DNA from: Apostichopus japonicus
Taxonomy: Eukaryota > Echinodermata > Holothuroidea > Aspidochirotida > Stichopodidae
Length of the DNA stretch: 64,000 nucleotides
Direction: 5' to 3'
NCBI RefSeq assembly: GCF_037975245.1
Contig: NC_092577.1
Span: forward strand, 4,480,001 to 4,544,000
The notes beneath the pieces are model-generated. The model ran no database searches and was not told where the DNA came from. It worked only from the letters and a program-made list of their open reading frames with translations. Positions 1 through 64,000 of this stretch are shown here, piece by piece. How positions within the stretch are numbered: the stretch's first letter is position 1; each line of letters opens with the position of its first letter. Position numbers and translations under genes: made by a program.

Positions 1-1058
1 AATAAAGATTGTTCATTTTAGATAGATAAAAGTCCGCGTCCCCTGTACAATAGTACTAACATTCAGAGGCTATATACATAAACCCATCAAGATGAAGCTA
101 CATTCATCCGGGAGTAACGTGTTGACTACCTGGCCCCCCCCCCCCACCCCGAGGTACCTCAAACCCACGAGATCTTATATCAAAGTTCCAAAAATGTCTC
201 CTCACTAGTCTTTCTCTCATTTTTCCACTGGTGATTTTATGTAAGTATTAATTTCTTGACATGTTCAAGTTTATCTGTAAATTCGACGTCACCCCTGTTG
301 TATTTGTCCGGGTCGGGAGGGTGGATGTGAGGGGTGGGGGTAAGGGGCAAAGGGGACGATCGAAATAAACACAACGGAAATGTGATTGAATTGAACAATT
401 TTTAAGAAGCATTCAAAGATGATAAGAGGTTAGTCACACGCTCTGTGTTTATGGAACAGAAAATGTGTTTGCTCATCGCCTGTTGAAAAACTACGGAGGC
501 TTTAAAGTGACTTTGAGATATTGAGGTAAGCAGATAAATATCTCAATAACAAAACTCAAATGGGGATTTATGGCCTGAAATGACATATTTAAAATGTGTT
601 ACAAAATTGTCAAAGACAAATGTTGTTGAACGTTATTAAAGGGTGCTCCATTGTTTATACAAAGTTAAAAGAAAATATCTTTGGGATTTATAAAACGAAA
701 TATTAACATAAAGGGATACACCGATAAGTACACGTGATCATGAATTTAACCTTTAAAGCAGCATTCAGTTGATTAACTCCTTATGTCCCAATTTCCATGT
801 CATATCATTGTTCCTTGGGGAAAATATTTACACATTGTAATTACTTAACGGGCAGTGGACGCCCCTCCCCCATTGGAAAACTTTTTTTGTGTTAGAGCTA
901 GGGCATTGGGCGAAAGCTTTCTATTCTTTAGCTGGTGGTATTAAATGCTCGTAATTCTCTGATTTTGAGTGTGGGAGGGGAACCCCCCCCCCCCCATTCC
1001 CCACCCCGTTGCTACAGCACTGCGTCTTACACGTTTCATCTCTTTTCCCTTTTCTCAG
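1..1058. other. Non-coding, probably SLC5 intron
   Basis: No coding segment is recognised. The stretch ends in a pyrimidine-rich tract and CAG that act as the splice acceptor of the SLC5 exon, so most of it is probably intron. It has poly-C runs near 133 and 982. At 753-765 it has TTAA followed by AGCAGCATT, the same start as the ends of the TTAA transposon at 4121-14063; this may be a solo terminus or chance. Confidence 0.5.
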
Positions 1059-2351
1059 AGCGTTGTCATGTTGCTTGGATTCCTGGTAACCCTCGTGGCC
1101 AGCTCCATTCAGGTTGGCGGTCTGGTGAATGTGTTCGAGATCAATGCGAGGGATAGGCGTGACACCTTCTTAGACTTCCGTCTCAATCCAACCATTCGTC
1201 ACTCATTTTGGTCCGTTTTCATTGGCTATGGATTTCTCGCAGGGTCGTATGTCGGGACCAATCAAATCATCGTACAGAGGTACATGACTTGCAGAACTTT
1301 CAAACAGTCACAGCTTGCCGCTGGTATAGGAACTATCGGTATCGGTGTAGTAGAATTCCTAGCCGTCTTATGCGGCATGAGTATGTATGCATATTTCGCC
1401 GGATGTGATCCTTTGACTTCCGGTAAAATTCAAAGTTCAGATCAGTTGATGCCTTTTTTAATGGTGGAGCTATTTCAGAAAGCACCCGGTGTGGCCGGTC
1501 TCTTGATATCCGCAGCCTTCAGTGCATCGCTGAGTACGGTCTCATCGGGGGTGAACGCACTCGCGACCATGACTGGCCAAGACTTTATTCGATATTTCTG
1601 GCCAGATATGGAAGATTTTAAATTCACCTTGATCCTGAAATACGTATCGATATTCTTCGGACTGGGTTGCATATGCATGGCGTTCTTAGCCTCGGTACTA
1701 GGCGAGATTCTTCCATTGACCTTGAGTGTCGTCGGAATTCTCAATGGACCGTTACTAGGTGTTTTCAGTCTTGGAACTTACTTTCCACGAGCCAATTCAA
1801 AGGGAGCCGTATGTGGAATTGTAATCGCCATGGCAATAGGAACTTGGCTAAAACTAGGAGCCATGGCTTACCCGCCAATCATAGACGATCCTCCACTTCT
1901 CATTGACCAATGTCACGTTGATACTGAAAACGTCACCAGTATTCTCGCTACTGGTTTGATGGAAGAATTTGTGTCTGACGTCACTCCTTATGTCACCAGT
2001 ATGGCTCCCATGACAGGTGCCATGGACCGCCCGGGTATAGCTCGTCTGTACGGATTGTCGCATGCGTATTACACACCTTTGACGTGTTTCGTTACCATCA
2101 TAGTAGGGATTCTTGTGAGTTTGTTGACAAACTCCAACGATCCCCCTGTTGATCCAAAACTGATCAGTCCTTGGGTAAAGTCCTTCTGCTGTTGTCTACC
2201 GAAGCCATGGAGGGCCATGTTAGGTGATGTCGCAGACGACGACGATGGCAATGAGAGCAAATATAACTACGCACCGGTAGATCTGAAAATGGATGCTAGT
2301 AGATATACAAACGAAGACGAAAATCAAAATGGCGACACCGCAACTGTTTGA
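1059..2351 (+). CDS. SLC5-family Na+/solute symporter, C-terminal large exon (partial)
   Basis: This is the second half of a sodium-coupled solute symporter of the SLC5 family, closest in feel to the SMCT/SMVT group (SLC5A8/A12/A6), a plasma-membrane carrier of monocarboxylates, vitamins or iodide. An acceptor (ttttctcAG) at 1057-1058 opens one uninterrupted 430-codon exon to a TGA at 2349-2351. Visible features are a helix starting VVMLLGFLVTLVASS, the GTNQIIVQRYM segment, the family-typical AAFSASLSTVSSGVNALATM helix whose Ser/Thr residues form the Na2 sodium site in relatives, and further hydrophobic helices to YYTPLTCFVTIIVGILVSLL. A glycosylation sequon NVT lies in the large loop before the last helix. 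The tail is acidic and hydrophilic and ends DTATV, not a class I PDZ ligand. The N-terminal exons should lie left of the window. The frame is intact, so the gene is probably functional. Substrate cannot be told. Confidence 0.85.
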   Translation, partial: SVVMLLGFLVTLVASSIQVGGLVNVFEINARDRRDTFLDFRLNPTIRHSFWSVFIGYGFLAGSYVGTNQIIVQRYMTCRTFKQSQLAAGIGTIGIGVVEFLAVLCGMSMYAYFAGCDPLTSGKIQSSDQLMPFLMVELFQKAPGVAGLLISAAFSASLSTVSSGVNALATMTGQDFIRYFWPDMEDFKFTLILKYVSIFFGLGCICMAFLASVLGEILPLTLSVVGILNGPLLGVFSLGTYFPRANSKGAVCGIVIAMAIGTWLKLGAMAYPPIIDDPPLLIDQCHVDTENVTSILATGLMEEFVSDVTPYVTSMAPMTGAMDRPGIARLYGLSHAYYTPLTCFVTIIVGILVSLLTNSNDPPVDPKLISPWVKSFCCCLPKPWRAMLGDVADDDDGNESKYNYAPVDLKMDASRYTNEDENQNGDTATV

Positions 2352-2440
2352 AAAGAACTAAACAATAAAAGTGGCGCCCTATATAGGCTGATTAATCATA
2401 AAATACTATTGTAAGCAAGAATGATTGGATGCCTTGACAA

Positions 2441-2446
2441 AATAAA
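2441..2446 (+). promoter_or_regulatory. Polyadenylation signal of the SLC5 gene
   Basis: AATAAA 90 bp after the SLC5 stop codon, followed by an A-rich stretch at 2461. A second AATAAA lies at 2364-2369, only 13 bp after the stop. Either could be used. Confidence 0.5.
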
Positions 2447-3254
2447 TATAAAGAATGAATTTAAAAAAAATAGGAGAGCTTAATACCACGGGTATATAGT
2501 TTCATTGATCAGTGAATCTCCAAAATGTAATTTGTTTTATAATACGAGGATATGCATTATTAAGCATTATTTCGTCATTGATGGTCTGTTATTCAGTTGG
2601 AATTCTCAATGATATAGTAAGAGCAACTTTGATACTTCTTAATGTAGTGCTAGTGTCGAATGGAGTCGATTGAGTAAGAATACGACACCGCATAGCAGCA
2701 CCAGTTATTATGACAGACGTCTATGGACGGCCATTGCCGCCAAAATGAAATAAATAACAAAACACGAAATCAAAGTGTGTAATTGCCAGTGTGTATACAT
2801 GACGCATGACAAAGTATTACAGGGACGTCCACATCATCCTCTGTTGATATAGATATGGCAACGTTATATATTTTTCTTTTATCTTGTTATTCTTTTGTAT
2901 TTCTACTTATGTTTGATGTATATGCTTTAATGTAAAGCCCACATTTATGTGTGGCCTGCCTCCTATCTTTGATTGTGATGTCAAATTAATTGTTTCACTT
3001 TCAGTTGGACAGTTATTTGATTTCTCAATATATTAAATATGTTTGACAAGTTATGGTTTGATTTCGCGGTTTCCATTAATATTATTATTATTTTGCAGAT
3101 ATGGCCGCTCATAATTATATACAGACGCGCCTGTGAGGTTTCGGATACGAGCCACACGGATGCAGCTTGTTCCTAGCACTAACCATCTAAACCCATCAAA
3201 ATGGCATGCACACATATGTCATCTTATCGATATATGCTTCAGATTAGGTTCAGG
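2447..3254. other. Intergenic, nothing recognised
   Basis: AT-rich sequence with no convincing reading frame, RNA gene or repeat seen by eye. Confidence 0.5.
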
Positions 3255-3760
3255 CGTTCATTGAATCAATCAATCAGACGACATTTATATAGCGCCAAAA
3301 TCAACAAAATTGTTCAAAGGCGCTTTATAAAGACAGTTACATGAAATTAATTACAATACACTTGTTGAAAAAAGATAACATTTGAGCAGTTTCTTGAAAA
3401 TATGAACAGTCTGAGCATCCTTGATGTGATTTGGAAGAGTGTTCCATTCTTTTGGTCTATAGCAGGAGAGTGAGCAATCTGGGAAATGACACAGCACGTG
3501 TTCTGGGCACGATCAAATGAGGAGAAGATGTATATGATCTAATTAACATGTATGCGTGGTGCACGGTTGCAGCTGTAGTAGGTCAGATATGTAAGCTGGC
3601 GACTGTTTATGGTGAGCTTTGTACGCAAGAAGAAGAACTTTGAATTTAATGCGCTGTTGTATGGGGAGCCAGTGCAGAGCAACGAGTTCCAATGTTATAG
3701 AGTCATACTTCGTACGCTTGACAATGAAGCGAGCAGAGGTGCGTTGGACATTCATTGAAA
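3255..3760 (-). mobile_element. Non-LTR retrotransposon 3'-end fragment (CR1/L2-like)
   Basis: On the minus strand, 3755-3543 encodes about 70 residues with the hallmark of the C-terminal end of CR1/L2/Jockey-type reverse transcriptase proteins: a basic segment, then ITLELVALHWLPIQQRIKFK, then LLLAYKAHHKQSPAYISDLL. The rest of the reverse transcriptase is absent, so this is a 5'-truncated relic. Downstream on minus (3542-3255) is probably its 3' region, containing the 'tatagcgcc...aaaggcgctttat' type of sequence common in such tails. Exact limits are uncertain. Confidence 0.7.
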
Positions 3761-4116
3761 TAATAAAAACCCTTACATTTATGCCTCGTCACGAAGTAGA
3801 AGTCACCCTCTATAAAAAAAAATAAAGAGAGACAAAAAGAAAAAGAAAAAAAAAGACAATTACAAACGTTTTGAATGCCGGCTGTATGTGGTATCGATGA
3901 ACTTCATAAAAGGTATTTTAAAGCTACCGAACATCAAGTGATAATTAGAGTAAATAACTATACAACGTTAACATAAATGGAAATGTGCACAGCAAATCAA
4001 ATAAATCGATAGAACTTTAATGATCCCACCACAATAAACCGCTTATAAACGCCATAAACACCACAGTATAACTTAACACTAAACTAATCAGCAAAACGAA
4101 CGAAGAAAAAAATAAC
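3761..4116. other. Intergenic left flank of TTAA element
   Basis: A-rich non-coding sequence leading into the TTAA target duplication. Nothing else recognised. Confidence 0.4.
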
Positions 4117-4134
4117 TTAAAGCAGCATTTGCGT
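4117..4134. repeat. Left TTAA duplication and inverted terminus
   Basis: TTAA at 4117-4120 followed by AGCAGCATTTGCGT (4121-4134). It matches the reverse complement of 14049-14063 except for one missing T. Confidence 0.6.
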
Positions 4135-4538
4135 TGGGTCGTTTTTTTCCACCTTTTTAACATGTGCATCGATTTTTTTACATGTATAATCATAAAACAG
4201 TCAACTAAGATACCATCCAAGTTTCACCCTGCCAAGAGCGTTAATTAGCGAGTAATTAACGATTTATGTCGATAACGAGTAAGAGTGTCCACGACAAAGT
4301 TTTCATTTCTCCAAATCCACTAGTTTGAATTCCACCAATCAGTGAATAGTATGTTTATTCATGAGCCGTTGCTTAAAATAGATTCATTCACAACAACCCG
4401 AAAAAGTTGCGTGTGCGTGGGTATCACAGACATACCAACTCCCTGGAAATACACTGTACAAACTAAAGCATTGCATTGTAGTACGTTTCGATATACTGGG
4501 TTGCTTTCGACTCCGGCAAAGTAAAAACTTATTCTATC

Positions 4539-7500
4539 ATGGAAGCGAACTTACAGAAGCGCGCAAAAGGAAAATACAAGAGTTTGAAGAACCTTACTTC
4601 ACCGGAAAAGAGAAAGTGGCGGAAGACTCAAAAGCAAAGGTATGAAGCCACCCGTATTCACCTAGGGAATCAAGTAGAAAGATGGACCGAACTGAAGGAG
4701 AAGTTGGGGCTGAAGAACGACACGGAGGTCGCTCGATATTTGCTAGATAGGTGAGTAATCTCTTCCTTGCTACGACATAAAAGTTCTAGAATTCATTGAA
4801 TCTAAGGCATACCTGCAAATTCTTGAATGGTGAAACAAGAAAAGAATATCAAACTGCCGGTGTATTCATACGACTTCGTTACTAGACCTAAGCCCTTGGC
4901 CTAGGCTACGCCTGCCTAACCCGACTTTAGAACGTGAACAGAGCAGTTTAGGTTTAGTATTTGCTGTTACGACCGTTTATGCTTGAACGTTTATACGCAC
5001 GCTCGACAACGGAATGAATTTTTACCAAAAATTTAGAAGGATATTCTCTTCAGAAACAAGGAAAAATAAAAAAGTAAAAGAAGAAGAAGTGTCCTGGTAT
5101 AGGCTAGTTACCTTTCTGTTTCGTAAAGGAACATAGCCTATGCATGGTGACCATGTTTTTGCATGCTTGGAAGTTGACAAAAGCAGGTGTACTTTGGGCT
5201 AGGCTAGAATCCTTTAACATCTTATTGATCTTAGAAGCTAGGGTGAGAATGTTATAGCCAAAATGATATATTACTCTCACCAGTATCTACGAATTTTGTA
5301 CTCATAATCCTCATATGAAGACCTTCAGTTAACTTTACCTCAATGCAGCCACAGAACAATGTAATGCAATTGCCTATAATATTGGTAACAAATTCAATTT
5401 TAAGTGCTATGAGAAATTGTGTTTCAGTGCCCAAGATCAGTGAAGGATCGCCATAGTATTTGCTTGTAAAAGTGTTTGGTTATTGACTCCAAACCGTGAG
5501 TATCAACATAGGGAATCATAGCAAGAACAAAGAGAAGGGAAATGTAACAATAAAGGTCTTTATTCATGAAACCACCCTGTTGATAAGCAGCATTGCATAA
5601 TGAATGCACAGTAACTCTTGTGGTCAAGGATATCATTCAAGAGATTGAGTCTCTCTTTATGTGGTTTGAGATTGTACACTACAGTATGTTTACAGTCTTG
5701 TCATCATTGTCAGCTCTAAACAGGATGTTGTGGCCATTCATTGTTGCTTTGTACCCTTTTCCCCATTTGTTTAATAAGCCTGGTTAATTTCAAGCCTGTG
5801 AAAGTTGTAATAGTGGTTTAAGATTTATTATTTTCAGTTTTGAGAAAGCATGACAATATACTGTAATAGAATTTACCATGGAAGAACAAAGCAGTGTCCC
5901 ATTAAGCTGACTGTATATGCGAAGTTATTCAACAAAACCCATATCCTAATATCTTTGTTCCAGTTATAAATACATCCTCCCTCGCAGCGGCTTCAACGGT
6001 GATATCTACAACTAATTAGCAATTTGAGCGGCAAGACCAAACAACAAAGTCACTTACTCACAAATATCTTTATTATATCTGTATTAATAGCTTGCTGAAG
6101 CAATCTCTTCATAGATACATCTCATTGCATTATGTTTTAGATATTGTGATATAGTTAAGACAAGTGCACTTGCTTGTATTGTTCTAATATGTCACACAAA
6201 GCTGAATTAATCCAACAATAAATGATAACAAGGAAATCAAATTTCATGATGTAAAAATTACACACTCCAGTTAAAATGATTTATTGTGGTGCTTGAGTTT
6301 GCCAGAATTTTCTTTGAATTCTCTAATGTATTATTCATATACTCCAATATATTGCTTTCGCTGCAATGTTATCTGTACATGTATTTTTACTTTCAGAGTT
6401 GACTCTGCATACTCTCCTTGCAAAACACCAAACATAGGCCTGATGACATCAACACCTGTGTCAAGTATGTCTGCTTCAAGTGAAGATGCACTGCCAGCTA
6501 CAACACCATTTTTATCTGGAGAAACATCATCCGCTGACCAACTTAAGTATGCATGTTTGGATAGTTATGAAAAAAGCAGAAACCTTTCTTGAACATTTTG
6601 CAGTTTATGTGGTGCTGCAATCAAGTACCTAAGCCTTGTCAAGTTATACCCGAAGGCGATGTGGTTCAGTCTCCCACATTTCAAATTTTCGGGTCCATGT
6701 AATCCTTTTTCAATAACCTGGTGCCCTTGGTTTTGTATTTTCATCTCCCTTGGGGTCACTCATTACGACAGATATTCACATTTACATTCATTGCTTTTAC
6801 ATATCTTGCTTGTGTAACAAAACAGTTTCAAATGCTTTCATATGCAAACGTCTTAGCCCTGGGTCAAGCTTTTCACAGTAAGACTGTGACTTTTACAGCC
6901 AAAAAATATATGGATATAAAAATGTTACCTTAGATGATTCCAATATGTGTCAGAGAATTTAAATTATTATTACTTTTTTTTCAGTTTAAGTTTTGACTAC
7001 ACTGATGTTGGGGACTACATCATTCCACATGATACCCCAGGCTCAATTGACAGGGACTCTGACCCTGACTGGGATTCTGGTGAAGAAGATGCCGACTCCT
7101 CTGACATGAGTGTTGATCTCAACGTTAGGTATGTCTGCTTCTTGACTTCAGCCTCAAATCTTATATATATCCGCTCCTTTTTGTTGGAATAAAAGAGAAT
7201 CAGGGCTAAATTAATGCCTTTATTAAATGCACATGTAAATTTTATTTTTCTCTTACAGTCATCCAGAACAACCAGCAGATTTGGACCTGGACACCATTCT
7301 TTCCTTTGCAGAGACTGATCAGTCTGAAGATGAGGATGTAGATGATGGGACAGGTTCTGAGGCATGTGCAGAAGATACTCTATTCATTACTTACAAGGAG
7401 TCCCTTTTGCAACTACTAAAGGATTGTAGACCTAAGTCTTGTGTTAGAGAATCTTGCCAGTCTCCTCCGCAAGACGTCACAAAATTTGTCGGAACTGCTG

Positions 7501-10209
7501 TTGGTGTGAAATGGGTTCGTTTCAGTTTCTATTTGGCATTTTGTCAGTCCAGATTTGGCTACTATATTTAAGTTATCCCTCAATTTAAATTATTTCTCAC
7601 CAAAGGCAAATAGCATCTTTGCCTTGGAGGTGACACTTGCTTATAGACAAGATAACTAAAAAAGTAAACATTACTTGAACTTGGTATATGTGTAACCCTT
7701 GGTGAGTTGGTGATCCTTAGTAAGTTTCATGGATGTCGAAGGTCATTTGAGGTCAAAATTACATAACTCTGTAAATACTGTATCATAAAACTGAAACTTC
7801 ACTTGGTACATCTTTAAGTGCCTGGTCAGTAGATGATCCCTTTTGTTTTACATGGAGATCAAAGGGCAACTGAGGTCAGAGTCCCTAAACCTTGTGAACA
7901 TGATATCTTAAGCAGGTAAAGTTGCTTGACCTTCAAAAAAAACCTTGGTACTACTGTAGCCCTCGGTAGTTAGAGGTTTATTTGCTTGTTAATATTTTTT
8001 TTTATATATATTTAGTTCTCACTTATTTGATTACTACTTCTTTTGTCTCTTTTCCAGATTTGTGCTCATGGACACGTGAGCAAGATTTGGCATTCTCAGC
8101 CAAAGCTTAAAGGGAATAATGCGGGAGACATAGCAGTCTCAGCTGCAGTTATACTGTCTGGAAATAACTACGCAAAAATCAAAATGATGTTTAGGTTTAT
8201 GAACCTTGGTATGTGCCACTCTGCTCTCCACAGTTATAGCCAGAGGACTTACACCTTTCCGGCAATTGAGGCACACTGGAAGCAGCTTCAGACTGAGCTA
8301 TTACTTGCAAGGAAAGGGAAAACAGTAGTTATCGCTGGTAAGTCGTGTAATTAATATTTTACAGCCCTGCATGTCAGGGGCATATATAATGGCAATTTTT
8401 TCATGATGTACATAATTTTACTGTTTAGATATGTGTTCATGATTATGTGGTACTTCTTCAACAGGTGACGGAAGGAACGACAGTCCTGGGCACTGTGCAC
8501 AATACTGCACCTACAGTGTAATGGATTATGAAACCTGCGATATACTGGACATTCAGGTTGTTGACAAGAGGGAAGCTGACTTAAAGTCGACCAACATGGA
8601 AAAAATTGCTTTCTTACGAGCACTGGAGACGCTAGAGAAGAGCGATGTAAAGGTTGAGGAAGTAGTTACAGATGCTCACCCACAAATTAAATCTTACCTA
8701 AGTAAGCAATTGATGTACTTTCGTAGGCTTGTTGATGGCACAATATTTTTCATGTGTGTGTGTATGTTCACATATACTTGTCTTATGACTGGTTGTACTA
8801 AACACAAGGAAAAATTATATTGCTTTGTAAGCTTTCATTTAGAATAATGTTCATTTGCAGATTTTTTAATTCTTTATCATACTGAGTTACCAAGACACAG
8901 ATTCCATTGTCACCCACATGGTATATTTGAAGTTTTTCTTTTCTGTCTACTGTACAGAGGGTCTTGAAGGAACCACTCATTCGTTTGACGTTTGGCATGG
9001 GGCAAAAAATATTGGCAAGAAATTGAGTGAGGTAAGTCCGATTGCCTTGTGTTTCATATGTCAACATGATTATTTTTTCTCTTTTGATCTAAAAATAATG
9101 TACCTCAAACACATCCTGTTGTTACCTGTTTTCTCTTCAGGCAGCAAAAAAGGCAAGGAACAGGCCACTCATGCCATGGATTAGTGACATAACAAGGCAC
9201 TTTTGGTACTGCTCACAGCATGCAGATGGAAGTGCAGACACATTTTTTGTAAGTTAAATATGTTCTTGTGACTTAATAATATTACATTCAAAACATGCAC
9301 TTCAGTCATAATCATTTTAACTAAGTTAGGCAGCCAGTATAAATACTTCTTGTGATGGAATTCTGCTATACTTTCTATTTCACCTTTATCCTTGTCATGT
9401 CATGATCTCTTCTTTCCTTTTAAGGCAAACTGGAGAGGAATTCTTCACCACGTTGTTGGAGATCATGAATGGGCTCTAGGTGATGGAGTTAGTCCAGCAT
9501 GTTTCCAGCATGGACCTTTACCAGCTAGTCAGAAGGACCTTGAACCAGACTCTCCTGCACATGCAGCACTGAGAGAGATTGTGCTTGACATGAATCTTAT
9601 AAGAAACATCAAATACTACACGAAGTTCAGGTACTGGTTTTGGTGCACAAATCTTGAATATATGTTACCCTTTTGTTAGGATATTGGTAGATATCTTGCA
9701 CATGCCCTGCCACGTGGTGAAGTAATCAATGATGAGCAGCTAGAAGTATGAAAATACTTTCAGGCTAGTTGCAGTGGAAATTTCTCCTAAAATTATGGAA
9801 TATTCCTTCATATCACTTTCAGACACACATCAGCACTAGAAAATTTCCAGAGCCATGTGCTAGTTTATGCTGCCAAGCGGTTTGCCTATGGGTAAGTATG
9901 TTGTCCAAGATTTTGAATTCTGCTCATTTATTATGAAATCTCATTGAAATCATGTAATAATCATGTATGAAATCATGTAATGTTTCAATTCCTACATATT
10001 TTTCAGCCCTCCTTCGTATAAGGCTAGAAATTTGTTAGCTGGTATTGACTACCAACACCACAAAGGAAGACGACAAGCAGAAAGAGATGGGGAACCTGTG
10101 TAAGTTACATACTGTACTATCATCACATCACTTTCCTTTATTAAGGCCTGCAAGTACAGAAATATGAACTGATATGTTTTGTTTCATTTTCTCTTGCAGT
10201 TTCACATGA
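4539..10209 (+). CDS. Spliced transposase-like (RNase H-fold) protein, 12 exons
   Basis: I reconstruct 12 exons: 4539-4750, 6397-6546, 6985-7128, 7259-7514, 8058-8337, 8465-8701, 8958-9031, 9141-9248, 9425-9630, 9823-9891, 10007-10099, 10200-10209. All have AG/GT borders (exon 4 has a weak GTTCGT donor) and every phase matches, giving about 612 residues. The N-terminus is basic (KRKWRKTQKQRYEATR) with the motif LGLKNDTEVARYLLD. Exons 2-4 are acidic and Ser/Thr-rich. From exon 4/5 comes a domain recognisable from uncharacterised, transposon-derived proteins of fish, echinoderms and cnidarians: the end of exon 4 (VKW), then GHVSKIWHSQP, GDGRNDSPGHCAQYCTY, VEEVVTDAHPQIKSYL, SFDVWHGAKNIGKKL, WRGILHHVVGDHEWALGDG, AKRFAYG|PPSYKARNLLAG. 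The two Asp motifs (GDGR, VTDAH) and a later Glu (GDHEW) would suit a DDE catalytic triad, by inference. The stop TGA is three codons into the last exon, ahead of remnants of the usual C-terminus. Confidence 0.75.
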
Positions 10210-10456
10210 AATTATTCCAAATCTGCAGGTAGATGGACCTGTGTCCCAGTCATGCAAAAAAAAACCTTCAAGTACACTAATGAAAGATGTATTTAGAAGG
10301 AGGCTCATTGATAATAAGTCCCAACGAAGTCATGTGGTTTTGGCAGAAGATGACCCCAGGCGCATCTCCGGGACTATACGCCCAAACCAACCACCATCTG
10401 TCCATCAACTTCTTGAAAATCACAAGAGCAGGATGGAAGCAAGTTCATCTCTTTAA
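10210..10456 (+). pseudogene. Decayed C-terminal part of the transposase-like gene
   Basis: Past the TGA at 10207-10209, the same frame continues with NYSKSAGRWTCVPV and KKTFKYTNE. This matches the conserved 'YsK..rrW...PV...K.ykYt' stretch of the family, then runs into TAG. A second frame (from about 10280 to TGA/TAA at 10456) carries the family's end: KDVFRRRLIDN, then DDPRRISGTIRPNQPPS and ENHKSRM. So the ancestral last exon reached about 10456 and has one nonsense change (probably CGA to TGA) and one single-base frameshift near 10284. Because both lie in the last exon, a truncated protein could still be made. Confidence 0.7.
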
Positions 10457-10584
10457 TCTTAGCCATCACTCAAATGTTTTATTTTTTTCAGGTTGGGGTG
10501 GGGGGGGGACTGGTGGGGGAATTGTTACATGTTGTTGTAGTGGACGAATATGGTTCCCAAAGCTTATGCTCAAATGTTATGGGA

Positions 10585-10590
10585 AATAAA
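10585..10590 (+). promoter_or_regulatory. Polyadenylation signal of transposase-like gene
   Basis: AATAAA about 130 bp after the end of the ancestral last exon, in the right place for the plus-strand gene. Confidence 0.45.
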
Positions 10591-10599
10591 TGCATTGTG

Positions 10600-11871
10600 G
10601 TTCTACTGTACCATAGTTTGTTACGAATCTGTCATTATTTGTAATAAGAGCATGTAATATATGTACAGGAAAAAGTATGAAAATACTGAGATGTGACCAG
10701 CATTGCATTCTCGGCCGTTCTTGGCCTAAAGTTAATGTAATATATCACCATGTTAAATCTTTCAGCTCCCACCCCCCCCCCCCCCTCCTGATTTTTGCAG
10801 ATATTGCGCATATGCTCTCATTTTGAACCATTTTACCTCCCCCAAGAAAAATCACCTTCCTGTGCATGCAGTGTGTTACAACTTTATGACAGCAAAGCTC
10901 CCCTTAATTAGGAATCTTCAAAGGATTTTCATTGTGTAACCTTCATGACCTGAACTCAACTTTGATCTCCCCAAAAAACAATAAGCTTCTTGTCCTTATG
11001 TTTTTACACTTTACTACCACATATGTCATCTGTCCTGACTTCTACTCCTTGAGATAGTATGTTAACAAGTTTCACAATTTTAACAATTTTAATCCCAAAT
11101 GAACTTTGACCCATTCCATAAAAGTAGGCATCATTATCAGCGATGTAGACTTTTCCTTGCCAGCCTAATGGTATATTTTGTAACAAAATAGCACAGAAAG
11201 CAAAAAACTCAATGCAGTTTATAAATACTGTTCATATATTTCACATACATAGAACGGCTGGGCATGCATATGTGAGAAAAAAATTATGAAAGACCAAAAA
11301 TACTATATTGTAGTACTACATGTAATGAAAGGCCAATGCAACTTCCAACAACAAATTGATAAGAATTCTTAGAAAAAAAAGAAACACGTAATTCAAAAGA
11401 GCAAGGTAACAAATGGTAAAGTATGTTTAAGAAGAAACAGAAGTTTCCATGGAATGTGTCTTCGTAGAGTCAAGGTGAAATCTGCAGCTGTGTAGGATAC
11501 TAAGTACTGATAAAAGTTCTTAATTTAGGTTTTTGTGTGTAGACATTTATATGATTTTTGTTATATTAACCTATGGAGATGGTCATCTTAGAAAAATAAA
11601 CTACTGTTTGAAAGAAGTGAAGGGTGGGTGAGTGAAGCAGTGAAAAACTGTTTTGGATTAAAGTCTTTTCAGTAAATAGAAAATATGTGATATAAAAATA
11701 AAGATGATTTTGGAATGACAGTTTTTGATGGCATAACAAATGAACGATAAAGAAGTGAAAAAATAGTCTGATTAATGGCAAGTATAAAAACATATATGTA
11801 AATAAATAGAAAAATGTGAAGAAGAAAAATTGAATACCGGCAAGAATAGCTAACAAAGATAAATGAAAACA
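10600..11871. other. Region between the two convergent genes
   Basis: No coding sequence recognised. It holds a poly-C run near 10775 and A/T-rich stretches. Minus-strand reading frames at 11566-11872 are hydrophobic low-complexity translations of T-rich DNA and are not believed. Confidence 0.4.
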
Positions 11872-13637
11872 TTAAAGCAATCTACCTGGAATGTACCCAA
11901 CATAGTTATCATGTGGGTCAGGAAAAGTGGACCTGATCCGCCAGACAACACAACTGGGAACTGCTCTCCTATTTCTGTTGCCAAGGCGACCATAATGCCA
12001 CAGTACAAATTGTCTGTATGCAGCATGTCTATTGGCTTTGTTGGGCTCTTCTCCTCTGTTACCGCCACAGATGGCTCTTCTTAGTTCTCGGGCGACACCA
12101 AGGACCAAAGGGTCAATCACCACAGTATCAATTTCCTGGAAAATATGACATTGAAGTTGTAGAAAGTTATGTCCAATTATTAAAACACCCATTATAGTCT
12201 TTCAGTTCTTGTCACTGACGCCATATGCTATAAACTTCTTAAACTGATTGCTGAAAATAACACTTTAGTCACGGAAGGTTATGTCATAACAACATATTTT
12301 GTTATCTTGAGTTGTAAAAGAAATTTAATTTGTCTATGCTGTCATCACTGAGCACTATTGCTAGCCACAAAGCAAATTTTGGGTTCCAGATAAAACATTA
12401 AGAAAACAGTACTGACCGGTCTAAGAGAGAGACAGTTGTCACCTGTCCCTAGACAGCACACCCGTTCCTCTACTGTTGGCATTTCTCTGCACCTCTCACA
12501 AGTGCACCAGCCAGGTGAGTCTGGGATTGTCATACGCTGTGGGTGCTGCTGACGTTCCCATATATCAAAAAAGAGAGCAGGGTAGCTGTTCATCAACTGC
12601 AGAACGAGCTCTCGCAGCTGTTCAGAGTCCACTCTGTGTATCATTTCCTGAAAGAGGCCACAAACGTTATGTTGCATTTCAAATGTAATACCCAAAATAA
12701 CCTTATGACAAAAACTGTAAGCTTATGTTTTTTTATGTTCCTATCCTCTCTCAACCACCTCTCCCACTCCTTCCATGATAAATTATCAGTGACAATTTTA
12801 CAGTCATGGGCATTTGTCATATTGGTTCACATAGAAAGATGCTCATAACTCGAAAAGTAAATTTCATAGAAGTTAAGAAATAGTATTGGTACCCTTTCCA
12901 CACCAAACTATTTTTTTTACACACCCAGAGACTCCCGTGTTTGAGTACATGTTCTTGAGAGGATTTGTAATGAAAGCAAAGAAACATAGTAAATGAGAAT
13001 ATAGCCACTTTATGTGCCCTGATATTTTCTGTCCTCTCCTGCTGTTGATTAGCAACTTGCTGTCTTGCTGCAGCTGCTGTCAACCGTGGCATACCTGCAC
13101 CTCTTCCACCACGGCCCCTTCCTCCACGGCCTGTACCCCTCCTTCCCCTTCTCCCAGATGTCCTCCTTGATGGTGTTTCTGGTGAATCACCTAAGGACTG
13201 CTACATTATGACAGAAGAAATAAGATAGTTATTTACTTTCCAACTGATAGTGTTTGTTTTTCTTTTAGAGATAACCTTTGGAGCATATTTGCTTATGATC
13301 CATCATAATTCATGGGTCAAACTGACATTCCTGAAGCCTAGCTAACATTAAATCTAACTACTCACTGCACTAGACGACATTCATTTTAACTAAGCAAATA
13401 TTCGCAAACGTCACTACACTACGTTAAGTTCGTCGTGATATGGGTTTGTTGTTAGGCCTAAAGTTACCCTAACATCGGTACAGTACAGTAGTTTGGTCAC
13501 ACATGTGTATAGGCATAGTCTAGTGTATACCGCGATCTAGCGATCGCGGAAAACGGAGAGTACATCTACAAAGATGAAGAATTTTCCGACAGTGTTGGTA
13601 AATGATAGGAACTTACATTGGTATTTCTTGTTTCCAT
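11872..13637 (-). CDS. RG-rich protein with P2X7 C-terminal (ballast)-like zinc domain
   Basis: Four minus-strand exons fit in phase: 13637-13617 (METRNTN, strong GTAAGT donor), 13200-13009, 12647-12417, 12135-11872 (TAA), about 235 residues. The donor after exon 2 (AAA|GTGGCT) is weak and that border is the least certain. Exon 2 encodes a Gly/Arg-rich segment (TGRGGRGRGGRGAG), often RNA-binding, then a basic Gln-rich helix. Exons 3-4 carry the domain known from the cytoplasmic end of vertebrate P2X7 receptors (ballast domain, which binds zinc): LVLQLMNSYPALFFDI, then WCTCERCREMPTVEERVCC with clustered Cys, and RHAAYRQFVLWHYGRLGNRN followed by AVPSCVVWRIRSTFPDP. There is no channel part, so this is not a P2X receptor. 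Such stand-alone ballast-domain genes are known in invertebrates, function unknown. Here it lies inside a probable TTAA transposon, opposite to its transposase-like gene. Confidence 0.8.
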
Positions 13638-14048
13638 GCTAAGGGTGAGCAAATTTCTTCTTGCGAAATTCTTCTTTTGCAGTAGCGAATATCTGCACAC
13701 TGTCATGCGAGATGGACAAGCCTGGTAACGATGTAGATGTATAGGCTGAAGTAACGTTATGTAGCCTGCCTACACTATCTGTCGCTTCGCGATGCCTTGC
13801 AATCAGCTGATCATTGTTTTATTATTTACCACGTTATGCAATAACGTTCATCGTGTTTGAATATTCATATATAGGCTGGGTTTACTGAGATCCTAACGGA
13901 AAAGACCTTCGAGAAAAACAACGTTGAAAGTTCTAAATTTTGCGACTTTTATTCCACGATTTGAAGTTAGAGTTGAATAAATAAGCTTATTATGTATGTC
14001 GTTATGGCATGGTGGGGTCAATGAGGTTGAGAAAATCATGGGAAAATG
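13638..14048. promoter_or_regulatory. Right terminal region, presumed promoter of the ballast-domain gene
   Basis: About 410 bp between the ballast-gene ATG and the right terminus. No coding sequence seen. By position it should hold the minus-strand promoter, as 4135-4538 should for the plus-strand gene. No clear TATA box identified. Confidence 0.35.
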
Positions 14049-14067
14049 ACGCAAAATGCTGCTTTAA
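14049..14067. repeat. Right inverted terminus and TTAA duplication
   Basis: ACGCAAAATGCTGCT (14049-14063) followed by TTAA (14064-14067), the inverted partner of 4117-4134. Confidence 0.6.
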
Positions 14068-14101
14068 GAGAACTGACTGTCGTACGCTAACTGGCTTCAA
14101 A

Positions 14102-14493
14102 ATGGCGGCTTTACATATCTCCTTTAGATTACATAGTTCTTGTGATTTTTTCTTGTTTTCTGCTCTCTACGGAATTGATCATGAACTTCGAGGAATCAGC
14201 CAGCGAACTGCGGACGAATATCTCTTATAGCGAATCGTAGTATGCATCCTATACCGGTCGCCATATCCGTGGTCGTAAGCGTGTAGTCAGCTGTAACTTA
14301 CCTATAGGCACACCGGCCGAGGTCTATACAGTCATTGACCGCAGTTTTGGGTGATAGGTATAAACAAAATCATGGTACCCTACATTGTAGCCTTCGCTCT
14401 TTTGCCCCTTGTTCTATCATGGTTCTATCGACTTCAAGTGACCAGTACCTACGAATATCTGGACATGAGATTCGGTAAGGCTGTCTGTCATGT
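14102..14493 (+). pseudogene. SLC5 symporter pseudogene, N-terminal part
   Basis: Starts with ATG at 14102 and reads through the first helix into GIDHELRGISQRTADEYLL, the SLC5 'kTaDEYLL' motif. The match then moves between frames: NRSMHPIPVAISVVVSV (from 14230), a TAG at 14284-14286, SAVTYL, GTPAEVYT (from 14307), then QFWVIGINKIMVPYIVAF and FYRLQVTSTYEYLDMRFGKA (from 14342). That is three shifts, each like a one-base deletion, plus one nonsense codon within about 240 bp. A possible donor (CAT|GTATGG) ends the block near 14490. Order and strand show this is not the missing 5' end of the intact SLC5 exon at 1059 but a second, tandem copy. Assembly error could explain some shifts, but the in-frame TAG argues for real decay. 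Confidence 0.75.
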
Positions 14494-14862
14494 ATGGAAC
14501 GCGAAAAGGACCACAACATATGATGATGTTAACGATGATCTAATTTTATACGTTCATGTACTAAAAAACTTACGATCTCAGATGGATAGGGCAACCCCTC
14601 CCCTTAGACTCCTCCCCTTAGACCCCTCCCCCAAACCGATCATCAGCAAAATTGAGTGTTACCCCCTCCCCGGCCGCTCCCCGTACAATTTAAATTTATA
14701 ACAGAGGATACAGTAACGTCTTTATGGTTTAATGGAAAGTTATATCAATACAGGCGTTAATTGAAGTGAAATTCCTTGACTTTTTGTGTCCCCCTCATCC
14801 ATCCCCTCCTCCATGCACCCCTCCTCAACCCACCGCCCCCCCCAACACACCACGATGGCTGG

Positions 14863-16124
14863 CTATGCATCGTGACGGTGCCGTGGCGCAACTGTAATAG
14901 TAGTAGTAGTAAGTTGAGTCTCGTCTAATACGACTGTGCCGCAACTGTTGTGGCGGTTAATTTTATTTGAATTTTCCAAAAGACGCCGTTCTTGATCTAC
15001 ATGAAAGGATGAGGGTTTTATTAGTTTGCCTGGTCCAATTTGTCCAAAAACAAATTGTGGGCCTATTTTCTTCGAATCAAAAATATAGAGATAGATAAAA
15101 GTTTTTGATTGCGTCTTCATCAAGCAAGAACGATTTGACAAGCAACACTTATATATATGTTCTGTTCATGTGTGTACTTACGACAATCAGTTTCGTCTTC
15201 TCCCGAGGGACAGTCCCACTTGTAATCGCATACGTAATCAGTTGCAATAATTACGTCATCAAAACATGAGAATTGCGCATGTGCAACTGTATAGAAAAAA
15301 GCGAAAGGACAATTCATAGATGAAACTAAATATTTTTTTCATTGAAGTTGAATGGAACTTCATTACACACGTCATCCGTGGGTTGGGAAATATGTTGTAA
15401 GTATGTGGTTATAACTGACTACATCAAATAAACCACTGCTTACTAAAACTGTGATAATTTCAATAAAGACCTGCTCGCAACCGGTAACAGCATGTTTCAT
15501 GAGGTTCGTGTAGTATGTTTCGAAAATTCGGGCAGGGTTTCAAAATTCTTTTCTGCCCCCCCCCCTCCCCCATTGCGACGGTCCTGTAGTATGCCTATAT
15601 GGTAAAACAGCTCTACTGATCGGCAAAATAAATAGACAAGATGTTCATTACATAGCTTGTTCGCTCTGGCCGATTATTTAGGCAGGCAAGTTAGCAAGTA
15701 ATACTTGGTGATTCTGGTCAACAAACATTGACGTATTTTACCGGTACTTTACATGATATGTCACGGTCGCGGAGTTTCGAATCTTTTATGTTATATATAG
15801 CAACCTTGTGACCAACATTGGGAGAGCCTGTACGCTAGATGATATCTATGCCCTGAACAATATTTGCCACTCATCTGTCTACTTTATTGAGACCCATTTC
15901 AGATTAATGTAGACCTAAAATTAATGTAACACTGGGGTTTGCCTATATGAGGATAATGTAGGTGGTAACAGCCTAACGTGGAGTATTACCAAGAAGTGGG
16001 GTCTACCAATTACCTTATTGTAGCAAACAAACAAAATACGTAAGTACTTACCGATGTAGCAGAATAATCCCCAAGTTATCAACACCAGTAGAGAGTAAGT
16101 GCAGTATACCATTCCTCCAGGCAT
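14863..16124 (-). CDS. Secreted LDL-receptor class A module protein (5' exons)
   Basis: On the minus strand, an ATG at 16124 opens a signal-peptide exon (MPGGMVYCTYSLLVLITWGL...) ending at a perfect GTAAGT donor (exon 16124-16056, phase 1). A 105-bp exon follows (15286-15182), also with good borders and phase 1 on both sides, the classic symmetrical LDLa exon. Joined, the signal peptide ends AHA before QFSC, a good cleavage site. The module has F-x-C and VCDYKWDCPSGEDETDC, with the acidic calcium-binding cluster. Only four of six Cys are present: the first and third, which pair in canonical LDLa, are both missing. A possible third exon (from about 15073 to TAG at 14863; ends TITVAPRHRHDA) keeps the phase but has no known domain and is less sure. 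Likely an extracellular protein of unknown role. Confidence 0.65.
15287..16055 (-). other. Intron of the LDLa gene
   Basis: Intron between the signal-peptide exon and the LDLa exon, with GTAAGT donor and ctatACAG acceptor on the minus strand. It contains a poly-C run near 15560. No other feature seen. Confidence 0.5.
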
Positions 16125-16610
16125 TTATAAATACACAGTGTGTAAACATTAGTTAGTCACGAATGGCAAAAATCTAGTCACAGTGACTAGAGTTAGCTAG
16201 TTATTACCAATTCGTTAGTAGCAGACCAATTTGCATGGTCGTTCGACTAACATAAATTAGTCACATAAATTTGTATGAAATTTTTTGACACTCACTAAGC
16301 ATGTCATGTATGTAAGCGTGACGAGAATGTTCTAGTCTTCTGTTTGTTTACTTTCTATAACCTTCAGCTTGACCAATGACGTCATTATTTTTATCCAATC
16401 ATCGTACGGTGTAGAATACCGTGTGCTCAGCTGATCAGAGATCAAAAACTCAGACGACGGCCGGCCGGCGATTACATATATACTGTATGCACGTACGTGG
16501 TACGTCGTACGTCGTACTTGTGGCCATTGCCTAACTGCAGATAGAACAGGGCTATCAACAAAATGAGAAGATTCTTAATCATTTAGCAAACTGTCAGAAA
16601 CAGTTTCAAA
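16125..16610. promoter_or_regulatory. Probable (bidirectional) promoter upstream of the LDLa gene
   Basis: Non-coding stretch upstream of the LDLa start. It holds a 17-bp perfect palindrome CTAGTCACAGTGACTAG at 16174-16190, 50 bp from the minus-strand ATG, and several other TAGTCA words. A CCAAT box (16373-16377) runs directly into a consensus cAMP-response element TGACGTCA (16377-16384), with another CCAAT at about 16396. On the + strand an ATG at 16611 is followed after 14 bases by a GTAAGT donor (16625), which could be the first exon of a divergent gene whose other exons I could not find. Confidence 0.4.
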
Positions 16611-16624
16611 ATGTCGTCAGTTAC

Positions 16625-18285
16625 GTAAGTTCAATCAAAACTGAAATTCTGATAAATAATAATTGACACAATTGACATAATGTTCAAGGAAGGTTTGAAT
16701 ATCCGCGATATGTTTGGCTGGAAAGTATGGGTAAAATTATAACGTTAGGCCTCAGTAAACAAAACTGTTGCTAACGCTAGGACGAAGCTAGGCTAGGAGT
16801 TTAGTCTACCTGGTGTAGCCCACATGCGCTCGTAGATGTATAGTACTATAGTAGCAGTAATACACACTTCTATGACATATTTTATATAAATGTGTATTAT
16901 TAGCTAGTATACTAGGCCTATATTTTTAGTATAATGTTAAGAGCGCCTGTGGTGTAGGCTAGCATACGTCAAGTTTCTAGACACTTCGTCGACCACCAAC
17001 CCCGTCTGCATTTCGTGCACTCTGAACTGAAGGTCTTCGGAGTGGGACTTACCTTCTGCTCTTGTAGGCTAAAGTACATGGTACTCATATTTTAGGAAAT
17101 TTTTGCTAAACTTGGAAGAACCTGGTGTTTAACTAAGGACAAAAACTCAGTTTCAATGCATGAAATACCCATAATGTTGTTAGCTTAGGCCTAGGCCTCA
17201 GGTTCATAGTGGCGCTATGTTAGTATCCTACTTCCTACTCCTAGACCAAGTCTACACCAGCTGTAGCAATGTTGTAGGGTTCTGTATCCTAAGTGGAGTG
17301 GCTGCTGAGTGCTAATACCCTGGACAGAGAATGTTTTGAGTCTTATTTAGCAAATATTCCACAAAGGTAGCGCTGCCGCACGCACAAGCGTATTTTTTCC
17401 GGATTCGCGTAACTGTACCGCCCAGCGCCCGCTGGGAATTAGTTTTTTAAAAAAATCATTATTTGTCGAACTTACCATTAAATGTTATATTTTTGGTTTT
17501 AAAATCATAAGAACACATTTACCCAACGTCAAATAAAAGTACCTTTGCAAACGGCCTCGAAATCTTTGGGAAATTCGTGAATGAAAATTTGCCCCCACTG
17601 TGACCAGCTTGTAGAGTTGTATACAGCGATATGAATTTTGGTCACAACTTCCGGGTTGCCATTTTTTCTTCGTTCAATCGGCGGCAGGCAAAGACTAAAT
17701 CCCACCCCCAACATCTATACGTCATTTGAAAGAGAATGGAATTGTCTTTCAAAAGTGGTATTGGCCAAAATAGGGTCCTATGTTATATATATTTTTTAAA
17801 CATATTAAACTTTCATTTGTTGCTTATAGTAGGGTAATAATAAGAATTTAACTAGCCATATATGATATTTTATTGCTTTTATTTGCTTTATTTGATACTT
17901 AAATGATTTTCTTTCTTAAAACAACACTGAGCTGCCGCCCCTACTTTTAGTAGAAAGGTCCGTTTTTGATGATTAAGCCCCGCCTCTAAGTCTGGCTTGT
18001 AGCAGATTGGCTATGACTCACAGCAGCTACCTGATAGATATACGAAAATGGCTACCCTCGCGACCAGCCGGAAATTTCGCGCAATTTTCTGTGCTGTTGC
18101 TAGGTACGCGGTAGTGTGTTGGAATTGCACGCTAATTACGTATACACATTGTTTTACTGCTAAATGCTACGTTCGCAAGTAACTGCTCTCACGTAAAACA
18201 ATTTCGAAGAAAATTCATCGCTAACTACATTTCAAGAGCTACCAGTGACATTGTTCGGAAAGGGTAAGTAATTTATAACCGAACG
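16625..18285. other. Non-coding region before transposon-like gene
   Basis: No coding exon recognised. AT-rich with short GC-rich patches near 17370-17430 and 18050. It may include an intron of a divergent gene starting at 16611 and the left end of the element carrying the 18286 gene. I could not find terminal repeats for that element. Confidence 0.35.
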
Positions 18286-21200
18286 ATGGCAAACGTAAGT
18301 TTTTGTGAAGAGGTAGGTATATCTTTTGAGAGTGTGAAAGCAGCTCTGTCAGATGACGCTGAGGAAGGGCCTAGGCCTAGCTCTGAGTCTGACTCAGTGT
18401 TAAATGTCAGACTGCCTAGCACTCGACTTTCAAATGGTGTAGTGTTTGAATTGTGGAATATGGTAGGAATGTGTAAATGTGCTAATCAAGTAAGATCTTT
18501 CATTAAAGTTGTAAGCAATTTTTTTGATTCAAGTGTTTTAAATTGTAAAGAAAGATCTGTTCTTTCCAAAGTGTTGCAAGTTGTAAAAACAAGACGTGCT
18601 TTGTCAAAGCTGAAAAGCAAAGATAAGTTGTGTAATTTCTTGCGCCAAGTGTCTCTAAGTCTTATCTTTAAGCCGGATAGCGAATCAGCTCCCACCGTCG
18701 AATCTGCTCCCATCGTCGAATCTACTCCCACCGTCGAATCCACTCCCACTGTCGTAGAACAGCTCACAAGACTGCAACAACATCACATGCAGCTTCAGAG
18801 GGACTTTGAAGACCTGAAAGAGAAAACCTCATCGCAGAGTAGTGTACTGGAAGAGGTTCTTGCTGAGCGTGAGCTACTACAGGAAAGAGTGAAGCAGCTG
18901 GAAAGGGATGTCGCCATCGAACGTCGTATCGCAAAGGATAGCCAGACACGGAGGACTCAACTGGACAAAGGAAGCTCTAAGAACATCGCGAGGCGGGAAC
19001 AACGGAAGACAGAGAAGATAGTACGACTGAAGCAGCAGCTGAAAGGCAAGGACGTGGAGTTGAAACAACAGAGCAAGAAGCACACCAGCACCATCGTGGA
19101 AAAGAGTTACCAATTGCAGCGAGCCAAGAAACAGGTAAGGTATTACAAGAAAAAAGCCGCCGCCTCTACCAGCCAACAAAAGTTCGAGGATGTGAGTGAA
19201 CGACTCAACTACAGAGAAGAACAGATGGAGCAGCTACAGGAGCGTTTAGACGATATCCTCGACAAAGAATGCGGCAAGGTAAATACTATAGTGAAAGGTA
19301 AGTACAGGGATAGTATTAGGAGTGTTTACCAGCACTTGATGTGCCTGAATGTTGGAAGCAATAATTGTGAAGACATTGTGCGCACAGTGCTGAAGGGCAT
19401 TGTAGGCCTTGGTGTAGAGAGATTGCCTAAGGCCACCTTTGCCAAGGAAATGGTTTTTGAGGCTAGGGCCATGGCCCAACTTCAGTTCTGCGATGCAGTT
19501 CTTGAAGATGACAATCTTACTCTACAGTGATGGCACAACTAAGTTTTGGCCATCATTATGGGTCCTACGATGTCAGTTTTGGTGAAGGTAAGGTATTCAC
19601 TCTTGGAGTGCGAGAGACAGCTGATGGTACAGCTGTCACAACTTTAAGAGTATTGGAAGAGATTGTACAAGATCTAGTCGATCTTGGTGGGCAGGACAAG
19701 GTTAGGCTCGACTTGGGTTGTTTCTTGACAAAAATCAAGAATGTCATGAGTGATAGACACTCCGTCCAGGAAAAGTTCAATAACTTCTTGTTGATTTCAG
19801 AGGGAAGGTTCTGCCAGCCGTAAGGGGTGACTGGGACAGTTTGTCATTGACACAGAGAGGGAAAGCCAAAGAACTCAATGAGTTTTTCTGTGGCATGCAC
19901 TTTGTTGTTGGTCTTGCTGAACAAGCATCGTCAACAATGAAGGTTTGGGAGCAGATGATTTTTGGTGAGGAGAAAGTAGGTGCCCTAGCTGTGACCGGCT
20001 TTGCGGGGAAGGATGAAGGTGGGACTGAACGGCTTGTTCGCACTGTGTGCAAAGGCGTTCAGGACCGTGGTTGTGAGAAGAGTGGCAAAGCAGCACAGTT
20101 TAGGGCCTTTCTATCTGCAGAGTTTGGTGTCAATGACGTCCCATTAGCCCCTTTTAAAGGAAATAGGTTTAATATCCTATTTCACAATGGAGCTGGTGTG
20201 TATCACTTGTATAAGCATCTCTTGGTTTTCTTCAATAGGCACAAGTCAGAGAACAAATTGATGCTGGCTGTTGCTGCGGATCTTGAAGTTCCGCAGTACA
20301 TAGCTGGTGTCAAATCTTTGGGTATTATCGACAAAGTCATCACTGGACCACTCTGGCGGGCAATGGAGAAAGAAAAGCACGTGCTAGCGATGAACGAACG
20401 TTACGACAGGCTTCTTGAGTGCCTCGCGAAATGGAGCAAAGACTCCACAGACTTACTAACTGGCAGCGACATCCTCTACTCTGATGTTCCTCTGAAGAAG
20501 AACTCTGTGTACGACAGCCTGATGAAGCCCTGTGAGCTCGACGGAATGGTCAAACAGCTGCTGGAAATGCTCTGTTCATCTTTCAAAATGCTCAGTGAGA
20601 GAATGCTATCTGAGCATTTGAAAGGTGGCAAGTATTCCAGGGTGTCTGCTGACCAGCACAGAGAAATGCAGAGTGTGCCAACAACAAACACTACAGTGGA
20701 ACGCGACTTTGGTATGCTAGATCGCCTCATGAGGGAAAAACCAAGTGCCTCGTGCATAGCGCTGGAAGCCATGATCATGTACAAGAGGAACAAAACATCA
20801 GAATGGTCTGCTTCCCTGGAAGATTCGCAACGTTCATTCGCATTGTTCTTGAAGCTAGCACAGAAGTCCAAGGCCCAACAAAAGAAAGCATACGCGGACC
20901 GACTAGCCACCATCAAAGCTGCAAGAGAACAGAAAGAGCTTGGTAAGAAGGCAGCAATCTTGAAGAAGGCAGACCAAGATCGTGCCAGAAAGCTTCTCCT
21001 GGGAAAGGAAATCAAGTCTGTTGGTGGTTTAGCGGAGTCCGCGAGCGAGCTTGACCAGAGACTCAGCGAACTGAAATCGGTAAAAGGTAAGTCTAAGTAT
21101 CTGCAGACACAGCTGAAGTATCGAAGGTTTGTACTTGGTGCCCGGAACGAAGGTGGTGTTCTAAACGTGTCAGCTGGCGGAAAGCCAAAAACAGTTGAGC

Positions 21201-21808
21201 AGTTGAAGATCTCTCTGCTTGGGGTAATTGTCTGTGACAACGAAGAATTAGAAGCAGCATCAACCAGTTTTCAAAACAGGGCTATTGGTTTGGCTCCGGT
21301 TGATGCTGTGGAAGCCTTCAAAAGCAGATTACAACCCCCACCAGCAAAGAAAACGCGATTGACTTCAGGCAGTAACATCAAATTGCCTGAGGAGCTTGTT
21401 GACAAACGGATTGAACACCACACCGAGGAAGAGGGGAAAGTGGACTGGTACAAAGGTACAGTTGTGGGCGCGAAAGGTGCCAAGTACTTCGTTCGATACG
21501 ATGGGTTCCCTCGAGTGTACTCATACAAAGCGAAGGAGATTGAGGAGGACATTCAGGCTGGAGATTTACAGGTTCTTATACTTTTCCCAGGTGAGATTTT
21601 AAATAAGAAAATTTTGCATTTGTGGTTAGTAGATGACGAAGAGGTCTGGTGTGAAGGTGTCATTGTTAGTTTTTCTAAGGATGAAGGCAATGATACCTTG
21701 TTCGAAATTACTTATGTGAGCGAGGACCCTGAGGATGAGGGTGAAGATGAAGTGTTTGAATGTGCGTTGCTTCAAGACTACCTGAAGCATGAAGTTCGTT
21801 TCATATAG
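18286..21808 (+). pseudogene. Transposon-like coiled-coil/RNase H-like gene with Tudor-like tail, three frame changes
   Basis: One long uninterrupted-looking coding stretch in three frames: 18286-19530 (414 aa), 19527-19823 and about 19797-21808. The N-terminal third is Ser-rich, then has four ESAPTV-type repeats and a long coiled coil (about residues 155-330: RLQQHHMQLQRDFEDLKEK onward). The middle carries motifs of an uncharacterised transposase-like family of cnidarians and echinoderms: SDGTTK|FGHHYGSYDVSF, then a unit around NEFFCGMHFVVGLAEQAS, then NTTVERDFGMLDRLMREKPS. A basic, Lys/Ala-rich helix follows. The end has two Tudor/chromo-like barrels (VDWYKGTVVGAKGAKYFVRY; VWCEGVIVSF). Frames change near 19525, within TTTT at 19532-19536, and near 19797 where a 'ttgatttcag' also resembles a splice acceptor. 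Could be a decayed transposase, or a live gene with assembly indels. No introns needed otherwise. Confidence 0.65.
18682..18753 (+). repeat. In-frame 18-bp tandem repeat x4
   Basis: Four copies of an 18-bp unit coding E-S-[AT]-P-[TI]-V lie inside the transposon-like gene, just before its coiled coil. Copies differ by one to three bases, mostly silent or A/T and T/I changes, so the reading frame has been kept. Confidence 0.85.
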
Positions 21809-21844
21809 TCACCTCGTTTTTTCTCTCTATTTCAGGTTGTGAAG

Positions 21845-22435
21845 ATGGCACCAACAACCATCCAGATATGGGGACACTCTTTTGTAAGGAGGCTAGGGGA
21901 GGCAGTTTCAGCCAAAAAATTGGGATTCAAAGATTGTTTGGGTTTACAAGGGGATACAAAAATCAATATCCATGGTGTAGGTGGTCTGAAACTGCCAAGG
22001 ATGTGGGGGGGCAGCTAAAAAAGTGGTGGGGGGCTGCATCCGGATGCCATCATTTTAGACATAGGATCCAATGATTTGTGTGATCCGGCCATCGTCCCAA
22101 AAGTACTGGCTCAAAGAATTTTTGAATTTTGTCGGTTTTTAATGCGTCACTACAATGTGAAAATGGTTTGTGTAATGCAAACTATCCATAGGCAAATTAT
22201 TCCAAAATGTGTCCCGGACTACAATAATAGGGTAGAAGAATTGAACTCCTCATTCGAGGCTATCTGTTGTAGTGACGACAGAATATTTTCATGGAGCCAA
22301 GGTGGCCGAAAAGGGATTGCTTCCAACCCTGATGTTATTAGATTTGATGGTGTCCATTTGAATGACTTAGGCACAAAACGATATTATAGGAACCTTCGAG
22401 GTGCAGCCATTCATATTATCAGAAGTTTGGGCTAA
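21845..22435 (+). pseudogene. SGNH/GDSL-like hydrolase reading frame
   Basis: ATG at 21845, 37 bp after the stop of the preceding gene and just after a splice-acceptor-like tctctctatttcAG. It reads TIQIWGHSFVRRL (block I, GHS in place of GDS), LDIGSNDLC (block III, GxND) and IRFDGVHLNDLG (block V, DxxH), so the Ser-Asp-His set is complete over about 196 codons, normal for a small SGNH hydrolase. Frame is lost between about 22006 and 22034: a run of seven G shifts it and a TAA follows at 22014-22016, and a run of six G restores it. In the shifted frame this bit reads GGQLKKWWGAA. So either two compensating homopolymer indels in the genome or assembly errors. SGNH frames of this type are common cargo in invertebrate transposable elements, which fits its neighbour. 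Substrate unknown. Confidence 0.7.
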
Positions 22436-22984
22436 ATTCTTTCAAATTTCCTCTACCTCCGTCAGAAGCCATCCATATTGCCAGCACAACCACCACAATG
22501 CAGTCTTTTCCTACCATGTCATCTCATATATCCATTCATGTCATATCTGTATTAAAGATGGACTCATTTTTGTGACATTTCATTTATAACCACTCCTATT
22601 TAAATTTATCCTGCAGCCCATTCAAGCAATAATTGATCCACTATCACATAGAAAAGTGCTATTGAATATGGGCAAAATGCTACTCAAATGCAAAAGATGT
22701 TTTGATACAATTTTCAGTAACTTATGAGAACCAAATTGCTACAGAAAATATGAAGTTCACTGAATTGGGTTCTGTGTCTTGTAATACAAAAAATGATATT
22801 GCAAATTCCATTTTACATGTAATCTGCATGTGCCATTCTCTTCCTGAATTTCAAGGTAAATGCATGTCTAATTCCTGATTCCATCTTTAATATAGACTGC
22901 TCACTTCTTTCAAAACATACTTATCTGATATCCTAAAACTATATAGAATAAGGCCTATAGTTTTTATTCGGCAGTTATAACTCT
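22436..22984. other. Non-coding, nothing recognised
   Basis: AT-rich sequence between the SGNH frame and the tandem repeats. No gene or repeat seen. Confidence 0.4.
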
Positions 22985-23275
22985 AAGGTAGTCATTGTAT
23001 TAGTGTTCAGGCAGCTTTTCCGAGCAAGGGCCAGGCTAAGTTTGTTTTGAATGCCTTACAGTGTATTTTTATTTAATTGTTTCTATTAGGCCTCGTAGTA
23101 ATAGCCAGGTAAGCATTGCACTGGTGTTCAGGCAGCTTTTCCGAGCAAGGGCCAGGCTAAGTTTGTTTGTTTGCCTTATAGTGCATTTAAAAAAATATTA
23201 GGCCTTCATTTTAGTAATAGCCATTCAGAGATTGTACTGGTGTTCAGGCAGCTTTTCAGAGCATTGTTAGAATGC
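22985..23275. repeat. ~118-bp tandem repeat, three copies
   Basis: The phrase tgttcaggcagcttttc recurs at 23004, 23125 and 23241 (spacings 121 and 116), with matching flanks (gtaatagcca..., gagcaagggccaggctaag). The third copy is shortened. Confidence 0.85.
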
Positions 23276-23458
23276 AGCATCATTATGAATTAACAGCTTG
23301 TTTGGTATTTTTCTATAACCCCCCCCCCAAAAAAAAAATTAATATCTATCACATTTTATTTTCATTGGGGTACCTATAAATGAGGAGCCTGCAGTATCAC
23401 AAGTTTTATAAGATTATAAAAATTGTATAAAGTTCTACGTTTTATTTCTAAGGATATA

Positions 23459-24800
23459 GGTTATAAGAAGTAGTTTAGCTTTCTTTTGAACCTGCGATGA
23501 TTGCCATCATAAATACAAGGAATTAAAAAGAAAATACCAAAATGGAGAGGAACTGGGGTGGCTATTAGGGGAGGAGGAGGCCACCCATCACTTCCAATTG
23601 TAATCTTCCTGTGCATTGTTTTTTCCAAGTCATAAATCCATAAAATCTTCATGTCAGAAAACTTGAGATGAAGAAACAGTTTGTTTTGATACTTGGAAGC
23701 AGACAGTTTTGATGGTAGTCAGAGCAATTTCAAAAGGGAAGTTTTTATCGATAGTTTGTTGCTTGCTCCGTTGTCATTACAGTGACTTAAGGTAAATTTA
23801 TTAACAGTGCTATGTGTTACTAATATGTTAGATTATTAACACAGCCTTTAGTAGGTTGGGCATGACGGGTAATATAATTCAACAGCAGTGTCACAGTCAT
23901 AGTGTATAAGGTTATAAGAAGTATGATTCGCTTTCTTTTGAACCTGCAATGATTGCCATCAAATATACAGAGAATTATAAAGAAAATACCAAAATGGAGA
24001 GGAACTGGGGTGGCTATTAGGGGAGGAGGAGGCCACCCATCACTTCCAATTGCAATCTTTCTGTACATTGTTTTTTCCAAGTCATAAATCCATCAAATCT
24101 TCATGTCAGAAAACTTGAGATGAAGAAACAGTTTGTTTTGATACTTTGAAGCAGACAGTTTTGATGGTAGTCAGAGCAATTTCAAATGGGAAGTTTTTAT
24201 CGATAGTTTGTTGCTTGCTCCGTTGTCATTACAGTGACTTAAGGTAAATTTATTAACAGTGCTATGTGTTACTAATATGTTAGATTATTAACACAGCCTT
24301 TAGTAGGTTGGTCATGACGGGTAATATAATTCAACAGCAGTGTCACAGTCATAGTGTATAAGGTTATAAGAAGTATGATTCGCTTTCTTTTGAACCTGCA
24401 ATGATTGCCATCAAATATACAAAGAATTATAAAGAAAATACTAAAATGGAGAGGAACTGGGGTGGCTATTAGGGGAGGAGGAGGCCACCCATCACTTCCA
24501 ATTGCAATCTTTCTGTACATTGTTTTTTCCAAGTCATAAATCCATCAAATCTTCATGTCAGAAAACTTGAGATGGAGAAACAGTTTGTTTTGATACTTTG
24601 AAGCAGACAAAGTTTTGATGGTATTCACGGCAATTTCAAGAGGAAGTTTTTATCGATAGTTTGTTGCTTGCTCCGTTGTCATAACAGTAAATTAGATTTA
24701 TTATTCGAGCAATGTGTGACGTTAGTTTGTTAACGTATCTCATAGTCTGTTGGGCAATTAATTCTACAGCAGTGTCACAGTCACAAGCTTTATGTAGAGT
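23459..24800. repeat. ~451-bp tandem repeat, three copies
   Basis: Units start with ggttataagaag at 23459, 23910 and 24362. Copies 2 and 3 are nearly identical over their first 300 bp; copy 1 and the end of copy 3 are more diverged. Minus-strand frames of 63-86 codons inside repeat with the unit and share GSDGWPPPPLIATPVPLHFG, but they lack a start context or known domain and are probably not genes. Confidence 0.9.
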
Positions 24801-25065
24801 TGTGAGTACATCTAGGCTATTGTGCATCATAGATAGTGCTGTCCTCGTCACTGGAATGCACCCAGTCGTCCTGGAACACCTATATAAAATGAGAAAGAAT
24901 CATGCTCACAGGACTATTTTGTATTATATATCTAGCAAGCATTAAGTTGTAAAATGTAAGAAGTGATGTTTATAATAAATTGGAAATTCTAATGAAATTG
25001 TCATACAATTTTTATTGTTGCACATATTGTCCTCGACACATGTAAAGATAACCAGCATTCATACC
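24801..25065. other. Non-coding
   Basis: Contains an AATAAA near 24975 on the plus strand. No gene recognised. Confidence 0.3.
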
Positions 25066-25183
25066 ATACCTTACTATAGTAAAATGAGTTCTTTTGTTTG
25101 AATGACCATGAAAGGATTAAGAACATACCTTACTATAGTAAAATGAGTTCTTTTGTTTGAATGACCATGAAAGGATTAAGAAC
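25066..25183. repeat. Perfect-looking 59-bp tandem duplication
   Basis: The unit beginning ataccttactatagtaaaa occurs at 25066-25124 and again at 25125-25183 without visible differences, so the duplication is recent (or an assembly artefact). Confidence 0.9.
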
Positions 25184-26428
25184 ATTTTGATTTCTGCTGA
25201 CCAGCCTGGTATGATAGTATATTTTCTGAGGAATGCAGATTCCCTTTACAAGAGCATATGTGAAGTCATATATGACAAGCAAGGAAAAGAACACATGACC
25301 ATCCATCTTCATTCCCCACTGTGACTACCTGCCCCACACCTGTCACCCAACCCCATCCACTCTGAGCCCATCAAAATCCTGTGAATATAAAGGGTCACCC
25401 ACCCTGTCATGAAAAATTATTGTAGATAACTTAATTTCTAGTAACTGTCCATCACCCCCCCCCCCCCTAGAAGTTCAACCCTCCACTCAAAACCTTCCCC
25501 AAATAGTTTGAGGTAAAGACCCCATATAGAAATAATGTTTATACTTTAATACGATCGGGAAAGACCGTAAGGTGTATTTCAACAAGATCTACAGAGGAAA
25601 AAACTGTGAACCCCATGCACTACCGAGGCACGGCTTGACAGTACTGTGCCTTACGTTCAAAAATACCAATATAGCTCAATTGAAATACTTTTGCATGTGG
25701 AAAAAAATTCCATAGACTTTGTGTGTGAAGGCAAACTGCATATACAACTGGGCAAGGTTACGACAATAGTCAAACAGCTCTTCCTGTAGGACAAGATTGC
25801 CTTGTACGACGTTATTATTTTCATTGAGAGCTTTGCCAAAATGTCTAATTATTTTGTGGTAGTTATAGTAAAGATGCTTGTTTCTTGACGGATGTATTAT
25901 CCCCATTAAATTAACGTTGTGTAAAATATTATGCTCAAACTGCGCATGTTCAAACTTTACTCCCTTCATCCACAGAAGATGGCCATTTCCGAAATGTGTG
26001 TTTAAGCTATCTTCATTGAAATAAACAGCCAATGCGCAAGTGCACTCAACCGCAAGACACGCGATATATATGAATATTCATAATGGTGTCGTGTGTCCGT
26101 GATTGATGTGTTTACAAATATAGTGTCATATTTCAGTATGTCAACGCGCAGTGAAGCGTACGGGGACTTGCAAATTCCCAGGGGATTTAGTGTCACATAA
26201 ATCGTTATAAAATCATATCGGTAGGTTCTTTTTAAACAAAACGTTGGATTTGGGGTAAGAGAATTGTGTTCTTTCACATGGTTAATATTTTAAGCGTTTT
26301 TCCATCGTTTTATTTCACGTGCGATACTGCTAACAAAGGTATGCATTTTCTGCTCCTGCATATGTGCATCAAGGGGTTTTGAGCCTACTCAGCCTATCAT
26401 TAATTTTCTGTTGTTTGTCTATTTGCAG
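25184..26428. other. Mostly non-coding
   Basis: Poly-C near 25450. A hairpin AGGCAC...GTGCCT at about 25624-25652. A minus-strand frame 26032-25676 (118 codons) begins MAVYFNEDSLNTHFG but resembles nothing I know and has no clear splice or promoter context, so it is not called. Confidence 0.4.
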
Positions 26429-27129
26429 AGAAAGTTGATGTGCCAAGTCCTCAGCATTCACAGCTATATACTTTGAATGGCTGTGGTATCAATGGACTCA
26501 ACTGGTTAGATGAGGTAACAACAAATTCCAAACAACTCTGACAGCAGAAATAGATATCCTGATACTTCCATGGGAGATCTACTGTAGTAACTATAGGAAC
26601 CAGTGCTTGCCACCCATGGAGATTAAGGTAATTTGACGAGCAACAAATTTGAATGTTTTATCACAAATTATGCCCCCTATCTATCTCTTGTCCCCTATAC
26701 CTGTCTTTAATACAGTGTAACAACCTATGCATAAACCTTTAAATGGACTGGATATGTTATTGAGGTGAACTGTGTACCTAGATAGCATTTCAGTAAGCTT
26801 TCCTTTAGACTAAGTACATACTGTTATAGTTAGGCTGTGGTTTACAAATCCCATTGATCCAGTTTTGGCAAAGAACACCTTCAATTTTATTCTCTTATTC
26901 TGAGTAACTTAACAGTTGCACTGGAGTGACAGGCATCAGTTTAACATGTTCCAAACAGATCAGGAATACATTGGGATATGTCCTGTAGGTCAGTTTGGGA
27001 GGAATCAGCTTAGCTAAACAAAAGTAGTTTTCATCACATTTCAGAGCCAGAGACGAAAAAGCCCTCCCCGCTGACCCTTCTCTGGATGATGTTTCTTCAG
27101 TATGGCAAGCCAGACCAAGTGGACTGTGA
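26429..27129 (+). CDS. Possible 3' exons of an unrecognised gene
   Basis: An exon-like block at 26429-26514 has a good acceptor (ctatttgcAG), one open frame only (VDVPSPQHSQLYTLNG, then CGINGLNWLDE) and a GTAACA donor. A second block after cacatttcAG at about 27045 reads open for at least nine codons, and an AATAAA lies at 27140-27145. No homologue is recognised and upstream exons are not seen, so this is a weak call. Confidence 0.25.
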
Positions 27130-27179
27130 TCCGGATACCAATAAAACCTGCAAGAATCATAAATGCACCCAACTTGGTC

Positions 27180-27957
27180 AAGCTTATCAAAATTGGTGAC
27201 TAGAAATGTTGCTGCAGACGTAGACCTGGTTAATGCTTACACAGTATTGCTCATATGTGTATTTACACACTGCACAGTGCATACTGAAATCTCCGAAAAG
27301 ACATCTTTATGGACAAAAAATGATAATTGCAGAGAATTCTGTTGTGGTTTATATTGTAACGACTATAAAAAGTATCATTTTGGTATGAAAAAAATTCATC
27401 TCTCAAGGTTGCATACTCCTATTAGAGTCTATATCCATTCCCTCGATTGCTCTCCTTCAGGAAAAGTGCCAAAAAGCAGCGGGAGAACATCTTTTTTTGA
27501 CCTGTTATTAATCATAATTTAGTTTTTTGTGGCTTGCATGTTGAAGAGCATATATGGAAGTACATATGGTGGGTACATTGGGTCAATTGAGGCAGTTTTA
27601 GACCCCTTTAGGCTTCACAGGAGCAGCGTAGGAAAATTGTTTACCACTGAGTGAAGAGGTCTGTTTACAAGTGACAAAAACTTCCGGGTCGAATAACAAA
27701 ATATCTACATGGTCATGATACAGAAAATTGTAAGAGCCTTGAAAGGCCAACTTGTCAGCTATCCGGTGATAGGTAGCATTCAGCTAGTGAAAACTTCTAT
27801 CTAGACTTAGAGACCACATTACTTTTGTGATTTAGTGTGTAAGTCAATGGGACTTGTAATAGGCGTATGCTACCTTAAATATAAGGAACAATCTGTGATA
27901 TACAGTGCGCATTATGCAATCAGTGAAATAACCACAGTACGTAAATACATAGAGAAG
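27180..27957. other. Non-coding, nothing recognised
   Basis: No feature supported by eye. Confidence 0.4.
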
Positions 27958-28285
27958 TTGTGGCGGAATGGTTAGGGCACTGAACACGTGATTCCATGAT
28001 CGTGGGTTCATGTACCAACCTGGTCCATAAGTATGTATCTGTAATGAAGACACTTAATCTCAATTGCCTTTGTTTACCCAGGTGTATAGGGTACCCTGGG
28101 AGGTATACCATTTGCACCGCTTTATGGCTGCAATGATATGGGATGTCCCCTGGGGAACATGTAGATGTATCTCAGCATAGTGAGCATAATGTCTGATATG
28201 TGTTACCAAGGACCATAGATAGTGTTCCGTAAATACTGTGCTAATGTTGCAATATAAATGGCTAATTTACATTACATTTACAGAG
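27958..28285 (+). mobile_element. tRNA-derived SINE
   Basis: The head resembles a tRNA with RNA polymerase III boxes: TGGCGGAATGG (A-box-like, 27960) and GGGTTCATGTACC (degenerate B box, about 28005). The body that follows contains gtgtatagggtaccctgggag and ends near tggctaatttac, a 3' tail typical of SINEs. About 330 bp. Confidence 0.65.
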
Positions 28286-29714
28286 TGCGGCTAGCACAAA
28301 TGTTACATACTTAACCAAATGTCTTTAGGCCTTTGTTACTTTGCCAAAACTGTATGTCAAAAGTGAAAAAGGAAGGATATTTTTTTGTGTAATGCAAAGA
28401 GATAGTTCACTTGAGTATTCATCATTGATTTATAGAAAAACTGTGGTGAGTCATAAACCAAACTTATGACAAATAATTTCTCAGCAGAAATTGTAACATA
28501 TACGTACACATAATACTGCACACCGGTTATATTAAATAATGTACACCGGTCATACTACTAGTATGCTATATATATTGCATGCCTAAGCCCCACATAAGTG
28601 TAGTGTATAAGATCATTGTTTGTGTACTTGCGCACACCTTGGGGATCAAGCAAAGTTCAGATTATCAGCAAATGATGTTCGATATATCGGGCAAGTCTTT
28701 AACATGGACTTCAGTGTACTTGGCAAAAATTACAATCATTACATTAAATGAGGTTAGTGTGATTGAATGTGGGGTTCTCATTTAAAATGTACCCCAAAAA
28801 TTGACCTAAAAGGTAAGTTTCTACCATTCAAGACATAGCTTATAGTTTGTGAAAACTACTTCTAGAAATATTTTAACTACTTTGTTTTCTGTTCCACCCT
28901 AATGTTGCTTCAAGGATAATAACATATTCAACTTACATGTTCTGCATTAATATTGAACCATCACATCCATGGTCAGAAACTCATAATAATATCACTCCCA
29001 ACTTCCTAATTCGAGATGATGATTATAAGGATATTTTCGGGCCCTTTTTAACAGCTAAGGTCATAAAGAGCTACTCAAGGCCTTTTTATACCATTTGATT
29101 TGACATGGGGTATTATTTTTATAAATAAATTTATAAATATGATATATTATTTTGTGTATATTAAATATATGTTATGTATATTTATATTTAAATATTAATT
29201 AAGATAATTTATTTAGCTAAACTTCTATTTTTGTATTTGAGCTGTGTACTTGCATTTTTTTCCCTTTTTCTGTCTTTCCACATCTCTTCCATGCTGCTAT
29301 TTTGATGAAACTGATGGAGCCCATAATGATGCATGGTCAGTGGACAATGAGGGTCTTTAAGAAATTGTATAGGTATAGGTCATCAGGGGTTCTAATTGTT
29401 TGAAAACTGTTGAACACTTCCAACTTAATGGCTTAGGAGCATTTCAAAGTAATACCATAAGTATTCTCAAGATGTTTTGTCAGAAAAGATTTTGACAATT
29501 TTGTAAAAATAAGTTTTCCCAATTGTCCCATAAACATTTATTTTAGTTTTAACTGTTCTTTAACCTTTAGTGTTTGTTATTGTTCTTTATGAAATGACTT
29601 TTAAATGAAATGCTTATTTGTCACATTTTGCATTAATACTGAATGTTAATAAAAATTACCATGAAACTTACAATGTGTGTCACTATCTCATTTCTTAACT
29701 AAAAAGTACTTAAT
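28286..29714. other. AT-rich non-coding
   Basis: Very AT-rich at 29100-29220. No gene, RNA or clear repeat recognised. Confidence 0.4.
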
Positions 29715-29950
29715 CTTAAACTAGTCTTGTGACTTAAATAAGTAGTCACAGTTGCAATGACTAATATTTTTGGTCACTGGACTAAGCTTTGGTCGATAGA
29801 GGCATCGTAGAAGGACTAATTTTAATTAGTCAGAAAACTCGATTTAATTAGTCACAAAACTAAGGTTATATAGTCAAATGACTAGAAGAAACTGGTCGAT
29901 AGAGACATCGTTGTGACTAATTTTTTTTAGTCCTATTGACTAACTATTGT
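29715..29950. repeat. TAGTCA-rich inverted-repeat block
   Basis: About ten copies of TAGTCA or its complement TGACTA, plus two copies of ggtcgatagagRcatcgt. The same word family occurs at 16150-16270, including a palindrome there, so these may be two copies of one short fold-back element. Confidence 0.5.
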
Positions 29951-30831
29951 TTACAGTGCAGTGCTTCAAAATGGATAGGACAATTTACATGGCGAAATAC
30001 ACGCTAAACTATATAGGCCTATAGTCTTATATTTTAAACTATACAAACTGTGTCGACATAGTTCCAAGGACACAGGTTCACCAGAACCAGTCGAGTCATT
30101 TTCTATAGCTTTGTTGTCTACGCAGTGAACTAAATACTGAATGACTAACACATTTGGGCTGCGTAAGTACGTTCCCATAGCAACTCATCAAAATGGAAGA
30201 CCTAATATATTAGGCTTATATTGTCAACGGGCCGCTATGTGTAAAGCATACCGCAAAGATACGTGTCAAGAAGTAATACATATATTATAAGATCGATGGG
30301 GCATAGGGGGCATAAATTGCAACCGGCGTATAGTGATCCAACTGGCGACAGTGGGTCTTTTGTAAGGCAGTGCGACTGTTTTGAATAGTGAAAACTTGGG
30401 TGACTGGGCTTGACAAGGTAACCATCAGTCAAGTTTTGTTCAACTACCTTATACCACTACTGTCCTTACGAACAGCTCCTATATATACCACCTTCTCCGA
30501 TCATAAAAAAATGATATTCATACTGCTCGTACTGTCAGTACAAGTTGTTCGAAGCATGATATGAAAGTACAGTTTTAATCACAAGATTGTCACCCGAACT
30601 TGATGACAAAGCACATATTCAACGCATCGAGTCAAACGTTTTAAATGTTTTTTATATTTTTTTATGACATATCTATATTTACATGATATAGTTTTCTTTT
30701 TCTTTGAGAAAGAACCATAAAAAACAAGAGTCCCTGGAAAATTGACCTTATCATATAGTAATGAGATTGTATGATATACCTGATTTAGCAATAAAAAGGG
30801 ATGAGTTCGGCAGACAGCGTATTTACTTGTT
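29951..30831. other. Non-coding, nothing recognised
   Basis: No supported feature. Confidence 0.4.
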
Positions 30832-31085
30832 AGTTTATGTATGTATGTATGTATGTATTTTAGATCCTCCTACAAACAGGAACTCGCAAAGAAGCCATCA
30901 TTGGCTTATCAAGCCCGCAAGCTGACTGAAGTCAATCTCTTACTTTCATATTTAACGTCCATGATTATGAATTGTCAACAACTGATCTTTAACTGGACGA
31001 CATACATTAATCTTGCAGTGACTCGAACCGGGCCCTTATGATTGGAAGGCACCGGCGTTAACCACTGAGGTAACACTCCACAATG
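30832..31085 (-). mobile_element. tRNA-derived SINE (minus strand)
   Basis: Read on minus, the head (about 31075-31010) has TACCTCAGTGG (A box) and GGTTCGAGTCACTG (B box). The body runs to a (CATA)n tail at 30855-30836. About 250 bp. Confidence 0.65.
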
Positions 31086-31139
31086 TTCATAATAAACGTG
31101 TGTTCATCATAAACGTGTTAACGTGTAAACGTATTATCA

Positions 31140-31255
31140 TAAACGTGTTAAGTTGTAATCCATAAGCCCTTGCGGGTGTCTTCCACATGTAAGGTCGCTT
31201 AAGCGTCGTTAAAATAGCTGCTGATTATTATTTTTATTATCATTATTAGCTGTAG
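31140..31255 (+). mobile_element. SINE/LINE 3' tail fragment
   Basis: Contains ggtcgcttaagcgtcgt followed by aaaata.ctgctgattattatt. The same tail occurs behind the tRNA-like head at 51958-52070, so this is a 5'-truncated member of that SINE family. Confidence 0.55.
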
Positions 31256-32084
31256 AATTTATCATGAATTGCAGAAAGAAGGCCACTTCTCATTTACGTA
31301 TTATTACTTTCAATACACCGGTTACGTGTTTACATGTATTATACGCCTTTACAGTCTTAAGTTCATATTGATAAATTACTCCCCGATTGTTATAAAAATC
31401 AAATGTGTAAATACCATATTTTTACAAGTCAAAGTAAAATCAAGACTAATGGAGTATAGTAAAATGAAGGGGGGAGTTATTGACCGTGTGCCTATTGATC
31501 TGAGTGGTACGTCGATAGCACAACCTGACAAGTTTATAAAACAAAGTTTCCTGTATAACATGTCAGGAGAGTTAGCTCCTGTATGTAATTTCACCCGAAC
31601 CGAATTGTACAGTTGCTTATAATAGCGTTTTCGACTTGAATATATTGCGCATTTATATGCATCTGTGTTATAACATGATAACACGTGTGATGCTAGAGGC
31701 ACATTTTATTGCGGCCTGTGTTAAAAAAAATATATAAAAATATAAAAAAATAATAAGAAATAAAAAAATATTTTATATTATATAAAAATAAAAATAAAAA
31801 AAAATAAAAAAAATAAAAAAAATATACATATATATAAAAAAATATACATATATATAATACCACTACGATTTACTGTATTGTATCTTTAAATATATATCTA
31901 GCTCTCGCATGCTCCCAAAACATAACACGTGTTAGTGTGTTATAACACCCTGGCATATTAATGCAACATCAGCTACACGTTAAGAACAAATATAAGCTCA
32001 CACCTTTTCGGCTTGGGTGGTAATTCTGTCTTCATAAAGAGATTAGACTGTATAAATATCCTGGCACTGCGATGAATGGGCAGC
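31256..32084. other. Non-coding with A/T low-complexity tract
   Basis: 31720-31860 is an A-rich (AAAAATA)n-like tract. No genes recognised. Confidence 0.5.
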
Positions 32085-33180
32085 ATTTTACGGCGGAAAT
32101 GTTAAAGTACCTTCGACACGCGTCACGGGAAAAAGACACGCATTTAAGTTATCGTAAGCACAGTCCTTGGATGTTTACGTCTTGCTTACGGTCACCTTAA
32201 ACATCGGAAACCCGTACATTTTGGAACAACGCGTTTACGATGTGATTACGCATCCGTAAACATTGTAAACACGGAACAACAGATTTCCGTTACGTTTATG
32301 ACAACTTACATATCGGAAGTTAATAATAACTTTCGTATTTATTAAAACTTATTTCTTCTCCACGTTTACGTTGACCTTAATCTCGCCACGAAGAAATTTA
32401 CGACAGGATTACGATTATCTTACACATCGGAAACTCGTAGCATAGATACAACGCGTTTACAACAAACTTACGCCAAACTTAAGCATGACGTTAACGTTGA
32501 TTGTTCCATGAAATAAAACACTGGACACAATTCTCATGTCAATCTTTCCGATAATGATATTACCCTGTGACTGCATCTCATGAACAAAATTTCAACATTT
32601 ACGTTGGCTGAAACGAGTGCAGTTAAAAATTTACTGTATATTTACAATTAACTTACAAATACCCAAATACGTTCATTTCAGCGTTTACGTATTGATTACG
32701 AAATCCTTAAACGTCAAGTTTTCATGGACTTGTCATGCTTAATACTATTTATACGAAGATGACATTATACTGTGTTTGTTCGTATTAAACATATATGAAT
32801 ATTTTCGTTCACCTGAAACAGGAACAGTACGGCATGCTTAGGATATACACGTCGGAAATTCCGAAGCATGCACACCACGGGATTACAGCATGATTACACC
32901 AACTTACTCATTGCGTTTACGTTGAATGTATTCTCCACTGAATTCGGAATTTACGGGAAGATTACGATTCACTTACGCGTCGGAAATTCCAGAGCATACA
33001 CATACCACGAGTGTCAGTACAGCATGATTACATCAACTTGCACACTTCGCTTACGTTGACTCAATAAAGATTCGGAATTTAAGAGATGATCAATATTAAC
33101 TTAAACGTCGGAAATTTCAAAAAAATACACAGAACGTGATTACGGTATGATTACAACGCCCATATACGTCACATTTAAGT
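32085..33180. repeat. Degenerate ~130-bp tandem repeat rich in TTACG and TCGGAAA
   Basis: Words such as cgtttacg, gattacg, cttac and cgtcggaaatt return in the same order many times. TCGGAAA-type anchors stand near 32204, 32315, 32435, 32852, 32980 and 33109, giving spacings close to 110-131. Copies are strongly diverged. No coding potential. Confidence 0.65.
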
Positions 33181-33244
33181 TGTACCCACGGGTATTTTTT
33201 ACCGAGACAATCATCTGCCTATTCGGTTTATTATATATGTTCGT

Positions 33245-33470
33245 CTGTAATTATAGCATGCTAAAGTACTTGCTAGAAGTTTTCAAAAAGAGAGGCTTTA
33301 ACTCTTCCAAAGTGTTCTCTTGAAATTCTAGTAAATGGACACACAAGATGACTGAATGTCCAGTGAGGTAAATTTCCTTCAGGGTGCACGTGGTAATAGA
33401 AAAAAGTTAAAGGATTTGACCAAAGGTGACCATTTTGAATATCTAACATTTTTCTAATACAGCATATATC
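33245..33470 (-). repeat. Dispersed repeat, copy 1
   Basis: Read on minus it has ggtcacc, then ggaaatttacctcactggac, attcagtcatctt, tttttgaaaacttctagcaa and agcatgct. The same order occurs at 40770-40980 (minus), 48130-48340 and 50125-50325 (plus). Confidence 0.7.
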
Positions 33471-33554
33471 TTTCAACGTGAATGTGCATGGCCTGCACAA
33501 ACATACTACCATAATGTACCTCACAATGTATTTCTCATACTTTGTTCAGTTATA

Positions 33555-33556
33555 AC

Positions 33557-33590
<34 letters not shown>
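33555..33590. repeat. (TA)n microsatellite
   Basis: Uninterrupted TA dinucleotides after a tatatatacat lead-in. Confidence 0.95.
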
Positions 33591-33821
33591 GCAGCTGTCA
33601 AACCAACAAAACTCCTCAAGCTAATTCTATGAGAGTATCAGCAAATATCCTCGTGGTTGCTCATTTTGGTAAGTTACGTAATTCACGTTGCGGGCCCTCG
33701 ATCATAATACCTCAACAAACAGCTCGCCCTCACAAAGAATTAAGTTTGGCGCTCTGGCATGGCTGATCGATATTCTTATCACTACCGCTGGAATCATGAG
33801 AAAACAGATGAGAAGACACAT

Positions 33822-33965
33822 CAGGGGCGTATCCAGGATTTTCTAACCCGGGGGGCGCAAATTACTATCTAAGCGGAGCGCCACCTTCGGTTGGCGCGCA
33901 GCGTACAAGAAAGTTTCTGGTTTTGATAACCCCCCCCCCCCAGATCACCGGAAATGCCACTTCTC
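33822..33965. mobile_element. Transposon-end-like sequence CAGGGGCGTATCCAGG
   Basis: CAGGGGCGTATCCAGG followed by a CCCGGGGGGCGC block is the kind of terminus seen on many invertebrate DNA transposons. An inverted partner (reverse complement CAGGCGCGTATCCAGG) stands at 39896-39911. Both are flanked by CACAT (33817-33821, 39912-39916), but a 5-bp match is too little to prove one element. Confidence 0.4.
33878..33897 (+). repeat. Dispersed TTCG-loop hairpin, copy 1
   Basis: GCGCCACCTTCGGTTGGCGC folds into a stem with one mismatch and a C(TTCG)G tetraloop. It is embedded in a longer shared sequence (actatctaagcg before, agcgtac after). Confidence 0.8.
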
Positions 33966-35888
33966 GAGGATGAAATGACCAACCAGATGCACACTTTTGC
34001 CTGAGAACCAAGAATTTGTTTTCCATTCATAACCTTTTGAAGATTGTCACCAATCACACATCATGTTGACCTCATCACAACTCATGTGGATCATTGCTTT
34101 TTGTAGGTGATTTTACGTCGCGGCCTACAATAACCCGTAAACCCCACTTTTCAAGGTTTTAAGCCAATTATTTGTTCAGAATTTGAAAATTCACAATTCT
34201 CGTGAATAAATTCACTTCAAAACATACCCATAATGTTGCACAAAATTTCATCTATGGACAACCAATACAGAAAAACCTTCTTCACCCCCTAACAGACCGG
34301 TCAAAATTGCACGAGTAGAGGGAAGTATGATGAAGAATGGTGGTCAGGGAATTTTCGAAAATTCAGACACAGTTAATATATTGGTGTACAAATATTCAAA
34401 CCTCTTATTAACGGCTACTATAAAACTTCGTTGAAGGAAATGAAAAATATCATATATTTCCGAAACCGAACACTACAAACATCTACAGTTTTGAGGCTGT
34501 TCATCCCGGAACGCCATTTTCATGCTCACTAATACGATGTGATATCTGCTGTTCGCTTTAAAAATTCGAATAATTGAAATGAGACTGGAATAAATAACTA
34601 TATCTGTTTATTATGCAAAGCTCCACCAGTGGCGTAACGATGAACCCGGGGGCTCCTGGCCCAACTGGGATCCCCTATCAGGAGGTCCAAGCAAGGGCGT
34701 CCGCAAAATTATTTACAAGTAGGTCAAAAAGGTGTAACACACTACTTTCTACTATCTAAGCGCAGCGCCACCTTCGGTTGGCGCGGAGCGTACGACGATT
34801 TTTTTGGCCAGAAAATACTCCTAGATCGTCGGAAAAGACACTTCCCGTTTAAGTTGCATTTACACATCGGTTGTTTTGAGATCTCATGTCTTAGGATTTT
34901 GACTTTCAATAATTTCAGTAATGCATTATGGGTCCGTATGCAATGAACATAACTAGAGAACTGTTGGTTGAGGGAAATCATTGAAATGTCAAATGCTTAA
35001 CTTTTTCTTTTAATTTTTGATTTTCCAGGGGGGAGTGGGCAAGTGCCCCCCTCCCCTACTGTATGGAGTATAATGGGGACTACTGTACAAATACAGTAAT
35101 CAAACCTTAGCATAGGCCTAATTTCGGCTGAAACTTTGTCTCCATGTAAGCCTAATTTTTACTTACCAGATACAACGAAGGCATCTTTATTCTTACCTTT
35201 TATTATTATATTTCTATGAAAGCCCTGACTTCATTTTCAAATGAACGCAGTTTCAAGTCTGTTGGGTGTTGGGTTATTGTTTTAGAATTTTTCAAAAAAT
35301 CATATGTCCCGATGTTGTACTCAGTATAACATTGGCTGGAATTGGGTTTTAAATTATATACTTCGTTTTCGATTATAATAATAAATAACACAACTAGCTC
35401 GATAAATACATTAATACCCAATGAACCCATGATCATGGTGTCCGTATTCCGTATCACGTGAAAATATGTATATTGTCTTGTTCAGTCTTTGTATGAGTTT
35501 TTCTTTCCCAGTAAAACGGGCCCTCCCTATCCAAAGAGGTATACCCCTTTTCTGTTCATCAGTATAGCGGGGCCCACTTTTGGTCGGGGCCACCTGCTCA
35601 GCACGGTCCGAGCCCACAGGAGTTACGCTACTTTGCCCCACATTCTTTCAAGTTCATTTCGAAAGACGCACAGTTTCAAGTTCATTACACACTGAAGGCT
35701 TCGATTCTCTATCTGCCTTCAGTTAGGGAAGATCTTGGGATTTTCATCCTAGATGTCGCTAGATATTGCTAGATATCAATACAGTACAGTGCCCTTGGGA
35801 TTTCATTGATTTTTCGGGGCCTGATCTTGGGAAATTGCAAAGACGGAAGCGGCCACACTCCATGTAGGTGAGTGCACGACCTCTAGCG
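33966..35888. other. Non-coding, repeat debris
   Basis: Apart from hairpin copy 2, holds a CAGTGGCGTAAC transposon-end-like sequence at about 34628, an opposite-facing GTTACGCTACT at about 35620, and a short G-rich tract at 35029. No genes. Confidence 0.4.
34765..34784 (+). repeat. Dispersed TTCG-loop hairpin, copy 2
   Basis: Same 20-bp hairpin and same flanks as copy 1 (ctactatctaagcg before, gagcgtac after). Similarity continues downstream as agatcgtcgg...gacacttc. Confidence 0.8.
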
Positions 35889-36114
35889 GTCACTAATATC
35901 GTCCCCGTTTTCGCGTAGTGGCGAACGTGCACTTTTGGCGAAATTGAGTTAAATATTGTTCTTACCTATTGCGAGGGTGAAGAATCGGTGGTTGAGCCGG
36001 GTTAGAAGTTTTAAAACTGTCTATTTTTTTCGTTTTTTCTGACTCATTTTTGACGAATGTCCACTTAAGACCGACTCTCGTTTTTACATACTGACGAATA
36101 CTTTAGTCATCATT

Positions 36115-36478
36115 AAAATTTTGAAAATTGACATTTTGCCGAGATACAACAAGTCGTCAAAATGACAAAAATTTGAATCTCAACGTTTTGCCGAGATACA
36201 ACAAGTCGTCAAACTGACAAAAATCTGAAAATTGACGTTTTGCCGAGATACAGCATGTCGTCAAAATGACAAAATATTGAAAATTGACGTTTTGCTGAGA
36301 TACAACAAGTCGTCAAAATGAAAAAAATCTGAATTTTAACGTTTAGCCGAAATATAACAAGTCGTCAAAATGAAAAAAAAAATCTGAAAATTGACGTTTT
36401 GTTGAGATACGACAACTCGTCAAAATGAGAACAATCTGAAAATTGACGTTTTGCCGAGATACAAATCGTCAAATCGTT
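36115..36478. repeat. 52-bp tandem repeat, seven copies
   Basis: Unit gaaaattgacgttttgccga + gatacaacaagtcgtcaaaa + tgac... The phrase G(CC/CT/TT)GA(G/A)AT starts at 36138, 36190, 36242, 36294, 36346, 36401 and 36453: spacings 52, 52, 52, 52, 55, 52. The last copy is truncated. Confidence 0.95.
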
Positions 36479-36786
36479 ACAAATGTAACATCTCCCTAAA
36501 GAAGTATGGTTTCTCTTAGCTGTTGGCGGCTTTGCTCATCACGAGCATTACTCTAGCCTAACTTAAAACTACCTTTTTCTAGCTAAGTAATACCTAGTTA
36601 CATAATTGAAGGTCACATACTTTTACATGAAACTTTGGAAGGTACTAGCATAGTTTATACTTAAGTAGTTACTTTGCTACAAAGGACGAGGGGGGGGGGG
36701 CGGAGGCGTTTAGACCGAATTACTAGAAAATCTGTATAGCAACCTTTAATACTTATTATTATATGCTATATTATTTACTATATATA

Positions 36787-37625
36787 CTGATGAAATTAGG
36801 TCAAACTCACACATTTCTATAACAAAATATGCCGATGATACTGCTGTATCATGTACAATTCATAAGAGCTCTGTTGAAACTGACCAATGAAATTTTCAGT
36901 GTTCTGTAAATGACATAGTTCCAACATGTGACCGCAAGACTTTATTGCGTAACTCCCCCCCCCCCAAAAAAAAAAAAAAGAAGGGAAATTTGTTTTTGAA
37001 AATAAACCATAAAACATGAAGGTCTCATTCTATCAAGGTCGCAACGTATTATTATTATTATTATTGAGGGATCTGATGTGGCTAGAACCTCCAAAACTGA
37101 GTACTGGGAGTATACAGTGACGACAGTTTGACCTTTTCTTGCAAAGCACTAAGGTATTAAAAAAGTATATTATATAGTATCTAGTGTGGCTTACGTTGTG
37201 TCTTTCTTTAACCAAAATGCTAAGGAAAATGTTTTCAATACTACCCTGGCACATGTGATCTGTACAGTGCCTGTCTGGTACCATTTTAAATTGCAAAAAA
37301 AAAGCAAAGAAAAGAAGAATGAAGTTTCTTAAATACACATCATCAATATTAATTTAGAATACAATATACTTTTAGAAAAAGTAAATGCTGCTGCAAGACC
37401 TGAGTTTACAAGAATGGCTAATAAGATTTACAGTGATCAGAATAACCCTTTGTATACTGTACTGAAAACTCTCCTGCACAAATCGAGCAGAAATCTAAGA
37501 AATCCACACAAAATACCGAACGTAAGTTTACAGAAACTCATTTATTTACCGTGCTGCTTTATACATTCCATTCGAGCACTTAGAATGTTTGTTATAGTCT
37601 GTTTGTTAAATCGTTTTATGTAATA
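36787..37625 (+). mobile_element. Non-LTR reverse transcriptase relic
   Basis: 36787-36890 encodes DEIRSNSHISITKYADDTAV with the YADD catalytic motif of reverse transcriptases. After a gap with no RT match, 37380-37622 reads VNAAARPEFTRMANKIYSDQ, then NNPLYTVLKTLL, and ends with IRALRMFVIVCLLNRFM, which resembles the extreme C-terminus of L1/Jockey-type elements. Both are + strand, so they are pieces of one broken element. Confidence 0.6.
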
Positions 37626-37784
37626 ACTTTGTATTAGTAGATGTATTTTATATGATATCCTATCATCTTGACATTGTCTCCCTTTTTATATTAGTTATTC
37701 TTGGACTGTTTGGTATCCTATCATCTTAAAAAAAAACTTTTATATGAGTTATTCTTCTTGTTGAGGTGTTATATGACTCCTCTC

Positions 37785-38045
37785 TATAATTTTTATATGT
37801 ATACTGGAATGAAATAAAAAGAAGGAACAACATACTACAGTACATCTTGGAAACACTTGAACAAAGGCACAGTTATTTCCTTCTTTAAATATGAGGATTC
37901 ACACGAGGTTGGGTTGGATATTATGAATGTGCCTGTGAGCGTAAGAAATATTTTATATGTATACAGGAAGGAAATAAAAAGAAGGAACAACATACTATAG
38001 TACAACTTGGAAACACTTGAACAATGGCACAGTTGTTGGGTTGGT
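37785..38045. repeat. Duplicated retroelement tail
   Basis: tatatgtatactggaatgaa, aataaaaagaaggaacaaca and cttggaaacacttgaaca appear at 37793-37870 and again, with few changes, at 37955-38033, about 162 bp later. This looks like a tandem copy of the 3' end of the preceding relic. Confidence 0.8.
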
Positions 38046-38299
38046 TATTATGAATTTGCCTGTGAGCGTAATAATATTTCACATTCCGTTTAAGGGGATA
38101 GTATAGTGAAAAGCTTCCCAAAGCGTTTGAAGGATACTTAGAAACTATCGTCAGAGACATTTCACGTAATACACTAACTTGAAAATGAAGAATTGCACAC
38201 AATTTTCCGTAGTCTGTGTGCTTTATAAGAGTTCCGACTTAACAGATTACGCCACTGGAACTATTATTCGGCAACTGCATGTGTTCACATTTCATCATA

Positions 38300-38745
38300 T
38301 ACCTTGTCTATTTTATACATTATAGAAAATGGTGGGGGTTCTTTAAAATAAATAGGACCAATATATAACCCTTTCAGCAGCCGGCTCTCCTTGCCCTCCC
38401 TACCTCAACATCTCTCTATCCGACACGCTACATTTCACCCAAGAAACACATACTAAAACACTTACATCCGCCCATAACCCATACAAATTCCTTGTCTATT
38501 TTATACATTGCAACAAAACGTGGGCGTTCTTTTTAAATTAATAAGACCAATATACCACCATTTCAACAGCCGGCTCTCCTTGCCCTATATACCACCTCCC
38601 CTCGTCAAATCCGACTCCATCCATGTCACTCAAGAAAAACATACTAAAACACGTATGTTGATACCTGCGTATAACCCATTCCTTGTCTATTTTATACATT
38701 AAAGTAAACCGTGGACATTCTTTTTAAAATTAATAAGACCAATGT
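38300..38745. repeat. ~190-bp tandem repeat, about three copies
   Basis: ccttgtctattttatacatt starts at 38303, 38491 and 38681. Each is followed by gggcgttcttt-like text, ataagaccaatat and cagccggctctccttgccc (lost in the third). Confidence 0.85.
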
Positions 38746-39503
38746 ACCACCCCTTCGATTATTTTCTTCTATCGTAAGATTATTCCACCTAACCCCCCCC
38801 CCCCCTTCCTCTCCCCATGTGACAGTGAACATTCACGGTGTACCCTATGGCTACTACACACAAGAGTGACGAATACAAGTCTGTGGCAGGACGAAACTTC
38901 AAAATTTAGTTCTAGCACAGTGACGAATGTGTGGCGAATGTCTAAAATTAACTGAAAATGACATGACATAACGACGAAAATGTTTACACTAAAATTACTA
39001 CCATGATGCATGTAAGAAATTTCAGCAACAAACATGAGAACTCAAAGTTCTATTTGTTATATTTAAAATATTGACAACTTTCGGTAAAAAAGATTCTCTT
39101 TTAGTTACGCTATACTAAAGTCAAAATATGAAAATCTTTAGAGCGCGTTTTCTCAAAACTCACATTTTGAACATTCGTCACTACGCCAGAACGGGGACGA
39201 TATACCCGATCACTTGTTATCGATGAAGTGGTGTGTTGCCGGATTTTGTCAAGGTCTTGGTACTACGAGCGAAGGCCATTGATTAAGTTTCGTAACTCAT
39301 CGGGAAGCGATTAGAGGGATGGGGCGTAGGGTTGTAGGCGCGCGTTTTCATGCAGATGGGAACAATCTCAAGAAGTGATGGGTGCGTCATGTTCCCCGAC
39401 GACTCGGTCGAGTCCGAGACCAGCCGCAGTTGGTTTCATAGCACAATTGTACAATTGTTTAAGGCGTCCATACACACACACGCGTTATGATAGACCATAG
39501 ATG

Positions 39504-39504
39504 G

Positions 39505-39548
<44 letters not shown>
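39504..39548. repeat. (TA)n microsatellite
   Basis: About 40 bp of TA dinucleotides with one TACA interruption. Confidence 0.95.
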
Positions 39549-39549
<1 letters not shown>

Positions 39550-39859
39550 ACATTAGTGAGAGATGAAAATGGAAACGTCAAAAATGGAGTTGTCGGTGTA
39601 AGGGGTAGGGTGAGACGCACCCCCCCCCCCCCGTAATCCTCGATTCGTCACTGGCTACCATGTGTATATAATAGTGATCAGCGCTTTAATTATGAATGTT
39701 CCTCTTCTCTTCCCGGTGTCTTGGCGTTTATCTTCTACTCCCTCCTTTTCTCCTTTTTCTCTTTTTTTTTTTTTTTTCTTTTACCTTCCTTCCTCTCCTT
39801 CCTCCTCTTTTTTCCCCCTCTTTTTCCCTTTTTTCTTCTCTTTTTTTTTCTCTCCTCTT

Positions 39860-39911
39860 TTTCTTACCCGGGGGGCGCGCGCCCCCAACGCCCCCCCTGG
39901 ATACGCGCCTG
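39860..39911. mobile_element. Transposon-end-like GC-rich fragment
   Basis: ttacccggggggcgcgcgcc followed by ctggatacgcgcctg, the inverted form of the terminus at 33822. It lies after a T/C-rich low-complexity run (39755-39865) whose long open frames are artefacts. Confidence 0.4.
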
Positions 39912-39919
39912 CACATACA

Positions 39920-40769
39920 CGGGTCTCTTCATCTGCCTGTCTAACTTTTTTATGTATACTTTATGTGTTAAAGTAAGTTGGCCTGACGTTTTTTATTATT
40001 TATTATTATTATTTATGTCCGATTAGTATGGTACGTGTTTGGTTTATCTGCTTCTTGATGCATATGCAGATACAACAATGAAAATACACGATACGGCCTG
40101 CCTTATACTGTATCAAACAGAACAATGCATCCAATTGATTTATTGTAGAGAATTTGTGAAACCGCAATGAACAACCCTCATCTGTTGATCAGGGAGGTGA
40201 TATTTTAGACCTCCATGATCAGTCGCTGTTCATCCCCCAATCAAACGACAGCAAAACCAGCATGACAAAAACGCGCTTGTTTTCAAACGCGGTCAAAGCT
40301 GCTAACATGACAACAGGATGGTTAATAATGTGACCGCGAATAGCGTACGAAATGTATGACTGACTAATGCTATATACGTTTGAAAGTAATAGTAACTCTT
40401 ACTGAATTAGCGTCTGCTTTCTTATTGTTCTTTGTTTTCTCCTTTTATAATTTTCGCACACGTATCAGTGTTTGCTATACATTCTCTTATACCCCATTAT
40501 GGGAGTATATGAACTGGAAAATTTCCAAAAGGATGGAGATCCTCCTGCATGTGCATGTGCTTGCGGGTCGTGAGCATGAAATGATGGGTTAATGCCTAGA
40601 AAGCCACAGTTTTAGGGTAACATTAACAGCTCATATGTATAACACTGCTACCATTATGTGCACATGTAACACACTTATAGGGCGGTGATCCTGAAAACAT
40701 AACTTCAAAGCTAATACGTGCCCGTTGAGCAATTTGTCTGTGGCTAAATGGATGAAAGGTAGTCTGCAT
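39920..40769. other. Non-coding
   Basis: No supported feature. Confidence 0.4.
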
Positions 40770-40980
40770 ATGCCACAAATTATAGCACGCTATATATAAC
40801 TGCCAGAAGTTTACAAACAAACTACCTTTCCGGAGGTCTTTACTCTTTTTTCTCATAATTTCTAAATTAACCACATAAAATGACTGAATGTTAATTTCCT
40901 CAAGGGTGGTAATACAAATACAATATTTGTTTTTATATCAAAGGTGACCATATTTGAATACCTGGCATATTAGGGGCCAA
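40770..40980 (-). repeat. Dispersed repeat, copy 2
   Basis: Same family as 33245-33470, read on minus and ending in tggcccc-side sequence. The hAT-type element at 40998 is inserted just beyond it. Confidence 0.65.
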
Positions 40981-41099
40981 AACAGCAAACCTTTGGACAG
41001 TGGCGTCGCCAAGGGGGGCCAGGGGGGCACGTGCCCCCCCCCCTGGAAAACCCAGTGCCCCCCGAGTGCCCCCCCCATCTGAGATTTGGGTTGGTAAAA

Positions 41100-42480
41100 A
41101 AATATATATATATTTTGTTATATTCAACTCCCATCATCTGAGTTGGTTTTTCATAAAGACAAAGAAGCACAGTAATTCGTATTTTCTTCAAATGAGCTGC
41201 GAAAAAATGAAAAATTATATCCTTGAACGTCGGGTATCGAAGTCGTGACCTGCACCATCACAACAGGTGTCGATATTTACATTGAATGTGTCAGTGCTCA
41301 CGCAATACCAGCGGATATACACGTCCGCTTCGCGAGCTACATGACTATGAGAAGGGAGGGTACTGCAATATGTTGCCTTGGTCTGAGGTTGACAGGTTAG
41401 GAGCTGACGAAATGTGAGAATGTGAGGGTCCGCAGGCACCATACTTGCCTATATTTGTGGACCCATATATTAACCCTGTTGTGTAGGGGGTGCAGAGGTC
41501 ATTTGAGGTTAGATGCTTGTAGGAACAAATGGCGAATGTTCACACCTGCATACTGAGCCATACTCGATGTGTGATCAAACTTTGGATTGCATGGTGAGAT
41601 CCCTGATAGGAGCCAATAACGATGCTGGAACCTGTTACATCTTAACAGATAATGGGCGAAAACGAGAAAGACAAGAAAGGAGTCGGGGGTCATGCACACA
41701 TTAATTCAACAAATGTAGGTTCTATTGATACAGGGTTAGGCATAATATCGACAGCATGTGGTTCATATCCTCTGCAAAATTCTGCCCCTTGTTAAAATCA
41801 TTACCTCAAAAATAGCAATTTCTGGAGATATCTTCAGATCGAATTTAGCATCAAATGTGGCAGCATTTTGCATCTAGCCCATCCTCCGTATGCGAAAAAT
41901 TTCCAAAGGGGAGGGGGGGCAGTGCCCCCAATGAAAAAGTTGAGGGGGCAAATGCATGATAAGCCCCCCCCCCCCCATATTTACCAAGGCTCCGAAACGT
42001 GCATCTGCCCATTTTTCAATGCATACTTGTCGATCTGTCCGATGCACACGTATACTATATATAGGTGTAATAATTTTAGTAAATGCTGGGGGGACCCTCG
42101 GCCCGTCCCCTGGCTATAGACCACATTGTCACCCCAACCGCGTCTTCACGCCCCGTGAAAAGTGGAAGCAGTGAGTGTGAGTACCGGTAAGCGCAACACA
42201 ACTTCGTCTTAGGCCAATGACTTGCTTCATTTCAGCCAGTTCTACAACATCCCCTTACTACACTCAAAAACGTCTTTGCGAGCACACAACGAGTAATAGC
42301 TACTCTCTTAAAACACCATCGAATATACAAATTACAATGTTTTTACAGACTTTTACGTGCAATCTGAGAAATTGCAGGCTTGAGACCCATATTTTAGGGC
42401 TAGGTATTCGCAGCATAAACACTCGGGAGTCGGGAAGTGCCGTTTCCGGCCATCTGGGGGTTTGAAAAACCCAAAAATTT
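41100..42480. other. Non-coding interior of N1
   Basis: No transposase seen. Contains CAGTGCCCCC-type and poly-C repeats near 41920-41980. Confidence 0.4.
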
Positions 42481-42492
42481 CTTGTACGCTCC

Positions 42493-42512
42493 GCGCCAAC
42501 CGATGGTGGCGC
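42493..42512 (-). repeat. Dispersed hairpin, copy 3 (inverted, ATCG loop)
   Basis: Minus-strand copy of the hairpin at 33878 and 34765, with the same flanking gtacgctccgc/cttagatagt. The loop is ATCG instead of TTCG. Element N2 is inserted 18 bp away, in the shared flank. Confidence 0.75.
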
Positions 42513-43112
42513 TCCGCTTAGATAGTCTCTAGAGCCTTATATAGAGAGAGTTGCGACAACTGAAATTTAGGCGCCATTTTGGGGCCAAATGGGCAACATA
42601 CAGTATGTGTGGGAATGGGCGTTCAGGTGGATAGGGGAATTTTTCGATGGCATTGTAGAAGTGTGAGCGGGATTCTGGGTTTTATTTTTGGCCTGATAAA
42701 GTTGTGGTGCTTTTGGGCGCCGAGGCTGTGTAAGTAGGGCGTCGAGTGTTGAACGGGAGGGGGGGGGGGAGGGATTGGCTGCGCTCAAGTTCAAGGGGAT
42801 GAGGTTGGCACATTTGGAAGTCCAAATTCAACAGTTGATATTCTGGTACGGTAAAATTGTATTATGACTGGTTATATATCATATTGTAACACATATTGCA
42901 CAGTTGCGGAATAATGTACATTCTTCCATTGTTGCCATGGTAACCAAACAAAGCCTGTGATTGGTCAAAATTGGGATTAACTGTAACTTGAGCTAGCAAT
43001 GGCTGATGAAGTTGATATTTGGACATGTGACTGGTACTGACATGGTGCACAGAATCATGAAGCTAGGTCTTTGAAAATTGGTTGTTATGGTAACTAAATG
43101 GACCAATCACAT

Positions 43113-44073
43113 CAGGCTTGGGGCGATTACATCTGAATGTAATCGATTACGATTACTTGAGAATGTATGATTACGATTACAGCCTAAAGTTGAAGTAATC
43201 GATTACATTGTAATGTAATCGTGATTACAATCATGATTACATTGTGGTTACTTGCACAATCCTCTGCATATCTGTTTAATATAACTCTCTGCCGGGAAAT
43301 AGGGCAATGAAATAGGGCAAGGGAAGGGCATTTACAGTATATACGGACAAAATTGTGGAAGTATATCTACAATTCCTACCAGGCATTACACATTTATGCC
43401 TTAACACGTTTAAGATGTGTAACCCATAAGTCCAGTAAAAAATACAATTTAAACAGACAAAGAGTAAACAGACAAATACTAAAGTAAAACAAATGAAGAT
43501 TTTCATGCAACACTATATTTTGTAAACTAATAATTTCTGCATAGCAGCAAAACTAAAAACTGTTTTACATTATAACACCAAAATAAAACTAAACAGCTTT
43601 GAAATGGGGCATTCCACAGTACATGGGACATGGAAGGCCAAAATAAAAGTAAATTATTTTCATCAAAAAGTGGTCAACTCTGGTAAAGCAAATTCTGATC
43701 CACCAAAATACTTAATTTGCAGTGATTTTTTTTTAACAGAATAATTCAGGTGATAAAAAATCCTTGAATATGGCGATCAACTCCCCAGTATATAATTTAT
43801 GTTTATTGTGCTAGAGAATTCTAGAAGCAGGAACACTTCTTTGGTCACATTAAAAGCCAATAGTAAGAATTAGTTTAATCATTTCTACTAATTTTGCCCT
43901 TCTCATTCAAATTTCACTGTAATCATAAATGTAATACGATTAAGATTACTTTGCCCTTGTAATCGATTACGATTACTTTGTAATTTTCACAAAAGTAATC
44001 GATTACGATTACTTCAAAAAATGAAATCGATCGTAATCGATTACGATTACTGATTACGGTTACCCCAAGCCTG
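43113..44073. mobile_element. hAT-type MITE N3 with GTAATCGATTAC arrays
   Basis: Ends CAGGCTTGGGG (43113) and CCCCAAGCCTG (44073), flanked by AATCACAT at 43105-43112 and 44074-44081 (perfect 8-bp duplication). Subterminal blocks at 43120-43260 and 43925-44060 are built from repeated gtaatcgattacgattac-like words, which are possible transposase-binding arrays. 961 bp, no coding capacity. Confidence 0.9.
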
Positions 44074-44081
44074 AATCACAT

Positions 44082-46018
44082 TTTGTCTGTGTTCCAGTCC
44101 CACAAAATTTAGAGCGCAGGGTTAACGGTGACATGTGGGGCAGGGAGGGGGATTGTTTCGGGGTATCACAATTGGTCTCGTCGGTCGGATATAAACAGCC
44201 ACGTCGGGAAAAAAAATGAATTAATCCCTCCCTCTCGTCCAGGTTCAGAGAACGTGGTCGGTTCCTGGAGTACGCTGGCATCAGTCAGATGGGGGCACAA
44301 AATGGCAGTCCCGGGAGCACTATGGGCTTGGTTACACCCCTGCCTCGTTAATATCTGAGCACTGTAGTCGGTGCTCATCCACGATCATCACGGCCAGGGT
44401 TCCTCGTAGGAACCTCAAAGGCTTCCTGAACCCGTAGTATTAAATCAAAAATTGATGCTGAATTTTATTCAGTGATAGGCCCCGCAACTTTAATATATAT
44501 ACCAGGAAACTAACCTGTAGTTCTAGTGTGGAGGGGGGGGGGGGGATTTTTAGTTGCACATTAACCAAATAGCTATGAATACTGTACATTTAGATTGGAA
44601 CACTCCCAGAACAGTATGACATTTAGGCAGGCATGGGGGGGGGGGGGTTGCCTCTACCCACCAGCCAGGTCGGTCAGAGTAAATTCTCAGTGACTGACGT
44701 CATAGAAGATGAAATTTGCTGCAGTTACTCTTCTGACCTTGGTTTTGAAAAAGAGGGGTGGGGTGGGCAGTTCTAAGTGTTATACCGTGGCAGTTGGTCG
44801 AAGGTTCATAAGGCTTCATCACAGAAGCCGAGGCTGAATATTTCTCACTCAGCCACTGTCACAATGTGGGTATGACCTAATTTTATTTCAAATGTATGAA
44901 ATACGAATAATAAATTGCAGCTGACAGGACTTTACCACCATAATATGACCCAAACTGGGTGCTGTAAGGAATTTACACTAATCTGGAACTCACATCGCAA
45001 ATATATGGTATATGTGAGTAGGATATTTCAGCGTTATGAGAACTAAGCTGCTGCTGGAATTTGAAAAGATCTACTTCAGAATATTTTTGTATGAGAGTCA
45101 GGCTTTTATCTATGAATTTTATGTCTAATAACTTGAAAAAGCTGCATCTATATATACTATAGGATCCAAAAAGTCAGAAATTCTTCAAAATACCAATTGA
45201 GCCTCTATTACTAGGCATGGGCTTCTATTATTAATGGATAAGGTAATCGTGACCAGACAACACCCCCCGGACAACCCCCCCCCCCCCCAACAGAAGCATA
45301 AATATGTTGTCAGAAGTCGAAAATTAGAGAAGTTTTCTTTTGGGGGGGATTGCTGGGGGGGGGTGAGTTGCCCGCCAACCATGGTAAAATGCTAGGCCTA
45401 GGCTCAGTCAAATTGAATTTCCTGGGTTATGTCCTCTTTTGCTTGGAACTGCCCGGTTGTAAGAATATGAATTAGGATCTGTATACCGTACCTATGTTAC
45501 CTAGCCTACAGTGATATTTTAGTAACCTAATTTTTCAATATTATTTCATAAAAGAGAGTGGAGTTCTGGACCAGTTCAATTCAAATCATCAAGTGCAAAG
45601 CAGAATGATTAATCATTTCAATGGTCTGCCAGATCGCCACCCAAATTTTCATAAATAATAATCTGAACAAGCTCATGACTCAATGGAGCCAAGCAGTTTT
45701 TCATTAGGGGGCTAGGCTAGCCCTTGGTGATTTGTATTGCACACTGTGCTTCGTAGATCCCGATTTGTCTTGCCACGCTGGAGCCTTCAATTTAAGGAAT
45801 ATACCCACTAAACTTTGCAGAGATATTTTTATGCACCTTATAACAGATCTCATCCCAACATCGCAACTTTCTTGATCAGAACTTGTTAAAAATAGACCAT
45901 TTTCATGCTGAAATTTATGCTCTGTTTTCTGTGATGTTAACTATGCGTGTATGTACACTGCACAGTGCACCATACATAGCTGTAAGGACTGTCTGGTGTA
46001 ACCCACAGTCCTGGTTAT
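44082..46018. other. Non-coding interior of N2
   Basis: Poly-G runs near 44530 and 44640, poly-C near 45280. Nothing protein-coding recognised. Confidence 0.4.
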
Positions 46019-46675
46019 CAGGGATGTAAGTGCAGCCAAAAAAAACCCCGGAAAACTATTCGGAGAAACCGGGGGAATGTCGTCCTAACGCATCCTACTC
46101 CTAGCTCTGAATACTTACGCACTATCGTTATGTTAGGCTAGCTCAAAAGTATTAGCGCTCTAACACATCATACCCCTAGTTCTGACTACTTACACACTAT
46201 CGTTATGTTAGGCTAGCTCCAAGTAACGAATACATCGCAGCGAAATCCGGAATAAAAAACTGTCTCACATTTGAAAGCGATCACGAATATCGACTATCAT
46301 ATGCGTATCCCGTAGATTTAGCCGCTCACAAATATCACAAGCGTTATTTCCGAAACTTATGTCGAGCACCAGCAGTTACGAATCAACGTGAATTAGGCAA
46401 GGTTTTTCAACGACAGAAATGAGCTATGGCGATTTGAAGTTCGCACGTACGCAACGATGTTCACATGGCACACACAATGTTGTACAGTGCAATGCGATGT
46501 GTAACAGGAAATGGTATTTTGGTTGATCGATGAGTGAAAATTGAAGTTAGCTTGCTGCAACGGGCCAGGCATTTTTGCCGCGTTGTGTATTTGATATTTG
46601 TACAATTTTGTGGAACTTTATTGGAATTAAAAAAAAACCGGATTTCCGTAAGAATACGGAAGACTTACATCCCTG
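46019..46675. mobile_element. hAT-type MITE N4
   Basis: Ends CAGGGATGTAAG (46019) and CTTACATCCCTG (46675). TGGTTAT flanks both sides (46012-46018, 46676-46682); the eighth base differs. Interior has a ~76-bp duplication (ctatcgttatgttaggctag at 46121 and 46198). Confidence 0.75.
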
Positions 46676-46747
46676 TGGTTATGGACTAGGCTAGGCCTAG
46701 TGTTACGAATCTTAGTTCATTGTACTAGGCCTAGGTGAAGTACTCAC

Positions 46748-46900
46748 ATCACAAAGTTTGTGATTGGAGTTCGCCTTCCAGTGAAGCCTGTTTACTTTTG
46801 CCTCCCATATTTTCCTCCTATCTAGGTTTGTTGGGAATCTGAAAAGTTTTGAACCGTTTTCTGGTCGATTTGAACAGCCCCACGCTGAACAGCCAGGCAT
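46748..46900 (-). CDS. THAP zinc-finger exon
   Basis: ATG at 46900 on minus, 51 codons to a GTGAGT donor at 46747 (phase 0). The sequence MPGCSAWGCSNR...GSKLFRFP..., then R..IWEAKVNR and LC has the THAP pattern: Cys-x4-Cys, the FRFP of the first strand, the W in the first helix and the third Cys. The final zinc-ligand His must lie in the next exon, which I could not find. THAP domains bind specific DNA and occur in P-element and Kolobok transposases and in host genes. Here it is inside element N2, 150 bp from its right end, facing inward, so it is most likely the first exon of a lost or unrecognised transposase. Confidence 0.75.
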
Positions 46901-47247
46901 TTTGTGATGGCAGCGCAGATGTTGACTGCTCGAACGTACGTTGTTGTCGATCATACGGCCAGAATTAGTTGGCCCCAAAATGGTGCCATGATGTCACGTG
47001 ATCGAAAATTCCGGGACCCGAGTTGTCGCAACTCTCTCTATATAAGGCTCTGATAGTCTCTACACATTAGCCCCCCCCCCCTCAATAATTTTCCCGTTCT
47101 GCCGCGCCTGGAGGGGCACCCCCTCCCCTTAGACCCATCCCCAAGGACGGCGATCCGTATCCACCTAAGTGCCCCCCATCAAATGCTGGTGCCCCCCCCC
47201 CTGTGCCCCCCCAGACTGAAAAGTCTGGTGACGCCACTGCCTTTGGA

Positions 47248-48019
47248 GCGGGATATACTGGTTTTGTATTGTGGTGTAAAATCTAAACAATTGCAAGTAA
47301 AAGATTCAAAGTAAAGAACATACTTTACCAAACACGTTTTACGAGGTACAAAGTATATATTTATAAATTTGTAGTTAAGACGGTGCACTCTTTACTGCAG
47401 GAATGCGACAACTTAATAACGATTTGGCTCTCCCTTTCCTCTCTTATTCATTGCTGCAAATGTTTCTGTTGCAGCGATAGAAAGCAAGTGTAAAATAAAT
47501 GACACATGTTGACGCCAGTTTTCCAAGTTCATTTCTATTGTAAATTTTCTATTGTAAATAATGTTATTGAACTCTGAATTCAAACATGGAAACGTTTTAC
47601 AAACATTCACCTCAAAATTAGTGGAACAATGCCACGAAGATTAATATATAGAATGAAAAACAACTTGTAGGTAGGGCCTATTGCTTACCGGCTAAAATTA
47701 ACAAAAACATAATAACATTAAAATTAAAATAAACATAGACAACGTATACTGCACGCAGCCGCGTACACTATACACACACATATATACATATTATCCGTAT
47801 TGTGCCCACGCTTGGGAAAGTATGATTGAAATATATTAGGCTAGTTGTCATAAAAAACTGTTCTAAAATTTAACAGTTTGGAAGGCATTACACCATGTAC
47901 AAACGAGAAGGCCCTATGAGATAAATGCAAGTGAGACAAAAGCCTATACATCATATACTTTCTTATATTCTCTTTCAAACACTCCGACCCCCCCCCCCCC
48001 CCTCACCCGTTTAATTTTC
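47248..48019. other. Non-coding right flank of N1
   Basis: No gene. Its 47805-47900 part is a diverged copy of the start of the tandem array unit (gcccacgcttgggaaagtat). Confidence 0.4.
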
Positions 48020-48340
48020 GAAGGTAATTACATTGCTACGGGAGAAGTTTGGGTGTCCAGTTAGGTTCAAACTTGATATATGCAACTAATATAGGTATAG
48101 AAGGATTAAAGTATGCTGTATTGGCCCATATATGCCATATATTCAAAAATGGTCACCCCTGGTCAATATTCTTAAACGGTTTATATTACCTCGTTGGAAA
48201 AAAAAATACCTCACTGGACATTCAGTCATCTTTTGTGCTCATTAAGATTGTCTGAGAACAATTTGGAGAGCGAAGACATCCAAGGGAGTATTTTTTTGAA
48301 CACTCCTAGCAATTATTGCTTGCTTAATTTGCGGCCAATA
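48020..48340 (+). repeat. Dispersed repeat, copy 3 (left flank of array)
   Basis: Matches 49955-50325 along its length: gggagaagtttgg, ccagttaggttcaaac, atatgcaact, tattcttaaac, attcagtcatctt, ttttttgaa and aatttgcggcca. Confidence 0.75.
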
Positions 48341-48439
48341 CAGTCCACAGATACAGTCACAGATACAGACATATGTACGATTAACATATAAACATAGACA
48401 ACATATGTATAATGTACGCAGCCGCATACACTACACATA

Positions 48440-49940
48440 TACATATTGGTTAACATGCATGTGTGACAGTAACTTTATCATTGTTCCCACGCTTTGCACT
48501 ATTAAAGAAGCCTTTATATTACATACTTTCTTGAATCCTCTTTCCGACCCCGACCCCCCCCCCGACACATATACATATATACACATATACATATTGGTTA
48601 ACATGCATGTGTGACAGTAACTTTATTGTGCCCACGCTTAGGAGAATTGTGCCCACTCTTGGGAAAGTATGACTGAAATATAGTAGTCTTCACAGAAACT
48701 GTTCGAAAATTAAGCGATTTAGAAGGCATTGAAACCCAATACAAACGAGTAGACCCATTAGGAACTGCACTATTTAAGAAGCCTATATATAACATACTTT
48801 CTTGAATCCTCTTTCCGACCCCCGAACCCCCCCCCCCTCCCAGACACATATACATATATACACATATACATATTGGTAAACATGCATGTGTGACAGCAAC
48901 TTTATTGTGCCCACGCTTAGGAGATTTGTGCCCACGCTTGGGAAAGTATGACTGAAATATAGTAGTCTTCACAGAAACTGTTCGAAAATTAAGCGATTTA
49001 GAAAGCATTAAAGCCCAATACAAACGAGTAGACCCTTTAGGAACTGCACTATTTAAGAAGCCTATATATTACATACTTTCTTGAATCCTCTTTCCGACCC
49101 CCGAACCCCCCCCCCCTCCCCGACAAATATACATATATACACATATACATATTGGTAAACATGCATGTGTGACAGCAACTTTATTGTGCCCACGCTTAGG
49201 AGATTTGTGCCCACGCTTGGGAAAGTATGACTGAAATATAGTAGTCTTCACAGAAACTGTTCGAAAATTAAGCGATTTAGAAAGCATTAAAGCCCAATAA
49301 AAACGAGTAGACCCTTTAGGAACTGCACTATTTAAGAAGCCTATATATTACATACTTTCTTGAATCCTCTTTCCGACCCCCCCCCCCGACACATATACAT
49401 ATATACACATATACATATTGGTTAACATGCATGTGTGACAGTAACTTCATTGTGCCCACGCTTAGGAGAATTGTGCCCACGCTTGGGAAAGTATGACTGA
49501 AATATAGTAGTCTTTACAGAAACTGTTCGAAAATTAAGCGATTTAGAAAGCATTAAAACCCAATAAAAACGAGTAGACCCTTTAGGAACTGCACTATTTA
49601 AGAAGCCTATATATTACATACTTTCTTGAATCCTCTTTCCTACCCCCGAACCCCCCCCCCCCCGACACATATACATATATACACATATACATATTGGTTA
49701 ACATGCATGTGTGACAGTAACTTTATTGTGCCCACGCTTAGGAGATCTGTGCCCACGCTTGGGAAAGTATGACTGAAATATAGTAGTCTTCACAGAAACT
49801 GTTCGAAAATTAAGCGATTTAGAAGGCATTTAAACCCAATACAAACGAGTAGACCCTTTAGGAACTGCACTATTTAAGAAGCCTATATATTACATACTTT
49901 CTTGAATCCTCTTTCCGACCCCCGCCCCCCCCCCCGCGCC
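48440..49940. repeat. ~276-bp tandem array, five copies
   Basis: gggaaagtatgactgaaata stands at 48661, 48940, 49219, 49485 and 49761 (spacings 279, 279, 266, 276). Each unit has a poly-C tract after ctctttccgacc, then acacatatacatatatacac, ttaacatgcatgtgtgacag and gtgcccacgcttaggaga. Copies are nearly identical; length differences come mainly from the poly-C. Minus-strand frames of 72-141 codons are by-products of the repeat. Confidence 0.95.
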
Positions 49941-49954
49941 TCTTCATTTATTTT

Positions 49955-50325
49955 TCGAAGTTGTTGCATACGGGGAAGTTTTGGTCTCCAGTCAGGTTCA
50001 AACCTTGTTATATGCAACTACACGTAAAAACACGATACAAACGAGTAGACCCTTTAGGTACAATTCTACACTACTACATATTACTATCATACTAAGTATG
50101 ATTTATTGGTCCCATATATGCTACATAATAAATATGGTCACCTTATGTTAATATTCTTAAACTGTTTTATTACCACCTTGGAGGAAATTTACCTAACTGG
50201 GAAATTCAGTCATCTTGTTGTGTGTGTTTATAATGTCAGCGAACAATATGTTGAGTGAACACCTTCAGAAAAGGACTTTTTTGAAAACTTCCAGCAATTA
50301 CAGCATGCCGTAATTTGGGGCCATT
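49955..50325 (+). repeat. Dispersed repeat, copy 4 (right flank of array)
   Basis: Second copy of the 48020-48340 segment, direct orientation, so the array is bracketed by two copies of the same repeat. Confidence 0.75.
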
Positions 50326-50597
50326 ACATACTATTTTTGAGGAGTACACGTATTTGAACTCGAAGCCCCTCACCCCACAATCAATTTCCCCCTCCCTAAA
50401 TCTATTACACCTGATTGACTCTGCGATCAATTTCATATATAGTTTGATGATACCTATACTTATTTTTAATTTAACATAATATGTTGATTACATATATCAA
50501 CTGAAAATTATAGTGGGGGATCATAACGAGGAAGAAACTGTACCCATCAGCTTTAGATTAAAATTGTATATGTACGCTTATGAGTACGGAATTTCCG

Positions 50598-50638
50598 ACT
50601 GTCGCACTCTAATTTTTCCGACTGTCGCACTCTAATTT
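50598..50638. repeat. Short tandem duplication
   Basis: ccgactgtcgcactctaatt occurs twice in a row (about 20 bp each). Confidence 0.85.
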
Positions 50639-51002
50639 TCATAGATTCTTGTTATTTGTGAGTGGCCTACAATTTTCGGTCAAACTTGACCTTTATCAGT
50701 CATATTTACCACGTTTTCCTTGTCATATTAAGAAATTGTATCTCGCGATTCTTATACTCCACCACACAAAACTTCGTATGATTTTGAATACTCTAAAAAA
50801 AAATTCCCTAATAAAACTACTGTACAACGTATACAATTAAAACGCTCAATGCTATTCTACGGAAGCTTAAAAGTGCCATCAACATAAGAAAAACTTTGCC
50901 CATAAGGTGAAATTTTTCAGTAAATTGTTAAAATAACAAGATAAAATCTTATCCCCCCCCCCCAAAAAAACAGAAAAATATTGGATCGCTTAGTTGCTTA
51001 AA

Positions 51003-51245
51003 CTGAGCAATTGAACAATTTTTGAAAAATGTTTAATTGACAACTTATCATATCTCGTGTATTGGACATTTTGCTGCAAATTGTTCAATTGTTCACTTCA
51101 TTCCATCTGAGCAATTGAACAATTTTCTGCAAAATGTTTAATTGGCAACTTATCGTATCTCGTCAACTCAACATTTTTCTGCAAAATGTTTAACTGTTCA
51201 CTTTATTCCAAATGCTCAGTTGGAATGAAGTGAACAATTTAATGT
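51003..51245. repeat. ~107-bp tandem duplication with inverted end
   Basis: gagcaattgaacaattt starts at 51005 and 51111, with parallel cttatc.tatctcgt and tgttcac.t.attcca blocks. The end (51215-51240) repeats part of this in inverted form (ggaatgaagtgaacaattt), so the copy junction can fold back. Confidence 0.8.
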
Positions 51246-51957
51246 TTTTTCATGTGAGTGATAAATAGCCCCCCCCCCCAAGAAAATAATATTAAGCGCG
51301 CTAGGAAAAAGCACTGTATTTTGGGGTAGTTCACTATGTCGTCGAATATAATTTGTTGAAAAAGAAACGTTTTCCCCTTTGTTACATTAACATAGCTTTT
51401 TTAGTTGGTAGTCTATGTAGCCTATAAAGCAGATAACTTATACTCATTGCTTACTCGCTAACCAGAGTGATTAATAAATTTGTGAAGTGAGGGCCAGTGG
51501 TACAAATGTACCGAAAAAAGTTCGGAACAAAAGTGCAGTCGCGAAAGATGGGGTGTCTGACTGACACTGACCGTATCGTTGACGAGTAGGGTGTGGGGGG
51601 GGGCGGGTTACAAGGCAGCAGTCGGAATTTTCTGGCTCCAAAACCCATCCAGTTGGAATTTCAGCCACTACAACTCCCCCCCCCCCCCCACCCCCCTCTC
51701 AATCATCAGGCCTTAGCTACGTCCCTGTGTACGTAAACGACGTTCATTGCTGTTAAGTTTTTACGGGACTTTATAGTACTAATTAATACTACGTGCGACC
51801 GTGGAGCTCTGTTTATAGCTCCATGGTGCGACGAAGACTTGTACCCACGCTTATATAGAAATTCTACCCAAGCTTGGCAAAGTATGACCAGGGAGTTGTT
51901 CCATAACAACTCCCTGGTATGACAAGTAAATCGCAAATCCAACACATATATACCGGT

Positions 51958-52070
51958 GCTATGGCAGAGTGGCGGATAAAGGCGGTGGCGTTTGGAAGCA
52001 ATGCGGGATTCTCCCACATTTGTGGTCGCTTAAGCGTCGTGAAAATAACTGCTGATTATTATTACTATTA
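51958..52070 (+). mobile_element. tRNA-derived SINE
   Basis: Head gctatggcagagtggcggat resembles a tRNA-Ser/Leu D arm (A box). The tail ggtcgcttaagcgtcgtgaa + aataactgctgattattatt matches 31187-31250. No good B box is left. Confidence 0.55.
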
Positions 52071-52628
52071 TAACATTTAAAAAATGTAGTAGTTTGAAAG
52101 ATTATTGAACTTTCAAGATTTATATATATAGGTTTACTTGAGTATTCACAAATTCCAATCTCCAGTCCACAATCACGAGTATTCTTCCAATGCTCGCCCC
52201 ACCCCTTCTTTTTTACGTCCTCTTCACTCATTATCGATTCATGGACAGAACTTGATAGTAATTTCTGATAAAATCTTCCTCAGTTGCATCCTATATGTAA
52301 ACTGAATGTTCCGTTGTTTGCACATATGTCGAAAATGATTTATATCGCTTGAGAAAATAAGCATTATTCAAAAATTGGCATATTCACGTGTGGTGTTTGT
52401 AAAAATCACGCACCTATATGCAAATATATCATAGCTAAGATTGTCCTGTGTCCGTTATATAATTCCATTAAAGAAATGCATACCTGAGACACGGAAGTAT
52501 TATCCTGTGAGGGTACCGTAATACATTCATGCTTGAGACACATGCAAGTCTTAAATAAACAGAATAGCAAGTCCCAAACATATAGACCTCCCTTACCGGT
52601 TTCGAACCTCTGGACATACAATCAGCGT

Positions 52629-52697
52629 CCATAGCCTATAGTGGTTAGGGTGTCCGCGTACAGAGCGGGAGGCCCGTGGTTCGAATCCCGGTGGAGG
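52629..52697 (+). mobile_element. tRNA-like sequence, probably SINE head
   Basis: AGCCT...AGGCT can pair as acceptor stem. D-arm-like AGTGGTTAGG, an anticodon-like arm TCCGC-GTACAGA-GCGGG and a perfect B box GGTTCGAATCC follow. The acceptor stem is only 5 bp and the T stem is mismatched, so this is more likely a tRNA-derived SINE head or pseudo-tRNA than a working tRNA; the loop triplet would be ACA. Confidence 0.5.
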
Positions 52698-52741
52698 CTG
52701 AAAGTTTTTTCACTGTTCTTGATTTTCCAACTCATTACGAT

Positions 52742-52744
<3 letters not shown>

Positions 52745-52772
<28 letters not shown>

Positions 52773-52801
52773 CGATGTTCCATATATATATATATATATA
52801 T
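52745..52801. repeat. Two (TA)n microsatellites
   Basis: TA runs at about 52745-52772 and 52782-52801 separated by cgatgttcca. Confidence 0.95.
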
Positions 52802-52929
52802 AGTAAATAAACATACATAAGTGCCGTAATAAAGGCAAAAATAGAGCGCCCACATTACAATACGTGGTACACACAGCGAAATCCATGTGCATGTTCCGGA
52901 TCAAGGTAATGGTTTTATTCTCCAATAGT

Positions 52930-54955
52930 TATATATATGAAACGAATTTTCTGAAAATTATTGCAAACTACATCTAGATCAAGTAACGTTAAATACACAA
53001 GTGATGTTTAATATGTTGAATGTCAAAAATGGAATGTAGCTATATCATTACGCTGTTGACATGGAACTGAATCAAATTAAAAATTAAATACTGCCGCATT
53101 TTGAAGAGTGTCAGACTTTCAAACCTTTTAAAATGATAACTCGTATTAAATTTGTAGTTGATGTGGGTCTCTGAAAAATATAGCAAAAATGTGTTTGTGA
53201 TTACTGTCAAAAAGGCGTGATATATTGAATAACATGTAAATATCAAATGCTATTGTCACTGTGACACACTTCACATTGTTTAATTGTTTATTGTAAGATT
53301 CCAGCTACTATATGATCACTGAGTCAAAGCATGGTTAAATGATCGACAAACTGCTATATTCAGTTTCCTCCGACTTTAACATAAGTTCACGAGATCGTCA
53401 ACAAGTTTTAGCAGCGGCAGTTCACGGCTTCCATACATATTTGAATTTAACTGCCTATTGTTGCTGGACCGTAGAATTCGGAAATATCAATGTTGGATGC
53501 TAACTACGGAGCTACAGAAGCGTAGAAAGGACATTGTACCGTGGAGGTTTTTACCTCCATGATTGTACTAACAAATTTATGAACTAGTAGAACGTAATGA
53601 TAATATAATAATTGCAGTTTCCATGAACTGATATGTGAAAAGAATCGCTTTGCCTTGAAGACTTTTCGAAGACAAGACAAACAAAAAACAAAAAAACTAT
53701 GGCTTGGAGGATTCACACTGAGTACATAGCATCGCACAATTTTTTTTCACTTGAAATCAAATCGAGTTTTCCCTTTGCTGTTTGCGCCAAGTTAGCTTCC
53801 GAGAACCCGCGACGTTTAAATGAGCATTTACAATAATTAGGGTACTTTAATTAGACCTCCTTTAACACTATATTGGGGACCCGATGCAACCATGTGGTGC
53901 ACCCCACCCACTCGCCCCCCCCCCCCCCTCGTCAGGTTCCCCATTGTGTGGTAAACTTAACTGTTAATGCAAAGAATCGTTATCCGTTAATTTTAATTGG
54001 AAACATATATAACATATATAACATATTGACATCTCATGGATACAACATTTGCCCCTAAACTGATCCAGAATGGTCGTAGAATTCATCTAATATTACAGAT
54101 GAGTCATATTTTGGATATTTGTGGATGTCTCCTTCTATCCAACTATATGTACCCCCTCCGAGTTTAGTCCTGAAATATAATTAGCCGGTTCCTTTGTGAT
54201 GCCGTTTTTGCTGCTTTAGAAATGGTCGGGTCCAGAATAGCTATTTAGAGGATTTATTTAAAAACGGGGATAGTGGTGGGTGGGGGGGGGGGCACAAGCC
54301 TCGGAACTGGGATATCGAACAATCGGTGCTCAATGTCAGGCTTCAAAAACCTCGGCTTAACTTTGTCGGTCATAGCGGCGCAAATCCATATTTGAGATTT
54401 AAGTAATTTTTGCTTAAATTTTGTGCGAAACTTTTTCCAACCTCCAACCTCCTACCCCATGCCCCCCTGCCCCCTTCCCCCTCCCCCCGTTTCAAATGCT
54501 CCTCTTACGATTCCCATTGTCCATATCCTTTTTCATAGATTAGTCGAGATAGATTTCAACAGTCCGTTTTTTGCTCTGCCGATTTCTCTCAATATGCCGT
54601 CAAGTGATATTCGAAGAAGTATACTCAAGGCCTATATCATGCACGTAAAGCGATGAAACGCACAAATACCCACCGCAATATATGTACGAAACAGAGAAGT
54701 ATACTGCTTACTTACTATAAATATCATTTCCAGATAAGTAAGTGATATTTCCGGTCACATCACAATGATAAAGTTTACTGTCTGTCACTTTGCAGTTCAC
54801 TGGTTGGCTACGCCAGTTGGTTAGTAACAATAACGTATTCAGTATAGTTAATTACGTCACAGCCTGGGCTTACTAGAAATCGGGGAATTTTTAAATCAGT
54901 AAAAGGCGGTATCACAAGTAGCAACACGTTGGTTTGATTCACACCGCACTTGATC
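52930..54955. other. Non-coding, nothing recognised
   Basis: Poly-C runs near 53920 and 54480, poly-G near 54285. No gene or clear repeat. Confidence 0.4.
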
Positions 54956-54971
54956 CTCAATCGAGTTCTAC

Positions 54972-55335
54972 AATGCAAAGAGCATTCAAAATGGACGATT
55001 CCGGCTTCGGTGGCTTATTGCAGAAGTAACAGAAAGCTCCGTGGAAGCAAGGTTGCCAGTTTATACAAGTACACTTTCAATTCGATCCGTCGCTAGTTTT
55101 TAATGATGTTCCGCAGGAAAATGTCATACGTGTATTGGAAAAAGAAAAAAAAACATTAGAAGCAGCGACAGTTGGAACTACCGCGGCAGTATGCACATGT
55201 TGTGACAGAAAGCTCGGTGCAAACATTTGAAGGAAGAATTAAAGGCACTCCGAGCACTACTATCTGAGAAGGAACAACTTCTTTCGAAAAAAAACGAAAA
55301 CGAAGTTCTCTGTGCCACTGGATTGTTCGGTACGT
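54972..55335 (+). pseudogene. Possible exon(s) of a transposon-derived 'MSSEESD' family gene
   Basis: 54972 begins MQRAFKMDDSGFGGLLQK then stops. 55216-55295 encodes a coiled-coil-like HLKEELKALRALLSEKEQ. The next bases, in another frame, give KTKFSVPLDCSVRN, which resembles a VPL..S motif I associate with the family whose later exon is at 56067 and 63869. The frames do not join cleanly, so this is probably a relic. Weak. Confidence 0.3.
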
Positions 55336-55651
55336 AACACTAGGCCAAGACTTATCAATGTTATTTTCAATCACTAAAAGTCACCGTTATATAAACCCTA
55401 GACCTGTACAGGCATTCGTTCCTTTAAAAACGATAAATTAAAAGAGTTAAAATATGACAGTGAGAGAAATAATACAATAACCTCCTTTTAGATATCTGTA
55501 AAAAGTTTCATGCACAATTTGCCAGGGTATAGCCTACTGTTATTGATACATTCACGTTCTAACCTTGTGATGGTGAACGTCACCTGACCACGTACCCCCT
55601 ACCTCCCCCCAACCCATAAACAAATGTGCTTTGTAAACCGTTGAAACATAC

Positions 55652-55965
55652 AGTGGCGTAGGAAGGTACATTTGAGTGGGGGGGGGGGCTGAAGACTGAT
55701 GGCCGGCCCGGGGGAGGGGTCTAAGGGAAGTTTTTGCATTTCCAGGTGGCCTCAGATGCAATTTGGTGCAATAAAGCACACTTCAACACCCACTCCATTT
55801 TGTAAACTTAATTTTGTATTTTCACCTGGCCTTAGATGCAATTTGGTGCTCCAAATGAGATTTTTTTTCTCATTTGGAAAGGAAAAAGGGGTTTTCTGAC
55901 TTGCGAAGCGGGGGGGGGAATGATACTTCCGCCCCTCCACATTTTTCACTGGGGGGCTGGAGATA
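55652..55965. repeat. CAGTGGCGTAGGAAGG G-rich repeat
   Basis: Transposon-end-like CAGTGGCGTA at 55652 with G runs, and two copies of a ~90-bp unit (tggcctcagatgcaatttgg at 55747; tggccttagatgcaatttgg at 55827). A short inverted end is possible at 55950. Probably a MITE, limits unclear. Confidence 0.4.
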
Positions 55966-56066
55966 TTGACAGTTGGAGCTAGTATATTTTTCAACAAAAG
56001 TAAACTATGCCAACTGATCTTTATATATGTCTAATTCATATATTATTCTTGTGTCTTTGTTTACAG

Positions 56067-56113
56067 AAACTTCGGTGTAGATTGAGCGCAGTTAAGAGAG
56101 AGAAAAGACAGAC
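56067..56113 (+). pseudogene. Exon split by the gypsy element, left part
   Basis: After a good acceptor (tttgtttacAG at 56065-56066) this reads KLRCRLSAVKREKRQT and is cut by the LTR element. The right part is at 63869-63952. The two parts carry, in adjacent frames, the basic KLR..L..VKREKR and the acidic DYMSSEESD that sit close together in an uncharacterised gene family of invertebrates (family assignment from memory). Confidence 0.4.
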
Positions 56114-57098
56114 TGTGACGTGGGAAATTCAAATAATAAATTCCCACTCGGGTTCTTTTAACACTTATGAAAAAAAAGATGAAATGTAACAGTATGCTTA
56201 TAAATAACGAAAATTTATTATTGTACACTACAATTCACATAAGCTGCTTTGCTAGATTAACTGTCTTTTACATAACAAAATCTTAACGTTTACCGGTGCC
56301 CTTCTTTTACTCAACAGAAAATGTTTCTTTTAACTAACGAAGTCGGGTTTTTTCTCCATGACAATTCTCTTATTAACTAATCTGTCGTTAGTCGATATCT
56401 CTTTTAAATAATGCTTTCTTGCGTATAACCATATATGATGTTATCGCCCAATATACAGACGGAGGGAGGGCCTCAACGTTGGCTGCTATACGCACGGATC
56501 TTCCGTCTCGTGGCTCCTCTCTAAATTAAACAGGCTCTGACTTAACGTTCCCAGTATCCTAACAACAAAACGGAGCACTGAGTTTCGTCTCCCAGGAAAT
56601 GGTACAGTGAAATGATTTAGACAGCCTCTGAGTCACGGCATGGGGCAGGTGTCTCCATTTGGTCGGTGAAGGGTACTCTCAAACAAATATCAATACACAA
56701 GTATACCGTCTACCCAGACAAAATTATAGCCTCTCCCGGTAATATATACACTAGGCCTGTCTCCACGACATATATACTATACTGTGATCGACGCCCTATT
56801 TGCTAACGCCTAAAACCGCCGTCTGCTCTGCCTAGATGCTCAGAGTGAAGTGAAGTTTCTAAACCTCGTGTTCCATTTCAATTTGCTCATTCCACCTGGA
56901 AGCAATGCTTGCAATTAGGGGCATGTGTTTCAAATATTCCTCCTTTGTAAGAGACCTTTTGTTTTATTTAGCGCGCCTCGCTCCCTAACAATACGTTTTG
57001 GCATTTACTCTTGAATACGCTACAAACACCTTGCATATTATGCTAATTAGTCTATGACCAGTGGAAACAATCCTATACGTGTCATTTTAACCGTCACA
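56114..57098 (-). repeat. 3' LTR (985 bp)
   Basis: Differs from the other LTR by about nine substitutions and two single-base indels counted by eye, roughly 1%. Termini TGTGACG/CGTCACA. Confidence 0.95.
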
Positions 57099-57118
57099 AC
57101 ACCTCCCCTCTTAACAAG
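57099..57118 (-). other. Polypurine tract
   Basis: On minus, a purine-rich AAGAGGGGAGG lies directly before the 3' LTR, the usual plus-strand priming site. Confidence 0.75.
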
Positions 57119-57319
57119 AAAAATGTTTACATTTTTGTTTATACTAAATTCATAAAATTACTTTTGTTAAATTAGAAAGTTTCACTTTTATCAACGAAGC
57201 ATCACCTTTTTTCCTTACTATTTACACATTTCACTATACCATTTCCTTTCCATCCAACAAATAATAATACGTCACATCGTCAATTTGCAACAAACGTATT
57301 CCTTTACTTTTCTTGCAAC

Positions 57320-59017
57320 TTAACCTTTTCTTAACTCATTATCAGTACGACTCATATAATCCGCTCCTACATTATCCTTTCCTCTAATGACTTCTATTTT
57401 GTACCTATATGGCTATAGAACAAGTGCCCATCTTAGGATTCTTCCATTTGCGATTTTGTTTCTTTTGAGACAAGCGAGTGGTTGGTGATCAGTCTGAATT
57501 ATGAATTCTCTACCAAAAAGGTATGGTTCAAATTTTTGAACGGCCCACACTATAGCCAGACACTCCTTTTCTGTTACCGAATAGCCCTTTTGTGCTTTGT
57601 TTAATTTCTTACTGGCAAATGCCAAAGGGAATGTTTCTTCTCCTTCTACTTGCAATAACACTGAACCAATTCCAATGTCTGATGCATCGCTCCGGAGTAT
57701 AAATATTTTTTCCAAGTTAGGCAAGTGTAATATTGGGGATTTAATGAGTGAACCTTTTAATGTTCCGAAAGATCTTTCTTGGCTTTCCCCCCATATAATT
57801 TTATTAGGTGCTCCCTTCTTTGTACAGTCGGTCAAAGGACATGCAATCGCCGCAAAATCGGGTATGAACCTTCTTTAATACCCAACCAGTCCTAAAAAAG
57901 ATCGTAACTCCTTTTTGGTTTTGGGCCTGAGTGCTCGTTTCACCGCCTCTATCTTATCTGGCTTTGGTTTAACCAGTCCTCTGCCAATTAGGTGGCCCAG
58001 AAATTCAATCTCATCATAACCTATGAAACATTTGGTGGGTTTTGCAGTTAGGTTTGCTTTCCGTAAGCGCTTGAATACTTCCAATAATTTTCTCTTATGT
58101 TCTTCCCATGTTGGCGAGTGAATTAATATATCGTCTATGTAGTTGTGGACTCCACTTAAGCCTTGGAGTAATTTCCTCATAATTCGGCTAAATGTTGCCG
58201 CAGCATTAACTAAGCCAAAAGGCATAGTTTCGAATTGGTAAAGTCCCCCATGTGTTATAAATGAAACATACTTTTTGGATTCATCATCCATTGGGACCTG
58301 CCAGTAGCCTTTAGAAAGATCGATTTTAGAGAAATAGAGATCTTTAGAGAGTTTGGCGAATATCTCCTCTTGATCAGGGATGGGTTCGGCATCAACTTTT
58401 GTCACCTGATTAAGTTTTCTTAGGTCTACACAGTGCCTTAATGTTCCATCTGGTTTTCGCAACGCTACTAACGGAAATGCGTACTCTCCATCACCCCTAG
58501 TCACTATTCCCATATCTATCATACTTTGTATATCCTTCTCCATTTCCTCTCTAAGAGCATGAGGGGTCGAGTATGGTTTGCACCGTATTGGGGTTTCATC
58601 GATGACTTGTATCACATGTTTTCCTAACGTAGTTTTACCCGGTATGTCCGTAAACACATCTTTGAAATTACTTAATAGGATCCGTTTAATTTGTCCTGTT
58701 GTTTCCCAATCTAGTTGTACATTAATGTTAACATCCTCTATGCCCTCATTTGGTACTACAGGTGGTAAATGCAATATTTCATCGCCTTTGGGTTCACCTA
58801 TTGACTCATCTTTAGCTTCTATCGGTAACAATGCTAGTGTTACAACCTCAAATGCCTCATTTGTTTTGCTCTTTTGTAGTGGTTTGATGTCCTCATTTCT
58901 TCGATAATATCTCTTAAGGAGGTTTGCATGAAACGTTTGCACTCTATTCCCTAAATCTACCCGGTAGTTCATGCGGTTTAGTTTCTCTCTAATCTTATAT
59001 GGTCCCTTCCATTGCAT
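57320..59017 (-). pseudogene. Reverse transcriptase-RNase H region of gypsy pol
   Basis: Begins with the integrase C-terminal GPY/F-like part (QWKGPYKI ... HANLLKRYY), then a linker and a gypsy-type reverse transcriptase with RHCVDLRKLNQ, PFGLVNAAATF and the catalytic YIDD, to 57875. An in-frame TAA stops it there. The same frame goes on through the connection and RNase H (DAS, EKECLAIVWAV, TDHQPL, all acidic residues present) to a TAG at 57413-57415, and then about 30 more codons to TAA at 57320. So the protein is otherwise colinear but has two nonsense codons. It is separated from integrase by a one-base shift near 59040. Confidence 0.85.
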
Positions 59018-59024
59018 GATTATT

Positions 59025-60057
59025 TTATTTGTGTACGTGGGTAACTAAGAGCAATACCTCGTCCCCTACCTTAAACTCCCTATTCCTAGCGGTTTTATTG
59101 TATTGGATTTTATTTCTGAACTTTGCTTTCTTGATTTCCTGTTTAGCTAGTTCACACGTTTTCTCTAGCTTTTGCTGCAAGTCAATAACATACTGGTAAG
59201 TGGTCTTAATTTCGGTGTCCTCACACTTTCCCGTCCACAAGTCTTTTAGTATGGCCATAGGCCCCCTAACAGTCCGCCCAAATAACATTTCAAAAGGAGA
59301 AAACCCTGTACTGGGATGAGTAGTTTCACGATAGGCAAATAGCAGTGGATTGATATATCTATCCCAGTCTTTTGGACATTCTTCGCACATTTTTCTTATC
59401 ATATTTTTGAGTGTTCCATTATAACGCTCTACCAGGCCATTACACATTGCGTGGTATGGGGTTGTAGTTAAAGGACGAATTGATAACAACCGATTAACCT
59501 CCCGCATTACCCCAGAGGTGAACTGACTACCACGATCTGTTAATACCTCTCGAGGAATCCCTAACCTACTGTACATTGTTAGCAGTTCTTCCGCTACCGC
59601 CTCAGTGTCAATGGACTTAAGAGGGGTCGCTTCTGGATATCTGGTTGCATAATCCATGAGTACAAGGATGTACCTATGTCCCCTATCAGTAACTGGTTTA
59701 ATTGGTCCTACTAAGTCGATAGCTACGCGTTCGAATGGGTTGTTAATTGAAGGCATATCACCTAGTGGGACTTTGGTTATTCTTCCCTTCGATATGATCC
59801 TTTGACAGATATCACAAGATTGGCAATACCGTCTAACATGTGCTCCAATACCAGGCCAATAGAAGTTACTTAATATTTTATCCAGTGTTTTTGTACTTGA
59901 TTCCTCAGTTTATGAGGTACCACTACTTGCTGCAAACTCTCCCCAAATTCGTCTTTGAACCTCCTATACAAAATGTCATCTTCTTTAAAATATTCAACCG
60001 TTTTACCCTTCTTTCCCGATTTGTGTTCCCCTGTATCCGCTAATTTCCTACTTTTTT
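59025..60057 (-). pseudogene. Integrase region of gypsy pol
   Basis: 59756-59025 holds the integrase core: AIDLVGP, LTDRGSQF and VERYNGTLK give the D,D,E triad, followed by a basic C-terminal part. Upstream (60057-59757) are the N-terminal zinc-finger remnants in two frames: KLRNQV and a later Cys-Cys half; a deletion has removed the stretch with the His pair, and the frame changes there. Lies before reverse transcriptase, unlike standard gypsy elements. Confidence 0.8.
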
Positions 60058-60830
60058 CTAGTGTAGGGTCGTTTTTTTTTGTTTTTCCTGCAAAATACTT
60101 GGGGTCACATTAAATTGATCCGCCTCTACCACTTTTAGAGGTTTCCTTGGTTTATTTTTCTTTATTTGTTGACCTCTAGTTTCTACCACTGCGATCAGTT
60201 CAGACTCTTGTTGCATTTCCTTTTCCCCTAAGCTTTGGGATTGGGGTACGTTTACTATATCTTCCCCGTGTGAACCGTGATTAATTTCAAACGGATTCTT
60301 AACCCCTGGAATGTTGTTTCCTAAAACCAAGTCGCAAATTGGAGTTTTCATACAAACAGCCTCTAGTTTCCCCACATAGAATGGAGTGTCTACTTCGATT
60401 TGGACAACTGGATATCGCATAATAATAGTCCTGTCCATAAATGTGCATATCTTGTGTTCGCCAGTAAATTGTGATGGATGGACATACTTTTCGTCTACAA
60501 CCGCGCCCTTGCACCCTGTATCTCGTAGAACACTAACTACCTTGTGACCAATTTTGCCTCTTTGAATGGGCATATTTGGGTCTTTTATATCTAAACAAGA
60601 AGCTCCTAGAATAGGTATCTCCAACCCGCAATCTAACTTAAAGAATCCTCTCTCCTTTGCTTTAATCACATGTGGATCGTTAGTGTCTATTTTCATGAAA
60701 CCTAATGTTTCCGTTTCAACTACTTGTTGTTCATTGTCGGTTCCGGAATAGATAAACCCTTCCTGTTTGTCCAATTCCTCAGTTGGCCAATTATCTATCA
60801 TTGTTGCTAGTACCGTTCGTTTTGGGCATA
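60058..60830 (-). pseudogene. Protease region of gypsy element
   Basis: About 247 codons with an aspartic-protease-like core: VVSVLRDTGCKGAVV (DTG active site) and, 70 residues later, DLVLGNN. It ends early by a frame change in a run of eight A on minus (near 60071-60078), after which the next frame leads into the integrase finger remnants. It begins right at the MITE that splits gag. Confidence 0.8.
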
Positions 60831-60838
60831 CCCTAGCC

Positions 60839-61386
60839 CCTTGGTTTTCAACCTTTTTTCGATCACGAGCCCAATTCGTCTTCCGAGCCGTCCTCGCGAG
60901 CCCATACCCTACCCTGCAAAGTTATCAACTTCATAAAATCAATTTTACAGCGTTTATTAGTGTATTCTTGACACAAGTGACCCGGGGACTCAATCAGAGC
61001 TATGTATGTTCCTCCGTGATCAGATGACAGGTACTTCCCAATTAGAGCCTATCTCAAAGATTTCTTACAACCCTCAATGGTACAAGGCAATGGTACAAAG
61101 CAAGGCTTCCACACATCATAACCTTGGTAAATACGTAGTGTGCAGTGGTTGGTGGGAGTCACCGAATTCTCTTATACTAGTCTTATAGGGTTAGGGTTGA
61201 GTAAATTTTACCCGTTGTACAAGGTTTCATCGAAGAGGCTTCCTAAGAAACATCATCATGTGCCTTCGCCACCAGCCCCCAAAAAATGCCACAATTTTTA
61301 ATCATTACTGGGGCAATGCTCGCGAGCCCACAAAATCGGCTTCGCGGGCCCAAATGGGCCCGCGAGCCCAAGGTTGAAAACCACGG
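60839..61386. mobile_element. hAT-type MITE inside gag
   Basis: 548 bp with ends CCTTGGTTTTCAACC (left) and, inverted, CCGTGGTTTTCAACC (right), one mismatch, flanked by CCCTAGCC at 60831-60838 and 61387-61394 (perfect 8-bp duplication). The termini resemble the 'cagtggttctcaacc' ends of hAT-Charlie elements. No coding capacity. Confidence 0.9.
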
Positions 61387-62329
61387 CCCTAGCCACATGA
61401 CCTTGCCTTCCGCAAACATAACAAGTTACGTTTCTTTTAGAGTTTGATTCATTCGTTTGATATGATCGATTATTTTGATAAGTTCTTGGATTAGTTGAAT
61501 TAATACCCTGACCACGTGTACCAGGTTGTCCTAATTCTTGCCCCTGCCTGCTACGAATTCTTTCTTTAGGGTGGGCATACCAACTATGATGGGCTTCAAT
61601 GTATTGGTCTGCAATTTTACCCAGGTTTGCTATATTAGGGGGTTGTCTTTCTTTTATATAGAGAGATAACTCCTTAGGGCAACTGTGCAAAAATTGATCC
61701 TTCAACCATAATTCATACATTCCGTCAACAGTATTCGGTGTCCCAGACAATTGTACCCATCTTTGAAGGTAATTTTTAATTCGAGTAACATATTGTGATG
61801 CAGACTCACTTTGTTCAGGTTTAGCTGTTTGAAACTTATTACGAAAGCCTTCTTCGGTGAGTTCGTACCGTTTAAGCAACACTGTTTTCAGTTTTTGAAA
61901 GTCACTTGCATCTGCATCGTTTAGGTTATAGTACGCCAAAAGACCTTTGCCAGTTAATAAAGTACTTAAATTCACTGCCCAAATGTTAGGATCCCATCTT
62001 TGATTAACCGCTTATCTTTCAAATCGCAATAAGTATGCGTCCATATTGTCTCGACCTTCTACAAACGCAGGTAATTTGAGAGAATTGACCCTAACTGACG
62101 TTTGAACTTGACCATTTGCACCATTTGTATGGTCCCTAGCATGTGCCTCTGCTTGCTTTGCCTTCGCTTCTTCTATTTTCAATTGCATTTCTAACATTTC
62201 CCGCTCGTGGTCTCTCGCCTCAGCGCGAGTATCACGTTCTCCGTTACGCTCCTCATCAATAAATTTTTTGAGTTCCTGACCTTCTAACCCCAATTTGGTT
62301 CCAATCCCTGTTAACTTGTCAAGATCCAT
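61387..62329 (-). pseudogene. Gag region of gypsy element
   Basis: ATG at 62329 on minus (MDLDKLTGIG). It runs through a charged helical part, VNSLKLPAFVEGRDNMDAYL, then an in-frame TAA at 62014-62012, then the capsid-like part (LSTLLTGKGLLAYYNL ... FLHSCPKELSLY) in the same frame, a Gln/Arg-rich linker and a CCHC zinc knuckle. The first three knuckle ligands (C, C, H) are here; the MITE cuts it before the fourth Cys, which lies at about 60824. Apart from the TAA and the MITE the frame is whole. Confidence 0.85.
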
Positions 62330-62867
62330 CTCTGCCCTCACTTCCAAATTTACGTCAATGAAATTACTACCTAGTGTTATTAAGCACACTATTACAAAGA
62401 GTACGCGCAACGTTACCTCAATATTGAACATTACAACTGTAAATACCATTGAGAAGGGGGGGGGGGGTCAGTATACGAGTATAACTGGTTACCTTGATAC
62501 CCCTGAGAGTCTCCCTTACACCGCACAACCGACGGATCTGGCACCTGCTCCTTACCGGACGAGAGGGCTATCTATCAATGAAAGAAATATGAAGGTATTT
62601 ACATGTATTCCTTTTACATTATTATAACTGCAATAAACAATTATAAAACATACATAATCACTAACTACCAAATGTCCCTCTACCAAATACCTATCAGCAA
62701 TAGTCACCTTAAATAGATATCCCTAATTAGATACAATTAAATATTATATTATAGATAACGCAATCCCTCCAATAATTGTACACGGAATCTAATCCACACC
62801 AGTTCCAAACATGTGCAATACTCTGTATTGTTTTCCATCAATTTGAATTTTCCCAATTTTCAAATTT
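62330..62867 (-). other. 5' leader of the gypsy element
   Basis: Non-coding leader between primer-binding site and gag start, with a poly-C run (minus) near 62460. Confidence 0.6.
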
Positions 62868-62884
62868 TCCCGGACAGGCCCCCA
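62868..62884 (-). other. Primer-binding site
   Basis: One base after the 5' LTR, minus strand reads TGGGGGCCTGTCCGGGA, beginning with the TGG that pairs with a tRNA 3' CCA. Which tRNA is not determined. Confidence 0.7.
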
Positions 62885-62885
62885 T

Positions 62886-63868
62886 TGTGACGTGGGAAAT
62901 TCAAATAATAAATTCCCACTCGGGTTCTTTTAACACTTATGAAAAAAAAGATGAAATGTAACAGTATGCTTATAAATAACGAAAATTTATTATTGTACAC
63001 TACAATTCACATAAGCTGCTTTGCTAGATTAACTGTCTTTTACATAACAAAATCTTAAGTTTACTGGTGCCCTTCTTTTACTCAACAGAAAATGTTTCTT
63101 TTAACTAACGAAGTCGGGTTTTTTCTCCATGACAATTCTCTTATTAACTAATCTGTCGTTAGTCGATATCTCTTTTAAATAATGCTTTCTTGCGTATAAC
63201 CATATATGATGTTATCGCCCAATATACAGACGGAGGGAGGGCCTCAACGTTGGCTGCTATACGCACGGATCTTCCGTCTCGTGGCTCCTCTCTAAATTAA
63301 ACAGGCTCTGACTTAACGTTCCCAGTATCCTAACAACAAAACGGAGCACTGAGTTTCGTCTCCCAGGAAATGGTACAGTGAAATGATTTAGACAGCCTCT
63401 GAGTCACGGCACGGGGCAGGTGTCTCCATTTGGTCGGTGAAGGGTACTCTCAAACAAATATCAGTACACAAGTATACGGTCTACCCAGACAAAATTATAG
63501 CCTCTCCCGGTAATATATACCCTAGGCCTGTCTCCACGACATATATACTATACTGTGATCGACGCCCTATTTGCTAACGCCTAACTCCGCCGTCTGCTCT
63601 GCCTAGATGCTCAGAGTGAAGTGAAGTTTCTAAACCTCGTGTTCCATTTCATTTGCTCATTCCACCTGGAAGCAATGCTTGCAATTAGGGGCATGTGTTT
63701 CAAATATTCCTCCTTTGTAAGAGACCTTTTGTTTTATTTAGCGCGCCTCGCTCCCTAACAATACGTTTTGGCATTTACTCTTGAATACGCTACAAACACC
63801 TTGCATATTATGCTAATTAGTCTATGACCAGTGGAAATAACCCTATACGTGTCATTTTAACCGTCACA
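62886..63868 (-). repeat. 5' LTR (983 bp)
   Basis: See 3' LTR; TGTGACG...CGTCACA, followed by the CAGAC duplication at 63869-63873. Confidence 0.95.
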
Positions 63869-63952
63869 CAGACTGTACAGTGATGTCAACTGATTATATG
63901 TCATCCGAGGAATCTGACATGGAGAGCGAACGAGCTAGGGTACCGTGACGCC
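63869..63952 (+). pseudogene. Exon split by the gypsy element, right part
   Basis: After the duplicated CAGAC it reads, one frame away from the left part, MSTDYMSSEESDMESERARV then a stop (TGA). Acidic Ser-rich segment typical of a disordered linker. Together with 56067-56113 it suggests the retrotransposon landed in an exon. Confidence 0.4.
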
Positions 63953-64000
63953 TCAACTTGGGCTGTTAATTAGGCTGAACAATAATAATGAAGGTATGAC

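Follow-up and report, generated by a model that had tools for sequence, protein, structure and literature searches.

A Kolobok-type transposon family of Apostichopus japonicus carries a P2X7 ballast-domain gene as its second gene

Results

Anatomy of the element

The window, the whole 64,000-nucleotide stretch of Apostichopus japonicus DNA that was analysed, contains an element of 9,943 bp flanked by TTAA on both sides (Table 1). Two genes converge inside it, tail to tail: a transposase gene on the forward strand and a P2X7 ballast-domain gene, KolX, on the reverse strand. This arrangement had been proposed in a preliminary description of the locus, together with TTAA at both borders, inverted ends, and start codons 418 bp (transposase) and 426 bp (ballast gene) from the ends. 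The borders are as described and both distances are correct.

Table 1. Features of the element, in window coordinates
Feature	Position	Strand	Remarks
Left TTAA target-site copy	4117..4120	.	TTAA at both ends in 6/6 aligned copies
Left terminal inverted repeat	4121..4134	+	One T shorter than in other full-length copies
Left terminal/5' non-coding region	4121..4538	+	
Kolobok DDD/E transposase gene	4539..10299	+	Spliced model; frame broken in last exon of the window copy
Transposase exons, first six	4539-4750, 6397-6546, 6985-7128, 7259-7514, 8058-8337, 8465-8701	+	
Transposase exons, last six	8958-9031, 9141-9248, 9425-9630, 9823-9891, 10007-10099, 10200-	+	
KolX/P2X7 ballast-domain gene	11872..13637	-	235 aa
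KolX exons	13637-13617, 13200-13009, 12647-12417, 12135-11872	-	Exon 2 end is the least secure
Right terminal/5' non-coding region of KolX	13638..14063	-	
Right terminal inverted repeat	14049..14063	-	
Right TTAA target-site copy	14064..14067	.	TTAA at both ends in 6/6 aligned copies

The inverted ends agree over 19 positions counted from the TTAA, with a single gap that reflects a T missing from the left end. Could such ends arise by chance? Among the 23,739 pairs of TTAA sites that lie 5-15 kb apart in the window, the pair bounding the element has the longest exact inverted match after the TTAA (10 nt), and the runner-up, with 9 nt, uses the same right end again. Chance ends are rejected, the element's pair being the best of all those compared. 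The right 426-bp region is 97.8-100% identical in four other full-length copies and 91% identical in an internally deleted copy. Elsewhere in the window, a 13-bp match to the terminus occurs at position 753; no partner end was recognised for it.

The transposase and KolX genes

All 11 introns of the transposase model start with GT and end with AG. Reading the spliced model by eye gave candidate DDD/E residues, a DxxH following the second D, where the superfamily has C/DxxH, and an HHCH-like pattern between DxxH and the last E, where it has a zinc finger. The Pfam Mutator-like family PF20700 matches residues 388-502 at 8e-05, below its cut-off. Neither a THAP domain nor a piggyBac transposase domain appears among Pfam matches at E up to 1, and no relative was found among solved structures, viral contigs or prokaryote genomes. 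Within the same genome, the transposase of a neighbouring family, L051, aligns with it at 40% over 294 positions and has the same DxxH layout by eye. The preliminary description was right that a transposase-like gene, which is spliced, is present; in the window copy, a stop at codon 613 interrupts its frame. One of six translated copies, C14, has an intact transposase frame.

The identification of the second gene as a P2X7 ballast-domain gene is borne out by matches of KolX to Pfam P2RX7_C (6e-26) and to solved P2X7 chains (2.8e-10). Sequence comparison finds all seven zinc cysteines of P2X7 in KolX and, at the equivalent site, an arginine-histidine pair. A search of viral contigs found no relative of the ballast protein. 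Our ballast-domain tree comprises only seven short sequences, and we therefore draw no conclusion from its branching order. The KolX frame is open in two of five full-length copies (the window copy and C14) and broken in C16, C17a and C21; C14 is the copy in which both frames are open, with 697 codons of transposase and 235 of KolX. Between the window copy and C14, KolX differs by three silent and two replacement codons, and between the window copy and C21 by six and eight, too few differences to reveal selection.

The TTAA borders would also suit a piggyBac element that acquired a ballast gene; piggyBac likewise uses TTAA, and a few of its families have a KolX-like protein. Several observations argue against this reading. 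Kolobok elements are told from piggyBac by termini of the form 5'-RR ... YY-3' (PMC9587614), and those of the present family read 5'-AG ... CT-3' in five copies and GG...CT in C17b; the AG...CT termini fit this rule and so favour Kolobok. The lack of a piggyBac domain, the full set of cysteines and the alignment with the L051 transposase point the same way, and a piggyBac origin is in our judgement very improbable.

Copies of the family

Copies sharing both termini, on which the preliminary description had made its proposal depend, do exist. Three further independent TTAA sites (C14, C16 and C21) hold copies that retain the two ends and the two genes, and so does a segmental-duplicate twin of the window copy on C17. 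Both genes are thus found in five of seven family loci, two of those five being the segmental-duplicate pair. The six aligned copies bordered by TTAA likewise include this pair. Among the flanks compared, where the left flank of C21 amounts to just 3 bp, only those of the window copy and its twin are alike. The C21 copy has internal deletions and an insertion of ~0.6 kb. In C7 and at C16:30.75 Mb, the family match stops at window positions 11102 and 11662, short of the transposase, and no transposase was found in the short stretch read past the match. Family copies were located via the left end or the ballast gene, so that the search covers those retaining at least one of the two.

The first ~246 bp alone are matched at 31 or more further places with ~96% identity (40 scored of 1,163 candidates in the left-end search), and six of the 31 were read, each of which is a short element bounded by the two ends. 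This is a real, young transposon family, because its copies lie at independent TTAA sites, are 0.8-1.8% diverged and are accompanied by short both-ended elements.

An old, dead repeat that has not moved recently would account for the many broken frames (transposase in five of six translated copies, KolX in three of five). It fits poorly with the full-length copies at independent sites, which differ by only 0.84-1.76%, with the copy in which both frames are open, and with the left-end-only places, all of which are ~96% identical to the first ~246 bp. We consider this alternative unlikely.

Ballast genes across the genome

At least 87 places in the genome match the ballast protein, relics included; with 150 of 444 candidates scored, this is a lower bound on matching places and not a count of working genes. 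At 36 of these loci the match is uninterrupted, meaning a single match that begins no later than KolX residue 125 and ends no earlier than residue 190. Eleven of the 36, outside the window family, were examined, and in all 11 a Kolobok transposase lies tail to tail with the ballast gene. These 11 loci fall into three groups by similarity and therefore represent fewer independent cases. A further class of 36 loci matches the last exon only; in the three examined, transposase is absent within ~1.8-2.3 kb on the expected side. Fourteen control windows, taken from the same window outside the element, gave no match at 1e-4 (three queries) or 1e-2 (eight queries). The earlier claim that ballast genes spread as the second gene of a transposon family is upheld by five of seven family loci and by the 11 other loci, and does not extend to the three last-exon loci.

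A host ballast gene might instead have been caught once between unrelated TTAA ends, by chance or in a one-off capture. Ballast genes with no visible transposase do exist, since the sequence read around loci L063 and L065, roughly 1-2 kb per side, shows none. Against a single capture, both genes and both ends occur together at four independent sites (the window copy and its twin counting as one, C14, C16 and C21), and the same tail-to-tail pair recurs in three other groups of ballast loci. These recurrences make a one-off event extremely improbable.

Discussion

We conclude with high confidence that the element is full-length and belongs to a recently active family of Kolobok DNA transposons of the Kol0 type, with two convergent genes. 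Its membership in Kol0 is assigned by features and not by position in a tree. The transposase would bind to the inverted ends and relocate the element to TTAA sites, presumably by cut and paste, and derivatives of 0.7-0.8 kb may be mobilised in trans. The second product encoded by the family, KolX, is predicted to be a zinc-binding protein with the ballast fold. That it assists the transposition complex or takes part in regulating it is a guess, to which we give even chances; for such a role KolX would use its zinc domain and its N-terminal part, which is basic and rich in arginine and glycine. The window copy can probably no longer move unaided, because its own transposase is broken near the C-terminal end.

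How much of this is new? The preliminary description proposed that P2X7 gained its ballast domain by fusion with a transposon gene. The idea is supported, but it had already been stated by Kojima and Bao in 2022 (PMC9587614), who named the second gene of the Kol0 Kolobok elements KolX, showed that its product has the ballast fold and traced P2X7 to the fusion of KolX with a P2X4-like gene. The ballast gene was also called cargo. It does travel in the transposon; the word is nevertheless too weak, because these authors regard KolX as a regular component of the Kol0 lineage, its second protein. The present element adds a well-supported case to a published kind and is not a new discovery.

As such, it gives independent, genome-level confirmation of the published claim that the domain distinguishing P2X7 from the other P2X receptors belongs to a mobile element. 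Its young two-gene copies allow tests of KolX in transposition, and hence of the role of the ballast fold before P2X7. It also carries a warning: an annotated ballast-domain gene of an invertebrate can belong to a transposon, and ballast-domain genes can be numerous (87 or more matching loci here, relics included). Rump 2020 (PMC7016195), with another method and another set of species, reported fewer than 10 ballast genes per species examined.

Taken together, the loci could be read as two populations: KolX genes within Kolobok elements, uninterrupted or in four exons and arranged tail to tail with a transposase gene, and a large non-Kolobok class in which an intron immediately precedes the YRxxAY motif and which may be a domesticated and expanded host family. 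If so, the P2X7 tail would come from the intronless transposon type, and transposon genes could account for part of the 'ancestral synteny' that was reported for ballast genes in 2020. We offer this reading and both its corollaries tentatively, and think it somewhat doubtful.

Comparison with known systems

The closest counterpart is the Kol0 lineage, of the Kolobok-1_XT type (PMC9587614). Like the window element, it has TTAA duplications, 5'-RR...YY-3' ends and a KolX with the ballast fold (recognised here by sequence); its DDD/E transposase with DxxH has a candidate counterpart in the residues read by eye here. The window element differs in belonging to a family of Apostichopus japonicus, in having no detected THAP domain and in dividing KolX among four exons. 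A THAP domain is usual in Kolobok transposases but not universal, according to the main text of PMC6004289.

KolobokP (PMC9587614) also pairs its Kolobok transposase with another gene, encoded on the opposite strand. Its terminal direct repeats measure ~450/660 bp, whereas the longest in the window element is 27 nt among the 20 largest of 38 repeat families, and its second gene encodes a His-Me nuclease instead of a ballast protein (P2RX7_C). With no long direct repeat among those 20 families and a ballast gene in place of the nuclease, the element is rejected as a KolobokP.

XKol of Xenopus, as presented in the main text of PMC6004289, shares the TTAA sites, ends that start with AG and a similar length (6.8-13.9 kb). 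It is accompanied by related short non-autonomous elements (T2-MITE), as the window family is by short elements of its own. XKol has a THAP domain, unlike the window element as far as was detected, and the term P2X is absent from that main text.

The C-terminal ballast domain of vertebrate P2X7 and the ZCD genes of Rump 2020 (PMC7016195) are homologous to the KolX domain, and P2X7 and KolX have in common the seven zinc cysteines and the arginine-histidine pair. In P2X7 the domain is part of a fused ion channel, whereas in the window element it is encoded by a separate gene inside a transposon.

Results

The element and its two genes

The Kolobok-type element in the window carries two genes, a transposase gene and KolX, which encodes a second Kolobok protein with the P2X7 ballast domain. 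The preliminary description had the two genes converging, with start codons 418 and 426 bp inside the element borders; we find the same distances, and the genes lie tail to tail on opposite strands. Counted from the TTAA, the inverted ends match over 19 positions with one gap, which arises because the left end is one T short. How unusual is such a pair of ends? Among the 23,739 TTAA pairs that lie 5-15 kb apart in the window, the element's own ends rank first, with an exact inverted match of 10 nt, and the runner-up (9 nt) shares their right end.

Features of the window and of two further loci (positions in the window unless a locus is named)
Feature	Position	Strand	Remarks
Complete element	4121-14063		9,943 bp, between TTAA 4117-4120 and TTAA 14064-14067
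Transposase gene	from 4539	+	twelve exons; spliced model, introns GT...AG
KolX gene	13637-11872	-	four exons; 235-residue protein
Two-exon ballast gene	L063:1090-2187		intron immediately ahead of YRxxAY motif
Two-exon ballast gene	L065:1208-2239		intron immediately ahead of YRxxAY motif
Lone 13-bp copy	753-765	+	exact TTAA plus terminal-repeat start; no partner recognised
Sodium:solute symporter coding stretch	969-2351	+	upstream of element; Pfam SSF 1.9e-20
Two long ORFs	18286-21808	+	414 and 655 aa; sole match Spin/Ssty, under cut-off; possibly another mobile element
Tandem array	23458-24688		452-bp unit, 2.7 copies
Tandem array	48495-49935		279-bp unit, 5.3 copies
tRNA gene	52624-52700	+	tRNA-Cys (ARAGORN call)
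LTR-retrotransposon-like genes	57875-61975	-	gag (SCAN-like, Pfam 8.5e-08), ORF (no Pfam match; probably protease), integrase, reverse transcriptase; integrase ahead of reverse transcriptase presumably recalls Gmr1-like Gypsy elements

The KolX protein joins an arginine/glycine-rich N-terminal part to a ballast domain (Pfam P2RX7_C, 6e-26) that matches PDB chains of P2X7 (2.8e-10) and, in the window copy, keeps all seven P2X7 zinc cysteines. The transposase matches the Mutator-like transposase family of Pfam at 8e-05, under the Pfam cut-off; besides two weaker, implausible matches Pfam gave nothing more, and no THAP domain. By eye, the model shows DVWH (a DxxH motif) after the second acidic residue, an HHCH pattern and a last E, with the acidic residues in contexts that we take to be typical of Kolobok. 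In the window copy its frame meets a stop in the last exon (codon 613).

Copies elsewhere in the genome

The left 420 bp of the element were searched against the genome (671,581,487 bp, 35 contigs). Among the 40 of 1,163 candidates scored there are at least eight near-complete left ends, the window's own included, one partial left end (C17b, on contig C17), and at least 31 places that match only the first ~246 bp, each at about 96%. Eight places besides the window were read: C14, C16, C21, C17a, C17b and three on C3. At four of these (C14, C16, C21 and C17a) the element runs end to end with both genes, so that the further copies sharing both termini and both genes sought by the preliminary description do exist. 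The C21 copy has internal deletions and a ~0.6-kb insertion. C17b keeps both ends, and internal deletions take out most of its KolX. The C3 places are three left-end pieces within ~170 kb (6.98-7.16 Mb); the rest of the element is absent from the 18 kb read at each.

Not every copy marks a separate insertion. C17a (G000:C17:4369412) lies ~115 kb from the window element, and its flanks are 99.5% and 100% identical to the window's over 200 bp; it is therefore a segmental duplication or an assembly duplicate. No flank match was found between the other copies, with only 3 bp of the C21 left flank in the comparison. TTAA stands at both ends of six of six copies, and full-length copies at independent sites diverge by 0.84-1.76%. 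Of the five full-length copies, two (the window's and C14) have an open KolX frame and three (C16, C17a and C21) a broken one; C14 also has the sole open transposase frame among the translated copies (697 codons).

Six of the 31 short matches were read. Each is a non-autonomous element of ~0.7-0.8 kb that carries TTAA and both ends of the family; in five, a left subterminal stretch is tandemly repeated, the repeat starting inside the terminal repeat.

Other ballast-domain loci

Searching the genome with the KolX protein gave 104 matches that merge to at least 87 loci, relics counted, a lower bound because 150 of 444 candidates were scored. Rump 2020 (PMC7016195) gives fewer than 10 such genes per species examined, by different methods. 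Our loci comprise seven of the element family, 36 covered by one uninterrupted match, 36 matching only the last ~50 residues, and eight others. Five of the seven family loci are full-length copies, including the window's. The other two, on C7 and at C16:30.75 Mb, look like right-end pieces: the family match stops at window 11102 and 11662, short of the transposase, and the short stretch read beyond holds no transposase match.

At all 11 of the 36 uninterrupted loci examined (L051-L056, L058-L062), the ballast gene and the C-terminal part of a Kolobok transposase stand tail to tail, separated by 0.5-1.3 kb. Eight were detected at 1e-4 in the first comparison. L059 and L060, missed there, came up when transposase pieces from sister loci were used as queries: the L051 piece also detected L059 (1.2e-4), and L060 was matched by the L061 piece only. 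L062, fetched later, has a strong match. The 14 control windows, drawn from the sequence outside the element, gave no match, whether at 1e-4 or at 1e-2. Since the loci fall into three similarity groups (L051-L053 with L056; L054, L055, L058, L059 and L062; L060 and L061), they are not 11 independent cases.

Three of the 36 last-residue loci were examined (L063-L065), and none has a transposase match on the 3' side within ~1.8-2.3 kb. L063 and L065 each have two exons, and the ~1-2 kb read on either side of them holds no Kolobok transposase match. The first exon of L063 matches P2RX7_C at 5.6e-10; that of L065 has no Pfam match at 0.01, its assignment coming from the last exon and the cysteines. 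The third locus, L064, is a relic belonging to the L061 family (78% identity over 77 residues).

Discussion

By analogy with Kolobok biology, and given the repeated TTAA sites, the transposase would bind the element ends, excise the element and integrate it into TTAA sites; the short elements would have been moved in trans. The presence of KolX in full-length copies, and the same arrangement in related families, suggest that KolX takes some part in transposition, although what it does there is a guess.

The uninterrupted KolX of L054 is closest to the P2X7 chain of the PDB match, presumably that of rat, at 40% identity; window KolX has 28% and the two-exon genes 27-32%. This nearness is suggestive only. 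A tree of seven short ballast sequences is too small to place P2X7.

The earlier proposal that ballast genes spread as a transposon's second gene, and could so have supplied the P2X7 fusion, is correct but already in print. Kojima & Bao 2022 (PMC9587614) describe both: KolX, which has a ballast fold and seven cysteines, is a protein of the Kol0 lineage of Kolobok; P2X7 arose when a P2X4-like gene fused to KolX; and nanor is proposed to be a domesticated KolX. In the literature searched, KolX and Kolobok occur together only in that paper, as do Kolobok and sea cucumber; P2X7 and Kolobok occur together only there and in one review. By its features, the window element probably belongs to the KolX-bearing Kol0 kind of Kolobok that this paper describes.
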